Below are positions 1-45,131 of a stretch of 45,131 bases of DNA, piece after piece. The notes beneath the pieces are model-generated. The model was given only the letters and a program-made list of their open reading frames with translations. It ran no database searches and was not told the DNA's origin. Made by a program: the position numbers and the translations under genes. How positions within the stretch are numbered: position 1 is the first letter of the stretch; the number at the start of each line of letters is the position of its first letter. Origin of the DNA: a virus; the IMG/VR virus record IMGVR_UViG_3300025263_000001, positions 1-45,131 of that record; one strand, 5' to 3'.

Positions 1-273
1 AAGGACACTGCTCGGGCCATGCCACCTCACCGCGCCGGCCCTGACACGTTTGTCACCGCCCATCTGCTCGATCGCCTGCTGCTGGTCGAGGGTGTCGAAG
101 AGCTTATCCGCCTGACCACAGCGCCAGTCCTGCTGCGAGACGTCACCTTCGGCAAGCATAGGGGCGACAAATGGGCAAACCTGCCGTGGGACTACCTGAA
201 CTGGGTTGCCCACAAATCTGACCTCGGCGCTGACGAGAAGCATACCGCGCGCCATTACCTGGGAGCGCGATAA
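1..273 (+). CDS. 3'-5' exonuclease, C-terminal part (5' end outside window)
   Basis: The reading frame is open from base 1, so only the last 90 residues of this gene are present. They contain the HxxxxD signature of the third exonuclease motif of the DnaQ/RNase T family (HRAGPD, about residues 11-16 of the visible part). A DUF3820-type C-terminal module follows (FGKHRG...W, then ending TARHYLG), which is typical of exodeoxyribonuclease X-like phage enzymes. The stop overlaps the start of the recT gene (ATGA-like junction), so the two are probably translated together as an exonuclease plus annealing-protein recombination pair. The exonuclease family assignment is good; the substrate polarity is taken from the family. 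Confidence 0.8.
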   Translation, partial: KDTARAMPPHRAGPDTFVTAHLLDRLLLVEGVEELIRLTTAPVLLRDVTFGKHRGDKWANLPWDYLNWVAHKSDLGADEKHTARHYLGAR

Positions 274-1460
274 TGAACCAACTCGCAGAACGCACCGAAC
301 GCCTTCCGATGGATTCGGTCGGCATGTCCACCGGCTCGACCGGCGCGAAGATCGCCCCGCAGAACCTGGCCGAGGTCGTTAAGTTCGCCGAGGTGATGTG
401 CCGAGCCGATATCGCTCTTCCGAAGCACCTGCGCGGGAACGCCGGCGCATGCATGGCCGTATCCCTGCAGGCCCTCGACTGGCAGATGAACCCTTTTGCG
501 GTTGCTTCCAAGTCCTATCAGGTGAACGGCATGATCGCCTACGAGGCGCAGCTCATCATTGCCGTCATTAACACGCGGTCTGGGATTGAGGGGCGGCTTG
601 AATACCGTTTCGAGGGTGAAGGCGCTGACAAGGTATGTATCGCTTCTGGCAAGCTGGATGGAAAGGTTCTGGAAGTCCGATCGCCGAAGTTCAAGGATAT
701 AACCCCGAAGAACTCGCCCTTGTGGAAGTCCGATCCAGATCAGCAGCATTGCTACTACACTGGCCGCGCATGGGGACGCCGGCACACCCCGGAAGTTATC
801 CTTGGGGTGTATGACCGAGACGAGGCCGAGCAGTTCCAAGGCCCCGACAACGCCCGTGATATCACTCCGCAGCCGACCGTCATGCAGCGCTTGCGCCAGA
901 ACGCCACCCAGCAGCCCACCGGCGATCGTGAAGGCTTTGACAGTTCGTTCGTCCACTCGGAGACTGAACAGACGCTGACGGGCTTGGATGGCGAAATACT
1001 CAATGATGAAACCGAATCCGACGCACCGCCCCCGCCGTCGGATACGTCAGACGAGCCTCCTCCGCCGTCTGACGAGGAGACCGGACCCGCCCCGGTCTCC
1101 TCCACCTCTTCCGATACTTCTGCCGCCGCTGGAGTATCGGACAGTGCCGGAGATCCTAACCCGCCGTCGGAATCGCCGGCACCTGAGACAGAGAACGGTC
1201 TGCTCATCCAGTTCGCCCGAGACGTGCTGCCGATGGCTGCCGATACCGAAACCTCTGGCGCAGCGCTGAAGGCGATCGAGAACGAATGGGCACCGCGGAT
1301 CAAGGCGATGTCTCCTGAAGGACAAGCCAAGGCCAACAGCATCTCGAAGTCCATGCGGGCGATCTTCAACGGGAACACGAGCCTGGATAGCGCGCTGGAT
1401 TATTACGCAGAGGCGCTCGGATGCTCGATCTATGATTTGGGAGCCGACGCAAATGGCTGA
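273..1460 (+). CDS. recT: RecT-family single-strand annealing protein
   Basis: Phage RecT-type recombinases coat single-stranded DNA and anneal complementary strands during phage recombination and replication. The N-terminal ~200 residues have the family's features: a segment with LPKHLRG and a Q-x-x-x-W-Q-M-N-P motif, then YEAQL, and a conserved GRAWGRRH near residue 168. After this core comes a long low-complexity acidic, Pro/Ser-rich linker (about residues 245-305) and a short C-terminal helical domain of unknown role. The linker makes the protein (395 aa) longer than a minimal RecT. It lies directly after the exonuclease gene, as in RecE/RecT-type modules. Start ATG at 273 overlaps the upstream stop. 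Confidence 0.85.
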   Translation: MNQLAERTERLPMDSVGMSTGSTGAKIAPQNLAEVVKFAEVMCRADIALPKHLRGNAGACMAVSLQALDWQMNPFAVASKSYQVNGMIAYEAQLIIAVINTRSGIEGRLEYRFEGEGADKVCIASGKLDGKVLEVRSPKFKDITPKNSPLWKSDPDQQHCYYTGRAWGRRHTPEVILGVYDRDEAEQFQGPDNARDITPQPTVMQRLRQNATQQPTGDREGFDSSFVHSETEQTLTGLDGEILNDETESDAPPPPSDTSDEPPPPSDEETGPAPVSSTSSDTSAAAGVSDSAGDPNPPSESPAPETENGLLIQFARDVLPMAADTETSGAALKAIENEWAPRIKAMSPEGQAKANSISKSMRAIFNGNTSLDSALDYYAEALGCSIYDLGADANG

Positions 1461-2376
1461 GAATTCTGCAATTTCGTGGACGCGCCACACTTGGAACCCG
1501 GTGATAGGCTGCACCAAGGTCAGCCCCGCGTGCGACGGGTGTTATGCGGAAGCGATGATGGATCACCGATATCATCGTGTGCAGTGGGGGAAGCCTGGAC
1601 AAAAGGGGACGCTCTCCAGGACAGGCGCCAGCACGTGGAATGATCCTTTAAGGTGGCAGCGCCAAGCCGAAAAGGACGGTGATCGTCCATTTGTCTTCTG
1701 CTGTTCTCTCGCTGACGTCTTTGACAATCAGTGGGATCCGCAATGGCGCGCCGACGCCTTTGAGGTAATGCGCAAGACGCCGCGCCTTGTTTACCTGCTG
1801 CTGACCAAGCGCCCTCAGAACATCATCAAGCTTGCAACCGAGGCTGGCGGCTTGCCGAGCAACGCGGCGATCGGAACGACCATCGAGGATCAGAAGCGGG
1901 CCGATACCAACATTCCGGCATTGCTGCGTGCGAAGCACGAGACGAATCCGCTCTTCGCCTTCCTTTCCTGCGAACCACTTGTGGGTGAGATCGATCTCGA
2001 ATGGCCGAATAGCGTCTGGCCTGGCGGACCGCCGATGTGCTGCAACGGTTATATGTGCGGGTGCCGTGGCATGCCGACCGATCCTCCATTGATCTACGGC
2101 ATCGACTGGGTAATCACCGGAGGAGAAACCGACCAGGGCGGGCATAAGGCGCGCCCCACTCATCCGGACTGGTTTCGTAAGCTGCGTGATCAGTGCGCTG
2201 CGTGGTCGGTGCCATTCCACCATAAGCAGAACGGCGAGTGGGTGTCGGTCTCGGAGGTCGCCGGTCCTGGAGATCATTTCAAGTTCGAAGACGGCGCAAC
2301 GGTTCGCCGGATCGGAAAGAAGCTATCCGGGCGCACGATCGACGGCGTCACCCACGACGCATTCCCGGAGGTGTGA
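1453..2376 (+). CDS. Phage protein Gp37/Gp68 family (DUF5131)
   Basis: This 307-residue protein belongs to the phage Gp37/Gp68 (DUF5131) family. The N-terminus reads SxISWTxHTWNPVIGC and carries a CX6CX2C cysteine cluster (C-TKVSPA-C-DG-C) like that of radical SAM-related proteins. Later motifs include LLTKRP, SCEPL and a GGE signature (VITGGE) near residue 225. The biochemical role of the family is not established; an Fe-S or radical-SAM-like chemistry is an inference from the cysteines. ATG at 1453 is preferred over an in-frame upstream start at 1432 because it aligns with the family start and overlaps the end of recT by only 8 nt. Confidence 0.8.
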   Translation: MAENSAISWTRHTWNPVIGCTKVSPACDGCYAEAMMDHRYHRVQWGKPGQKGTLSRTGASTWNDPLRWQRQAEKDGDRPFVFCCSLADVFDNQWDPQWRADAFEVMRKTPRLVYLLLTKRPQNIIKLATEAGGLPSNAAIGTTIEDQKRADTNIPALLRAKHETNPLFAFLSCEPLVGEIDLEWPNSVWPGGPPMCCNGYMCGCRGMPTDPPLIYGIDWVITGGETDQGGHKARPTHPDWFRKLRDQCAAWSVPFHHKQNGEWVSVSEVAGPGDHFKFEDGATVRRIGKKLSGRTIDGVTHDAFPEV

Positions 2377-2377
2377 C

Positions 2378-2614
2378 ATGGGTCGAGAAGATTTCGAAGG
2401 CCTCGTCCCTCCTGCCATGCGTATCAGGCGCACGAAGATGCAGGAGGAGGCCAACCAGCTTGATCTTGAGGTGTTCCGGCTCATTGGCAAGCTGGAGGCC
2501 TTTGGCGTCCTCCATCGACTGAACGACGTCATCGACATGTCAAAGACCGTCGGCGCGCTGCGGTGGCGTGTTCGTCAACACATGCACAAGGCTGATCGGG
2601 AGAAGACATCATGA
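2378..2614 (+). CDS. Hypothetical early phage protein
   Basis: A 78-residue, mostly helical, charged protein with no family that I recognise. ATG at 2378 has a clear Shine-Dalgarno sequence (GGAGGTG, 2367-2373). The gene begins one base after the DUF5131 stop and overlaps the next gene by 4 nt (ATGA), so it belongs to the same rightward operon. It has no cysteines or membrane segment. Its C-terminus is basic, which would suit nucleic-acid binding, but nothing more specific can be said. Confidence 0.7.
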   Translation: MGREDFEGLVPPAMRIRRTKMQEEANQLDLEVFRLIGKLEAFGVLHRLNDVIDMSKTVGALRWRVRQHMHKADREKTS

Positions 2615-3591
2615 CAACCTCCGCCGAATTCGCCCAGTGGCTCTCATCCGTCCGCAATGTCGGAACGTCGATGGCCAACACGCTCTACAATCTCCGGCAA
2701 GATCCGAAGATGTCGGCCGCGGATGCAAAGGTCATCAAAGAGATGATCGACGCGTGGGACGCGATACCGCAGTCCCCACCGCCCTCGTCACAATCGATGG
2801 GCGTCACCCTGACTGCTGAGACCGTTATCGCGATGCGTGACGCCTTGATCCGCAATGATGTCTCGGAGGCCTATCACCAGCTCTACCAAGCCGTCGATCC
2901 GACCTTTTGCCGATATGAGCCTTGGGTTGATACCGAAGCGCAGCTGCGGCCCGCTCCCGCCGATCATCCGGTGGTGGGTGGCCAGATGCGCCGTATTGCC
3001 GAGTTGGAAGCAGAGCTTGAGGATGCGCGCCTTGAGATCGAAGGAGCGCGCCGCCGGAAGGTCACTGTAGGCAATCCATCGCGCGAGAGGTGCGAGCGCC
3101 TAGAAGCCGCGATACGGCCGATCAATGACGAAGCGGCGGAACTCGTGGGGCTTGTACCGTTTTTCATTGAGCAGGCCGCGACCTGGCGGGGGATTGCCGC
3201 CGCCATGGGCTATGAACCGCTTGCCCACAAAGAGGTTCGCCCGAAAGGCCAATGGCTCAACGAGCGCGTTGCCATGTTCAGGGCGAAGGTCATTGAGGAA
3301 GGCCAGCCCACTCCCGCAGATAATGTGCGGGCGGATGCCTGGATCGACGTCAACGAGCGTCTTCCGGGCGAGCAGGGCCACGACAGCGAAGACGTGTCCG
3401 TATTTCTCAATGGCCATTGTGGCCTTCTCGATCGTGAAAAGCGTAATGGCGGCGGCTGGGGCTACCGCACCGGCTTCTACGACGCGGCGAAGCAGTGCTT
3501 CCGCGTTCACGGCCAGTTAGATCGGTTCGTTACACACTGGCAACCGCTTCCCGCTCCGCCCGCCACCGCAACTCCGGAGACGAAGCCATGA
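2611..3591 (+). CDS. Phage protein with C-terminal DUF551-like domain
   Basis: A 326-residue protein. Residues ~1-60 are helical and a Pro/Ser-rich linker follows. Residues ~125-160 look like a short coiled coil (alternating Glu, Ala and Arg). The last ~75 residues have the DUF551 pattern, starting W-I-D-V-x-E-R-L-P and ending V-T-H-W-Q-P-L-P. DUF551 is a common module in small early phage proteins, and its function is unknown. The start overlaps the previous stop by 4 nt and the stop overlaps the next start by 4 nt. Confidence 0.75.
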   Translation: MTTSAEFAQWLSSVRNVGTSMANTLYNLRQDPKMSAADAKVIKEMIDAWDAIPQSPPPSSQSMGVTLTAETVIAMRDALIRNDVSEAYHQLYQAVDPTFCRYEPWVDTEAQLRPAPADHPVVGGQMRRIAELEAELEDARLEIEGARRRKVTVGNPSRERCERLEAAIRPINDEAAELVGLVPFFIEQAATWRGIAAAMGYEPLAHKEVRPKGQWLNERVAMFRAKVIEEGQPTPADNVRADAWIDVNERLPGEQGHDSEDVSVFLNGHCGLLDREKRNGGGWGYRTGFYDAAKQCFRVHGQLDRFVTHWQPLPAPPATATPETKP

Positions 3592-3857
3592 GCGAGCACA
3601 CCGTACGTTACGATTTCTGCCAGCTAACCTATTGGAACAACCACTCGATGGCGAAGGATGGCGAGGGTTGGACCGAATGCAAGGTTACGCCGCTCGGCGC
3701 CTATACCTACGGCGAGCAGACCTTCGTTAACACCGAGCAGGATATCTACCGACGCGATGCGCTGATCGCCTTCCTTGAAAAGGCCTATGAGCTTGGCCGA
3801 GCGGCTGCGAAGCGCGAGATCCGTGAAGTTCTCGGTGTGAAGGACCCACGCCTATGA
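3588..3857 (+). CDS. Hypothetical early phage protein
   Basis: An 89-residue soluble protein, not recognised. The N-terminal half is rich in aromatic residues and the C-terminal half is a helix rich in Ala, Arg and Glu (around ELGRAAAKREI). ATG at 3588 overlaps the preceding stop (ATGA) and its own stop overlaps the next start by 4 nt. A longer in-frame reading from 3495 lies inside the DUF551 gene and was not chosen. Confidence 0.7.
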   Translation: MSEHTVRYDFCQLTYWNNHSMAKDGEGWTECKVTPLGAYTYGEQTFVNTEQDIYRRDALIAFLEKAYELGRAAAKREIREVLGVKDPRL

Positions 3858-4072
3858 CGGACAAACTCTCGAAATGCCCCGCCTGTGGTGGCCTCGGATA
3901 CTTCCGCTGCGACTGCTGGCCGGGAGACTGCATCTGCGGCCAGGACGAAGACACATGCTTCGAATGCGAAGGTGAAGGGCTGATTGACCCGACATACGAC
4001 GACGATTTCGGAGTGCCTTTCGAGGATGATGTCCCAGCACCGCCCTCGCAGGGGGAGGATGCCGATGGCTAG
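3854..4072 (+). CDS. Small Cys-rich zinc-ribbon-like protein
   Basis: A 72-residue protein with repeated CxxC/CxC pairs: CPAC-G-G, CDC, CIC and CFEC-E-G-E-G. The spacing resembles the CxxCxGxG zinc repeats of the DnaJ central domain, so it probably binds one or two zinc ions. The C-terminal third is acidic and lacks cysteine. It overlaps the upstream gene by 4 nt, and its last bases overlap the start of the HNH gene. A specific partner cannot be deduced. Confidence 0.65.
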   Translation: MTDKLSKCPACGGLGYFRCDCWPGDCICGQDEDTCFECEGEGLIDPTYDDDFGVPFEDDVPAPPSQGEDADG

Positions 4073-4454
4073 ATCAGTCCCCGAGTGGATCGGCAAGCAC
4101 GATGACCAGAAGGTTCCGGACCGTGTGCGTATGCGCATTTTCGACCGGGAGAATGGCGTTTGCCACCTGACAGGCCGCAAGATAGATCCGGTCAGCGATG
4201 CCTGGGACCTCGATCATCGGGTTTCGCTCATCCTTGGCGGAGAGCACCGCGAGAGCAATCTCTTCCCCGCCCTGAAGGAGCCGCACAGGAAAAAGACTGC
4301 AGCAGAGGTTGCCGTAAAATCGAAGATCGCCCGTACCCGGAAGAAGCATCTCGGCATCAAGCCAGACAAGGCCGGCGGCTTCAACAAGAGATTCCGGCGC
4401 AAAATGAATGGCGACGTCGTCGACACGCGCACTGGTGAGGTAATCAGCAGGTGA
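4065..4454 (+). CDS. HNH endonuclease-like protein
   Basis: A 129-residue small HNH protein. Visible motifs are the N-terminal CHLTG segment, the D-L-D-H (first His of the beta-beta-alpha metal site), then an SLILGG...H-x-E-x-N pattern with the central Asn, and a following H-R-K-K. This is the layout of phage HNH nucleases that cut or nick DNA. The C-terminus is very basic. ATG at 4065 has GGGGGAGG (4051-4058) at good spacing; an ATG at 4059 sits too close to that site. The gene overlaps the Cys-rich gene by 8 nt. Confidence 0.7.
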   Translation: MARSVPEWIGKHDDQKVPDRVRMRIFDRENGVCHLTGRKIDPVSDAWDLDHRVSLILGGEHRESNLFPALKEPHRKKTAAEVAVKSKIARTRKKHLGIKPDKAGGFNKRFRRKMNGDVVDTRTGEVISR

Positions 4455-4479
4455 CCGCGCGAGAACGAAAGGTGAATTA

Positions 4480-4668
4480 ATGACCGATCACCTGCCCTAC
4501 ATCTACCGGTGGGATCGCCAAGGTCGGAAGGGCCAGCCGTGCGAGGTGCGCGCTCGCGGAACCATGAATAGCTGCGAGGTCCGCTTCGCCGACGGCTATA
4601 CGATGATCACCAGCCGGAATGCCCTAAAGCGTGCACCTGTGGATAAGTTCTGTGGAGATCGGGGATGA
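4480..4668 (+). CDS. Hypothetical early phage protein
   Basis: A 62-residue protein preceded by a good ribosome site (AAAGGTGA just upstream of ATG 4480). The sequence looks like a small beta-rich, possibly SH3-like fold (G-Q-P-C-E-V-R...V-R-F-A-D-G-Y), a pattern seen in small phage proteins that handle nucleic acid. I do not recognise a named family. The stop overlaps the next start (ATGA). Confidence 0.65.
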   Translation: MTDHLPYIYRWDRQGRKGQPCEVRARGTMNSCEVRFADGYTMITSRNALKRAPVDKFCGDRG

Positions 4669-4943
4669 AAAAGCCCGCCTGCCTCGCTTATGGCGTTGCG
4701 CCCCGGCTTATCCCGGTCGAAGCGGCAGCCGCTTATTGCAGCATGACCATTGAGGAATTTGAAGATTTCTATTCAGGACGAGCAATCAAGTCCCGATCCG
4801 GGAAAACTCTCTACGATATTCGCCTGATTGACACATGGCTTGATCAGCGCGTCAGCATGTCAAAAGGTGCCACCGACCCGAAAACCTTGCTGAAAGGGCT
4901 AGGAGTTGGCGCGACCAAGAGTAAGACGGCGCATGTGGTGTGA
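4665..4943 (+). CDS. Excisionase-like HTH protein
   Basis: A 92-residue protein whose first 60 residues resemble a small winged-helix/AlpA-type module: L-I-P-V-E-A-A-A-A-Y-C, then a second helix, then a wing ending in L-Y-D-I and D-T-W-L. This is the usual form of phage excisionases and MerR-like directionality factors, which bend attP/attR DNA to drive excision. It lies directly before the integrase and overlaps its start, the classic xis-int order. Excisionase function is inferred from fold and position. Confidence 0.6.
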   Translation: MKKPACLAYGVAPRLIPVEAAAAYCSMTIEEFEDFYSGRAIKSRSGKTLYDIRLIDTWLDQRVSMSKGATDPKTLLKGLGVGATKSKTAHVV

Positions 4944-5976
4944 CGGGATCAAGGGGATCAAGTCGTATCAGATCGGCGACGTCTGGTATCATTACGATCG
5001 GAAGAGCGGGAAGAAGATCGAGGCCCAAAGGGGCACGCCTGCCTTCAAAAAAGAAGTCGAGCGACTTCGAGGCAAGCCGAAAGCAGATGACTTCTACGGC
5101 ACCATAGACGGTGCCATTCTGCTTTACGATCAGGATGACAGATGGAAATTCCTGCGCGAGAGCACCAAGGCGGATTACCGGAAGGTGCTGACCTGGCTGG
5201 AGACGGTTGGCTCTACGGCGCTTATCGACGTGACAAAGCCGTTTGCTGTCGAGCTGCGTAATCGCACATCAGAGGAAAAGGGATATCGGTTCGCCAACAA
5301 GACGTTGACGATCCTGAAGCTGTTAATGGATTGCGCGGAAGAGGCAGGCTGGATTTCTGAGCATCGCATCAAGGGCATCCCCTACGCAAAACGCCCACAA
5401 GAGCTCCCACAGCGCAACAAGCCGTGGACGGCTGATGAGTGCCGCCACATGCTCGCTAACGCCTCAGCGACTGTCCTGGTGCCTTTGGCGCTATGCATCT
5501 ACCTCGGCTTCCGAATAGGGGACGCGCTCACGATCAGCTCCAAGGATTATGACGGCCGATCGATCCGCAAGGAGACCAACAAGCGTGGCGTCTTCGTATC
5601 GATCCCCGTACCGGCTCCGCTGAAAAGGATTTTGGACAATCGCCCTCGTGGTGATTCGGTAACGCTCGCCTTGAAGGCGGACGGCACGCCATGGGCTTAC
5701 GGAGGCTATCACCAGCGGTTCAACGAACTGCGCGCCAAGCTTTCGACCGCCACCAAAGACAGGCCGATTCTCGTCCGCAGCGATATAACCCTTCACGGAT
5801 GCCGCCATACGGTAGCGACGATCCTCCGCGATGCGGGCTACAGCACGGAACAGGTGGCGCAATATCTCGGCCAGGAAGATGAAACGATGCCATTGCTGTA
5901 CGGCAAGAGCGCAGAATTGAATGCCGTAACGGGGCCAATGGCGGAAATTATCGCCCTGAAAGTCGGCGCGTCTTAG
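4906..5976 (+). CDS. int: Tyrosine integrase (phage integrase)
   Basis: A site-specific tyrosine recombinase of about 356 residues. Catalytic-domain residues are visible: Arg of the LGFRIGD motif near residue 203, the HxxRH box (HGCRHT) near 296-300, and the nucleophile Tyr in LLYGK near 331. The N-terminal ~60 residues form the arm-binding region and residues ~65-170 the core-binding SAM-like domain. The TTG at 4906 is placed by an AAGGG-type site ~9 nt upstream; ATG at 4933 is the alternative. The gene ends 51 nt before a tRNA-Cys fragment flanked by repeated TGTCTAA boxes, so that tRNA is the likely integration target. Confidence 0.88.
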   Translation: MARPRVRRRMWCDGIKGIKSYQIGDVWYHYDRKSGKKIEAQRGTPAFKKEVERLRGKPKADDFYGTIDGAILLYDQDDRWKFLRESTKADYRKVLTWLETVGSTALIDVTKPFAVELRNRTSEEKGYRFANKTLTILKLLMDCAEEAGWISEHRIKGIPYAKRPQELPQRNKPWTADECRHMLANASATVLVPLALCIYLGFRIGDALTISSKDYDGRSIRKETNKRGVFVSIPVPAPLKRILDNRPRGDSVTLALKADGTPWAYGGYHQRFNELRAKLSTATKDRPILVRSDITLHGCRHTVATILRDAGYSTEQVAQYLGQEDETMPLLYGKSAELNAVTGPMAEIIALKVGAS

Positions 5977-6164
5977 ACAGTTTCCGAAAATCTGTCTAAA
6001 CGACAAAACATAAGTGGTTGAAAAGATTGGAGGCCTCGCCCGGAATTGAACCGGGGTACAAGGATTTGCAGTCGCCTCTTGGTTATTGAAAAGCCTGCAT
6101 CAAATTGTCTAAAAGGCTGACCCGTCGCGCACAGGATCGTTAGTTTTTTCCTGTCATTGTCTAA
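5973..6164. repeat. Four TGTCTAA boxes around the attachment core (probable integrase arm sites)
   Basis: The heptamer TGTCTAA occurs at 5993-5999, 6106-6112 and 6158-6164, and inverted (TTAGACA) at 5973-5979. The first two form an 8-bp inverted repeat with an 11-nt loop right at the integrase stop, so that pair could also act as a weak terminator hairpin. The boxes lie on both sides of the tRNA-Cys core, as P and P' arm sites do for lambda-type integrases. The role as arm sites is inferred. Confidence 0.55.
6028..6073 (-). other. attP core: 3' half of a tRNA-Cys gene
   Basis: Read on the minus strand, this stretch is the 3' part of a tRNA: anticodon loop CTGCAAA with anticodon GCA (6067-6069), a T arm with TTCAATT loop and CCCGG/CCGGG stem, the 3' acceptor strand CGAGGCC, discriminator T and encoded CCA. 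GCA and U73 both identify tRNA-Cys. The 5' half is missing: no GGCCTCG acceptor strand or D arm is found upstream (6074-6130). Phages that integrate into tRNA genes carry exactly this 3' portion so that integration rebuilds an intact tRNA. Confidence 0.8.
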
Positions 6165-6207
6165 GCGTTCTTGGGCTGTTCTCTACCCTCGACCGAGGCC
6201 GCGCGTC

Positions 6208-6462
6208 ATGACCCCCTTGAACGAAATCCCCCTGCTCAACAACATAGTGGTGCACTGGCGGCTCATCGACGATGCATGGGAGATCGCCGCCTACCGCACA
6301 TCAGGCGGCGGGGGAATGCTGAATTCTATAACGGGAGAGCCCATACGAAGGACATCGCAGGGAGGGCCGGGAACGGAAGAGTTCGGCCAGGCGCTGGGGA
6401 TGGTCGTGATGATCGCCTGCACCAGGATACAGAGCGACAGGATTAACGGATCGAGGCGCTAG
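6208..6462 (+). CDS. Hypothetical protein next to attP
   Basis: An 84-residue protein of unknown function. It starts with a beta-rich segment and ends with an Ile/Val/Met helix. Alternative in-frame TTG at 6157 would overlap the last TGTCTAA box, so ATG 6208 is preferred, although no strong ribosome site is seen. It is the first of three small plus-strand genes (6208-6809) lying between attP and the convergent lysis genes, a common place for lysogeny-expressed accessory genes. Confidence 0.5.
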   Translation: MTPLNEIPLLNNIVVHWRLIDDAWEIAAYRTSGGGGMLNSITGEPIRRTSQGGPGTEEFGQALGMVVMIACTRIQSDRINGSRR

Positions 6463-6465
6463 GCT

Positions 6466-6687
6466 GTGGAACGTCACGAGGAAGTCAGGAACGCCGTCGC
6501 TGATCTAATCAGAGAGCTAGGCAAGCAGGTCGGCGAGGAGTTCAGCATGTACGCGATCGGGGTGCCCCTCATCGAGAAGGGCTTCGATCAGGACGAGGTG
6601 GCGGGAGCCATCGAACAGCTGGTGCGCGATAAAGTCGTCGAGATCGTAAAGGGCACCAACGGCCTGCGGCTTTTGCGGCCGCTTTAA
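6466..6687 (+). CDS. Small putative winged-helix protein
   Basis: A 73-residue protein starting at GTG 6466, three bases after the preceding stop. It is predicted from sequence to be all helical with a final beta-hairpin-like V-V-E-I-V-K-G-T-N-G-L-R-L pattern. That is the general outline of a small winged helix-turn-helix. I do not recognise the family, and a DNA-binding role is only suggested by this outline. Confidence 0.5.
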   Translation: MERHEEVRNAVADLIRELGKQVGEEFSMYAIGVPLIEKGFDQDEVAGAIEQLVRDKVVEIVKGTNGLRLLRPL

Positions 6688-6707
6688 ACGAATCGGAGGG
6701 GGAGAGG

Positions 6708-6809
6708 ATGTTTCGCCGTTACGAGCCGCACTTCTGGATCATGGTGGCTCTGCTGGTGGGGTACGGCTTATATGGGCTGGGGAAACTGATCGCGGGAATG
6801 TTCGGCTAG
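6708..6809 (+). CDS. 33-residue single-span membrane protein
   Basis: A tiny gene with a strong ribosome site (GGAGGGGGAGAGG just before ATG 6708). It encodes a basic N-terminus (MFRRYEPH), one hydrophobic segment of about 20 residues and a short tail ending MFG. The stop codon overlaps, on the opposite strand, the stop of the convergent membrane protein gene. Topology suggests a small inner-membrane phage protein. It could be a holin/antiholin helper or a superinfection factor, but no function can be assigned. Confidence 0.55.
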   Translation: MFRRYEPHFWIMVALLVGYGLYGLGKLIAGMFG

Positions 6810-7282
6810 GTCAGAAATGTCGTGATGCTGATCCCCGAGATCAGGCCGGCGATAAAGAGCGCGATACCGAACCGCAGCAGGCTCGCATTCGCCACCCGGC
6901 CATTGTCGACGTCGGGCGCCATGGAGACCAGCGCAGCCGAGATCATCAGCATCCAGGAGATGAATGGCGAGACCGGCGAGTTTACCATGTCGTCAGGCCG
7001 ACCGTAGATGTCGAGCGCGATAGCCCAGATCCTCTGGCCGAACAGAATGACGAAGGTCATGTAAACGCCGACGATCAGGAAGTGGTAGCCCTGCCGACCG
7101 TCTCGGAGCGCATAGAAGGCGTCTCTGGTATAACGGACCAGGACCGCGAAGACCGCTCCCAATGCAAGGCTATAGGAGACCTTCGTAAGCTGATCGGGCT
7201 CGAGTAAGCTGTAGAGACCCCAGAACGATAAAACAGCACCCAAGACACCCCACGCCGCAAGGCTCTTTTTGAACCGCCTCAT
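6806..7282 (-). CDS. Four-span membrane protein at end of lysis operon
   Basis: A 158-residue integral membrane protein with a basic start (MRRFKKS) and about four hydrophobic segments (roughly residues 8-27, 35-50, 66-90 and 105-155, the last probably two spans). It is the last gene of the leftward lysis cassette and overlaps the preceding gene by 4 nt. I do not recognise a family. Possible roles are a holin/antiholin component or a superinfection-exclusion protein; neither is proven by sequence. Confidence 0.6.
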   Translation of the reverse strand: MRRFKKSLAAWGVLGAVLSFWGLYSLLEPDQLTKVSYSLALGAVFAVLVRYTRDAFYALRDGRQGYHFLIVGVYMTFVILFGQRIWAIALDIYGRPDDMVNSPVSPFISWMLMISAALVSMAPDVDNGRVANASLLRFGIALFIAGLISGISITTFLT

Positions 7283-7464
7283 CTGCCCTGCCCTTCTCTC
7301 ATGCTTTTTATGGCCTGCTCTGCAATCTCTTGCACTCTGTGCCGCCTGCGTTCGAACGTGATGGTGGCTTGCGCCAATTCCGCCCGTAGCTCTCGATGCT
7401 CTTGTTCGATCTGCTTGATCTGATCGTCCTTCGGCCTTCTGCTCAACCAGGCGGGCAGCGTCAT
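7279..7464 (-). CDS. Small coiled-coil protein
   Basis: A 61-residue hydrophilic protein, almost entirely one amphipathic helix rich in Glu, Gln and Arg (for example QIEQEHRELRAEL). It overlaps both neighbours by 4 nt, which supports translation as part of the lysis operon. It has no signal peptide or membrane span. It may be a soluble partner of the neighbouring membrane proteins; no named family is recognised. Confidence 0.55.
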   Translation of the reverse strand: MTLPAWLSRRPKDDQIKQIEQEHRELRAELAQATITFERRRHRVQEIAEQAIKSMREGQGR

Positions 7465-7727
7465 CCCATCCTCCTGTCGATGTTGCGCATCAGCAGCGGA
7501 AGAACCGTATCCATTGTTTGCGTCAGCTTCTGAACCAGAGGGAGGATTGTCTTGAGCGTCTCGACATTGGCCGCCTGCGCTTCCTTGAGTTGCTCGTCGA
7601 ACTCTTCGCGGTCCTTCGACCGCCCCCGGCGCTCGTAGATGTAGAGGCCGGTCATGATGAGGGCGAGGACACCGATCGGCCCCTGAGAGATGAGATATGT
7701 GCCGAGCTCGCTGCCCACTTGTTCCAT
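7461..7727 (-). CDS. Single-span membrane protein with coiled coil (holin-like candidate)
   Basis: An 88-residue protein with one membrane segment near the N-terminus (GPIGVLALIMTGLYIYE, about residues 16-32), a charged stretch ERRGRSKDREE, then a long amphipathic helix. The topology resembles small phage holin or holin-associated proteins. ATG at 7727 is chosen; an in-frame GTG at 7760 overlaps the upstream stop by 4 nt and would add 11 residues, so the start is uncertain. It follows the spanin-like genes in the lysis cassette. Confidence 0.55.
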   Translation of the reverse strand: MEQVGSELGTYLISQGPIGVLALIMTGLYIYERRGRSKDREEFDEQLKEAQAANVETLKTILPLVQKLTQTMDTVLPLLMRNIDRRMG

Positions 7728-7756
7728 GCTATGCCACCTGTCCCGCCGCCATGCCT

Positions 7757-8062
7757 TCACCGCTTGGTGCTGACCCCCGAATTGTAATCGTCCTCGTATG
7801 CCTTGCAGTCGTCAGCCAGCCGGTCGCGATTGTCTGCGGCAATTTCCCAGCGCTGGCGGAACACCACCCACGGCTCGTTTCTGAGCTTCACCCGCTCCAT
7901 GTGCATCGTGCAGGCATCAGGAAGCACGAGACGCGGCCTGGCAGCCATAGCCTGCCCTTTGACCTCAGCCGCCTTCTCCGCGCGCTGTTCGAGCGTCTGA
8001 CAGCCCTTGGCGCTCATCAACAGGAGAGCGACAGGCAAGAGAATCAGTGCGCGCCTATCCAT
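7757..8062 (-). CDS. Outer-membrane spanin-like lipoprotein (Rz1-type candidate)
   Basis: A 101-residue protein with a basic start, a hydrophobic signal segment (LILLPVALLLMS) and a Cys at residue 21 in the context AKGC, an imperfect lipobox. The mature part is charged with two further cysteines and no membrane span. It overlaps by 19 nt, in another frame, the 3' end of a gene whose product has the i-spanin layout. An overlapping signal-anchor plus small lipoprotein pair after an endolysin is the arrangement of Rz/Rz1 spanins, which fuse the inner and outer membranes at lysis. Assignment rests on topology and position. Confidence 0.55.
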   Translation of the reverse strand: MDRRALILLPVALLLMSAKGCQTLEQRAEKAAEVKGQAMAARPRLVLPDACTMHMERVKLRNEPWVVFRQRWEIAADNRDRLADDCKAYEDDYNSGVSTKR

Positions 8063-8472
8063 CTGCGGTCCTCCTCGTTCGGCCGGGAGAGCTTGTCGTT
8101 CAGCTTCGCCTCGGCTTCCAGCGTCTCTAATCGAGCGTCTGCCGCCTGTTTCGCCCGCAGCGTTTCGTCAGCACGCGTTCTGGCGTTGGCGGCTGCTCGG
8201 TTCGCCTCAGACAACATGCGCTCTGTCGCGGCTAACTGAGCCGAAAGCGCGTCCCGTTCGAACGTCGTCACCATATCGGCTGTCGCCAGCTTCACTTGCT
8301 GGGCCGCATAGGTGTGGACGCGGCCGGCGGCGAGATCGCCGATTATCGGGATGTTCGGCAGGAAGGGGATCCGGGAAGCTCCGGGAATGCCTTCCTCATA
8401 AAGAAGCAGTCCGATGACGAGGACGCCGCCGATACCGATGAGACGCGCGATAGCGCCAAGGATTGCAAGCAT
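8044..8472 (-). CDS. Inner-membrane spanin-like protein (Rz-type candidate)
   Basis: A 142-residue protein with one N-terminal membrane segment (IARLIGIGGVLVIGLLLY, about residues 8-25), a short linker, and a periplasmic Ala/Glu/Arg-rich coiled coil from ~60 to 130. This is the standard inner-membrane spanin layout. The start overlaps the upstream stop by one base (TGATG), and the 3' end overlaps the lipoprotein gene. There is no sequence family that I can name, so the call comes from topology plus the endolysin context. Confidence 0.6.
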   Translation of the reverse strand: MLAILGAIARLIGIGGVLVIGLLLYEEGIPGASRIPFLPNIPIIGDLAAGRVHTYAAQQVKLATADMVTTFERDALSAQLAATERMLSEANRAAANARTRADETLRAKQAADARLETLEAEAKLNDKLSRPNEEDRRWIGAH

Positions 8473-8819
8473 CAGCGGCTCCCGGTGTCATTGGTGTTGA
8501 AGGGACGAGACGGCGGATCGTAGGGCTCGACAAGCGGCTCGCCGTCTACCGCTACCGGCGGCGAGGCATACGGAAGCCCCGTGCGGGTCGCGAGGATCGC
8601 GGCAATATCCTGGGCCGTCGCAAAACCGGTATAGAAAAACGCCAGCGAGATAATGAGAACGATCCAGCCCCACGCGATCGTCTGGTTGACGACGGTGTCA
8701 GGCGCGTTCTCCATGACCATCAGCCGCCAGCAGGCGAAGACGATCAATGGGAAGATGACCGCACGCCGCCATTGCCAGCCAGGCTCGCCGCTGCGCTTCG
8801 CCTCTCTCGGCTTCGGCAT
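8472..8819 (-). CDS. Two-span membrane protein, holin candidate
   Basis: A 115-residue protein with two hydrophobic segments (about residues 20-35 and 50-68) and a hydrophilic Pro-rich C-terminus. It lies immediately downstream of the endolysin gene, overlapping it by one base. Class II holins have two spans and this genetic position, and they release the endolysin by forming holes in the inner membrane. The basic N-terminus (KPREAKRSGEP) fits a cytoplasmic end. Holin function is inferred from position and topology. Confidence 0.55.
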   Translation of the reverse strand: MPKPREAKRSGEPGWQWRRAVIFPLIVFACWRLMVMENAPDTVVNQTIAWGWIVLIISLAFFYTGFATAQDIAAILATRTGLPYASPPVAVDGEPLVEPYDPPSRPFNTNDTGSR

Positions 8820-9412
8820 CAGGCCGCATCCTGCAGGGCGTCATAGAAGCGCTTGGCATAGCCGGCGATATCGTTGGCGCGATCGAGGCCGTTGATAATT
8901 TTGCGGGCGTTCACCCAGTCCGAGCTTTTCGGCGTGAAGTAATCCCCCAGCTTCTTGCCGGTGAAGAGCCCGCGCGCCATGCCTTCGAACATGATCCGGA
9001 CGGCAACGTCATCCTGCATCGCCGCGTCTGGATTAACGACCAAGTCGACGCCGACGAGCTTGCTGAAGGTGGTGTAGTTTCGCCGGCCTGTCAGCTGGAC
9101 GAGACCCCTGCCCGCAAACCTGACGCCATCGCCGGTCTGAGTGTTGCCGAGATCGGCGGCCACCTTCGGCCTCTGGCCTTTCGGGTCGTACATGCGGAAG
9201 AAATAATCCGTGCCGCCACGCTCGTGGATCGGCTGCATGGTCTGCCCGGTTTCGTGGAAGGCCGTTGCCAGCATGTAAGCCAGCCAGCGAGGATCGATGA
9301 AAGCCTTTCCGGCCTCGTCCAGCACTGCCTCCATGCCATTGACTTGCGACTGCGAGAGCGACCCGCCGAACAACGACGAGCGAACGCCCGCATAAAAATG
9401 CGCACGATTCAT
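8819..9412 (-). CDS. Endolysin, GH19 chitinase-like muramidase
   Basis: A 197-residue peptidoglycan hydrolase of the glycoside hydrolase 19 lysozyme-like family used by many proteobacterial phages. Key motifs are A-F-H-E-T-G near residues 51-56 with the catalytic Glu, then HERGG and YFFRMYD, the RFAGRGLVQLTGRRNY block near 100-115, and a C-terminal INGL. It has no signal peptide, so it needs a holin for export. It begins the lysis cassette; a ribosome site (GGAGA) precedes ATG 9412. It is divergent from the acyltransferase gene. Confidence 0.85.
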   Translation of the reverse strand: MNRAHFYAGVRSSLFGGSLSQSQVNGMEAVLDEAGKAFIDPRWLAYMLATAFHETGQTMQPIHERGGTDYFFRMYDPKGQRPKVAADLGNTQTGDGVRFAGRGLVQLTGRRNYTTFSKLVGVDLVVNPDAAMQDDVAVRIMFEGMARGLFTGKKLGDYFTPKSSDWVNARKIINGLDRANDIAGYAKRFYDALQDAA

Positions 9413-9517
9413 TGGTGATGTCTCCGATGTTGAAAGAAAGGCACGCCGATGCGCGCCAGTGGTGCGGTGAGCGTCTATTTGCTAATGGCGTCTGCAAATC
9501 CGACAAATGGAGCAGAT

Positions 9518-10534
9518 ATGAAGATCGATGCCCGGGTGACAACAGTCGACTTTGCTCGCGGGCTTATGGCGTGCGCCGTAATGATCTACCATCTACTCTA
9601 CTGGGAAGGCATCGCAGACATCGAGCGTATAGGGTTCTATGCGGTCTACGGTTTTTTCGTTATCAGCGGGTTTTCACTGCACATTGCCTATACTGGCAAG
9701 CTCGGTAATTCCGCTCAATTGTGCAAGTTCGCAATTCGCCGGTATGCCCGGATCGCGCCTTTGTTTTATACAGCGCTATTTTTTTACTTGCTTCAAAACG
9801 GACTCCCTGACCGGTGGCCGCTCCTGCTTCTGGCAAACTTCTCACTGGGGTTGGGTTTTATGAACCCCGGCGACACATCTATTCTAGTTGGGGGATGGTC
9901 TATCGGTGTGGAGATAGTCTTTTATGTCTTCTTCCCGTTGGCCCTAATGTTGGCTGCGCAATCTGTTCGGCGAATAACTGCAATTGCGGCAGTGGCACTG
10001 GTAGCCCAGATAATCTTCGTGAATTACGTCCTCGCCGGCCTGAACAGCACAGGAGAAGGATGGGTGCGATATACCCAACCAGTATCCTTCGCTGGATATT
10101 TCGTGATGGGCATGTTTTTTGCAGAGCTTTATAGAGCACGACCGTACATGAAGGGTGCGCCCGTCATGCCGAAGCTAGCATTATACTGCCTCGTCCCTTT
10201 CGTTGTGATCCCGGCTTCTGAGCCATTGGATCTTCTGCGAGGATGGCGAGGCCTTATTCTGGCGGCATCAACAATTGGCCTCGTCGGCGCCGCGGCGTTT
10301 ATTGAAGAGCCAACGGGTCGCTTGCGCCAAGTCGCAAAGAAGTTAGGAGACCTCTCCTATTCGATCTACCTACTTCACCCGCTCGTGTTCATTTTTATTC
10401 GCGATCACGGTGTCCCGACCTCAACAGTCAGGATAGTCGCGACAATTGTGGTCTCTCTAATCGCAGCTAATCTTCTACACCGGTTCATCGAGATGCCGTG
10501 CCGTAATTTGGGGCGGCGGATCACCTCGGGATGA
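9518..10534 (+). CDS. Acyltransferase-3 family O-acetylase of surface polysaccharide
   Basis: A 338-residue polytopic protein of the acyltransferase 3 (OafA/YrhL-like) family, which moves acetyl or similar groups across the inner membrane onto sugars of O-antigen, exopolysaccharide or Nod-type glycans. The conserved first-span segment is visible: DFARG, then Y-H with the catalytic His. The Y-G-F-F-V-I-S-G-F motif, the R-R-Y-A-R segment and W-S-I-G-V-E-I follow. About ten membrane segments cover the protein. ATG at 9518 has GGAG at 9510-9513; a longer reading from 9449 is less likely. It sits between endolysin and tail genes on the opposite strand, with AT-richer codons than its neighbours, so it is a lysogenic-conversion gene by context. 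Confidence 0.85.
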   Translation: MKIDARVTTVDFARGLMACAVMIYHLLYWEGIADIERIGFYAVYGFFVISGFSLHIAYTGKLGNSAQLCKFAIRRYARIAPLFYTALFFYLLQNGLPDRWPLLLLANFSLGLGFMNPGDTSILVGGWSIGVEIVFYVFFPLALMLAAQSVRRITAIAAVALVAQIIFVNYVLAGLNSTGEGWVRYTQPVSFAGYFVMGMFFAELYRARPYMKGAPVMPKLALYCLVPFVVIPASEPLDLLRGWRGLILAASTIGLVGAAAFIEEPTGRLRQVAKKLGDLSYSIYLLHPLVFIFIRDHGVPTSTVRIVATIVVSLIAANLLHRFIEMPCRNLGRRITSG

Positions 10535-11957
10535 GGGATGCCAGGTTGTCGGCAAAGCCTTCTTCGAAGAAGTGCCCACTCACGCCATCAGGAACAGCCG
10601 GAAACTGGCGCGCCTGAACAAGGGTGGCGAGAGCTTCCGGGGATCGCACCAGCACGACGCCTTCGCTGCCTAGGACGTCAATCACAGATTCATGTGTTTC
10701 CAGCGCTAGAATGCCTGTGGGTGTCCCAATGCCGAGGGACTCGTAGTGACACGTCGAGGAGATGCTCAGATGCATGTCAGAGAGTGCGATCAACTGGTGG
10801 GTCCCAACTTCCGACTGGCCAGAGACAATGTTGATGCGTCGGTCGTCACCGAATTTTTCCCGATAGAAGCTTTCATCTCCATTGTAGGCAGGATGCATCT
10901 TGAGGTTCAACTTTACGTCAGGGCCACATTTTTGAAGGAAGCCGGCAAGAAATTCCCCCAGCTCTTCCATCGCAACGCCCTGCGCGGTAATTGTGAGGAC
11001 AGGTGAGCCACCTGGCTTCCATTCCCGTTCCCTGATACGTCGAGCATTATCGATGTAGGACGCACCAACGCACGCAATACGACCCTCTTTTTCGAGGAGC
11101 GTTCCGGACAGCGAAGCCTTAGAATGTTCGCCGTAAACCGCGAAAGTAGACGGGGCAAGCAAACCCATCCTCAGGTCTGGAGCGATGTCGTCCGGCAGGA
11201 TGTTGGGGTGGATATTAGTGCAGACCCCATGCTGCACCTCGACAAATGGGATGCCCAACTGATCCGACGCATGCATCAAAGCGAACGCGCCGCTGTCGGC
11301 AGCGAGAACCGCTTTTGGTTTAATCCTCTTCAGCAACGCCTTATAGAGCCGCGTTCGCCACCAGAAGACATTAAACACTCTGGAAACACGCGCGGCATGG
11401 AATGCTACGAGACCCGTTTCCGATTGGAGTACACTGGCGATCCGTTCGAAGGCTGGGTGGCGACGATAGCGCGGAGCGACACGCCCTAGTATCGCACTCA
11501 AGGCGATGATGGATGTATCATCAAACACCGGCGGAACCTTAGCCATAGCGCGAATGTCATCATAACCAGGTACGTCCGACGACGATATTTTCGCGCCCGC
11601 ATCCATGCGATCGAGAATGTCATCGAAATAAATATCTCGGTATTTGTCGCCATCAAAAACGCGGAGCGCTGAGTCGAAAGTTTTGCAGACATACGCGGCC
11701 GGACGGATGCCTCTGACTACCTGAAAAGCCCCGGTTCGCAGGCTCTTCAGAATGCTCGATCTCCCCACATTTTGACGCCGAGGAGCAAGGTTTTGTAGCC
11801 CTAACGAGACCTCGAAACGCACCAACTGCCAGGGGTTAACTCCGTCGACACGCAACCCGAGCAACCCATTCCGAGTCTCAACATCACGCACAAGGCGGGA
11901 GACCTCTGCCTCTGTCATTCGTTTGTGATCAAGCATGCGCCACCGGAAGTCGTTCAT
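10521..11957 (-). CDS. Glycan transferase-like protein (capsule/polysaccharide biosynthesis type)
   Basis: A 478-residue soluble protein. The C-terminal half looks like a GT-B-type Rossmann fold: PKAVLAADSG, then VEVQHGV (a QHG motif shared with CDP-glycerol and capsular polysaccharide transferases), a glycine segment, LNLKMHPA, and a nucleotide-sugar-site-like IALSDMHLSISSTCHYESLGIGTP. The helical N-terminal half is not recognised. The 3' end overlaps the convergent acyltransferase gene by 14 nt. The substrate is unknown, and an alternative is a non-catalytic polysaccharide-processing protein. The context with O-acetylase and polymerase-like genes supports a role in changing the host surface glycan. 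Confidence 0.6.
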   Translation of the reverse strand: MNDFRWRMLDHKRMTEAEVSRLVRDVETRNGLLGLRVDGVNPWQLVRFEVSLGLQNLAPRRQNVGRSSILKSLRTGAFQVVRGIRPAAYVCKTFDSALRVFDGDKYRDIYFDDILDRMDAGAKISSSDVPGYDDIRAMAKVPPVFDDTSIIALSAILGRVAPRYRRHPAFERIASVLQSETGLVAFHAARVSRVFNVFWWRTRLYKALLKRIKPKAVLAADSGAFALMHASDQLGIPFVEVQHGVCTNIHPNILPDDIAPDLRMGLLAPSTFAVYGEHSKASLSGTLLEKEGRIACVGASYIDNARRIREREWKPGGSPVLTITAQGVAMEELGEFLAGFLQKCGPDVKLNLKMHPAYNGDESFYREKFGDDRRINIVSGQSEVGTHQLIALSDMHLSISSTCHYESLGIGTPTGILALETHESVIDVLGSEGVVLVRSPEALATLVQARQFPAVPDGVSGHFFEEGFADNLASLIPR

Positions 11958-11983
11958 GTGTATTGTCTGCGCAGGAGGTGGAC

Positions 11984-12004
11984 ATGTTCTTTCACAAGTT
12001 GTAG
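11984..12004 (+). other. Five-to-six-codon mini-ORF with strong ribosome site
   Basis: An AGGAGGT sequence (11973-11979) is followed four bases later by ATG and only six sense codons (MFHKL plus one more codon at most, ending TAG). It lies in the divergent gap between the transferase gene and the polymerase-like gene, in the same frame as the latter but separated by several stops. It may be a leader peptide or the residue of a recombination junction. The polymerase-like gene itself lacks a comparable ribosome site. Confidence 0.25.
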
Positions 12005-12061
12005 GTGAGATGGGCTATCTAACCTGTCTAAGTGGAAACTTCTAGCGGCAACTGCAGAAAC

Positions 12062-13291
12062 ATGATTTTTCGTCTGATAGTCGCGGCAGCGTTGTTCTTT
12101 CCAGTTGTCGGATCGTTCCTATTAGAGCTCGGGGTCTGGGGGCAAGGAATTAATCAGTTCGGCAATCCGAACGGTGCAACATTAGCCATGATAGCTTTTG
12201 TCGCAATGTTCTTGGCGGTTATCGCATGGCTTGAGCGAACGAAGCTGTTGAGCCAGCTTGGAGCAGGCCGCGCAGTTTCAGCAGATTTAGATCTAACCCC
12301 TGTTCGCTGTGCGGTGCTTCTCGTCCCGATGGCCGGATACGTGCTGTTCGTGATCGGAGGCATTCATACGATACTGGATGGCGTGGGAGCTGGCAAATTC
12401 CGGGCCGAGCTCGGCAATGGCGGCGCGCTCGGATATTTGATCCTGAAGTTCTATGCCCCCGCGCTGTTCAGCGTGACCGCATTGTGCATGGCGACCACAC
12501 GCCGCTTGTCACTGTTTTCAGTCGCAAGCCTAGTGCTTTTGGCCGTCATATCCATCTCTTTTGGTTACAAGAGCGCGATTATAATGGCGCTGCTCCCCAC
12601 GGCAGTCCTGCTGTTTTGGAACTGCCGCTTGCGATCTGTCCTCTATTTGGGCGGAGCAGTGACAGTAGCAATTGTCGTCTCTTATTGGTTTATGAAGCCC
12701 GACGACCAGGTGAAGATCCCGCTTCTGGCTGCCATTGGGTACCGCGCATTTGTCCTGAACGCGGAAGGCGCCTGGAAAATATGGGATATCTACAGCAGTG
12801 GCGGAGATCTCCCGAGCTACCTAAACACTCTGCCAGCAGTTTTCGGTGACCGCGTATACTCGGCCCTGACGGGCATCACGCGATCCGATCCAGAAGCCTG
12901 GGTCATGTCGCATTTCAGTTTGATGGCAACGCACCTTTCTGGCTACAAGCCCGAATATCTCCTTGCAACGGGACACAACAACAGCGCGGGCGTGATGGCG
13001 GAAGGTATCATTGCCGGCGGGGTCGCCGGGATGTTGGCGTTTGCAGCTGTTGCCGCAGTGATCACGAACGCCCTCTACCACTTTATCGAGAACCGGCTGG
13101 AAGCTCAGGATTTCGCAGCAGCGTCGGTAGCGGCGTGCTATTTCGTCTACAGCCTGATCGCATGGATGATCGGCGGAGGCGTTGTCGAAATCATTCACCT
13201 CTCCATAATCGTAGGAACGTTGAGCAGTTTTGCATTGCTCAGGTGGACCACCGGATGGAGACCATCCTGGCGCCTTCAGGAGGCATCATGA
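12062..13291 (+). CDS. Polytopic O-antigen polymerase (Wzy)-like protein
   Basis: A ~409-residue membrane protein with around ten to eleven hydrophobic segments and a larger non-membrane loop near residues 215-285 (with GDRVYSALTG). This topology and low sequence conservation are typical of Wzy-type O-antigen polymerases, which join lipid-linked repeat units in the periplasm. ATG at 12062 is used; an in-frame GTG at 12032 would add ten residues, and neither has a strong ribosome site. The stop overlaps the next membrane protein start by 4 nt, so the two are coupled. The Wzy assignment comes from topology and neighbours, not from a clear signature. Confidence 0.55.
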   Translation: MIFRLIVAAALFFPVVGSFLLELGVWGQGINQFGNPNGATLAMIAFVAMFLAVIAWLERTKLLSQLGAGRAVSADLDLTPVRCAVLLVPMAGYVLFVIGGIHTILDGVGAGKFRAELGNGGALGYLILKFYAPALFSVTALCMATTRRLSLFSVASLVLLAVISISFGYKSAIIMALLPTAVLLFWNCRLRSVLYLGGAVTVAIVVSYWFMKPDDQVKIPLLAAIGYRAFVLNAEGAWKIWDIYSSGGDLPSYLNTLPAVFGDRVYSALTGITRSDPEAWVMSHFSLMATHLSGYKPEYLLATGHNNSAGVMAEGIIAGGVAGMLAFAAVAAVITNALYHFIENRLEAQDFAAASVAACYFVYSLIAWMIGGGVVEIIHLSIIVGTLSSFALLRWTTGWRPSWRLQEAS

Positions 13292-14652
13292 CCGATCAGA
13301 CCGCTTCGCTATCATATTCGCCCACCACCCTGTGGGACTGGTATCGGCGCGGCGGCGACATTCTGGTCTACCTTGCAATTTCCCTGAGCATCGCAATCTT
13401 CGTCGGCCAAGAGAGGATGATCTCTCGGGGCGATTTGGCGTATTGGCTTCTCGTCGGCCCTGCCTTGCTCATGCCGTTGCTTCGCGTCCGGCAAACGATG
13501 GAGAACCTCCTGCTTGGGGTAGCGCGCCCCATCGCCGCATTCGGCATTCTCAGCGGGGTTTGGTTCCTCTTCCAACGCGACTTTGGCGCCATCCCCCCAA
13601 TCTTCCTGATCGTTTGGGTGGCTGGTTGGGCCTGCCGCTCTGAAGCAAGGATAAGCGCGAGAACTCTATTCGCCTTAACGTTGGTCTTCTATCTTGCGGG
13701 CAGCGCATCCTTCCTCATGCAGCCGCCCTATGGAAATTTCCCTTGGTTGATGGAGCATTTAGCCCAACCCGAGGCCGCCGAAGGCAACAGCGATGTTGAA
13801 CTTGCAGTGCCGGAACAAGAGCGTGCTGGATTGAACATCAACGCCTGGGGCATCCTGCCAAACCAGACGGCGGTAGCATTCCAGCCATGGCGGATATCCG
13901 TAACTCCAAACATCGCCACCTCGGGGATATTCTCCCTGATGGTTCTGCTGGTGCTCGTTCGCCGCTTCAGACCGAAGCCGATCGAGGCCCTGACCGCAGT
14001 CACCGCCATTTATTTCGCGATTCTATCTTTCGTTAGGGCGGTGTTCGTCAGCATAGCACTCTTTGCGGCCACACTAGGCATTATGGCCGTATTGCCCAAT
14101 CGTCCTGGCTTGCGGGTCGCTGCAGCCATGTGCATGACTGTCGGCCTGACCCTGTTCGTGGCTTTCTCTCCGTTTCTGCTTTATGCCCTGCAGGATTGGA
14201 GCATCTTGTCTCGAATGTTCCTTCGCGGGCAGACTGGCATGTCCACAGCCGATATCTATCGGCAGATGTACCGCCCGTGGCTCTGGGGCGAGCACATGAA
14301 GCTATTCTGGAGCAGCCCCTATCTAATGGGATATGGCAGCGAGCTCGCCACCAGCGCCCTCAAAAACATCATTAACGCGGGCCAGATGCGATCGGATTCC
14401 GTTTCGTTCCTAACGCGGATGATCGCAACTTATGGCATCCCAGCTTTCGGGATCATCATCTTCCTTGTTGAGCGGTGCTATCGCCATGCAAAGGACAACG
14501 ACATCTGGGCCGTGGCGGTCCTGTCAGTCATGATCTGGCTGATGATGAGCTGGGGCAGCATCTTCCACCCCAGCAACGGCATGTTCGCGCTTGCGTTTCT
14601 TCTTGTCGGAAAAGGATCAAGAGCATTGGATGGCGACGCGCGCGCCCAATGA
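13288..14652 (+). CDS. Polytopic O-antigen ligase/polymerase-like protein
   Basis: A 454-residue membrane protein with about eleven spans and a long periplasmic loop late in the sequence (about residues 320-375: LFLRGQTGM, then YRPWLWGEH and a GYGSE motif). Such a late loop with W-x-x-x-P-x-x-GYG is characteristic of the O-antigen ligase/polymerase (WaaL/Wzy) superfamily. ATG 13288 follows AGGAGG and overlaps the previous stop (ATGA). It converges on the tail gene, ending exactly one base before that gene's stop codon. A phage carrying two polymerase-like proteins plus an O-acetylase fits serotype conversion. Confidence 0.65.
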   Translation: MTDQTASLSYSPTTLWDWYRRGGDILVYLAISLSIAIFVGQERMISRGDLAYWLLVGPALLMPLLRVRQTMENLLLGVARPIAAFGILSGVWFLFQRDFGAIPPIFLIVWVAGWACRSEARISARTLFALTLVFYLAGSASFLMQPPYGNFPWLMEHLAQPEAAEGNSDVELAVPEQERAGLNINAWGILPNQTAVAFQPWRISVTPNIATSGIFSLMVLLVLVRRFRPKPIEALTAVTAIYFAILSFVRAVFVSIALFAATLGIMAVLPNRPGLRVAAAMCMTVGLTLFVAFSPFLLYALQDWSILSRMFLRGQTGMSTADIYRQMYRPWLWGEHMKLFWSSPYLMGYGSELATSALKNIINAGQMRSDSVSFLTRMIATYGIPAFGIIIFLVERCYRHAKDNDIWAVAVLSVMIWLMMSWGSIFHPSNGMFALAFLLVGKGSRALDGDARAQ

Positions 14653-15183
14653 TCACCACTCTTCGATCTCCACTGCATAGTTGAGGGAAAATGAGAACGC
14701 CGATCCAAGCGCATTGGCATTGATCGGCGTGAGGCCGGGGTTCCCGCTGTTCTGCACACCGATCCTCAGGAATGCATCACCGCCGAGGCCAAGCAAACTG
14801 ATGTCTGCCGCAAGGGCTGTCGACAGGATCATCCTGCCCGCGATGAAGCGAAAGCTGTTCCACTGGCTGTCGATATGGACGTTACCATCAGACCCGTTGT
14901 AGCCGATCGATACGCGAGCCTCTACTGCGGACGTGGAGCCGGCAGTAGCGTCGACAACGCCATAGAGAATGTTGCCAACGCGCCAAGATCTCGCCTTGAC
15001 TAGAGACAGCGATCCGAACCCCGTCAACGTCGGCGTATAAGCGACTGGTGCTGAGACAAACGGGATGTCGGCCGGGATGCCGAGCAGCGTCCTGATCGCG
15101 GCAGCATCCGAGGCCGACAGCACCTGCCTCCCTATTGCGGTCGCATTCTGGATCCTGCCTTGGTCGAGCTTTGTGTTTGCCAT
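14653..15183 (-). CDS. Tail spike/fiber accessory protein
   Basis: A 176-residue protein following the tail spike gene. The N-terminus has the pattern VLSASDAAAIRTLLGIP often seen in phage tail-fibre proteins; the remainder is beta-rich with regular Gly/Ser, fitting a trimeric fibre tip or collar. It has no enzymatic motif. The gene is 11 nt downstream of the spike gene and abuts the converging conversion cassette. It is probably an extra receptor-binding or spike-associated subunit. Confidence 0.6.
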   Translation of the reverse strand: MANTKLDQGRIQNATAIGRQVLSASDAAAIRTLLGIPADIPFVSAPVAYTPTLTGFGSLSLVKARSWRVGNILYGVVDATAGSTSAVEARVSIGYNGSDGNVHIDSQWNSFRFIAGRMILSTALAADISLLGLGGDAFLRIGVQNSGNPGLTPINANALGSAFSFSLNYAVEIEEW

Positions 15184-15194
15184 GTCAATCTTCC

Positions 15195-17192
15195 TCAGCA
15201 GGCGTTCGGGGTTGAGAGGATCAAGTTGGCGACGACATCGTGTCCGAGAGGTCCGATGTGCTGCTCATCAACGAATAGGGCTGCGTAGGCCGGCGCAGAC
15301 ATGGACGCTTTGAGATCCATGAAACGCTCGTACACCGGCACGTAAATCACGCCAGACATCGCACCGACTTCCTGCTGAGCAGTCAGATAGGGACCAAACC
15401 CTGCGAGCATGCCAGCGTTCTGAGTGGCAGTGGCCGACGACAGCGTCACGGTGATGCCGGCTGCCTGGGCTTGGTTGACCATCCACGCCAGGTCGTCCTT
15501 CATGCTGGCTGCTGAATAGCCATCGAAGAAGTCGTTGATGCCAGTCATGATGTGAACGGCCTGAGGCTGACGGGCCACGACATCGGCCGTGAAGCGCGCG
15601 CGCATCTCCGATGCGTTTTCACCGGGCACGCCTTTATTGAGACCAAACGCCCACCTGCGCCCGTTCTGGACCTTCGTCCGGAACGAGTCCTTTTCGGTAA
15701 CCCCAGGCCTGACTGCATAGGTGACGCTATCGCCCATCCAGACGAGGTCACGCCTTACACCGGCTGGATACATACCAGAAAGGCGCAGCGTGCCTGCAGC
15801 ATCATAGGGGAGCGGGCCACCGCCTCCGTTGGCTCGGTTCTGAAACAGAATGTCTGTCCTGTTGGCGAGTTGTACCGCTTGGATGTCATCGCCTGTAAAT
15901 GTGATCCCCTGGGCAGCGATGACCACAGGTGTATTGATGCCAGCTGAAATATACGGCAGCCCATCCACGTACATGTCGCCCGACCCGGTGCCTCCGGTCC
16001 AGACAAGTTCGAGGTTGAAGAACACCATCCCACTCACGAGACGGTAGGTGCCAGACTGGACGCTATAGGTTGCCGTTCCCGCGACAGTGCCGCCCTTGAC
16101 AACCGGCATGATGCTGCCGAACTCCCCGAAGAGGCTGACGACACTCGGGCCGAGTTTTGAATACTCGACGGACTCGTCTTCAATCTGCTCGTTGCCGACG
16201 GCCCCCAGCTGGAGTTGATCTGTCCCGACCGTGCCATCGCTGGGTGCGCCGAGCTCTCGCACTTCCGTTTGGACAACGGCCTCCCATGGGATGCCGGCCC
16301 CCGGATCATCAACGAACGTGAAGGTGTTGCCGCTGATCGTGTAGACCGACGAGGTGTGGTCCTGGATAACGCCGCCGAGCTTGATATCGATGTTGTTGAT
16401 GCTACCGATCGCCACCCCGACGTTGTACGGGCCGACGTTGGCCGGCGCTCCGGTACCTGTCGTGCCGCGCGCAGACGCTCTGTTATAGGTGACGGCGCTC
16501 TGTGCGACGAGTGCCCACTCCTTCGCAGACTTTGTGAGTGCACCACCAGGCAGCGTTCCTTCTGCCCACGCCTCCGCGAGAGCCGCCGCCGCTTCAGATG
16601 CAGCCTGTATCGCCGCGCTCGCAATGTCGCTGGCGAGGCGGAACTCTGAACCGGATTTGACGCCAAGAACCTGCATCCCAGCCGTGAAAGCTCCCGCCGG
16701 GATCTCATTGCCGCTGCTCGTCTTCATCGTCAGAACGGCGTTGCCATTGAACTGGACCGTCACGGGGCTTGCGTCGTTCGCCTCGGCGACGTCGAGAATG
16801 ACCATCACTCCATCAACGATAGGGAGCGCCGATGTCGCCTTGATTGCGTTGGACGTTCCCTCGCCGCTGTCGGAAGCCGGGATGAAGGAGAAGGGCAGCG
16901 GCAGTGCATAGACGAACGAGCCCGTGCCAGGTGCACCCAGCTTTCGCCAGATGCCGTTATTTGCCGGCGTCGGGTCTGCATAAACCCAAACGGTCTGATC
17001 CGGGTTGTAGGAGAGATCGGCAAACAGTTCCGCCTTCGTGGCCTTCGCCTCCGAGCCAGCCCCCACGCCGACGGCATTCAGGATCGTCTCGTACTGTGTC
17101 AGCAGCGATCTGATTTGATCCTTGCTCGGCTGATATGGGTCGGCGGAAGGCCCGTCGGCGAACACCGTCGCCGCGTTAGGGGAAAAGGCCAT
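15195..17192 (-). CDS. Tail spike with C-terminal SGNH/GDSL esterase domain
   Basis: A 665-residue virion protein. The N-terminal part (to ~residue 200) contains a phage tail-collar-like segment and an Ala-rich helix. Residues ~205-475 are beta-rich. The C-terminal ~180 residues are an SGNH hydrolase: block I W-M-G-D-S near 486, a block II Gly (GVPG), block III T-G-I-N-D near 551, and the catalytic D-E-Q-H near 642. Such domains on tail spikes remove acyl groups from capsule or O-antigen, as in coliphage G7C gp63.1. It lies beside a phage-encoded acyltransferase, so receptor acylation is a likely theme. Substrate is inferred. Confidence 0.8.
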   Translation of the reverse strand: MAFSPNAATVFADGPSADPYQPSKDQIRSLLTQYETILNAVGVGAGSEAKATKAELFADLSYNPDQTVWVYADPTPANNGIWRKLGAPGTGSFVYALPLPFSFIPASDSGEGTSNAIKATSALPIVDGVMVILDVAEANDASPVTVQFNGNAVLTMKTSSGNEIPAGAFTAGMQVLGVKSGSEFRLASDIASAAIQAASEAAAALAEAWAEGTLPGGALTKSAKEWALVAQSAVTYNRASARGTTGTGAPANVGPYNVGVAIGSINNIDIKLGGVIQDHTSSVYTISGNTFTFVDDPGAGIPWEAVVQTEVRELGAPSDGTVGTDQLQLGAVGNEQIEDESVEYSKLGPSVVSLFGEFGSIMPVVKGGTVAGTATYSVQSGTYRLVSGMVFFNLELVWTGGTGSGDMYVDGLPYISAGINTPVVIAAQGITFTGDDIQAVQLANRTDILFQNRANGGGGPLPYDAAGTLRLSGMYPAGVRRDLVWMGDSVTYAVRPGVTEKDSFRTKVQNGRRWAFGLNKGVPGENASEMRARFTADVVARQPQAVHIMTGINDFFDGYSAASMKDDLAWMVNQAQAAGITVTLSSATATQNAGMLAGFGPYLTAQQEVGAMSGVIYVPVYERFMDLKASMSAPAYAALFVDEQHIGPLGHDVVANLILSTPNAC

Positions 17193-17216
17193 GTCTTTCT
17201 CCAGAAGGAAGATGAG

Positions 17217-19418
17217 TTAGATCGTGATCGTCGATGACGCTTGCGTCGCAGAGGGAATGCCGGAGCCGTTCTCGGCGCCGGCCCAGTATTTCCATGTCCC
17301 AACGCCGGGTGTGTCGGTGAACGAGATCGTTTGGTTGGCGGTCACGTTGTATTGGCCGATCAGCGTTGCGGCCGCGAAACTTTGCGACGTAAGGCCTCGC
17401 TTGAAGACGAGGAAACGCGTGTTGTCGTTTGCGGCCTTGGCGCTGACCGTCACGGTTCCGGCGGCGTTGCTGGTCGTCATGTTCGTCGGCACGCCCGGCG
17501 CTGTCGGATCGACCGTTGACGTAACGTTTGCGGTGATCGACCAAGGCCCGTAGTCGCCATCGGAAGCGATAAATGCCACCTGAATATCCAAGAGCTTGTT
17601 TGACGGCACGACGTTCGTGCTCATGTCGATAAAGCCGCCAGCCGGCACAGGGTTCGGGAACCGCTGCTCGATCCATGGGCCGGGCGTGCCGGAGCCCGCA
17701 TCAGCGAGGCGATACCGCACGACCGGGATAAGGCTGCTGTCGGCCGGGTCGATGATGACCACACGGACATAGACGCTGTCGCCGTTGGGGCGAGCTTGAA
17801 CCAGGTTGATGACCGGCGTCAGGATGCCGGCAGGGCTAGTTCGCGGTGGTGTGGAAGGCTGGCGTCCTTCGTCTGTCGCCGGGTTCCATGCGTCGATGTT
17901 GTCGGGGTGCTTCATGATATCCATCACGAAGCCACCCTGCAGTAGCGACAGGACGGATTTGCGGTTCTCGACGATCTTGCCGTCCAGCCTCGGAAGCATG
18001 TTCGGCGTCACCATGCGGACCCATCGGCTGTATACCGAATTGATACCGGAGAGACGGACGTTGATCTGCCCGGTCACCTTCTGCTGAAGGCGAAGCCAGT
18101 CACGCTTGCCGAGCCGGCGCGCCTGCCGCCACTGCTGCACCCACTGGTAATTCGCTTCCTGCGCGAGAACGCGGCCGGCGATCAGCTGAGCGGCAGTGTC
18201 CTCGAAATAATCCGTGTCGGATGTCGCATAGCCGATCTCGGGATAGCAGAATTTCGGGACGAGGCGATTGCACTCGTCCTCGAACAGCACGTCATATTCG
18301 ATCTGATGTCCGACGATATCGGCATCCGTCAGTGTCGTCAGATACTTTGCCCGGAACTTGCCGACAATGAACAGCAGAGCCCCGTCGCCTCGCTCGCAGA
18401 TCCAGCCATCGCAAGACGAGAGGATCGCGTTGGTCCCCGCCTTCGGGTCGTTTTCTGTCGTGTCGAAGCCATTGCACTCGTACCGGCGCTCAAAGCCTCC
18501 GCCTGCGAGCGGCACGAGCTCGTCGCAAACGTCGGCTTCTTCCTGCCACATGTCGAGCACAGGAAGGATCGCGCGCTTGTAATCCCGGCGATGACCGAAC
18601 TCGTTGAAGCACTGGTGCCAGGCCATGATGACTGCGGCGTTCCGCGTCCATTGCCATGTCGCGGGGTTCTCCGGGTCCTGAAGCGGGTCGCGAAAATCCC
18701 AGCAGAGCGCCATATCGGCCTCGACCGAAAGCTGCGGCGGGCCATAAGGGAACGTCTTCTGCTGTCTCTCGGCCTTGTCGCTGGTGCAGATCATGGCAAC
18801 GGATGCCTGTCCGTCCCCGCGATGATTGTTCGTCCACACTCCCGCGGAAGCAAGATCGCCCGAGATGATGGTGTAAGGTGTCTCCGGCACAAGACCTAAG
18901 CGGCTCAGGATCATGACGTTGGTTTTGTAGTTCGTACCCGGGTTGATCTCGCTGTTGACCGCGAGCGTCACCTCGTCATCGTGAAGCCAATATCGATTGA
19001 CCGACTTGATACGGTGGCCGGCAATGGCCTGCACCGCGTAGAGCTTCTTGCCGATTGCCTCCCATAGCATGAAGGCGCCTGCGATCCTGTTTCGGCCGAC
19101 GCCCCACCAGCGATAGGGAATGGACTGGATCTTCGGGATTTTGCCGTCTTCAGGCTTCGGCGGCTTCGGAGCGAGCAGCGCTTGAATACCGATCGAGATC
19201 GCCGTGGTCGCGATGGCGGCAGCACCCGTTGCCAGCAAGCCAGCGGTCGTCGCCGAGAACCCGAGCGACGTGAATAGTGTCGTGAACAGCGGAGTGAAGA
19301 TCGGATCGTAATGCGCTGTCGTGCCACGCAGAAACCGATCCTGCCATTCCCACCGGTGAGCATCGAAATAGTGTTCGGCCTCGCTCGGGACGCTTTCATA
19401 GGTCGTCTTCAAGCTCAT
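17217..19418 (-). CDS. Tail tip/hub protein (host-specificity J-like)
   Basis: A 733-residue tail protein in the position of the lambda J/central tail hub. The N-terminus contains a hydrophobic stretch (about residues 45-80) typical of this family, then WWGVGR and a large conserved tail-hub region with many Trp and Cys. The C-terminal third has two fibronectin-type-III-like beta modules (VDPTAPGVPTN boundary near residue 640). ATG at 19418 overlaps the upstream stop by 4 nt; a GTG at 19433 is possible. It binds the tail tip and probably anchors the spike encoded next. Confidence 0.75.
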   Translation of the reverse strand: MSLKTTYESVPSEAEHYFDAHRWEWQDRFLRGTTAHYDPIFTPLFTTLFTSLGFSATTAGLLATGAAAIATTAISIGIQALLAPKPPKPEDGKIPKIQSIPYRWWGVGRNRIAGAFMLWEAIGKKLYAVQAIAGHRIKSVNRYWLHDDEVTLAVNSEINPGTNYKTNVMILSRLGLVPETPYTIISGDLASAGVWTNNHRGDGQASVAMICTSDKAERQQKTFPYGPPQLSVEADMALCWDFRDPLQDPENPATWQWTRNAAVIMAWHQCFNEFGHRRDYKRAILPVLDMWQEEADVCDELVPLAGGGFERRYECNGFDTTENDPKAGTNAILSSCDGWICERGDGALLFIVGKFRAKYLTTLTDADIVGHQIEYDVLFEDECNRLVPKFCYPEIGYATSDTDYFEDTAAQLIAGRVLAQEANYQWVQQWRQARRLGKRDWLRLQQKVTGQINVRLSGINSVYSRWVRMVTPNMLPRLDGKIVENRKSVLSLLQGGFVMDIMKHPDNIDAWNPATDEGRQPSTPPRTSPAGILTPVINLVQARPNGDSVYVRVVIIDPADSSLIPVVRYRLADAGSGTPGPWIEQRFPNPVPAGGFIDMSTNVVPSNKLLDIQVAFIASDGDYGPWSITANVTSTVDPTAPGVPTNMTTSNAAGTVTVSAKAANDNTRFLVFKRGLTSQSFAAATLIGQYNVTANQTISFTDTPGVGTWKYWAGAENGSGIPSATQASSTITI

Positions 19419-19831
19419 GCGGGCAGTCTCCACGCGGCGATGAACTCAGCCTTCGTTGCTCGGACGCCGCTCGGGTGGATGCAGGCCCATAGAGGCCCGA
19501 AGCGGATTGCACCGATCACTGCCTCGGCCTGATCTTCGAAAGTCTCTCCTGTCATGGCCTTGATGAGCCCGATATCGCCCGTGTCCGGCTCCTGGATGCG
19601 CTTGGTCTTGAGCGGCGAAAGCTGATGCTCCATGAGCGCCAGAGAGCCGCCATAGGCTTCGAGGATCTGATGGGCTTCCTCGCGGGTCCGGTATTGCCCG
19701 CGAAACTCTTCAGCAGGGTCGATATCTGTCACGCGATGCACCCATGAGGCCGGGAAGGTCAGGCAGTCGTCGCCGCCCACCCCGCCCCACCGGAACCGGT
19801 GGGGGAGCGCAAGGAAATGATGAATGTCCAT
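19415..19831 (-). CDS. Tail assembly protein, DUF6950-like
   Basis: A 138-residue protein with the early motif W-G-x-x-G-G-D-D-C-L-T-F, then W-V, similar to the DUF6950 family and distantly reminiscent of NlpC/P60-type D-C motifs. In related phages and gene transfer agents a peptidase-like protein occupies this slot between the distal tail proteins and the hub. Whether the Cys is catalytic cannot be judged. It lies six bases from the gene upstream and overlaps the hub gene by 4 nt. Confidence 0.6.
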   Translation of the reverse strand: MDIHHFLALPHRFRWGGVGGDDCLTFPASWVHRVTDIDPAEEFRGQYRTREEAHQILEAYGGSLALMEHQLSPLKTKRIQEPDTGDIGLIKAMTGETFEDQAEAVIGAIRFGPLWACIHPSGVRATKAEFIAAWRLPA

Positions 19832-19837
19832 GAAGCC

Positions 19838-20452
19838 TCAGCTAAAGACCGGCCACTTGGGCTGGATGCCGCGGGCAAGCCTTGGCGTGCCGTCGCAGAA
19901 TGCGTCACTTGGGTACATCGAACGCTGCATCGCGTCCGACCAGAGAACCTTGGAAGGCCGGGAACGGGTGTTCTCGCCGGCAACCACTGCCAGGCTGAGT
20001 GAGAGCGTTGCCGTCTCCCCTTCCCGGATCGGTGGGCGCGCTTCCTTCGGATGCGATGCCACTCCGGTCCAGATCGGGATGATCTTGCTCATCGGCTGGT
20101 AGTAGCGATCGAGTGTCGTCAGTCCGACCTGAACGAGCTTGCCGCGCACCGGCGGGATGCTGTCGATCATCTTGGCCCCGGTGGCAGGGTCGATACCGGA
20201 GACCGAAAAGTCCACCGCATCGGACGTCCCGTTGACCAACACCTCGAGCGAGGGAACGCCGATCAGTCGTCCGCCGCCAAGATAGACCGTCCCGTCAGGG
20301 TCGATGCCATCGAAGCCGATCGGCACGTCATTGACGCCGAACCACATGTGCAGCGCCGGTTCCGTGTCGATGCGCAGGAACACGCCGAGCTGGTGACTGC
20401 CTCGCATCTCCTCGATGACCTCGGCCGGCACATATTGAGCCGAATATGCCAT
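19838..20452 (-). CDS. Distal tail protein
   Basis: A 204-residue beta-rich protein between the tape measure side and the tail hub. The sequence has motifs such as LRIDTEP, LHMWFG and VYLGGGRL and no membrane span. It begins at ATG 20452, sharing one base with the upstream stop (TGATG); a reading from 20512 would overlap the previous gene extensively. Gene position suggests a tail-tip or baseplate adaptor component. No precise family is claimed. Confidence 0.6.
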   Translation of the reverse strand: MAYSAQYVPAEVIEEMRGSHQLGVFLRIDTEPALHMWFGVNDVPIGFDGIDPDGTVYLGGGRLIGVPSLEVLVNGTSDAVDFSVSGIDPATGAKMIDSIPPVRGKLVQVGLTTLDRYYQPMSKIIPIWTGVASHPKEARPPIREGETATLSLSLAVVAGENTRSRPSKVLWSDAMQRSMYPSDAFCDGTPRLARGIQPKWPVFS

Positions 20453-21183
20453 CAGAATGCTTCCGTGAACTGCACCGTCGGACGGGATGAATACCAGCCC
20501 CGATAGGTCCAAGGCACGGTGACGCCCTTCGGCAGCTTCATCACGCAGCGCGGGCGGGCGAGCTCGACGCGAGTGCCCGCGGTGACCGCCTCACGCAGCG
20601 GAGGGCTGAGCGCCAGCCGATAAATCGGGTGGGCGTCATCGCTCTTGTCGACCACCTCCCAGTGACGATAGACACGCCAGCCTTTTGTCGGGTGATAGAT
20701 CGAAAACCAGTCCGACCAACGGAGGTCTCTGGCTGCATCAAATACCTGCATGGAGATGATGCCAGCATTAAGCGGCGCATCCTCTCTCACCTCGCCGTAA
20801 ACGGTCGCCTGCGAGTATCCGGAGCCATCCGAGAACAGAGCGCCGTCCGAATGCGGAATGCCCTTGACGATGGGCCGGCGTGTGTTCCGGATGATCGGGA
20901 AAGGCCCGATCTTGTCGTTGACGATCGGCACATTGATGAAGCGGAAGCCGCCATTGAGGCGGGCACCGAGCCAGTTCAGCACCTCGAAGCGCTCGTCAGG
21001 GCCTTCCAGCACCATGTTCGAATAGGTGGCGGTGATGATGCCGCCGCCTGATGTTTCGATGCTGATCGGCTCCCCTACCCCATTGACGCCACCGTCGAGG
21101 CCGCTTCCGGGATTATCGAAGCTTGCTTCGGTCGGCCGCAGAAAATCCACGGGGAACATCGGCTGATCGGTATAGGTCGCCAT
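20452..21183 (-). CDS. Minor tail protein (tail tip adaptor)
   Basis: A 243-residue protein encoded directly after the tape measure, the position of distal tail proteins. It has an N-terminal segment MFPVDFLRP, many Trp/Tyr-containing beta strands and no predicted membrane segment. The gene starts two bases before the tape measure stop region (gap 2 nt) and overlaps the next gene by one base. Assignment is from order and composition. Confidence 0.6.
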   Translation of the reverse strand: MATYTDQPMFPVDFLRPTEASFDNPGSGLDGGVNGVGEPISIETSGGGIITATYSNMVLEGPDERFEVLNWLGARLNGGFRFINVPIVNDKIGPFPIIRNTRRPIVKGIPHSDGALFSDGSGYSQATVYGEVREDAPLNAGIISMQVFDAARDLRWSDWFSIYHPTKGWRVYRHWEVVDKSDDAHPIYRLALSPPLREAVTAGTRVELARPRCVMKLPKGVTVPWTYRGWYSSRPTVQFTEAF

Positions 21184-21185
21184 CC

Positions 21186-24071
21186 TCAGCCCACCCGTGA
21201 ATTGAATTTCTTCTGCGTGCTTCCGAAGCCGCCGCGCGCTTGGTCGATCTTGTCCTGGTAGAGCGCTTCCTGCGCACCCTGCCGGGCGAGTTCGCGCACA
21301 TGCTCGTCGCCGCTTCCACCGTGGACATGGACTTCCAGCTTACGAGGCGAGGAAGAGCCGTTGTCGTTGCCGGCTCCCATCATCTGGGCGCTGCGGTTGG
21401 TGTTGAAGACCTGCGAGCCCTGCGGCAGGTTCACAAGCTCAGGGCCGCGCTCGCCGACGATCGACAAACCGCCCGGCGCATAGTTCGTGCCGTCGGCATA
21501 GAGACCGATACCGCCGAGCTTCCATGCGCTCGCGAACTGCGCGGAAGACGAGAAAATGCTCTTGCCTATGCCCGATAGAGCACTCAAGAGCCCACCGCCT
21601 CCGCCCGCCGCGCTCGTGCTGAGGGTCGTCCCAAGTTGGCCGAGGCCGTTCCCCAACTGGCCCAGACTGCCGGTCGCTTTGTCAGCGGTGCCGCCGAACT
21701 TCGCTAAAGCCGCTTCGGCGCCATCGAGCCGCCCCGTGAAGTTATGAGCGCCTTCAGGGTTGCTCCAAGAGAAGCCCTGCGGCCGCTCGAAACCCGCAAA
21801 GGCAGCAGTTGCGCTGCGCACGTCAGGTGCAGCCCTCAGCGCGTTCCATGCTTTGCTTTCCGGCCCCATCAGTTCCGAGTAGGCGAATTGATGTTGCGCT
21901 AGCTCATTGCCGAGGTTTCCTCGACCACCAATCGCATTTAGCAGGGATGGCGACCGGTCGTTCCACTGATAGAGACCTAGCGCTTTACCGGCATCTCCGA
22001 CCGCTTTCGGGTTGAACGAACTCTCCGCGCCGATGTTACCGAGGACGCCCGCCACTTGGTGATCAGCGAGTCCCTTCGATTTCCAGAAGTTCCAAGCGAG
22101 GGAAGCGCCATCGCCAAGCGGAGCACGGGTTACCGGGATGACTGGCGCCTTCCCCATATTGTCGTTCGCGGCGCCACCGAGAACCGATGTTGCGAGCGAT
22201 GCCGCCCCCGAGATCGATCCGCCGCCTTTACCTCCGGTGAAAAGTCCTGAAATCAGATTGCCGATGCTGTCGAAGAATTTCTTCCACAAATCGTTCGCCT
22301 GACTGGTAATGGCCGCTTCGAACCCCTTCAGGAATGCTTTGCCGATATCATGGCTGCCCGAGATTAACTCGCTGCTGAAAGCCGTCCCGAAATCGTTTGC
22401 AATCTCCTTGGCCTGCTGGCCTCGTAGCTGCTGCCGGATGGCCTCGGCTTCAGGTGATTTCAGATCCTCGTTGAAGCCATAACGGTTCAGCGTGGTTGCC
22501 ACCTGCTGATCCATGGCGCTGCGCTCGGCCTGGCGCTGTTGGAAGCTGATGTCGAGCCAGAAGTCGGCCTTTGCCTCCTGTGCACGGCGGTAGGCCTTTT
22601 CGAGGTCGGTTACCTTGTCGGTCTGGTCGTCGATCTCGAAGAAATTCGGCTTCTGGCCGGGTACCGGGACATTCACCAGTTTGCCGTCACCGTTCATGAT
22701 CGTCGGCGCACCGGGATCCTGGTCAAGCTCAAGCGGCCGGCGGTTCGGCGTTGGCACGTTCGACGGAATGAAATCCGAGGGGCGGAAGGTCCGGCCCCCG
22801 TCGGTGAAGGTCGCACCGGTAACGATATCCTGCACGTTCGAACCGCCGGCGATCGCCTTGATCCACTCGGTGCGGGCCTTCTGCGCTGCCTCGACGCCGC
22901 GATAGATGGACTCCGTCACTTTGTCGAAGGCTGCCTGGAAATCCAGAACGGCAGGCACGCCATACTGACTTACAGCATTCGCCAGTTCGGTCTGGACCCG
23001 ATTGAGGTCGGCCATCGAGGCCGTGCCATCGTCCAAGCGGTCGCGAAGGTCGCCCCAAGCCTCTCGCAGGTCGCGGATGACAACCGCATTGCGAGGATCG
23101 CCCTGGAGTGCTCGGAAAGCCGCCACGCCCTGCTTCTGGATGGAGTCGAGGTTTTCCGACAGGCCGTCCAGTTCACGGCCGGCAAGGATCTCTCCCGCCT
23201 GCCTGCCCTGCGTGAGCTTGTCGGCACGGTCGAGCTGATCGACATATGCCTTCAGCGCCGGGGTCGCATCGCCCCAGAGTTCGGCCGCGCGTCGGATGAC
23301 CTCGTTCTGCTCTTCGAAGAGCTTGCTGGTCTTCCCTGTGCCGCTTTCCGCCGTCGTGAAATACTGAACGAGCGCCGCAACGCCGGCAGTCAGACCGATC
23401 GTCACCAGAGAGACCGGGTTGATCAGCGAGCCGAAGGCAGCCGCAAGGCCTGCGACAGGTCGTTCCATCGTGCCGAGAACGGAAGCAAGCTGCGTACCTT
23501 GCTGAAGGCCGATCATGAGTGGGTTCATGCCCATGGCCGCGGTGACAGCGATATCTTGAAACTGGTAGCCCGCGTTGATGCCGGCTGCGCGCTGCGCTCC
23601 GGAGACGTTGTTGCTGTTCGCAGCCTTCACGGCAGCGCCGGCAGACGCCGCGGACGTGCGGAGCTTCTCGTATGCCTGCCGCTCCCGATCGAGCGCCTGC
23701 GTCATCTGCTGGGCATTGATGACACCGATCTTATGCGCCCGCTCAATTTCGCCGATCGCTGTCTCGTAATTCCTCGTCGCCTGAGCGAGGGGCTGGTACT
23801 TCAGCGTCAGTCGCTCGACCTCCATGCGGAAGGCGCGGACATGGTCGTCCTGGTCGGCGAGAGACTTCGCCATCCGCTCGATCGGAGGAGCGGCCTTGTT
23901 GGCGCCGTCGGCAGCGCGGGAGAGAGCGCCGCCAAGCGATGCCGCTTCAGTTTCGAGCTTGTCAGCGGCCTGCTGCGTGCGGTTGGCGGCAGCCGTCAGC
24001 CGGTCAAGATCAGCAGCGCCGGAAACGGCCTGCGAACTATCAATCTTGAAGCCAAGCGTTGCCTCGGTCAT
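21186..24071 (-). CDS. Tape measure protein with tail lysozyme domain
   Basis: A 961-residue tape measure protein. Residues ~1-200 are helical with coiled-coil pattern, ~200-245 hold a hydrophobic stretch (PVSLVTIGLTAGVAALV), and ~245-620 are again helical. Residues ~655-790 form a phage tail lysozyme domain (LAWNFWKSKG, then GNIGAESSFNP with the probable catalytic Glu). A Gly-rich segment and a basic C-terminus follow. Tape measures set tail length, and the lysozyme helps DNA entry through the cell wall. The size is typical of a siphovirus with a non-contractile tail of medium length. Confidence 0.88.
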   Translation of the reverse strand: MTEATLGFKIDSSQAVSGAADLDRLTAAANRTQQAADKLETEAASLGGALSRAADGANKAAPPIERMAKSLADQDDHVRAFRMEVERLTLKYQPLAQATRNYETAIGEIERAHKIGVINAQQMTQALDRERQAYEKLRTSAASAGAAVKAANSNNVSGAQRAAGINAGYQFQDIAVTAAMGMNPLMIGLQQGTQLASVLGTMERPVAGLAAAFGSLINPVSLVTIGLTAGVAALVQYFTTAESGTGKTSKLFEEQNEVIRRAAELWGDATPALKAYVDQLDRADKLTQGRQAGEILAGRELDGLSENLDSIQKQGVAAFRALQGDPRNAVVIRDLREAWGDLRDRLDDGTASMADLNRVQTELANAVSQYGVPAVLDFQAAFDKVTESIYRGVEAAQKARTEWIKAIAGGSNVQDIVTGATFTDGGRTFRPSDFIPSNVPTPNRRPLELDQDPGAPTIMNGDGKLVNVPVPGQKPNFFEIDDQTDKVTDLEKAYRRAQEAKADFWLDISFQQRQAERSAMDQQVATTLNRYGFNEDLKSPEAEAIRQQLRGQQAKEIANDFGTAFSSELISGSHDIGKAFLKGFEAAITSQANDLWKKFFDSIGNLISGLFTGGKGGGSISGAASLATSVLGGAANDNMGKAPVIPVTRAPLGDGASLAWNFWKSKGLADHQVAGVLGNIGAESSFNPKAVGDAGKALGLYQWNDRSPSLLNAIGGRGNLGNELAQHQFAYSELMGPESKAWNALRAAPDVRSATAAFAGFERPQGFSWSNPEGAHNFTGRLDGAEAALAKFGGTADKATGSLGQLGNGLGQLGTTLSTSAAGGGGGLLSALSGIGKSIFSSSAQFASAWKLGGIGLYADGTNYAPGGLSIVGERGPELVNLPQGSQVFNTNRSAQMMGAGNDNGSSSPRKLEVHVHGGSGDEHVRELARQGAQEALYQDKIDQARGGFGSTQKKFNSRVG

Positions 24072-24074
24072 GCG

Positions 24075-24362
24075 TCACTTCCGTTTATTGGGGAAAATGG
24101 CATCGAACAGTCTGCTGGTCAGTGGGCGTTCCGAGACCTGCTGTTCGGGCTCTTCCTTGTCGACTGCCTTCTGAGCCGCGACTTCCCGACGTTTCAGGTC
24201 CATGGCGATGATGGCGTCTATCTGCCATTGGAGCAGCGTCACGCCTCGAAGCCGTGCCCACTCTCCGATCGCCTGAAACCCGATAGGATTCATCCCGAAG
24301 CCATTGCCCGAACGCTGGCAATCGAGTTCGCGGAACCAGTACCAGACCTGTTCGCCTGCCAC
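24075..24362 (-). CDS. Tail assembly chaperone second part (T-like, probably read by -1 frameshift)
   Basis: A 95-residue open frame from GTG 24362, but the same frame stays open upstream through 24440. That extension encodes a conserved-looking segment (KLIERLCRLI, then EGRKIAVPV) joining smoothly to the WYWFREL motif typical of tail assembly chaperones. This indicates expression as a -1 frameshift extension of the 24422-24844 gene rather than by independent initiation. Neither a strong ribosome site nor an ATG precedes the GTG. The fusion would work with the tape measure encoded next, as lambda G-T does. Confidence 0.6.
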   Translation of the reverse strand: MAGEQVWYWFRELDCQRSGNGFGMNPIGFQAIGEWARLRGVTLLQWQIDAIIAMDLKRREVAAQKAVDKEEPEQQVSERPLTSRLFDAIFPNKRK

Positions 24363-24421
24363 CGGTACCGCGATTTTCCTTCCTTCGTGCTGATCGACGA
24401 TGAGGCGGCAAAGCCTCTCGA

Positions 24422-24844
24422 TCAGCTTTTGGTAAAAGAGCTGCGGCGAACCGCCCTCACCTCGACCTGGTCGCGGATGATCCTGAACTTGGCATAGAGG
24501 TTGCGGACATTTTCTTCCGAGAACGGAATTACCTGGCCGCCGATCTTCGGATTGGGCGACCAGTGTGTGGTCGACTTCGCGAGGATGGCGATCATGCGCT
24601 CGTCTGCGTCATCCGTTGCATCGGCCGCGGGATCGAGACTGGAGCGCTCGGCAGCCTTCTTTGCAAAGTCGGCTGCAACATCCCGCATGGCTTTCTGCAT
24701 GCGATCGCTGTCAGGACCGACAAAGCCGATCTTAAGGCCGATCGGCTTGCCCTGCTCATTGAGGATATCGATCTCGATGCCCTGCTCCTGGGATTGGAGC
24801 AAGGATTCGAGGCCGGAGAGGTCGGCGAATTCTTCAGCGGCCAT
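24422..24844 (-). CDS. Tail assembly chaperone (G-like)
   Basis: A 140-residue protein between the major tail protein and tape measure genes, the position of tail assembly chaperones. It is acidic at the start (LSGLESLLQS), carries a G-F-V-G-P-D-S segment, and a helical region rich in Ala/Lys/Glu, then WSPNPKIGG. ATG 24844 shares one base with the upstream stop. Near its 3' end the run CTCTTTTACCAAAAGC lies just before the stop and is a candidate site for ribosome slippage into the T-like frame. Confidence 0.7.
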   Translation of the reverse strand: MAAEEFADLSGLESLLQSQEQGIEIDILNEQGKPIGLKIGFVGPDSDRMQKAMRDVAADFAKKAAERSSLDPAADATDDADERMIAILAKSTTHWSPNPKIGGQVIPFSEENVRNLYAKFRIIRDQVEVRAVRRSSFTKS

Positions 24845-25581
24845 CAAGCACCTACCGGAGCGACGGTTATAACCGGGCTGTTGATTTCGACGTTGCCCTG
24901 CAGAAGGCGAGCTGTGTTCGCGCCGCCGCCGTTCTCCTGGGCCGTCATGACGATGCCGTAGAAGAACTTGGTGGTGCCGGCAGGAACCGTGGAGATCGTG
25001 TGGACGCCCGACTGCGTGCCGGTGGTGGTGATCGCCGCGCCGCCAGGAGTGGCCGACAGGGTGATGGTGTTGGCGTCGGTGACCGTCTTCACATAGTAGG
25101 TGGTGCCGGCAGTCAGACCGGTCGGCAGCGCGCCGGTGGTCGAGAGCTTGACCGGGTCATTGACCTGGCGGCCGTGGCCCGTCCATGTGATCACGCCCGG
25201 CGAAGCGATCGTGATGGTGGCCACACCGGAAGCGACCGGCGGCGCATCGTCGAAGGCCAGCTTGAACGGATAGTTAAAGTCCGTGTTCTCGGCGGCGATC
25301 AGAGCGATCTGGCCGGGATCGTTCGGCATGATGATGAAGTTGTTCTGCATCGAGCCGGCGTTTCGCGTGCCCTTTGCCTTCAGCGTCCGTCCGGAGGAAA
25401 TCACGTCTTCGGAAATGAGCGTTGCGGCGTCGCCGATGGCGCCCATCGTCTGCCAGCCCTTGAGCTCGGTCCAGGTGACGGAAGCAAAGTCGGTCGCGTC
25501 GATGTCGGCATCATCGGGAACGGTGTTGACAGCAGGGCCGATATAGATCTTCGCGCCCGCCACAGGGTAGAGCTGAGGCAT
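24844..25581 (-). CDS. Major tail (tube) protein
   Basis: A 245-residue beta-rich protein in the tail-tube slot. The N-terminal core and the C-terminal ~45 residues (FFYGIVMTAQE) are tail-tube-like. An inserted Thr/Gly-rich domain at about residues 115-190 (VITWTGHGRQVNDPVKL, then TYYVKTV) resembles a surface-exposed module that occurs in various phage structural proteins. Its insertion into the tube protein would decorate the outside of the tail. Start ATG 25581 is preceded by AAGGAAA. Confidence 0.75.
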   Translation of the reverse strand: MPQLYPVAGAKIYIGPAVNTVPDDADIDATDFASVTWTELKGWQTMGAIGDAATLISEDVISSGRTLKAKGTRNAGSMQNNFIIMPNDPGQIALIAAENTDFNYPFKLAFDDAPPVASGVATITIASPGVITWTGHGRQVNDPVKLSTTGALPTGLTAGTTYYVKTVTDANTITLSATPGGAAITTTGTQSGVHTISTVPAGTTKFFYGIVMTAQENGGGANTARLLQGNVEINSPVITVAPVGA

Positions 25582-25638
25582 GATGGTTTCCTTTATGTCT
25601 GATCGCGCACTTGCCTAAGGTGCAATGAGGCAGGCCAA

Positions 25639-26070
25639 TCAGGCCGGAACGAATGGGTATGTTTTCCAGAAGGCCGTCACCGGCACTTGGAAGTGGGTTT
25701 CGCTGGTCATAAGGTTGGCGAGCGCCGGATCCTCGTCGAAGCGAACCTGGACCTCGTCGCGGTAGACCTTCGTGCCGCGCTTGAACGCGAGCCTCACCTG
25801 TCCAGCAACATCGTAGCCATCGACGACGGCTCGACCTTTCGGAAGCATCACGTTGCCGCGCACGAAACCCTGCCTGATCGGGTCCATCTCAAGCGACAGG
25901 TCGGTCTCGATCCCGCGATTGAAATGGATCTCGAACGAGACATAGCGGCTTGCAGCTGTAGGCGAGTAAGCATCGCCGGGGATTGCCTTCTCCCAACCTG
26001 CCGGGAGACTGATGCCCTGCACCGCGACGAGCAGAGCCTGATAAATCTTCTTCTCAATCGTGTCGGCCAT
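25639..26070 (-). CDS. Tail terminator protein
   Basis: A 143-residue protein of the tail-completion (DUF4128/lambda U-like) type: N-terminal helix IEKKIYQAL, a beta segment YVSFEIHF, and V-P-V-T-A-F at the end. Its place between the HK97-gp10-like connector and the major tail protein agrees. Tail terminators cap the tail tube and join it to the head. A good ribosome site (AGGAGA) lies on the minus strand within 26080-26086. Confidence 0.65.
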   Translation of the reverse strand: MADTIEKKIYQALLVAVQGISLPAGWEKAIPGDAYSPTAASRYVSFEIHFNRGIETDLSLEMDPIRQGFVRGNVMLPKGRAVVDGYDVAGQVRLAFKRGTKVYRDEVQVRFDEDPALANLMTSETHFQVPVTAFWKTYPFVPA

Positions 26071-26086
26071 GCTGTAAGTGTCTCCT

Positions 26087-26302
26087 ATGGCCGAAAAACC
26101 GCTCAGCGACGAAGAAGTTTATGACCTGCTCCACCAGGCGCTGACGCTGTTGCTGAACCGCACCGTGCGGACGAAGAATGCGCAGGACGTGCTCTCAGTA
26201 GCCATCCGAGACCTGACGATCATCCAGACGGCGTTCCTGACGCTCACCGAGGGCGTCAAGCTTGATCGAAGCGGTTCCGAACAGTCACTTCAGCCTGAGT
26301 GA
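26087..26302 (+). CDS. Antisense-oriented small helical protein (moron candidate)
   Basis: A 71-residue helical protein encoded on the plus strand inside the minus-strand head/tail operon. It fills a 185-bp interval that has no good minus-strand frame. Codon third positions are strongly G/C, as in genuine genes here, and the protein has a regular amphipathic pattern (EEVYDLLHQALTLLL). ATG 26087 lacks a Shine-Dalgarno sequence; GTG 26078 is an alternative. The last 47 nt overlap the 3' end of the convergent gp10-like gene. Function unknown. Confidence 0.55.
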   Translation: MAEKPLSDEEVYDLLHQALTLLLNRTVRTKNAQDVLSVAIRDLTIIQTAFLTLTEGVKLDRSGSEQSLQPE

Positions 26303-26717
26303 CGATCTGCTGCCAGCGCTGGGCGACTGCATCAACGAAGCCAAAGCCGGCTTGGTTATAGGTCCGCCCGAGAGAGTCCGCACCGACAAAGCCGTAGTTC
26401 ATGCGGGCCGCATAGGCAGCCTGAAATCCGAGATAGACCGTGTCGCCGAGGCGCGCGTCTGCGATCACCAGTTCGATCCCGTTATCCTGAAACTCTGTCT
26501 TGCCTTCCTGTACGGTAGGCATGTCTGCGGTCGAGGCCATCAGCGAGCGGCGGAGGTTGCCAGTTTTGAGAGGCATCCGACCGCCTTCAGCGACCGGCGT
26601 CCTGACCTCGTTGGCGACTTCCTGTGCGGCAGTCTGGAATACCGCTTCCTCGCGCTCGATTTCAGCCTTGGCCCATTCCGATACCTGGGCGGCGAAGGAT
26701 AGGTTCTCGGTTGCCAT
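26256..26717 (-). CDS. HK97 gp10-like head-tail connector
   Basis: A 153-residue protein with the gp10 family pattern: an N-terminal helix with WAKAEIEREEAVFQ, then P-L-K-T-G-N-L-R-R-S-L, and later YAARMNYGF. Gp10-type proteins complete the neck between head and tail. The C-terminus (F-V-D-A-V-A-Q-R-W) also matches. It overlaps the 5' end of the upstream MuF gene by one base, and its 3' end overlaps the antisense gene at 26087-26302. Confidence 0.75.
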   Translation of the reverse strand: MATENLSFAAQVSEWAKAEIEREEAVFQTAAQEVANEVRTPVAEGGRMPLKTGNLRRSLMASTADMPTVQEGKTEFQDNGIELVIADARLGDTVYLGFQAAYAARMNYGFVGADSLGRTYNQAGFGFVDAVAQRWQQIVTQAEVTVRNRFDQA

Positions 26718-27769
26718 CAGCGGCCCCGCGAGCGGGCATATGCCTCGGCAAAATTGAAATTGTATTCGACATCACAGCGGCAGCCAGCGACTTCGGCCGG
26801 TCCGGCACCGAGTGCTGTATCCCCCGGGTATCGAAGCAATGCGCCCGATGGAGATTGAAAAGGAACATCCATCCCGGTCACTTCCGTGGCATTGAGCACT
26901 TGGTGGGTGTGCCTCACCTTCTGGTCGCCGGCAGAACGCCACTTGCGGGTGACAAGGCTTGCGTCTCGGTTCGACTTCGACAACGCCTGCTGGAATGCCT
27001 CATGCTTCGACGACATCACGGCCGAAAGCGTCTCGGTCCTCGCTACCATCTCGCCACGTAGGCGAAGGTTGCGGTCCCGAAGGCGCATCAGCACCTTGTC
27101 AAGCGTTTCCTTGTCCAGCGGCTTGCCTGCGGCGATGGCGCGCTGCACGGCCTTATCGAGCCGCTTGTCTCTCGTCTTGAGCGCCAGATACTTCCGCATC
27201 TGTGCCGGGTCGCCCGAGAGCAGGTTGATGCGGGTGCGCTCGATCAGCTCTGCCTGCGGAGCGTTGAGGCCGATAATGCCGCCTTCTCGCTTGCCGGTCG
27301 TGGCCGACTTCCGGCCGACGAGGTCGAGAGCGATCTTGGCCGGACCGGCGCCGTGCGAATACGCCTCGACGATAGTCCGCCGGGCCGCCGCGACGGTCTG
27401 CTCGCTGATGTTCGTGATCATCGTCGAAGACAGATTGCGGATGTTCGCCTCTGCTCCTTGGTTGCTCACATCCCACCGGAAGACGATGCGATTTCCAAAA
27501 GCGTCAGCCAGTCGTGGCATGTTCTGCGACGTCAGCAGCCCGCCGGCGTCGTATGCCTGCCTCAGCGCCTCGGAGAGCGGACGAAACGCGGCTGGGTCGA
27601 TATGGAGGGCCTGGATAACACCTTCCACGTCGCGCGCTTCCAAGAGAGCCACGATCTCGCGCAGCACTACCTCGCTCCTGATGTCGTCGATCGCGTCAAG
27701 GAAGGCTTTTGCGAGCGTTGGCGAGAGCTTGTCGACGAGATCAAGGATCTGCTGGCGAAGGGTGGGCAT
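26717..27769 (-). CDS. Phage head morphogenesis protein (SPP1 gp7/MuF family)
   Basis: A 350-residue minor head protein. The helical N-terminal ~230 residues include RTRINLLSGDPAQM, and the C-terminal domain has the family signature: RTETLSAVM, R-K-W-R-S-A-G-D-x-x-V-R-H-T-H, and the terminal G-C-R-C-D-V. MuF/SPP1 gp7 proteins bind the portal and may enter the cell with DNA. It lies downstream of the connector genes rather than directly after the portal, a less common order. Its start overlaps the preceding small gene's stop (TAATG). Confidence 0.8.
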   Translation of the reverse strand: MPTLRQQILDLVDKLSPTLAKAFLDAIDDIRSEVVLREIVALLEARDVEGVIQALHIDPAAFRPLSEALRQAYDAGGLLTSQNMPRLADAFGNRIVFRWDVSNQGAEANIRNLSSTMITNISEQTVAAARRTIVEAYSHGAGPAKIALDLVGRKSATTGKREGGIIGLNAPQAELIERTRINLLSGDPAQMRKYLALKTRDKRLDKAVQRAIAAGKPLDKETLDKVLMRLRDRNLRLRGEMVARTETLSAVMSSKHEAFQQALSKSNRDASLVTRKWRSAGDQKVRHTHQVLNATEVTGMDVPFQSPSGALLRYPGDTALGAGPAEVAGCRCDVEYNFNFAEAYARSRGR

Positions 27770-27939
27770 TATTCGGCGTCAACACCCTTGCCGGTCTTCT
27801 TCGGAGCCGGCTGCTCTTCCTTGAGGATTTCGCCGACGCCGATGGTTTCGAGCGCGGTGGCTTCGCCTGCGGAAAGGTCCGTGAGGATCGAACCGGCGGC
27901 GCGGCCCTTATACTTCTTCGTGAGCAAGACGTTCGTCAT
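27769..27939 (-). CDS. 56-residue structural-region protein
   Basis: A short gene between a connector gene and MuF. It starts at ATG 27939, overlapping the upstream stop by 4 nt, and its TAA shares one base with the MuF start. The product begins MTNVLLTKKYKG, is followed by Gly/Ala/Glu-rich turns and ends in a Lys/Pro tail. The tight overlaps on both sides make it a real gene. The function is unknown; by position it is part of the neck or head completion module. Confidence 0.6.
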   Translation of the reverse strand: MTNVLLTKKYKGRAAGSILTDLSAGEATALETIGVGEILKEEQPAPKKTGKGVDAE

Positions 27940-28307
27940 GGGGAAACAGTCCTTCCTTGGCAGATGAAGACGACATTGGTCTGGCCGTCGTAGTTGTTCG
28001 GATCATCGTGAACGATGAGGTATTCCATGCCGTCGGCGCCGATCGCTACGTCTCCGACCTTGGGCGAGACGCCTATGCTGATCGAGCCGATGTAAAGCTG
28101 CTTGTCGGATGCCAGGATGTTCGCGCCGTCGACATAGCGGCGGTCGTAGGTGGCCGGGAACAGCTTGCAGGCGTAATCGACTGTCGTCCCATCACCGCCA
28201 AGCACGGGGTCGGGTGGCGAGATGCGGCGGATGGTGCCGGCCTGCCCGTACTTGGTAATGAGGCGCTGTGCAGTTGCCTGCAGGCGGGTGAAGAGCGGAT
28301 CAGCCAC
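27936..28307 (-). CDS. Head closure/connector protein
   Basis: A ~123-residue beta-rich protein in the position of head-closure proteins. It begins at a GTG (28307, MADPLFTRL) that overlaps the upstream gene; a second GTG at 28319 is possible. Motifs include PDPVLGGDGT and a late YLIVHDDPNNYDG. No exact family is recognised. It is probably one of the neck ring proteins between portal and tail terminator. Confidence 0.55.
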   Translation of the reverse strand: MADPLFTRLQATAQRLITKYGQAGTIRRISPPDPVLGGDGTTVDYACKLFPATYDRRYVDGANILASDKQLYIGSISIGVSPKVGDVAIGADGMEYLIVHDDPNNYDGQTNVVFICQGRTVSP

Positions 28308-28809
28308 AGCGAGAGCCACCGATCGACATGATGCCGAGATAGACCAGATCCTCGCAGCGCAGGTAAGGCGCGAGCATGCCGTCAACGATCGAGATCAGCG
28401 GCGTGATGCCGGAGGCCGTGCCGTTGGATTCGGCTGCGGCGTATTCCACTTCGAGCTGCCCGACCTTTTCGCGCTTCACAGCCGATGAGGCAGAGCCGAC
28501 CACCGACAGCGAACCGGGCGATAGCGCTTCCTGATATGCGGCCTGATACGAGGCGTTGATGACGGCGGCCGGCACCACGTCAGAAGGCTGGAGCTTGCCG
28601 TTGACGATCGCGCTCTCGCGCGGCCACTGCCGCTCCTGCGATGCATCAGCGATCGAACCGAGGAACCGAGCGCCATAGGTCGCGTCGATATAGTTGCTGC
28701 CCCGGTTGCGCAGGACAGCCGCAGCCGGCGGTGCAGGATCTGTCGGCAAAGTATAGCCGTTGTCTGCCAGCCAGGCCGTGAAGCCGCTGTCGGTGCCGTA
28801 TCCAGCCAT
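28300..28809 (-). CDS. Head-tail adaptor, 'DnaT-like' family by sequence
   Basis: A 169-residue protein: N-term SGFTAWLADNGY, then A-A-V-L-R-N-R-G-S-N-Y-I-D, G-A-R-F-L-G, W-P-R, and A-S-Y-Q-A-A-Y-Q-E. Homologues in phages are often annotated as DnaT-like single-strand-binding proteins, but the gene sits in the head-completion cluster. Together with the repeated W-P-R and helical pattern, this fits an HK97 gp6/SPP1 gp15-type head-tail adaptor. Its product should sit beneath the portal. Confidence 0.65.
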   Translation of the reverse strand: MAGYGTDSGFTAWLADNGYTLPTDPAPPAAAVLRNRGSNYIDATYGARFLGSIADASQERQWPRESAIVNGKLQPSDVVPAAVINASYQAAYQEALSPGSLSVVGSASSAVKREKVGQLEVEYAAAESNGTASGITPLISIVDGMLAPYLRCEDLVYLGIMSIGGSRCG

Positions 28810-28852
28810 GTGAGGTTATCCGATCATTTAAGGCTTGGAGTTACAGAGATTT

Positions 28853-28870
28853 CACAACCGCTGGATTGTG
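28853..28870. promoter_or_regulatory. Inverted repeat upstream of plus-strand moron
   Basis: A short inverted repeat CACAA-8-TTGTG lies in the 102-bp AT-rich gap between the adaptor gene and the plus-strand gene at 28912. An isolated gene inside an opposite-strand operon needs its own promoter, and this is the only candidate interval. A weak promoter may overlap it (TTACAG, 17 bp, GATTGT). The operator role is a guess. Confidence 0.25.
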
Positions 28871-28911
28871 TTTTGTGGTAGTGCTTCGCCGCCAACCAAA
28901 AAGGAGAAAAC

Positions 28912-29226
28912 ATGACCAGAGACGAATACGTTGCGGCTACGAATTCCGCGAACCAGTCCTACATTGCGCGAGCAGGTTCAGACCTCGAAAACGCGCATGC
29001 TGTCGATGACGCCGGGCTTATCCGCATCATCGAAGCGCAGAAGCGGGCTAACATCGAGCAATTCGCTGAATATCAGCGCTCATGGGTCGACCGCTGGGTT
29101 GCCAGCAACACGACCGGGGATCGTCGCACAAACGAGACCGTCTATCTGACACTCGCTGCTGAGAATGCTCGGCTTGAACTTCAGATGCGCCTTGAGGCGC
29201 TCCACAGGGAATACACTGGCTCCTGA
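28912..29226 (+). CDS. Moron: small helical protein of unknown function
   Basis: A 104-residue, all-helical, hydrophilic protein on the plus strand between minus-strand head genes. A strong ribosome site (AAAGGAGA) precedes ATG 28912. It contains no cysteine or membrane span; Gln/Asn/Arg/Glu-rich helices and the sequence EYQRSWVDRWV stand out. Own upstream gap and reverse orientation are features of a moron, a gene expressed independently in the lysogen. The function is unknown. Confidence 0.65.
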   Translation: MTRDEYVAATNSANQSYIARAGSDLENAHAVDDAGLIRIIEAQKRANIEQFAEYQRSWVDRWVASNTTGDRRTNETVYLTLAAENARLELQMRLEALHREYTGS

Positions 29227-29242
29227 GGCCTCGCTCACTAGC

Positions 29243-29267
29243 ATTGGCCGTTTTTCAGGCGGCCAGT
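29243..29267. terminator. Hairpin between convergent moron and SGNH gene
   Basis: An 8-bp stem (ATTGGCCG/CGGCCAGT with one G-U pair) and a 9-nt loop lies just after the moron stop and includes the stop codon of the convergent SGNH gene. There is no T run after it on either strand, so it would be at best a weak bidirectional terminator. Confidence 0.3.
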
Positions 29268-30634
29268 GCCTCTGCCTCGCGCGCCGCCATCCAGCTTCTT
29301 GTGATGACCGCCATTGCTTCAGCGGTCGCCGGCGCAGGATGCGTTCCATCAGTTGTGCCTGCCTGCTGCCACTTATAATACGACGCCTGGCCCTTGGTCT
29401 GGCCAATGCGCCAAGCGCTGTCGAGGTTGATCAGCGTTTGCGGGCTGTTTGGAGTGCCGACCTTGGCAGCGAGCGTATCCATGAAGAGATCGACGTCGCC
29501 GCCAGCATCCCACATTGGACCCCAGACGGACTGATCGGAGCCGTCTGCCAGTGCCCATGCGCCTGTGGTGCGGGGGCCGAGCTTGGTCCGCCCGAGCCTG
29601 ATTGGCTGGCCGCCTGCGACTGGAGCATTTGCCAGGATCTGAGCCCATACCGCCGTGACAGCGTTAACTTGGAAGGTAACCGAGCCCGTATTTGCCGCAC
29701 CTTGCGTTGGGAAATTGTTCGTGCCGTATTCTTCAATGAACGTGTTGCAGAGGGCGAGGTATTGGTTCAGCGTAGCGGCTGCAGTCGTCCAGAGGCCTGA
29801 AAGACCGGCGTTCATACCGAAGTTGATGCCGCCCCTCGCGCCAGATACCCCGATCACCGACCATAGCGCCCGGGTGAAGAAGCCGGCCGCGACCTGCGTG
29901 ATGTTGCTGCCGGACATGTCGCCGACGTTCTGCATGATGCTGTCACCGATGCCGCCATAAGTAAGCGGGTCGCCGGATACGAACTCACCGACGAGCTTGA
30001 CCGACATGAACCGATCGTTGGTCGGCGCAGTGCCGGTATAGGTGAAGGCCCCCGACCCGTTGATATTGGTGATCGTCGTCACGGCGGGATCATAAATGTG
30101 CGAATACATCCCGAACTGGGCATAGGCCGGGCTGAAATTGTGCTTGCACCACTTGTTACCGTTTGCGGGCACGCCGCCGCCGTAGCGGATGTAAAACTTG
30201 CTGTCGCGCGTGAACTTCGACAGGCCGAAAGCCGACGGAAGAATCGGATCGGAGAAGACAAAGGCCTCACCATCGGCCAGCGTCCGGCTCGGCGATCCAC
30301 CGAAGAGCACCGGAACGGCCTGCCCGGTGGCATCACTGACGAGATACATTTCGTCATAGGTGAAGGTGTTGCCGGGAAGCTGAATGTTTGCGGTGCCGAC
30401 GGCGAAGTTCTCGACGAGGACGCGCACCTTTCTGGCATCGCCCGAGCCAATGTAAACAGGCCAGTTACCGCAGGTTTTCGTGCGGCTGGATGCTGATGCC
30501 AGGACCGCGCCAGCCATCCAGTTCGTGGGGCTCAGGGCGCGCGTGATACCGGTAGCGGGAGGGCCACCACCGCCACTTGCTGCGATGATGCCCGCCCCAA
30601 CCAGAGCAGCAATAGAAATCGGTGAACGTGCCAT
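29255..30634 (-). CDS. SGNH/GDSL-type hydrolase in the head gene module
   Basis: A 459-residue protein that carries the SGNH hydrolase blocks: Y-G-G-I-G-D-S with the probable nucleophile Ser near residue 230, a block II Gly (GVSGARG), block III Y-G-T-N-N near 304, and D-G-T-H near 429 with the catalytic Asp/His. Residues ~50-215 are a separate beta-rich region. The start is hydrophobic (SIAALVGAGIIAAS), so export or membrane contact is possible. It is encoded between the major capsid group and the connectors, an unusual place for an esterase. It may decorate the capsid or act on host glycans. Confidence 0.7.
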   Translation of the reverse strand: MARSPISIAALVGAGIIAASGGGGPPATGITRALSPTNWMAGAVLASASSRTKTCGNWPVYIGSGDARKVRVLVENFAVGTANIQLPGNTFTYDEMYLVSDATGQAVPVLFGGSPSRTLADGEAFVFSDPILPSAFGLSKFTRDSKFYIRYGGGVPANGNKWCKHNFSPAYAQFGMYSHIYDPAVTTITNINGSGAFTYTGTAPTNDRFMSVKLVGEFVSGDPLTYGGIGDSIMQNVGDMSGSNITQVAAGFFTRALWSVIGVSGARGGINFGMNAGLSGLWTTAAATLNQYLALCNTFIEEYGTNNFPTQGAANTGSVTFQVNAVTAVWAQILANAPVAGGQPIRLGRTKLGPRTTGAWALADGSDQSVWGPMWDAGGDVDLFMDTLAAKVGTPNSPQTLINLDSAWRIGQTKGQASYYKWQQAGTTDGTHPAPATAEAMAVITRSWMAAREAEALAA

Positions 30635-30670
30635 CGGTATCTCCTTGGCTGCTCTGGGGTTTGGAGGTGG

Positions 30671-31045
30671 TTAAGCGGCGGGCTTGTGCAGGTCGGCGAA
30701 AGCGGCCTTGTCTTCGTCCGACAGTTCGTCGAAGCCGGCGACGTCGTCCTTGCGGAGGCCCTTGCTGACAGGCTCGCCGTCCTTCGTGATCACGTAATAG
30801 CCGCCGCCCTTGCTCTCGACCGCATAGCCGGGAGTGACGGAGCCGTTGGCAGGGTTGGTCACAGCCTGCTTGCCTTCGGTCGATCCCGAGATGACCTCAT
30901 AGCGGCCGGCCCAGTCGGTCGGCTCCTTCATGACGTCGATTTCCGTACCGATCGGGATCTCGCCGCTCGGGTTCTCTTCCGATGGCTTGCCGTACAGGCC
31001 GGACGAGGTTGCGCCCTTGAACGGCGCGATGATCTTGATGCGCAT
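30671..31045 (-). CDS. Small structural protein after the major capsid gene
   Basis: A 124-residue protein with a basic N-terminus (MRIKIIAPFKG), beta-rich middle and an acidic C-terminus with DELSDEDKAAF. It lies between the major capsid and the SGNH genes. Proteins of this size here are often minor capsid or head-completion factors. I recognise no specific family. Confidence 0.55.
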   Translation of the reverse strand: MRIKIIAPFKGATSSGLYGKPSEENPSGEIPIGTEIDVMKEPTDWAGRYEVISGSTEGKQAVTNPANGSVTPGYAVESKGGGYYVITKDGEPVSKGLRKDDVAGFDELSDEDKAAFADLHKPAA

Positions 31046-31108
31046 GATGGGCCTCCTTCGGCCATTGCGTGATGAGGGGAAGGCCCCGCCCGAAGGCGAG
31101 GCAGGTCA

Positions 31109-32143
31109 TCAGGTGCTGACGCTATAGAAGACGCCGGACCGGCCGTTGATGTCGGCGCGGATCTCGATGCCCAGCGCGTTCATGACGAGGAACTGATAGT
31201 TCGCCGTCGGCGTGTTGCGGGGCATCGCCGTGGTGTTGGTCGCCATGCCGATCAGCGGGCGGATGTACTCAGCCGACGGCACGAAGCCGAAGAACTGGTT
31301 GCCCGTCAGCTCGAAGGATACCGCGATCTTGTTGATGCGGCGGTTCAGCAGAAGCTGGGACAGACGCGTGCCGAGCGTGATGCCGGCTGCCGTGTTGACC
31401 TGGCGGTCAAGGTTTCTCGCGATCTCCGGGGAGATGTAGAGGTTGACCTTGCCGGCGATGTAGTTGGCATCCAGCATGGCGCCGAACGGGCCGTTGAAGA
31501 ATGCATCGATCGCCGGCCAGTCGGCCGAGGTGAGGTCGATGTTATTACCGGACGGGCCGATGTTGATCGACTTCGAGTAGGGCGAGGTCTTGATGCCGTA
31601 GCCCGTGTAGCCCTGGAAGACGATGCTGGCATCGCCGTTCAAGACATAGAGGGCGTTGTCGCGGCGGATCTTCGCCGTGATGGCTTCCTGGTCGTCGGAG
31701 AGAGCATCGAAGTTCTCGGACTGCAGGGTGTTCCACTCGCGCCACTCGCGGCCATAGCCGGACGAGAAGATTGGCACGGGCGTTCCCCGGTAGTCATAGG
31801 CGACCTTGTCGAGGCCGATCGGGACCTGACCGGAGATCGACCGCACGACCGCGCCGGCATCACCGGAGACGCGATTGAGCGCCACGATCTTGCCGATGTT
31901 GACCGTGCGGGCGAGCGGCATGAGATCAGCCATCCAGACCTGACCTTCGTCCGCACGCATGACGCGGCGGGTCGTGTCGTCGAGGTCGAACCAAGCATCG
32001 CGGGGAAGCACGGCAGAGGCGTTCTGCAGTTCCGCGAAGTGCGCTTCCACATTGTGGAAGTGCTGGCGCTCGGCAGAGACTTCTCCCCACCACTGCGCAT
32101 GCGCCGCGGAGTTCGCGACAAGCTGCTCGTCGAAATAACGCAT
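31109..32143 (-). CDS. Major capsid protein
   Basis: A 344-residue major capsid protein of the DUF6260-like type found in temperate phages of alphaproteobacteria, probably with the HK97 fold. Recognisable segments include FHNVEAHFAEL, PRDAWFDLDDT, a central AITAKIRRDNALYVLNGD and a C-terminal ALGIEIRADINGR. It lies directly downstream of the decoration protein and protease genes, which is the canonical order. No cleavage site could be placed with certainty. Confidence 0.8.
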   Translation of the reverse strand: MRYFDEQLVANSAAHAQWWGEVSAERQHFHNVEAHFAELQNASAVLPRDAWFDLDDTTRRVMRADEGQVWMADLMPLARTVNIGKIVALNRVSGDAGAVVRSISGQVPIGLDKVAYDYRGTPVPIFSSGYGREWREWNTLQSENFDALSDDQEAITAKIRRDNALYVLNGDASIVFQGYTGYGIKTSPYSKSINIGPSGNNIDLTSADWPAIDAFFNGPFGAMLDANYIAGKVNLYISPEIARNLDRQVNTAAGITLGTRLSQLLLNRRINKIAVSFELTGNQFFGFVPSAEYIRPLIGMATNTTAMPRNTPTANYQFLVMNALGIEIRADINGRSGVFYSVST

Positions 32144-32155
32144 GTCGGTTTCTCC

Positions 32156-32602
32156 TTATGCGAAGTGGTAGCCCTTGGCAGCGCGGACGCTGACAAGCTG
32201 GTCGGCACCAGAGGTGTTGTTGTAGGTCTCGTTCGCGAACGCGACGACGAAGGTGCCGGTGGTGGCAGGAATGAACTTGCCAGCAGCGTTGACCGAAAGG
32301 GCGGCATCCTGCGTGATGCTGGTGCCGGTGGGGACGCGGACGCGGAACAGCTGCTCATCGAGCAGCTCCATGCCGATGATGCGGTCATTCGCGAGCCAGG
32401 CATCATCAACGCCCTTCATGGCGAGATAATTGTCCTGGGCGACGAAAATCCGGCCCTTGCTGGAAGCATTCGCCTGGACGAATGCGCCGGCAGTGCGGAC
32501 AAGCGCCGTGCCTGGAAGAACCGCTGTGGTGCAGATCGCCTCATGCACCTGAGGCTTAACTTCCTCGACGGGGCCGCCGTAAATCTTGTTGTAACGGGCC
32601 AT
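32156..32602 (-). CDS. Head decoration (capsid cement) protein
   Basis: A 148-residue beta-rich protein encoded between the protease/scaffold and the major capsid. Motifs such as LPGTALVRT, IFVAQDNYLAMKG and VRVPTGTSIT are typical of capsid decoration proteins of this group, which bind the outer surface to stabilise the shell. ATG 32602 begins one base after the protease stop; a longer reading to 32845 lies in another gene and was not used. Confidence 0.65.
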   Translation of the reverse strand: MARYNKIYGGPVEEVKPQVHEAICTTAVLPGTALVRTAGAFVQANASSKGRIFVAQDNYLAMKGVDDAWLANDRIIGMELLDEQLFRVRVPTGTSITQDAALSVNAAGKFIPATTGTFVVAFANETYNNTSGADQLVSVRAAKGYHFA

Positions 32603-32603
32603 G

Positions 32604-32969
32604 TTACTTGTCTCCCTTCGGAAGCTTGAAGCCTTCGGTCTTCTCGCCGCCGCCGTTGAAGGCGGCGTTGAGGCCGACGGACTTCTTCGGGTCTGCCTGG
32701 GGTGCCAGGGCGCGCAGCGTGGCCAGCGGGGTTGCCTTCGCCGTCGCCTCGTCGAGGATCTTGGCGTTGACGACCTTCGTGACGAGCTCGGCATGCTCGG
32801 CGTCGTCCTTGGCCTTCTGGTTGGCGACCATCTCGGCCTGTGCATCGAGCACCGGCTTGAGGGCGGCGGTTACGGAGTTGGCGATGGTTTCGCCAATCTT
32901 CGCCATGCTTCCCGAGAGGGCTTTGACCTCATCGGAAAGCGACTTGAACTGCTCGTCGGTGACAGGCAT
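32604..32969 (-). CDS. Nested scaffold protein from an internal start
   Basis: An in-frame ATG (32967-32969) inside the protease gene is preceded by AAGGAAGACGAG, a good ribosome site. It lies exactly at the start of the helical scaffold domain and would give a 121-residue scaffold protein sharing the C-terminus. In lambda the scaffold Nu3 is made in the same way from within gene C. Use of the internal start is inferred. Confidence 0.45.
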   Translation of the reverse strand: MPVTDEQFKSLSDEVKALSGSMAKIGETIANSVTAALKPVLDAQAEMVANQKAKDDAEHAELVTKVVNAKILDEATAKATPLATLRALAPQADPKKSVGLNAAFNGGGEKTEGFKLPKGDK

Positions 32970-33725
32970 CTCGTCTTCCTTCGTGTTGGTTGAGGATTCC
33001 CGCTCGTTGAAGCCCAAGGCTTCCATCATTGCGGTCTTGGTCTTCTCCCACAGGCCGACGTTCTTCCGGCGCATGAGAGCTTCAACGAGGCGTGTTCCAG
33101 CCCAGTCGATTTCCTGGTCGGCGGCGTCCGTCAGTGCGGAGTTGACGACCTCGATGTCTTCCATCTCGCCCTTGGCGTTGACGAGCATGCCGACGCCCTG
33201 ATCGGGGGTGGCTGCGCCCTCCTCGCCAATGAGGATCGCGTCATGGTCAAACACCATGTTTCGGGCAATGCGCTTGTGATCGGAGGCGTTGACCGTCTCC
33301 ATAGTGGCGAGAAGACCAGTCGAGGTGTGGACCGGGCCGCCTGCCTCAATCGCGGCAAGAACTGCCCTTCCGCCTTCCGTGCGGTTGGCGACCTCAACAT
33401 CGATCACCTTGTCCAGCAGCACGCGGCCGCCTTCCCGGCGCACGTTCTCGTTCCATGCCCCGATATGGCCGATGTTGACGCCTTCCGGGTCTCGGGCGGA
33501 GATGAACTTGCCGTTGACCAGCGGATGACCGAGTGGAGCCGGCGACCGGTTGAGCGTCAGATAGCTCTTCTCGATCTCCTCGGACGGGTATTTGATCCCG
33601 TTCATGATGATGTCGTCCGGCAGGGTCGCCGAGGGCACGATAACCACATCACGGCCGTTGCGCTTTTCCTTGCGGACAGCCTTCACGTTCGCCAGTGACC
33701 TGACGTTCACACGCACCTGGGGCAT
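32604..33725 (-). CDS. Prohead protease with C-terminal scaffold domain (DUF2213-like)
   Basis: A 373-residue protein of the DUF2213-type capsid maturation protease. The N-terminal ~200 residues hold the protease region (NRSPAPLGHPLVNG, then GGPVHTSTGLL with possible catalytic His and Ser), followed by a Glu/Ser linker. From about residue 253 a helical, charged region (MPVTDEQFKSLSDEVKAL) has the look of a scaffolding domain that is degraded during maturation. This is the same arrangement as the lambda C/Nu3 protease-scaffold gene. Confidence 0.75.
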   Translation of the reverse strand: MPQVRVNVRSLANVKAVRKEKRNGRDVVIVPSATLPDDIIMNGIKYPSEEIEKSYLTLNRSPAPLGHPLVNGKFISARDPEGVNIGHIGAWNENVRREGGRVLLDKVIDVEVANRTEGGRAVLAAIEAGGPVHTSTGLLATMETVNASDHKRIARNMVFDHDAILIGEEGAATPDQGVGMLVNAKGEMEDIEVVNSALTDAADQEIDWAGTRLVEALMRRKNVGLWEKTKTAMMEALGFNERESSTNTKEDEMPVTDEQFKSLSDEVKALSGSMAKIGETIANSVTAALKPVLDAQAEMVANQKAKDDAEHAELVTKVVNAKILDEATAKATPLATLRALAPQADPKKSVGLNAAFNGGGEKTEGFKLPKGDK

Positions 33726-33731
33726 GAGCGA

Positions 33732-35108
33732 TTATTCCTGTGTGGGTGTGGGTTTCCCGAGAGATGCGGCGGTTTCTTCATCCGTCGCTTCGTCTCGATA
33801 CTTGTCGCCTTCGTCCAGCGGCTCATAGCCGACGGCGCCGCGGATATCCTCGGGCGTGAAGACCCACTCGGTGGTGCCGGTCTTCTGGTTGACGTCGGCC
33901 ATCTTCACGGCGCGGTCGATCTTCTCGCCCATCGATGCCTCTGTCAGGTCGGCCTGGTCGATGAACCAGTCCTTCTCCGGCAGGATGCCGAAGCGAACGA
34001 GCCGTGTGACAAACTCCATGATGTTCGGATGCGTGATATTGGCGCGGCGCGACATGCAGGTCTGCGCCCACTCGTCTGCATCCTCTTGGCTGGCGCGCTC
34101 GCCTGTCTGCATGCCGATCAGGATCTTCACCGGCATAGTGATGGAGGCTGCGAACGAGCTCAGCGGGGTTCCGAAGAAGTGCTCGGGCGACGGCAGCGTA
34201 ACATTGAGCTGCTTCGCCTGCATGCCCATGAGCATCAGAAGCTGATCGAAGCCGGCGTTATAGTCGGCCACCTGATCGTTCATCTTGTCGGCAAGCTCTT
34301 CGACCGTGACACCCATGGCCTTCGCCATCTGGTCGATCTTGGCTTCCTTGTCGATTTCGAGCACCGGCGCCGACTTGGCGTTCTTCCAGAAGCCCTCGCC
34401 CCCCGCGCCCTTGACCTTGTCCATGTCAATCAGGTCGTTGAAGCCAGGTTCAAGGATCGACCGGCCATAGATCGTGCCGTCTTCCGACCAGATCAGCACG
34501 CGGTCGGGATGGATGCGAAGCTGGCGATTCTGCTTCTTGTCACCGTCCAGAGCGGACTCGGTGAACTGATACATGGTCGGCTCGCCATAGGTTTCCGACC
34601 GAGGATCAGCATCATATTCGGCGACCGTGAGCTGACCTTTCCAGACCGGGTCGACCTTATAAAGACCATCGAGCCCACCCGGTACGCGGTCGACTGGCTG
34701 GTCGAATGCCTTGCCGTCCCTCACCCGTAGGATCACGCCGGAATAGCCGCCCACCATTGCCATGCGGTCCGCATCGGCAAGCTTGGCCCACAGGCGCAGC
34801 GCGGCAAACTTCTTGCGGATATCCCTTTCGAGTGTCGTTTCCTTCTGCGGGCCGGTTTCCGAGCCGTCGCGCTCCTGCTCAAGGAGGAATGGCGCGTCCT
34901 GCCATGTCTTCAGTGCCGTCTTGTCCACGCCGGCAGCAGCCACGCCGTTGCGCAGATACATCTTGTAGAGCTGATCAAAGGTCAGCGTCTCAGGCCAGCC
35001 GAAGTCCTTGTAGTAGTCATGCTTGACGTTCTGACCCGGGAAGAAGGCCGGGAACATGCTGCCGAGCCGGCGCTGTGCGTAGTTTGCCAGCCGTACAACT
35101 TGGTTCAT
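33732..35108 (-). CDS. Portal protein (DUF1073 type)
   Basis: A 458-residue portal protein of the DUF1073 type (now often labelled 'anti-CBASS Acb1-like N-terminal' because of a distant Pfam relation). The N-terminus has MYLRNGVAAAGVDKTA, followed by a conserved WLEGD-like core (DGKAFDQPVDRV, LIWSEDGTIYGRS) and a central long helix with MGVTVEELADKM. The acidic C-terminal tail matches portal clip/crown regions. Position between terminase and protease confirms the role as the DNA entry ring. Confidence 0.8.
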   Translation of the reverse strand: MNQVVRLANYAQRRLGSMFPAFFPGQNVKHDYYKDFGWPETLTFDQLYKMYLRNGVAAAGVDKTALKTWQDAPFLLEQERDGSETGPQKETTLERDIRKKFAALRLWAKLADADRMAMVGGYSGVILRVRDGKAFDQPVDRVPGGLDGLYKVDPVWKGQLTVAEYDADPRSETYGEPTMYQFTESALDGDKKQNRQLRIHPDRVLIWSEDGTIYGRSILEPGFNDLIDMDKVKGAGGEGFWKNAKSAPVLEIDKEAKIDQMAKAMGVTVEELADKMNDQVADYNAGFDQLLMLMGMQAKQLNVTLPSPEHFFGTPLSSFAASITMPVKILIGMQTGERASQEDADEWAQTCMSRRANITHPNIMEFVTRLVRFGILPEKDWFIDQADLTEASMGEKIDRAVKMADVNQKTGTTEWVFTPEDIRGAVGYEPLDEGDKYRDEATDEETAASLGKPTPTQE

Positions 35109-36745
35109 CGGTGCCTCTTGCTCAGGAACATGGCGACCGTCGGTCCTGCCGGCGGGTCCACGAATGTCAGCATCAGCGCATCAGCATAGTCAGGCGATGC
35201 GATACCGCGCTTTGCGAGCGCCTCTTTCCGTTCGATGACGATCTTGCCCTTTTCATTGCGCCCCCACTTCACCAGGGAGAGCTGCAGGCAGAGCTCGTCG
35301 GATTCCTTGTCGCCACTGGGCAGCGCCAGAAGGTCGGTGACCTCGTGCTGCAGGCCGCCCTTACCTTCGAGCCACAGGACGTGCTCATGCGTGCGCTGCA
35401 AGGCCGTGCGGCAAAGCCACCAGATTTCAGCCTTCAGGTTCCCGAACATCTCTACCGAGGTTCGACCGTCCGGCCATTCCCGATCTTCCGAGGGCGGAAG
35501 GCCGGTGTTGATCGGCGTCACCGTCAGGTGCGCAAACAGCCTCGCCTTCTCTGGATCGTCCGACCGATGCATCATCGTGGACGAGACGCCTGCACCGACG
35601 CCAGGGGCATCGAAGTTCAGCGTGTCGCACCGCTCTGACAAGGCAGCTTCAAGCGCCCACCAGGCAGTCTCGGTGGTATCAGGATCACCGCGGCTATGCG
35701 GCACCTCGACGACCGCCCCCCGCCTGGGGACGACAATTGACTTGGCCTTGCCGGCGCCGACGTCCACGCCAAGGCGGCCATCGTTGCTCGGCCTTAGGCG
35801 TGGCTCCAGGCTGCGAAGGCGCTTAGCACTCTCCACCCACAGCGCCGGGATGCAGATGCCCTCCACCGATGCGCTGTAGTCGATATCGTACTCGCTCGCC
35901 CATGTGGTCGGGTCGGAGAAGCTGGCCTGCTTGTTCGCGGCCCACTCTTCTGTCTTGCGAGGATCATCGCGCCAGTGGATGCGCATGATCTGGTTTGGCT
36001 TAAGGATCGAGTGGCGCTTGCGGGCGAAGAGGTTGCCCATGCCATTGACCGACGAAACCCAGATGACGCAATCGGTGTTGCCGGACAGTGCCTTCTCGAC
36101 TACCTCAGCGTTCGGAACGAATGCCGCTTCGTCGACGACGTACATCGAGGATCGACCGCCGCGGCCCATATCCTCGCCGCCCTCGCCCGATATCACAGCG
36201 CCTGTCTCGGGGTTGGCCAGGCGCATGTAGTTGTCGTGCTGCGCCCACGAGAAGCCCTCGGGGAGCATCTCAGGAGGCAGGCGTCGGCCCATGATCCGTA
36301 TCTTGGCGAAGATGCTGTCCGGGTTATCCTTCTTGTCAACGTAATCGACCTTGCGAGAGCCGAACGTTGCCTTGAAGCCCGGGTTAAAGAGCCACTGATG
36401 CAGCGCTACGCCGGCCGTGATGTAGGTCGCCCCGGTGTCACGGCTTTTCTCGATAAGCCCCTCTTCCTCGCGCCTGATCTTTTCCAGCAGCCAGAGAACG
36501 GCTTCGCGCTGCCTTGGCCAGAGCCTGAATTGAACGTAGGCGCCGCCTGGCTTGCCTACCAAGCGCGGGTCGTATGTCCAAACCCACTTGTCGAACCAGT
36601 AAAGGATGTCGGCGGCGCAGCGCTCTTTCTCTGCCTTCCATCCACCGGCGTCTGCCTCGACGCGCTCCCTCTGCTCTCGCTCTGCCTGCCTCTTCCGCTT
36701 TGCTTCGAGAAGGGCGAGGTATTCACGCTTCTCCCTCAGGCTCAT
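35105..36745 (-). CDS. terL: Terminase large subunit
   Basis: A 546-residue packaging motor. The ATPase domain has a variant Walker A (EKSRDTGAT, about residues 99-107) and a Walker B (MYVVDEAAF, Asp near 205), with an SSVNGMGN coupling motif. The nuclease domain contains the acidic residues of RNase H-like folds: LGVDVG near 326, FDAPGVGAG near 379, and DALMLTF near the C-terminus. ATG 36745 keeps the overlap with the small-subunit gene to 23 nt; ATG 36787 is possible and would add 14 residues. Confidence 0.88.
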   Translation of the reverse strand: MSLREKREYLALLEAKRKRQAEREQRERVEADAGGWKAEKERCAADILYWFDKWVWTYDPRLVGKPGGAYVQFRLWPRQREAVLWLLEKIRREEEGLIEKSRDTGATYITAGVALHQWLFNPGFKATFGSRKVDYVDKKDNPDSIFAKIRIMGRRLPPEMLPEGFSWAQHDNYMRLANPETGAVISGEGGEDMGRGGRSSMYVVDEAAFVPNAEVVEKALSGNTDCVIWVSSVNGMGNLFARKRHSILKPNQIMRIHWRDDPRKTEEWAANKQASFSDPTTWASEYDIDYSASVEGICIPALWVESAKRLRSLEPRLRPSNDGRLGVDVGAGKAKSIVVPRRGAVVEVPHSRGDPDTTETAWWALEAALSERCDTLNFDAPGVGAGVSSTMMHRSDDPEKARLFAHLTVTPINTGLPPSEDREWPDGRTSVEMFGNLKAEIWWLCRTALQRTHEHVLWLEGKGGLQHEVTDLLALPSGDKESDELCLQLSLVKWGRNEKGKIVIERKEALAKRGIASPDYADALMLTFVDPPAGPTVAMFLSKRHR

Positions 36746-37169
36746 CTTCGCCAGCACCAGCTGCGAGGGCTGCAATGCGAGCATCAATTTCCTCTTCGGT
36801 CAGGTTGGCGTACTCGATCGGGCCGCCGTTCGGGCCGGAGTGTTCGCGCTTCAGCGGGGCATAACTGCCCTGCATCTTGTTGGCCTCAGCGATCGCAGAG
36901 ATCGCCACCCGAGCGTCTTTCTCCGCGTGGCTATCGAAGATCGTCTTGAGGGCTTGAAGCCTGTCAGCGGCCGTCCATTCCGCCTTCTTCTCGACTTTCT
37001 CTTGCGCCTTGGCGATGGCTGCAGCGATGTCAGGTTTTGAAAGGTTCTCTGACCCGACACTGCGCGCCGTCTTAGCGCTATAGCCAGCTCGTATGGCCGC
37101 CTTGGTAGCGTTCAGATCAATCAGGTACTCGGAGACGAACCGGCGCTGCTTCGCACTCAGAGATGGCAT
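36723..37169 (-). CDS. terS: Terminase small subunit
   Basis: A 148-residue protein with the small-terminase HTH signature: L-S-A-K-Q-R-R-F-V-x-E-Y-L, then N-A-T-K-A-A-I-R-A-G-Y-S and K-T-A-R, S-E-N-L-S-K-P-D-I. It recognises the packaging start site on phage DNA and feeds the large subunit. A helical oligomerisation region follows (IAAAIAKAQEKVEKKAEW) and an acidic tail contacts the large subunit. ATG 37169 matches the family start. Confidence 0.88.
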   Translation of the reverse strand: MPSLSAKQRRFVSEYLIDLNATKAAIRAGYSAKTARSVGSENLSKPDIAAAIAKAQEKVEKKAEWTAADRLQALKTIFDSHAEKDARVAISAIAEANKMQGSYAPLKREHSGPNGGPIEYANLTEEEIDARIAALAAGAGEDEPEGEA

Positions 37170-37182
37170 ACGGCACCTTGGG

Positions 37183-37338
37183 TCAAACCCGCCCCAGCAA
37201 GACCAGAATGATGATAATCGTGAGAACGAGAGCAACGCCTCCGGTCGGTCCGTAACCCCAGCTTGCCGAGTAAGGCCAGTTCGGGAGGGCTCCGATGAGG
37301 AGCAGGATCAGGATGATGAGGAGGATGGTGCCGAGCAT
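37183..37338 (-). CDS. DUF3309 family small membrane protein
   Basis: A 51-residue protein with the unmistakable DUF3309 layout: M-L-G-T-I-L-L-I-I-L-I-L-L-L-I-G-A-L-P, then W-P-Y-S-A-S-W-G-Y-G-P-T-G-G, and a second hydrophobic span ending in LLGRV. DUF3309 proteins occur widely in alphaproteobacterial chromosomes and their function is unknown. Finding one in a phage, next to terS, is uncommon in my knowledge. It is the last gene of a row of four short genes. Confidence 0.85.
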   Translation of the reverse strand: MLGTILLIILILLLIGALPNWPYSASWGYGPTGGVALVLTIIIILVLLGRV

Positions 37339-37350
37339 GTCAGGTCTCCT

Positions 37351-37488
37351 TTATAGCGCCCGCCACAGATCGCGACCTGGCGGTTCGTAATGCCCACACC
37401 CCGCAAGTGACGCGAGCCCGGCGATCCCGAAGGCGATAGCGGCGACCGTGATCATGATCGTGATTGTCGAGCGTTCTTTGCGCGTCAT
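37351..37488 (-). CDS. 45-residue small lipoprotein
   Basis: A tiny protein with a basic start (MTRKERS), a hydrophobic signal segment and a canonical lipobox L-A-G-C at about residues 29-32, followed by only 13 residues (GHYEPPGRDLW). It should be lipidated and exported. ATG 37488 overlaps the preceding 25-codon gene's stop by 4 nt. It may be a superinfection-exclusion or envelope-modifying factor; no family is recognised. Confidence 0.6.
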   Translation of the reverse strand: MTRKERSTITIMITVAAIAFGIAGLASLAGCGHYEPPGRDLWRAL

Positions 37489-37562
37489 GGGACGATCCAC
37501 AGTGAGAGCCATCCAGATACCAGGATGACGATGAGGAGAGTGATGAAGGCGTCTGTGGTCAT
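37485..37562 (-). CDS. 25-residue membrane miniprotein
   Basis: A 25-codon gene (MTTDAFITLL, then VILVSGWLSLW) with one short membrane segment. Its ATG overlaps the preceding stop by 4 nt and its stop overlaps the next ATG by 4 nt, a chain that supports translation by coupling despite its size. Function unknown. Confidence 0.5.
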   Translation of the reverse strand: MTTDAFITLLIVILVSGWLSLWIVP

Positions 37563-37708
37563 GCAGCTTGGCGGACCATACGGACGGCATTGAGAGCGCC
37601 CTGCACGTTCGGCCACGCATCGAAATCACCGGGGAGGATCATCTTCTTGACCGTTGGGCTCACTTGCGCCTCGGCTGCGGCCTTGCGCGCGACCTCAATG
37701 TCAGTCAT
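37559..37708 (-). CDS. 49-residue hypothetical protein
   Basis: A small soluble protein with a helical, Ala-rich N-terminus (VARKAAAEAQV) and a middle segment KKMILPGDFDAWPNV. It begins at ATG 37708 with a strong ribosome site (AGGAGAGCGAG) and opens the row of coupled small genes up to 37338. The family is unknown. Confidence 0.6.
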   Translation of the reverse strand: MTDIEVARKAAAEAQVSPTVKKMILPGDFDAWPNVQGALNAVRMVRQAA

Positions 37709-37728
37709 CTCGCTCTCCTGAAATGCGA

Positions 37729-37755
37729 AGCCCGCCTCGGCGAACCGGGCGGGCT
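37729..37755 (-). terminator. Probable terminator hairpin of the regulatory operon
   Basis: A perfect 8-bp GC stem (AGCCCGCC/GGCGGGCT) with an 11-nt loop follows the DUF6362-like gene on the minus strand and precedes the small-gene row. Only a short T-poor tail (TCGCATTT) follows, so it may attenuate rather than end transcription. Confidence 0.45.
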
Positions 37756-37813
37756 GTGTGGGGTCGGGAAGCTCTGCAGTAGCAGAGGCGGATAGATGTC
37801 ACCTCTTCCCTAT

Positions 37814-38560
37814 CTATGCGGCCTGGCGCTTCTTGGCCTCTTCCTCGCGGCGTTTGGCCTCGCGCGCCTTGCGCTTTTCGTTCTGTTTGATGGCCCAGTC
37901 GAAGTTGGTCAACTCGCTGTCGAAGAACTCTGCCATCGGCTTCGCATCCGGCTCCCTGTAGGCGGTGCGCTCGTCAATCGGCGCGTCGGCTGCGATGTTA
38001 TCTGAAACATGCCAAAAAACAGGGGGTAGAGGCAACACAGCAATTTCGCCGTTTTGACTATGCTGCGACGGCTCGCGCAACAGATGAGCCAATTCTTTTA
38101 TCGCCTTGTCTTTTCTGCGTTGTCCGGTCATTTCGTGAATGCCTTCTGACTTGCACCACTTGGTGAATGGTTTCCCGCCGGCCTTGGCCCTTGCCCACGC
38201 CCACAGAGCGCGCCGGTTCTTCTCGACGCTGACCATGGCGATGAGGCTTAGGCGGCGTTCCCAGTCGCTGACGTCGGTCGCCTCAAGCTTCTGGTGGTCT
38301 GGGTCCCACATCGCCATGCGCTCTTCGATGTAGCGGCCAAGATCGCCGTCCTCCTGCTGGTCCCCGGTCTTCTTCCGGTTGGCGATACGTTCGCTCCGGG
38401 TCCGCCCGTTCACCGAGAACCAGCCGCGCATGTCTTCTGCGGTGTGATAGTACGGGATGTGCTGGGCTCGAAGCGGCTCGGGCCTTGCGAACTCTGCCGG
38501 CAAGCGCTTCTCGATCGTTGCACCCTTGATGAAGAGATCTATGATTTCTTCCTTGTTCAT
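37814..38560 (-). CDS. Putative HTH regulator (DUF6362-like)
   Basis: A 248-residue protein. The middle part (WERRLSLIAMVS, then RALWAWARAKAGGKPFTKWC and TGQRRKDKAI) resembles the HTH-bearing DUF6362-type phage proteins that look like sigma or activator subunits. The N-terminal ~80 residues contain MRGWFSVNGRTR; the C-terminal tail is a highly basic helix (KRKAREAKRREEEAKKRQ). ATG 38560 overlaps the previous gene by 4 nt. Position just ahead of the structural operon suits control of late genes, but the function is inferred. Confidence 0.5.
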   Translation of the reverse strand: MNKEEIIDLFIKGATIEKRLPAEFARPEPLRAQHIPYYHTAEDMRGWFSVNGRTRSERIANRKKTGDQQEDGDLGRYIEERMAMWDPDHQKLEATDVSDWERRLSLIAMVSVEKNRRALWAWARAKAGGKPFTKWCKSEGIHEMTGQRRKDKAIKELAHLLREPSQHSQNGEIAVLPLPPVFWHVSDNIAADAPIDERTAYREPDAKPMAEFFDSELTNFDWAIKQNEKRKAREAKRREEEAKKRQAA

Positions 38561-39027
38561 GCTGCTCCTCGTCGGTCGTCCAGAAGATCGGGCTGGACCG
38601 CCAGCGCTCCGAAGCGCCGCCGCATCCTCTCGTATATCATCCCCCCAAGGGCATGTCGTTTGGAGACCACTCCATCCAGGTCGAAAGCCCAGTATTGTAG
38701 ATAGCCCAGCGGGATTTTGTCGAAGAAGTCGAACCATGCGGAGACATTGTTATCGACCAGTTCGGGGAAGTTCTTTGCCGCAGCTCGGGCCATGTCGCTC
38801 ACAACCCACAGAGACGTCTCGTCAATGAACGCCTTGTTGTTTGCGGTCTCTGATAGCGTCATGACGACGAAGCGAGCGTGCGCCTCTCCATGGCGCTTTC
38901 TGATGCGGTCCAGCGTGGCTATTGCTCTTGTCTGTCCGATCGAGGGCATGACATGCGCCGGCACGACAGCGATGCCGTATTCAGCGAATATCGCGAGTGC
39001 CTCGGGATGATCGGACATTGGCGTCAC
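38557..39027 (-). CDS. Hypothetical regulatory-region protein
   Basis: A 156-residue protein with no recognised domain. It has the motif GYLQYWAFDLDGVVSKRHALG and a central helical part rich in Thr/Ala. It uses GTG 39027, which overlaps the LuxR-type gene stop by 4 nt and has GGAGAGGGG upstream; ATG 39018 is the alternative. The neighbours are regulators. Confidence 0.55.
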   Translation of the reverse strand: MTPMSDHPEALAIFAEYGIAVVPAHVMPSIGQTRAIATLDRIRKRHGEAHARFVVMTLSETANNKAFIDETSLWVVSDMARAAAKNFPELVDNNVSAWFDFFDKIPLGYLQYWAFDLDGVVSKRHALGGMIYERMRRRFGALAVQPDLLDDRRGAA

Positions 39028-39227
39028 GACAGCACCCCTCTCCTGAACGCGGCAGCGATGAGGGCCGTCTCCTTGTAGACCTCGAACTTGACCTTCAGCC
39101 GCTCTTTGATGCCGCTGGCCGTGTGATAGGAGATACCGAGAACGGCCGCGATCTCCGCCGAGGTCTTGCCGTCGGCTACCAGCGTGAGGACTTCTTTCTC
39201 GCGAGGGGAAATGGATACGGCGTTCAT
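39024..39227 (-). CDS. Solo LuxR-type HTH protein
   Basis: A 67-residue protein consisting only of a GerE/LuxR-type HTH: S-P-R-E-K-E-V-L, then D-G-K-T-S-A-E-I-A-A-V-L-G-I-S-Y-H-T and a final I-K-E-R-L-K-V-K-F. It lacks any ligand or receiver domain, so it probably acts as a constitutive small activator or competitor at phage or host promoters. ATG 39227 overlaps the GcrA-like stop. Confidence 0.75.
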   Translation of the reverse strand: MNAVSISPREKEVLTLVADGKTSAEIAAVLGISYHTASGIKERLKVKFEVYKETALIAAAFRRGVLS

Positions 39228-39691
39228 TCGAACCTCACACGGTAGGCCCGGCGGCTGTGGTGGGTGCAATAGGTGGCCTCGGTCGCCGCAGAGCAGAACT
39301 TGATCTCCTGCCCATCCATTAGCGGCCAGCGGCATTCGTGTTGGCCGATCTCCAGAAACGTCTTAGCCTTCAGCTTGCGCTCGTTATCGTAGGCGGTCGG
39401 GTAGAACTCGATCCGCTCGTCTCCCTGGTTCATGCCTTGCACGGCTTCTTTCTTCGCCCGCCTGACGCGCTGGATATTCACGCGGCGGGACGATCGAGCC
39501 GGAGCGCCGTTGCTGTAGCTCTCGACCGTCAGGCCTCCTTTCCTCTTCGGGAAGAGTCCACGGTTGCGGTTCATGAAGCCCGCGATCGACTGACGGCTGA
39601 CGCCATACATGTTGGCAATCTCGGTTATCGATTTGCCGGATTTCCAAAGCTCGGATGCTTCCGAGAGGTTTTGTCTGACGATGGCGTTCAT
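39224..39691 (-). CDS. GcrA-family transcription factor
   Basis: A 155-residue protein with the GcrA layout. The N-terminal HTH domain reads E-L-W-K-S-G-K-S-I-T-E-I-A, G-V-S-R-Q-S-I-A-G-F-M-N-R, followed by a basic linker. The C-terminal domain contains CRWPL, later FC, YC and THH, the Cys/His arrangement of the RNA-polymerase-binding end of GcrA. In Caulobacter, GcrA works with sigma70 at promoters methylated by CcrM at GANTC. A phage copy could steer host or phage transcription. It overlaps both neighbours by 4 nt. Confidence 0.8.
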   Translation of the reverse strand: MNAIVRQNLSEASELWKSGKSITEIANMYGVSRQSIAGFMNRNRGLFPKRKGGLTVESYSNGAPARSSRRVNIQRVRRAKKEAVQGMNQGDERIEFYPTAYDNERKLKAKTFLEIGQHECRWPLMDGQEIKFCSAATEATYCTHHSRRAYRVRFE

Positions 39692-39990
39692 GCTGCTTTT
39701 CCCTTGCTTTCAACTTCGATCACCTTGCCTCCTCCTCGGAAGAGCTTATGAGCCTGAGCCTTGGCGAGCGCCTTCTTGCTGGTCGGGCCGGTGATCGCCT
39801 CGGATACGATCGGGCTGTTCATCTGGCGGAGGAACTCGTTCTTTGCCGCGGCCTCTGCTTCGGCTTCCGACGGGAAGATGATGTCGTCCCGGCCGTGGCG
39901 GAGGGTGCGGTTCTCGCCGTGGTGATATAATCTTATCCAGGCGATGAAGCCGGTTGGGCGCTTTAGGGTGCCGAAGCCACAGTGGTTCAC
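39688..39990 (-). CDS. Hypothetical protein between DnaB and GcrA
   Basis: A 100-residue protein beginning at GTG 39990 (overlapping the DnaB stop by 4 nt, with a GGGAGC ribosome site). A beta segment with FIAWIRLYHHGENRTL is followed by a helix ASEAEAAAKNEFLRQ-like region and a basic C-terminus. No family recognised. Confidence 0.55.
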   Translation of the reverse strand: MNHCGFGTLKRPTGFIAWIRLYHHGENRTLRHGRDDIIFPSEAEAEAAAKNEFLRQMNSPIVSEAITGPTSKKALAKAQAHKLFRGGGKVIEVESKGKAA

Positions 39991-41498
39991 AGGAAGCTCC
40001 CTTGCTGGTTTTGGTGAAGATCGGTGAACATGGTTCGCGGCCCGTCCCATCCGACGGACTTGCGTTGCGGCCAGCGGGTGTGACGCGACAGGGCGAGCAC
40101 AATCTCTGCCTTGTTGCGCACGTCGCCCATAACCTCTTCCCATACGACGTGGAGGTCATCGATCTCGGCGGGCTCGTTTTCATCCATGACGGCCTCCGCA
40201 CGGAACGGCGTGATGACGTGGTCCGCGTCCTTCTCGCAGGAACCGAACAAGTCGGCAGCCTTCGGGCGCCGGCCGATCACCTTCATGAAGGTCTTGCGGT
40301 TGATGGTCCGATCGGTGATTTCGAAGATGTTCTTCTTGAGCTGCGCTGCCGCGACGATCGGGAGCTTGTAGTTCCCGGCGAAGACCTTCAGCTTGCGGGT
40401 GACGATCGAGGAGAACTCGGCGTCGTTCGTCCTGGCGTGGGTGCTGTCTTTTTCAACGAGGCCGACGTGGTCGACGACAGCCATGCCGCCAGGATTGCGT
40501 TTGGAGAAGTCGGCAAGGTCGCGATCGATCTGCCGGAGCGTCATCGTGTCATCGCGGATGAATACCCGATCCTGCCAGGTTTCGGCATTGCGGCGCGCTG
40601 TCTCAAGCCTCTCGTAATCATGGTCGCTGACTTTTCCGCGAACCTGCTGCCAGGCTTTGATATCGGTGAGACGGGCAAGCGCTCGGCGGGCGAGCTCCTC
40701 ATCCTTCATTTCACCGGAGTTGATCCAGACCGGGTGTCCGTTGATCGCGGCGCCGGCAACCATCTGCTCGATCAGCGAAGACTTGCCGTGCTTGGTCATG
40801 CCGCCGATGATGACCTCTTGGCCCGGCAACAGCGGGCCGATCATCTGCATCAGGAAGGGAACGCCATAGTCGACGCCTGACAGGCCTTTGCCCTGGTAGG
40901 CCAGCGCGGTCGACGCAAGCGAGCGCTTCGACGCCTGAGCCAGCGTCTTTGTCTTCTCCTCACCACTCAGCGCACGGCTTACAGCTTCGAACTTCGCCCG
41001 CAGAGCGTCGAACTCGTCCATGATGTCGAGCTCTTTGGAATAGGCCGTCTGCTCCATCTTCTGGCTGAGAGTGAGGCAGGCACGGCGCGCAGCTGTCTCA
41101 ATGATGGCGCGGGCATAGTCCGGCGCGTTCAGTACGCTGACGGCCGCCTGTACGAGCTTGGCGAGGTATTGGGCCATGGTGAGATCGCCCACCATGCCAT
41201 CGTTGACGAAGTTCTTGACGGTGACAGGATTTGCCACCCTGCCGGCGCGACGGAGGTCAACAGCTGCATCGAATATCTGGCGGTGGACCGGCTCATAAAA
41301 GTGGTCCGGCTCGATCGGTACGCGTAGAGCGTCGAGCGCCTCGTTATTCATGAGGATGGCGCCGAGCAGCGCCTGCTCTGCGAGGATGTTACAGGGAACC
41401 TCCTGCACTTCCTCTGCGTGGCCGAAGTGAAGCGCGCGCTCCTCTTCGGTGAACTCGTCCTGCTTGCGCTTGTGGAGATCGGATGGATGAGCGTTCAT
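39987..41498 (-). CDS. dnaB: Replicative DNA helicase, DnaB-like
   Basis: A 503-residue hexameric helicase that unwinds DNA at the phage fork. The N-terminal domain (from Q-A-L-L-G-A-I-L, about residues 43-150) is DnaB-like. The RecA-type ATPase has a Walker A G-M-T-K-H-G-K-S-S and a Walker B A-V-V-D-H-V-G near residue 340, with a later QLKKN. Phages use it with a host or phage loader. It is coupled to the fusion gene upstream by a 4-nt overlap. Confidence 0.85.
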   Translation of the reverse strand: MNAHPSDLHKRKQDEFTEEERALHFGHAEEVQEVPCNILAEQALLGAILMNNEALDALRVPIEPDHFYEPVHRQIFDAAVDLRRAGRVANPVTVKNFVNDGMVGDLTMAQYLAKLVQAAVSVLNAPDYARAIIETAARRACLTLSQKMEQTAYSKELDIMDEFDALRAKFEAVSRALSGEEKTKTLAQASKRSLASTALAYQGKGLSGVDYGVPFLMQMIGPLLPGQEVIIGGMTKHGKSSLIEQMVAGAAINGHPVWINSGEMKDEELARRALARLTDIKAWQQVRGKVSDHDYERLETARRNAETWQDRVFIRDDTMTLRQIDRDLADFSKRNPGGMAVVDHVGLVEKDSTHARTNDAEFSSIVTRKLKVFAGNYKLPIVAAAQLKKNIFEITDRTINRKTFMKVIGRRPKAADLFGSCEKDADHVITPFRAEAVMDENEPAEIDDLHVVWEEVMGDVRNKAEIVLALSRHTRWPQRKSVGWDGPRTMFTDLHQNQQGSFL

Positions 41499-42817
41499 GC
41501 TGCACCATCCATCGCAAACAGGTTGACGGTCTTTGCCTCATCTAGCTCCGCAATGTTGCGTACAGCCTGGCGGAAGTAGGACGGCTTAAGCTCGAAACCT
41601 ATACCCTTGCGGCCAGCAGCCACCGCGCCGTAGACCTCGCTTCCGATACCGAGGAACGGCGTGAGCACCACGTCACCCGGGTTGCTCCAAAGTTCGATGC
41701 ATCGTTCGATCACATCCAATTGTAGCGGGGAAATATGCTGCTCGTCTTTTTCGTCTCGGCCAGCGCGATACTGCAGGGTTCTGGTCTGGTTGATGTCCAT
41801 CCAGACCGGAGAGGCGTAACGCTGCCAAACCTCGATCGAGAACCACTTTTCAGCGTCAGCGGACGATTTTCCCGATGCGATGCGGCTGTCTACGCTAGCA
41901 GGCTCGTTGCCATAGCCGACGTAGCGGTCGAACATGCCGTCGACCGGCTCGGGATTATCACCTGGCTTGCGGAACATGAGCATGTAATCGGCGAGCCCCT
42001 GCCCGCTGATGGTGCTGTCTTTGGTGATCTGCTTGTGTAGCAGCCTTATCGACTTGGTGCGCTGCTGCGCGACTACCGGGTCTTTCCAGATGCAGACCTC
42101 GGAATGGAATATCCAACCGGCGTCCTCGTAGGCTCTGACGACCTCGCCGCGAAAGTCGCGCATGCCGATGTGGCCGTGGCGTATCTTGCTGGTCGGCAAC
42201 TGCATGCAGTGGACGCTGCAAATTCTGCCGGGCATGGTAACCCTGAGCAGTTCCTGAATGAGGAACTGGTAATGCGCCCAAAACCCATCCTTCTCATTGT
42301 TAGAGATGTCTCGGTCCGAGTTGGAGAATTTATAAAGCCCCTCAAAGGGAGGAGAATGGATACCAAAGTGAATGCTGTTGGTCGGTATCGCTCGGATCAA
42401 CTCAATGGAGTCGCCTTCATAGATTGCATATCTGTCCGTCACGACTTGGTTGACGCACTTGATGTCCGATATCACCGATCGTTTCCTTCCAAGATATTTG
42501 ATGGCTGTCTCTAAAATCTCTGTTTTGTCCTTAGCCATGCCGAGCATGTTGTTGCAGTGCTGGCACAGGACGCCGCGAATGTTCCCGGTCTCGTGACAGT
42601 GATCGACGTGCCACCCGCTTGACGTCGCGGGTTTAGATGTCTGGCAGATCGCACACTTGCCGCCCTGCATTGACAGGATTGTTGCCTTGCCTTCCACGGT
42701 GATGCCGTATCTCTGCTTGATAAGGCTGCGCCGGTTGCCTTCGCGGCGAGCGTCCGGATTTGCCGCATATCTAGCTCTTGCCATGGCGTTCTTGTGCGCC
42801 CGCTTTTCATCGCTCAT
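41495..42817 (-). CDS. Endonuclease VII-DNA methyltransferase fusion
   Basis: A 440-residue protein with two enzyme domains. Residues ~35-105 match recombination endonuclease VII: CAIC near 55-58, the HVDHCH metal site near 70-75, and CQHC near 85-88. Residues ~115-440 are a DNA methyltransferase with the catalytic motif S-P-P-F near 155 and the AdoMet-binding F-L-G-I-G-S-E near 387. The motif order (IV before I) and SPPF suggest a beta-class, N4-cytosine or N6-adenine enzyme. ATG 42817 shares one base with the helicase stop. Fusion of these domains is unusual; the DNA is visibly AT-richer than its neighbours. Confidence 0.75.
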   Translation of the reverse strand: MSDEKRAHKNAMARARYAANPDARREGNRRSLIKQRYGITVEGKATILSMQGGKCAICQTSKPATSSGWHVDHCHETGNIRGVLCQHCNNMLGMAKDKTEILETAIKYLGRKRSVISDIKCVNQVVTDRYAIYEGDSIELIRAIPTNSIHFGIHSPPFEGLYKFSNSDRDISNNEKDGFWAHYQFLIQELLRVTMPGRICSVHCMQLPTSKIRHGHIGMRDFRGEVVRAYEDAGWIFHSEVCIWKDPVVAQQRTKSIRLLHKQITKDSTISGQGLADYMLMFRKPGDNPEPVDGMFDRYVGYGNEPASVDSRIASGKSSADAEKWFSIEVWQRYASPVWMDINQTRTLQYRAGRDEKDEQHISPLQLDVIERCIELWSNPGDVVLTPFLGIGSEVYGAVAAGRKGIGFELKPSYFRQAVRNIAELDEAKTVNLFAMDGAA

Positions 42818-44199
42818 CACGCCGCCTCCAGAAATTCTGGCAGGCGCAACGGAATTTGAGGATCGTAGTCAGGTCGGTCGCGGATCATGCCGCGGACCTC
42901 TTGGCTCGACAGGTCGGCCATGTGCATCACCATCGCGGCGGCCATCCGCTCGGCGTCGTGGTCCTTGCGGCGAATGTTGGCGACGGTGGCGCCTTCCATT
43001 TCGGATGCGATGATATGGGCGTTGACAGGCTTGGTCTGGCCGAAGCGCCAGAAGCGGCGGACAGCCTGATACAGCTGCTCATAGCTGTCATTGAGGCCAA
43101 CGAAGCCGGTATCGGCGCAGTGCTGCCAGTTCATGCCGAACCCGGCCAGTGATGCCTTAGTGATCAGCTTCTCGATCTTGCCATCGCTGAAATCGAGGAG
43201 GATGCGCTCTTTCTCGCTATCCTTGAGACCGCCGTGGAGATTGACCGCGCCGGGGATTGCCTTGGTGAGGGCTTCTGCCTCGCTATTGAGGTTGCACCAC
43301 CATACGAAAGGCTTACCTGCCGGCGTCAATGATGCAGCGAGATCGACGCGCTCCTCGACGCTATCGCGCCGCGCCGCTATACGCTCCTGCATCGTCCTGG
43401 CTTCCATCGGGAACAACAGGCCAGTGTCCATGCTCGGGGCGTAGTCAACACTGACTGTATGCTGGTGATAGCGAAGCGGCGGCAGGTCGTAGCCAGTATT
43501 GTCGTAGCCGAGATCGGAAGGCATACGAAGCATGACGGCCCACGATGCCATCCACTTCCAGAACTCGGACTCGGCGTGGCCTTTCAGTCGCCACTTCTGC
43601 GTATCGCCGCCGTCATGGGTGAAGAAAGTCGAGAGCATGTCGGTGTAGGACATGACGCCCAGGAATTCAGCGTGGTTGCCGAGCTCCATGAAATCGTTCG
43701 GTGCGGGTGTAGCAGTCGCAGCGAGGCGGAACGGGACCGACGCGCACTCCTCGATCAGTTGGTTTCGGTATTTGCCATCGGTGTTCTTGAGGATCGAGCT
43801 TTCATCGAGAGCGACCCCGCCAAACTCTGAAAGATCAAACCGATCGAACTTCTGATAGTTGGTGATATCGATCGTCTCGTTCGAAGGAGACGAAACAACC
43901 GTGGCCGATATGCCGAACTTGTTGCCTTCGCGAACGTGCTGATGGCTGACGGCGAGAGGTGCCAGGATCAGAACCGGCCGGCGCGTCTCCTGCGCTACCT
44001 CCTTGGCCCAGACGAGCTCCATAAGCGTCTTGCCAAGCCCTGTGCCGGCGAAGATCGCCGATCGGCCGCGACGAAGCGCCCATGCAGTGATGTCGGTCTG
44101 GTGAGGCTTGAGGTACTCGGGTAGCACGAGACGCCGCGTGATGCCGGTCGACGGGTCTGTGATCTGCTTTCGGGCGAGGAATGCATCATAGGCGTTCAT
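42817..44199 (-). CDS. DEAD/SNF2-type DNA helicase
   Basis: A 460-residue superfamily 2 protein resembling SNF2/DEAD phage helicases. Motifs: Walker A F-A-G-T-G-L-G-K-T near residue 46, motif II A-L-D-E-S, motif III A-T-A-T-P, and the C-terminal motif VI Q-A-V-R-R-F-W-R-F-G-Q. Such proteins act in phage DNA replication or recombination. It overlaps the RuvC-like gene by 4 nt and is adjacent to the methyltransferase. Confidence 0.8.
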   Translation of the reverse strand: MNAYDAFLARKQITDPSTGITRRLVLPEYLKPHQTDITAWALRRGRSAIFAGTGLGKTLMELVWAKEVAQETRRPVLILAPLAVSHQHVREGNKFGISATVVSSPSNETIDITNYQKFDRFDLSEFGGVALDESSILKNTDGKYRNQLIEECASVPFRLAATATPAPNDFMELGNHAEFLGVMSYTDMLSTFFTHDGGDTQKWRLKGHAESEFWKWMASWAVMLRMPSDLGYDNTGYDLPPLRYHQHTVSVDYAPSMDTGLLFPMEARTMQERIAARRDSVEERVDLAASLTPAGKPFVWWCNLNSEAEALTKAIPGAVNLHGGLKDSEKERILLDFSDGKIEKLITKASLAGFGMNWQHCADTGFVGLNDSYEQLYQAVRRFWRFGQTKPVNAHIIASEMEGATVANIRRKDHDAERMAAAMVMHMADLSSQEVRGMIRDRPDYDPQIPLRLPEFLEAA

Positions 44200-44819
44200 G
44201 CTGCAGCCTTCCGCTTTGCATCGAACGCACCGGTGCGCAGTTCCATGAACCGCTCCTGCATCCATTTGATCTCAGGGATGGCGCATTGAGCCCAGCAAGT
44301 GCAGACGCCGATCGCCTCGGCCGCGTCACGCTGTTCAGCCTTGGTGGATGGCAGAGCGATGTGCTCGCGCTCGGCATATTCGATGGCGAGGTCTTTCCAG
44401 TCCTTGCCTTCAGCCGGCTTGACGCCTTTGCCGAAGTAGACGGGACGCCACGATACGGCGGCAATGGTGCCGTACGGGATGCCGCGGATCTGGCAAATGG
44501 CGATGCAGGCGCCGGCGATGCCGGTAAGCTGCAGGGCGGCCGGGTTGATGGTGGAGATTGTCTCCTCCTGCCCGGTGAGGTCGGCTTTGCCCTTCTTCTT
44601 GAACTGGCGAACACCATGCTCGGGGCGCTCGATCGCGACGAAGTCGGGCTTGTGCTCCTTCACGAGGCGATAGAAGAGATTGGCCGCAATCGCGTACTTT
44701 TCTTCCCAGTCATAATCCTTGACGGTGAAGGTGCCGCAGAGGATCGAGGACCGATGTCTCGCGCTGTCGCGTACAGCCCAACCGCTGCGGGTGGCAAGGT
44801 CTAAGCCCATTACAATCAC
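44196..44819 (-). CDS. RuvC-like Holliday junction resolvase
   Basis: A 207-residue RNase-H-fold nuclease. Catalytic acids fit the RuvC family: M-G-L-D-L-A-T-R-S-G-W with Asp near residue 7, V-A-I-E-R-P with Glu near 64, and A-E-Q-R-D-A-A-E-A with Asp near 166. It would resolve recombination intermediates before packaging. GTG 44819 is chosen because GGAGG lies five bases upstream. It opens a coupled string of DNA-metabolism genes. Confidence 0.8.
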   Translation of the reverse strand: MIVMGLDLATRSGWAVRDSARHRSSILCGTFTVKDYDWEEKYAIAANLFYRLVKEHKPDFVAIERPEHGVRQFKKKGKADLTGQEETISTINPAALQLTGIAGACIAICQIRGIPYGTIAAVSWRPVYFGKGVKPAEGKDWKDLAIEYAEREHIALPSTKAEQRDAAEAIGVCTCWAQCAIPEIKWMQERFMELRTGAFDAKRKAAA

Positions 44820-44840
44820 GGTAACCTCCGTAGGCGTTGG

Positions 44841-44865
44841 AAAAGAAAGGCCACATTCGCGTGGC
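44841..44865 (-). terminator. Rho-independent-like terminator before the resolvase gene
   Basis: On the minus strand GCCAC-6-GTGGC forms a 5-bp stem followed by CTTTCTTTT. A second, larger inverted repeat (GGCGGCTC at 44873-44880 and GAGCCGCC at 44898-44905) lies just upstream. The pair sits between the small RMF-like gene and the resolvase, so it could end the early transcript or attenuate it. Confidence 0.4.
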
Positions 44866-44918
44866 TTAGGTGGGCGGCTCAGCTCTGGGAGGACAGCGAG
44901 CCGCCTGGGAGGAACTGG

Positions 44919-45131
44919 TCAGTCGTCTTCGCCCTCGGGAGGCGCTTCCTTGTCGGCTTCCGCGTTGATGCGGGCCATGATGTCGGGGATGACGGTGTCG
45001 TATTCTTTTCGTCCGGCATCGTAGGACTCGAGCCACGCCTTATCCTCGGTGCTGCCGGCGGCATATTTCGAGACACGGTCAAGACCGTTGACGCCTGCAT
45101 GGAAGCCCTGGGCGGCGATCAGCTGCTCCTT
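44919..45131 (-). CDS. Small RMF/CrpP-like protein (5' end outside window)
   Basis: The frame is open to the window edge, so only the last 70 residues are seen. The sequence G-F-H-A-G-V-N-G, then A-W-L-E-S-Y-D-A-G-R, resembles the ribosome modulation factor/CrpP family pattern (GxxAGxxG ... WLxGWxxA). A short acidic tail (PPEGEDD) ends it. RMF-like proteins bind ribosomes, and small homologues are carried by phages. The assignment rests on this weak pattern. Confidence 0.45.
   Translation of the reverse strand, partial: KEQLIAAQGFHAGVNGLDRVSKYAAGSTEDKAWLESYDAGRKEYDTVIPDIMARINAEADKEAPPEGEDD

What the first reader, a model, noticed from the sequence alone, without database searches (positions are those of the whole stretch)
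9518..14652. Serotype-conversion cassette in an alphaproteobacterial phage
Acyltransferase-3, a glycan transferase-like protein and two polytopic Wzy/WaaL-like proteins are inserted between the endolysin and tail genes, three on the plus strand and one on the minus strand, with AT-richer sequence than the flanking phage genes. This gene content matches serotype-converting phages such as Pseudomonas D3 (O-acetylase, Wzy, polymerase inhibitor). The fourth gene (10521-11957) may alter or block the host glycan pathway. The lysogen's O-antigen or exopolysaccharide would change and exclude further phage.
Basis: partly seen in the sequence, partly recalled or inferred. Interest (0 to 1): 0.8.

Follow-up and report, generated by a model that had tools for sequence, protein, structure and literature searches.

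The report
Phage cassette remodelling host surface sugars
A temperate phage of the Rhizobium phage family carries four foreign sugar-coat genes next to its host-recognition fibre, in the same place as the serotype-switching genes of Pseudomonas phage D3, so a cell carrying the phage probably changes its surface polysaccharide and shuts out the same phage.

Summary
Four intact, AT-richer genes lie between the endolysin and the distal tail fibre: an acyltransferase-3 (firm); a GT-B-like glycosyltransferase (fold and context); a polytopic Wzy-like protein (weak profile, 30% homologue in a polysaccharide cluster); and a Wzy_C-type polymerase/ligase (through homologues). Chromosomal relatives of the glycosyltransferase sit with Wzx flippases and with homologues of one or other Wzy-like gene, in clusters for acetamidino/nonulosonic-acid sugars. 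The minus-strand gene is therefore best read as a transferase, not an inhibitor. About a third of 53 dereplicated relatives carry other glycan-modifying genes downstream of the central tail protein (AT3, MBOAT/AlgX, WcbI, RgpF, Wzt, sialyltransferase-like). The phage is temperate (integrase, tRNA-Cys attP, host junction on one contig). Verdict: a new variant of lysogenic serotype conversion; phenotype untested.

The parts
9518..10534 (+). Acyltransferase-3 (AT3-only, 338 aa), predicted O-acetylase of a surface polysaccharide
   Evidence: PF01757 E 9.1e-25, above cutoff; phrog_3333 O-acetyltransferase 2e-49 and phrog_6705 O-antigen acetylase 1.5e-11; RxxR and His conserved with other phage AT3; profile match to D3 Oac E 1.3e-41
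10521..11957 (-). GT-B-like glycosyltransferase (478 aa); 3' end overlaps the AT3 gene convergently by 14 bp
   Evidence: Sub-cutoff NF046086 glycosyltransferase match 5.6e-6; chromosomal relatives 63/47/45% with conserved QHG and K-x-HP motifs; medium-confidence model (pLDDT 66) resembles UDP-GlcNAc 2-epimerase, LpxB and glycogen synthase folds; neighbours of homologues are Wzx, Wzy and nonulosonate/acetamidino genes
11958..12061 (.). Spacer between the divergent glycosyltransferase and Wzy-like A genes; likely site of divergent promoters (inference)
   Evidence: Coordinates; the consensus scan found no promoter-like match here
12062..13291 (+). Wzy-like protein A (409 aa, about 10 membrane segments), predicted repeat-unit polymerase
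   Evidence: TIGR04370 oligosaccharide repeat unit polymerase E 0.007, below cutoff; full-length 30% homologue, E 2e-49, in a Wzx/NeuB/WbuX cluster, itself TIGR04370 0.003
13288..14652 (+). Wzy-like protein B (454 aa, about 9 membrane segments), Wzy_C-type polymerase or ligase; start overlaps the stop of A by 4 bases
   Evidence: 30% homologues (E about 1e-51) next to glycosyltransferase homologues in L094 and L095, which score 6e-7 and 3e-7 to Wzy_C, just under cutoff; weaker homologue in L077 passes Wzy_C
14653..15183 (-). Small fibre-tip or fibre-associated protein, part of the exchanged block
   Evidence: Between cassette and fibre; weak head-fibre PHROG; 42% counterpart in L043 at the same place
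15195..17192 (-). Distal tail fibre with C-terminal SGNH/GDSL esterase domain
   Evidence: PF13472 7e-12 (residues 486-629); tail fibre PHROG 3e-53; GDSV...GIND...DxxH blocks
9457..17216 (.). Exchanged module: conversion cassette plus distal fibre
   Evidence: DNA homology to L018 (85-86%) stops at 9456 and resumes at 17217; most other close relatives break at 17211-17224 on the right, and L005/L027 at 9416/9426 on the left
8819..9412 (-). Endolysin (GH19), conserved left neighbour of the slot
   Evidence: PF00182, phrog_181 endolysin 2.6e-41
17217..19304 (-). Central tail protein (J-like), conserved right neighbour of the slot
   Evidence: phrog_5616 8e-169; 67 related viral loci
4906..5976 (+). 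Integrase
   Evidence: phrog_1 integrase 6e-33
6027..6075 (-). 3' end of tRNA-Cys, predicted attP
   Evidence: Sequence reads as tRNA-Cys anticodon and T arm; a second contig leaves the window's sequence exactly here into 80 bases of other DNA

Best explanation
This is a lysogenic-conversion (serotype-conversion) cassette in a temperate phage that integrates at tRNA-Cys. Expressed in the lysogen, the glycosyltransferase adds or swaps a sugar of the host's repeat unit, probably using the host's own activated sugar because the phage carries no sugar-synthesis genes. The Wzy-like proteins then join the altered units with a different linkage or attach the chain, and AT3 O-acetylates the product. 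The surface polysaccharide recognised by the phage's own SGNH-tipped fibre is thereby changed, so the same phage and others using that polymer are shut out. The cassette lies in one exchanged block with the distal fibre. Shown: gene identities at the stated strengths, position, module borders, lysogeny apparatus. Inferred: expression in the lysogen, the sugar, which polymer is changed, and exclusion.
For: AT3 firm; glycosyltransferase and each Wzy-like gene have partners of the same types in chromosomal Wzx/Wzy clusters; foreign composition; same slot and mixed strands as the D3 conversion unit, for which conversion and exclusion are established (PMC4815439; PMC9658991); many relatives carry other glycan-modifying genes downstream of the same tail gene; temperate phage with integrase, attP and a host junction; distal fibre carries a polysaccharide-esterase-type SGNH domain, a class shown active in Klebsiella prophages (PMC13123978).
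Against: No phenotype, no expression data, no promoter evidence. Wzy-like A rests on weak similarity and one 30% homologue; its structure prediction failed. The Wzy-like proteins do not align to D3 Wzyβ. No Iap-like inhibitor of the host polymerase is recognised. Host unknown, so the target polysaccharide is unknown.
Confidence: 0.8

Rival explanations
1. The cassette alters a capsular polysaccharide or exopolysaccharide rather than LPS O-antigen, and its main value is host fitness on roots or in soil, with phage exclusion secondary.
For: The chromosomal clusters holding the homologues are not tied here to LPS; Wzx/Wzy systems also make capsule and exopolysaccharide; relatives include capsule-type genes (Capsule_synth in L044, WcbI in L025).
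Against: The fibre-adjacent position, the fibre's SGNH esterase and the D3 parallel favour a receptor-related role. This rival differs in the polymer and benefit, not in the class of mechanism.
Confidence: 0.3
2. The acyltransferase alone is functional in exclusion, and the glycosyltransferase and Wzy-like genes are passengers or decaying host DNA.
For: AT3-only phage morons suffice for conversion in Shigella phage Sf6 (PMC9558356), and AT3 alone is the commonest gene in related phages.
Against: All four reading frames are intact, genes 3 and 4 overlap as in an operon, and the set combines a transferase with the Wzy types its homologues pair with.
Confidence: 0.12
3. Chimeric contig or accidental capture of host DNA with no role for the phage.
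For: Foreign composition; the closest relatives of the glycosyltransferase are chromosomal.
Against: The same junctions occur at 100% identity in contigs from two other datasets, and related phages carry functionally similar genes at the same site.
Confidence: 0.03

Closest known systems
Pseudomonas phage D3 serotype-conversion unit (iap, oac, wzyβ)
   Same: Cassette of AT3 acetylase plus Wzy polymerase on mixed strands, located between the tail fibre and the endolysin; AT3 proteins align
   Different: Adds a GT-B-like glycosyltransferase and a second Wzy-like protein; AT3 here lacks D3 Oac's C-terminal extension (338 vs 687 aa); no recognisable Iap; Wzy proteins not alignable; different phage family
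AT3-only phage O-acetylases (Sf6 Oac, PhiV10 Oac; PMC9558356)
   Same: Single-domain AT3 carried by a temperate phage
   Different: Here combined with a glycosyltransferase and two Wzy-like genes
Salmonella phage epsilon15 conversion (Wzy-beta with Wzy_C domain; PMC4815439)
   Same: Phage-borne Wzy_C-type polymerase
   Different: epsilon15 inhibits host polymerase and acetylation; here an acetylase is present and no inhibitor is recognised
gtrABC operons (P22, epsilon34, Shigella phages)
   Same: Lysogenic change of O-antigen by phage-borne genes
   Different: No GtrA/GtrB-type gene among the four; the transferase here is a soluble GT-B-like protein
Chromosomal Wzx/Wzy clusters with NeuB/NeuC, WbuX, HisH/HisF (L083, L084, L093, L094, L095)
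   Same: Same glycosyltransferase type beside one or other of the Wzy-like types
   Different: The phage has no sugar-synthesis genes and no Wzx, and combines both Wzy types with an AT3

Membership tests
Phage serotype-conversion unit of the D3 type | AT3-type O-acetylase | tested here: met
   PF01757 9.1e-25; profile match to D3 Oac 1.3e-41
Phage serotype-conversion unit of the D3 type | Phage-borne O-antigen polymerase (Wzy) | tested here: inconclusive
   Wzy_C only through homologues at or just under cutoff; TIGR04370 below cutoff; no alignment to D3 Wzyβ
Phage serotype-conversion unit of the D3 type | Inhibitor of the host polymerase (Iap, a 96-bp gene in D3) | tested here: not met
   No family hit; a 29-aa hydrophobic ORF in the 11958-12061 spacer is no better than chance
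Phage serotype-conversion unit of the D3 type | Position between tail fibre and endolysin, mixed strands | tested here: met
Lysogenic (serotype) conversion in general | Carried by a temperate phage | tested here: met
   Integrase, tRNA-Cys attP, host junction
Lysogenic (serotype) conversion in general | Lysogen shows altered surface polysaccharide and phage exclusion | not testable with these tools
   Needs a lysogen and glycan analysis
gtrABC seroconversion operon | GtrA flippase and GtrB bactoprenol glucosyltransferase | tested here: not met
   No such hit among the four proteins
Nonulosonic-acid transferase | Homologues located in CMP-nonulosonate clusters | tested here: met
   NeuB-type synthase near the homologue in L083, L084 and L093, with NeuC and a PseF-like gene in L083 and L084; L094 and L095 share WbuX/HisF/HisH, but no NeuB was seen in the stretch read
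Nonulosonic-acid transferase | Transfers a CMP-nonulosonate | not testable with these tools
   Needs an enzyme assay

The most novel reading that the evidence does not exclude
A nonulosonic-acid-directed conversion system coupled to its own receptor-binding fibre: the phage-borne glycosyltransferase puts a host CMP-nonulosonate (or its neighbour sugar) into the repeat unit, two polymerase-type proteins rebuild the chain, AT3 writes acetyl esters, and the co-located SGNH fibre erases such esters on the next host, the whole being exchanged among phages as one specificity-plus-immunity module.
Probability: 0.25. Interest if true: 0.75.

Novelty: new variant of a known kind. Interest (0 to 1): 0.55.

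Why it matters
Serotype conversion is known mainly from phages of enteric bacteria and Pseudomonas. Here the D3 layout (conversion genes between fibre and endolysin) appears in a different, rhizobial phage family with a richer gene set, and dozens of relatives offer natural variants at the same locus. That makes it directly testable whether a phage's receptor-binding fibre and the genes that change its receptor move and evolve together, and it bears on surface polysaccharides that matter in root symbiosis.

Tried and rejected
Family searches of genes 2-4 gave no hits or only sub-cutoff hits. Protein searches of 50,697 phage records found no relative of genes 2-4, and profile scans of viral contigs with genes 2 and 4 found only contigs of the same phage. 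Structure prediction of Wzy-like A failed (pLDDT 39) and was not used for a fold search. A profile of Wzy-like A found nothing in 397 genomes of the order. Comparisons of the Wzy-like proteins with D3 Wzyβ and the L015 Wzy_C protein were negative. PDB sequence searches were negative or weak. Promoter-like matches were at chance level and terminator-like matches only mildly above it. Rejected: gene 10521-11957 as a pathway blocker (gene neighbourhoods of its relatives indicate a transferase); a chimeric contig. A clean test of fibre-cassette co-inheritance was not possible: relatives that share a cassette also share most of the compared genes, and L050/L062 have nearly identical fibres but different downstream genes, which argues against strict coupling.
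Full report
WHAT IS THERE. The window is a virus record of 45131 bases. It has RecT, integrase, tail, helicase and lysis genes, and its tail genes resemble Rhizobium phages RHph_N28_2 and RHph_TM3_3_3. Their GC is 52-57%, against 60.8 +/- 1.8% for other long genes; GC3 is about 3-4 standard deviations low for the first three and 1.4 for the fourth. Contigs from two other datasets hold the same sequence at 100% identity.

IDENTITY OF THE FOUR GENES. The AT3 gene (9518-10534, +) is an acyltransferase-3 well above cutoff and matches phage O-acetyltransferase families. The glycosyltransferase gene (10521-11957, -) has no Pfam hit, but chromosomal relatives at 63, 47 and 45% share QHG and K-x-HP motifs, and a medium-confidence model resembles GT-B-type folds. 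Wzy-like A (12062-13291, +) has about 10 membrane segments and only weak TIGR04370 similarity. Wzy-like B (13288-14652, +) has about 9 membrane segments and 30% homologues that score just under the Wzy_C cutoff; a weaker homologue in L077 passes it. The two Wzy-like genes overlap by four bases.

CHROMOSOMAL CONTEXT OF THE RELATIVES. In L083 the glycosyltransferase homologue follows a Wzx flippase, and a full-length homologue of Wzy-like A lies three genes further on, in a cluster with NeuC (2e-134), NeuB (6e-115), a PseF-like cytidylyltransferase, WbuX and HisH/HisF homologues. In L094 and L095 the glycosyltransferase homologue is directly next to a homologue of Wzy-like B, again with Wzx, WbuX, HisF and HisH. 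In L077 the 63% relative is followed by a Wzy_C protein. L084 and L093 also have the glycosyltransferase type with NeuB, WbuX and HisF homologues. So this glycosyltransferase type works with Wzx/Wzy systems that handle nonulosonic or acetamidino sugars, and the phage's two Wzy-like proteins correspond to two kinds of partner found there separately. That the transferred sugar is itself a nonulosonate is inference.

THE SITE. DNA homology with the closest cassette-free relative (L018, 85-86%) stops at 9456 and resumes at 17217. L005 and L027 break at 9416 and 9426 on the left, and most close relatives break at 17211-17224 on the right. The exchanged block therefore contains the cassette, the tip gene and the distal fibre. 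In L043 homology continues into the fibre gene to 16225; beyond that the fibre end differs and two AT3-SGNH genes stand in place of the cassette. Of 64 loci with a readable J gene (53 after dereplication at 97%), about 18-19 of the 53 carry recognisable glycan-modifying genes downstream of J, the window's own phage included. They include AT3 (L015, L028, L035, L043, L050, L053, L054, L064, L067), MBOAT plus AlgX (L022), PMT_2 (L008), GT2 plus Capsule_synth (L044), methyltransferase plus GT2 plus Wzt (L006), RgpF (L029, L032), WcbI (L025) and sialyltransferase-like GT42/GT29 fusions (L046). The count is approximate: L040's methyltransferase hit is below cutoff, L015's genes may lie beyond the lysis genes, and several contigs end early. 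AT3/MBOAT genes number 17 downstream and 0 upstream of J; polytopic proteins over 250 aa number 24 and 0. As the upstream part is structural genes, this contrast is descriptive.

COMPARISON WITH D3. The D3 record shows tail fibre (orf27), iap (-), oac (+), wzyβ (-), orf30.5 and endolysin: the same slot and mixed strands. D3's genes cause serotype conversion and exclusion (PMC4815439; PMC9658991). The acetylases align by profile (E 1.3e-41). The Wzy proteins do not; Wzy sequences are in general very divergent (established knowledge). The window adds a glycosyltransferase and a second Wzy-like protein and lacks a recognisable Iap; a 29-aa hydrophobic ORF in the 11958-12061 spacer is no better than chance.

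FIBRE ENZYME. The distal fibre ends in an SGNH esterase domain with its blocks intact. SGNH fibres are common in Klebsiella prophages, two were shown to be active esterases, and 5-30% of those prophages per K-locus encode acetyltransferases (PMC13123978). An esterase fibre next to an acetyl-adding gene suggests a write/erase pair. This is untested, and L050/L062 have nearly identical fibres (99%) with different downstream genes, so fibre and cassette are not strictly tied.

LYSOGENY. The integrase (4906-5976) is followed by the 3' end of a tRNA-Cys gene (6027-6075). Contig 3300025273_000017 departs from the window exactly there into 80 bases of other DNA, as expected at a prophage-host junction. 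The phage is therefore very probably temperate, as a conversion cassette requires.

CONCLUSION. It is a new variant of a known kind. New are the gene combination, the link of its glycosyltransferase to nonulosonate-type clusters, and the finding that the cassette sits in a fibre-containing exchange module where many relatives carry other glycan-modifying genes. The phenotype is untested.

Noticed in passing
L046:15644-19334 (also L069): A related prophage carries two sialyltransferase-like genes beside the fibre: CST-I (GT42) fused to GT8, and GT29 fused to a GT1-type domain. Sialyltransferase-type genes in a rhizobial phage look unusual.
   Followed up: partly
L006:13847-16993: A related phage carries a methyltransferase, a GT2 and an ABC ATPase with a Wzt_C domain (O-antigen export type) in the slot.
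   Followed up: partly
L022:14110-20422: Five-gene minus-strand cassette with two MBOAT acyltransferases, an AlgX-type protein and a GDSL protein, resembling an alginate-type acetylation set.
   Followed up: partly
L015:17047-19921: Another relative with AT3 plus a Wzy_C protein, a D3-like pair, possibly beyond the lysis genes.
   Followed up: partly
L002:15128-17209: RHph_N28_2 has a 693-aa protein with about 7 membrane segments (EVB88_034, unannotated) in the same slot, opposite strand to the late genes.
   Followed up: no
window 41495-42820: One reading frame matches endonuclease VII at its start and DNA methyltransferase over the rest, a possible nuclease-methyltransferase fusion.
   Followed up: no
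window 11958-12061: A 29-aa moderately hydrophobic ORF upstream of Wzy-like A, of the size of D3 Iap, with no support beyond position.
   Followed up: partly
window 6027-6075; L071:1-81: tRNA-Cys 3' end as attP beside the integrase, with a host junction on a second contig.
   Followed up: yes
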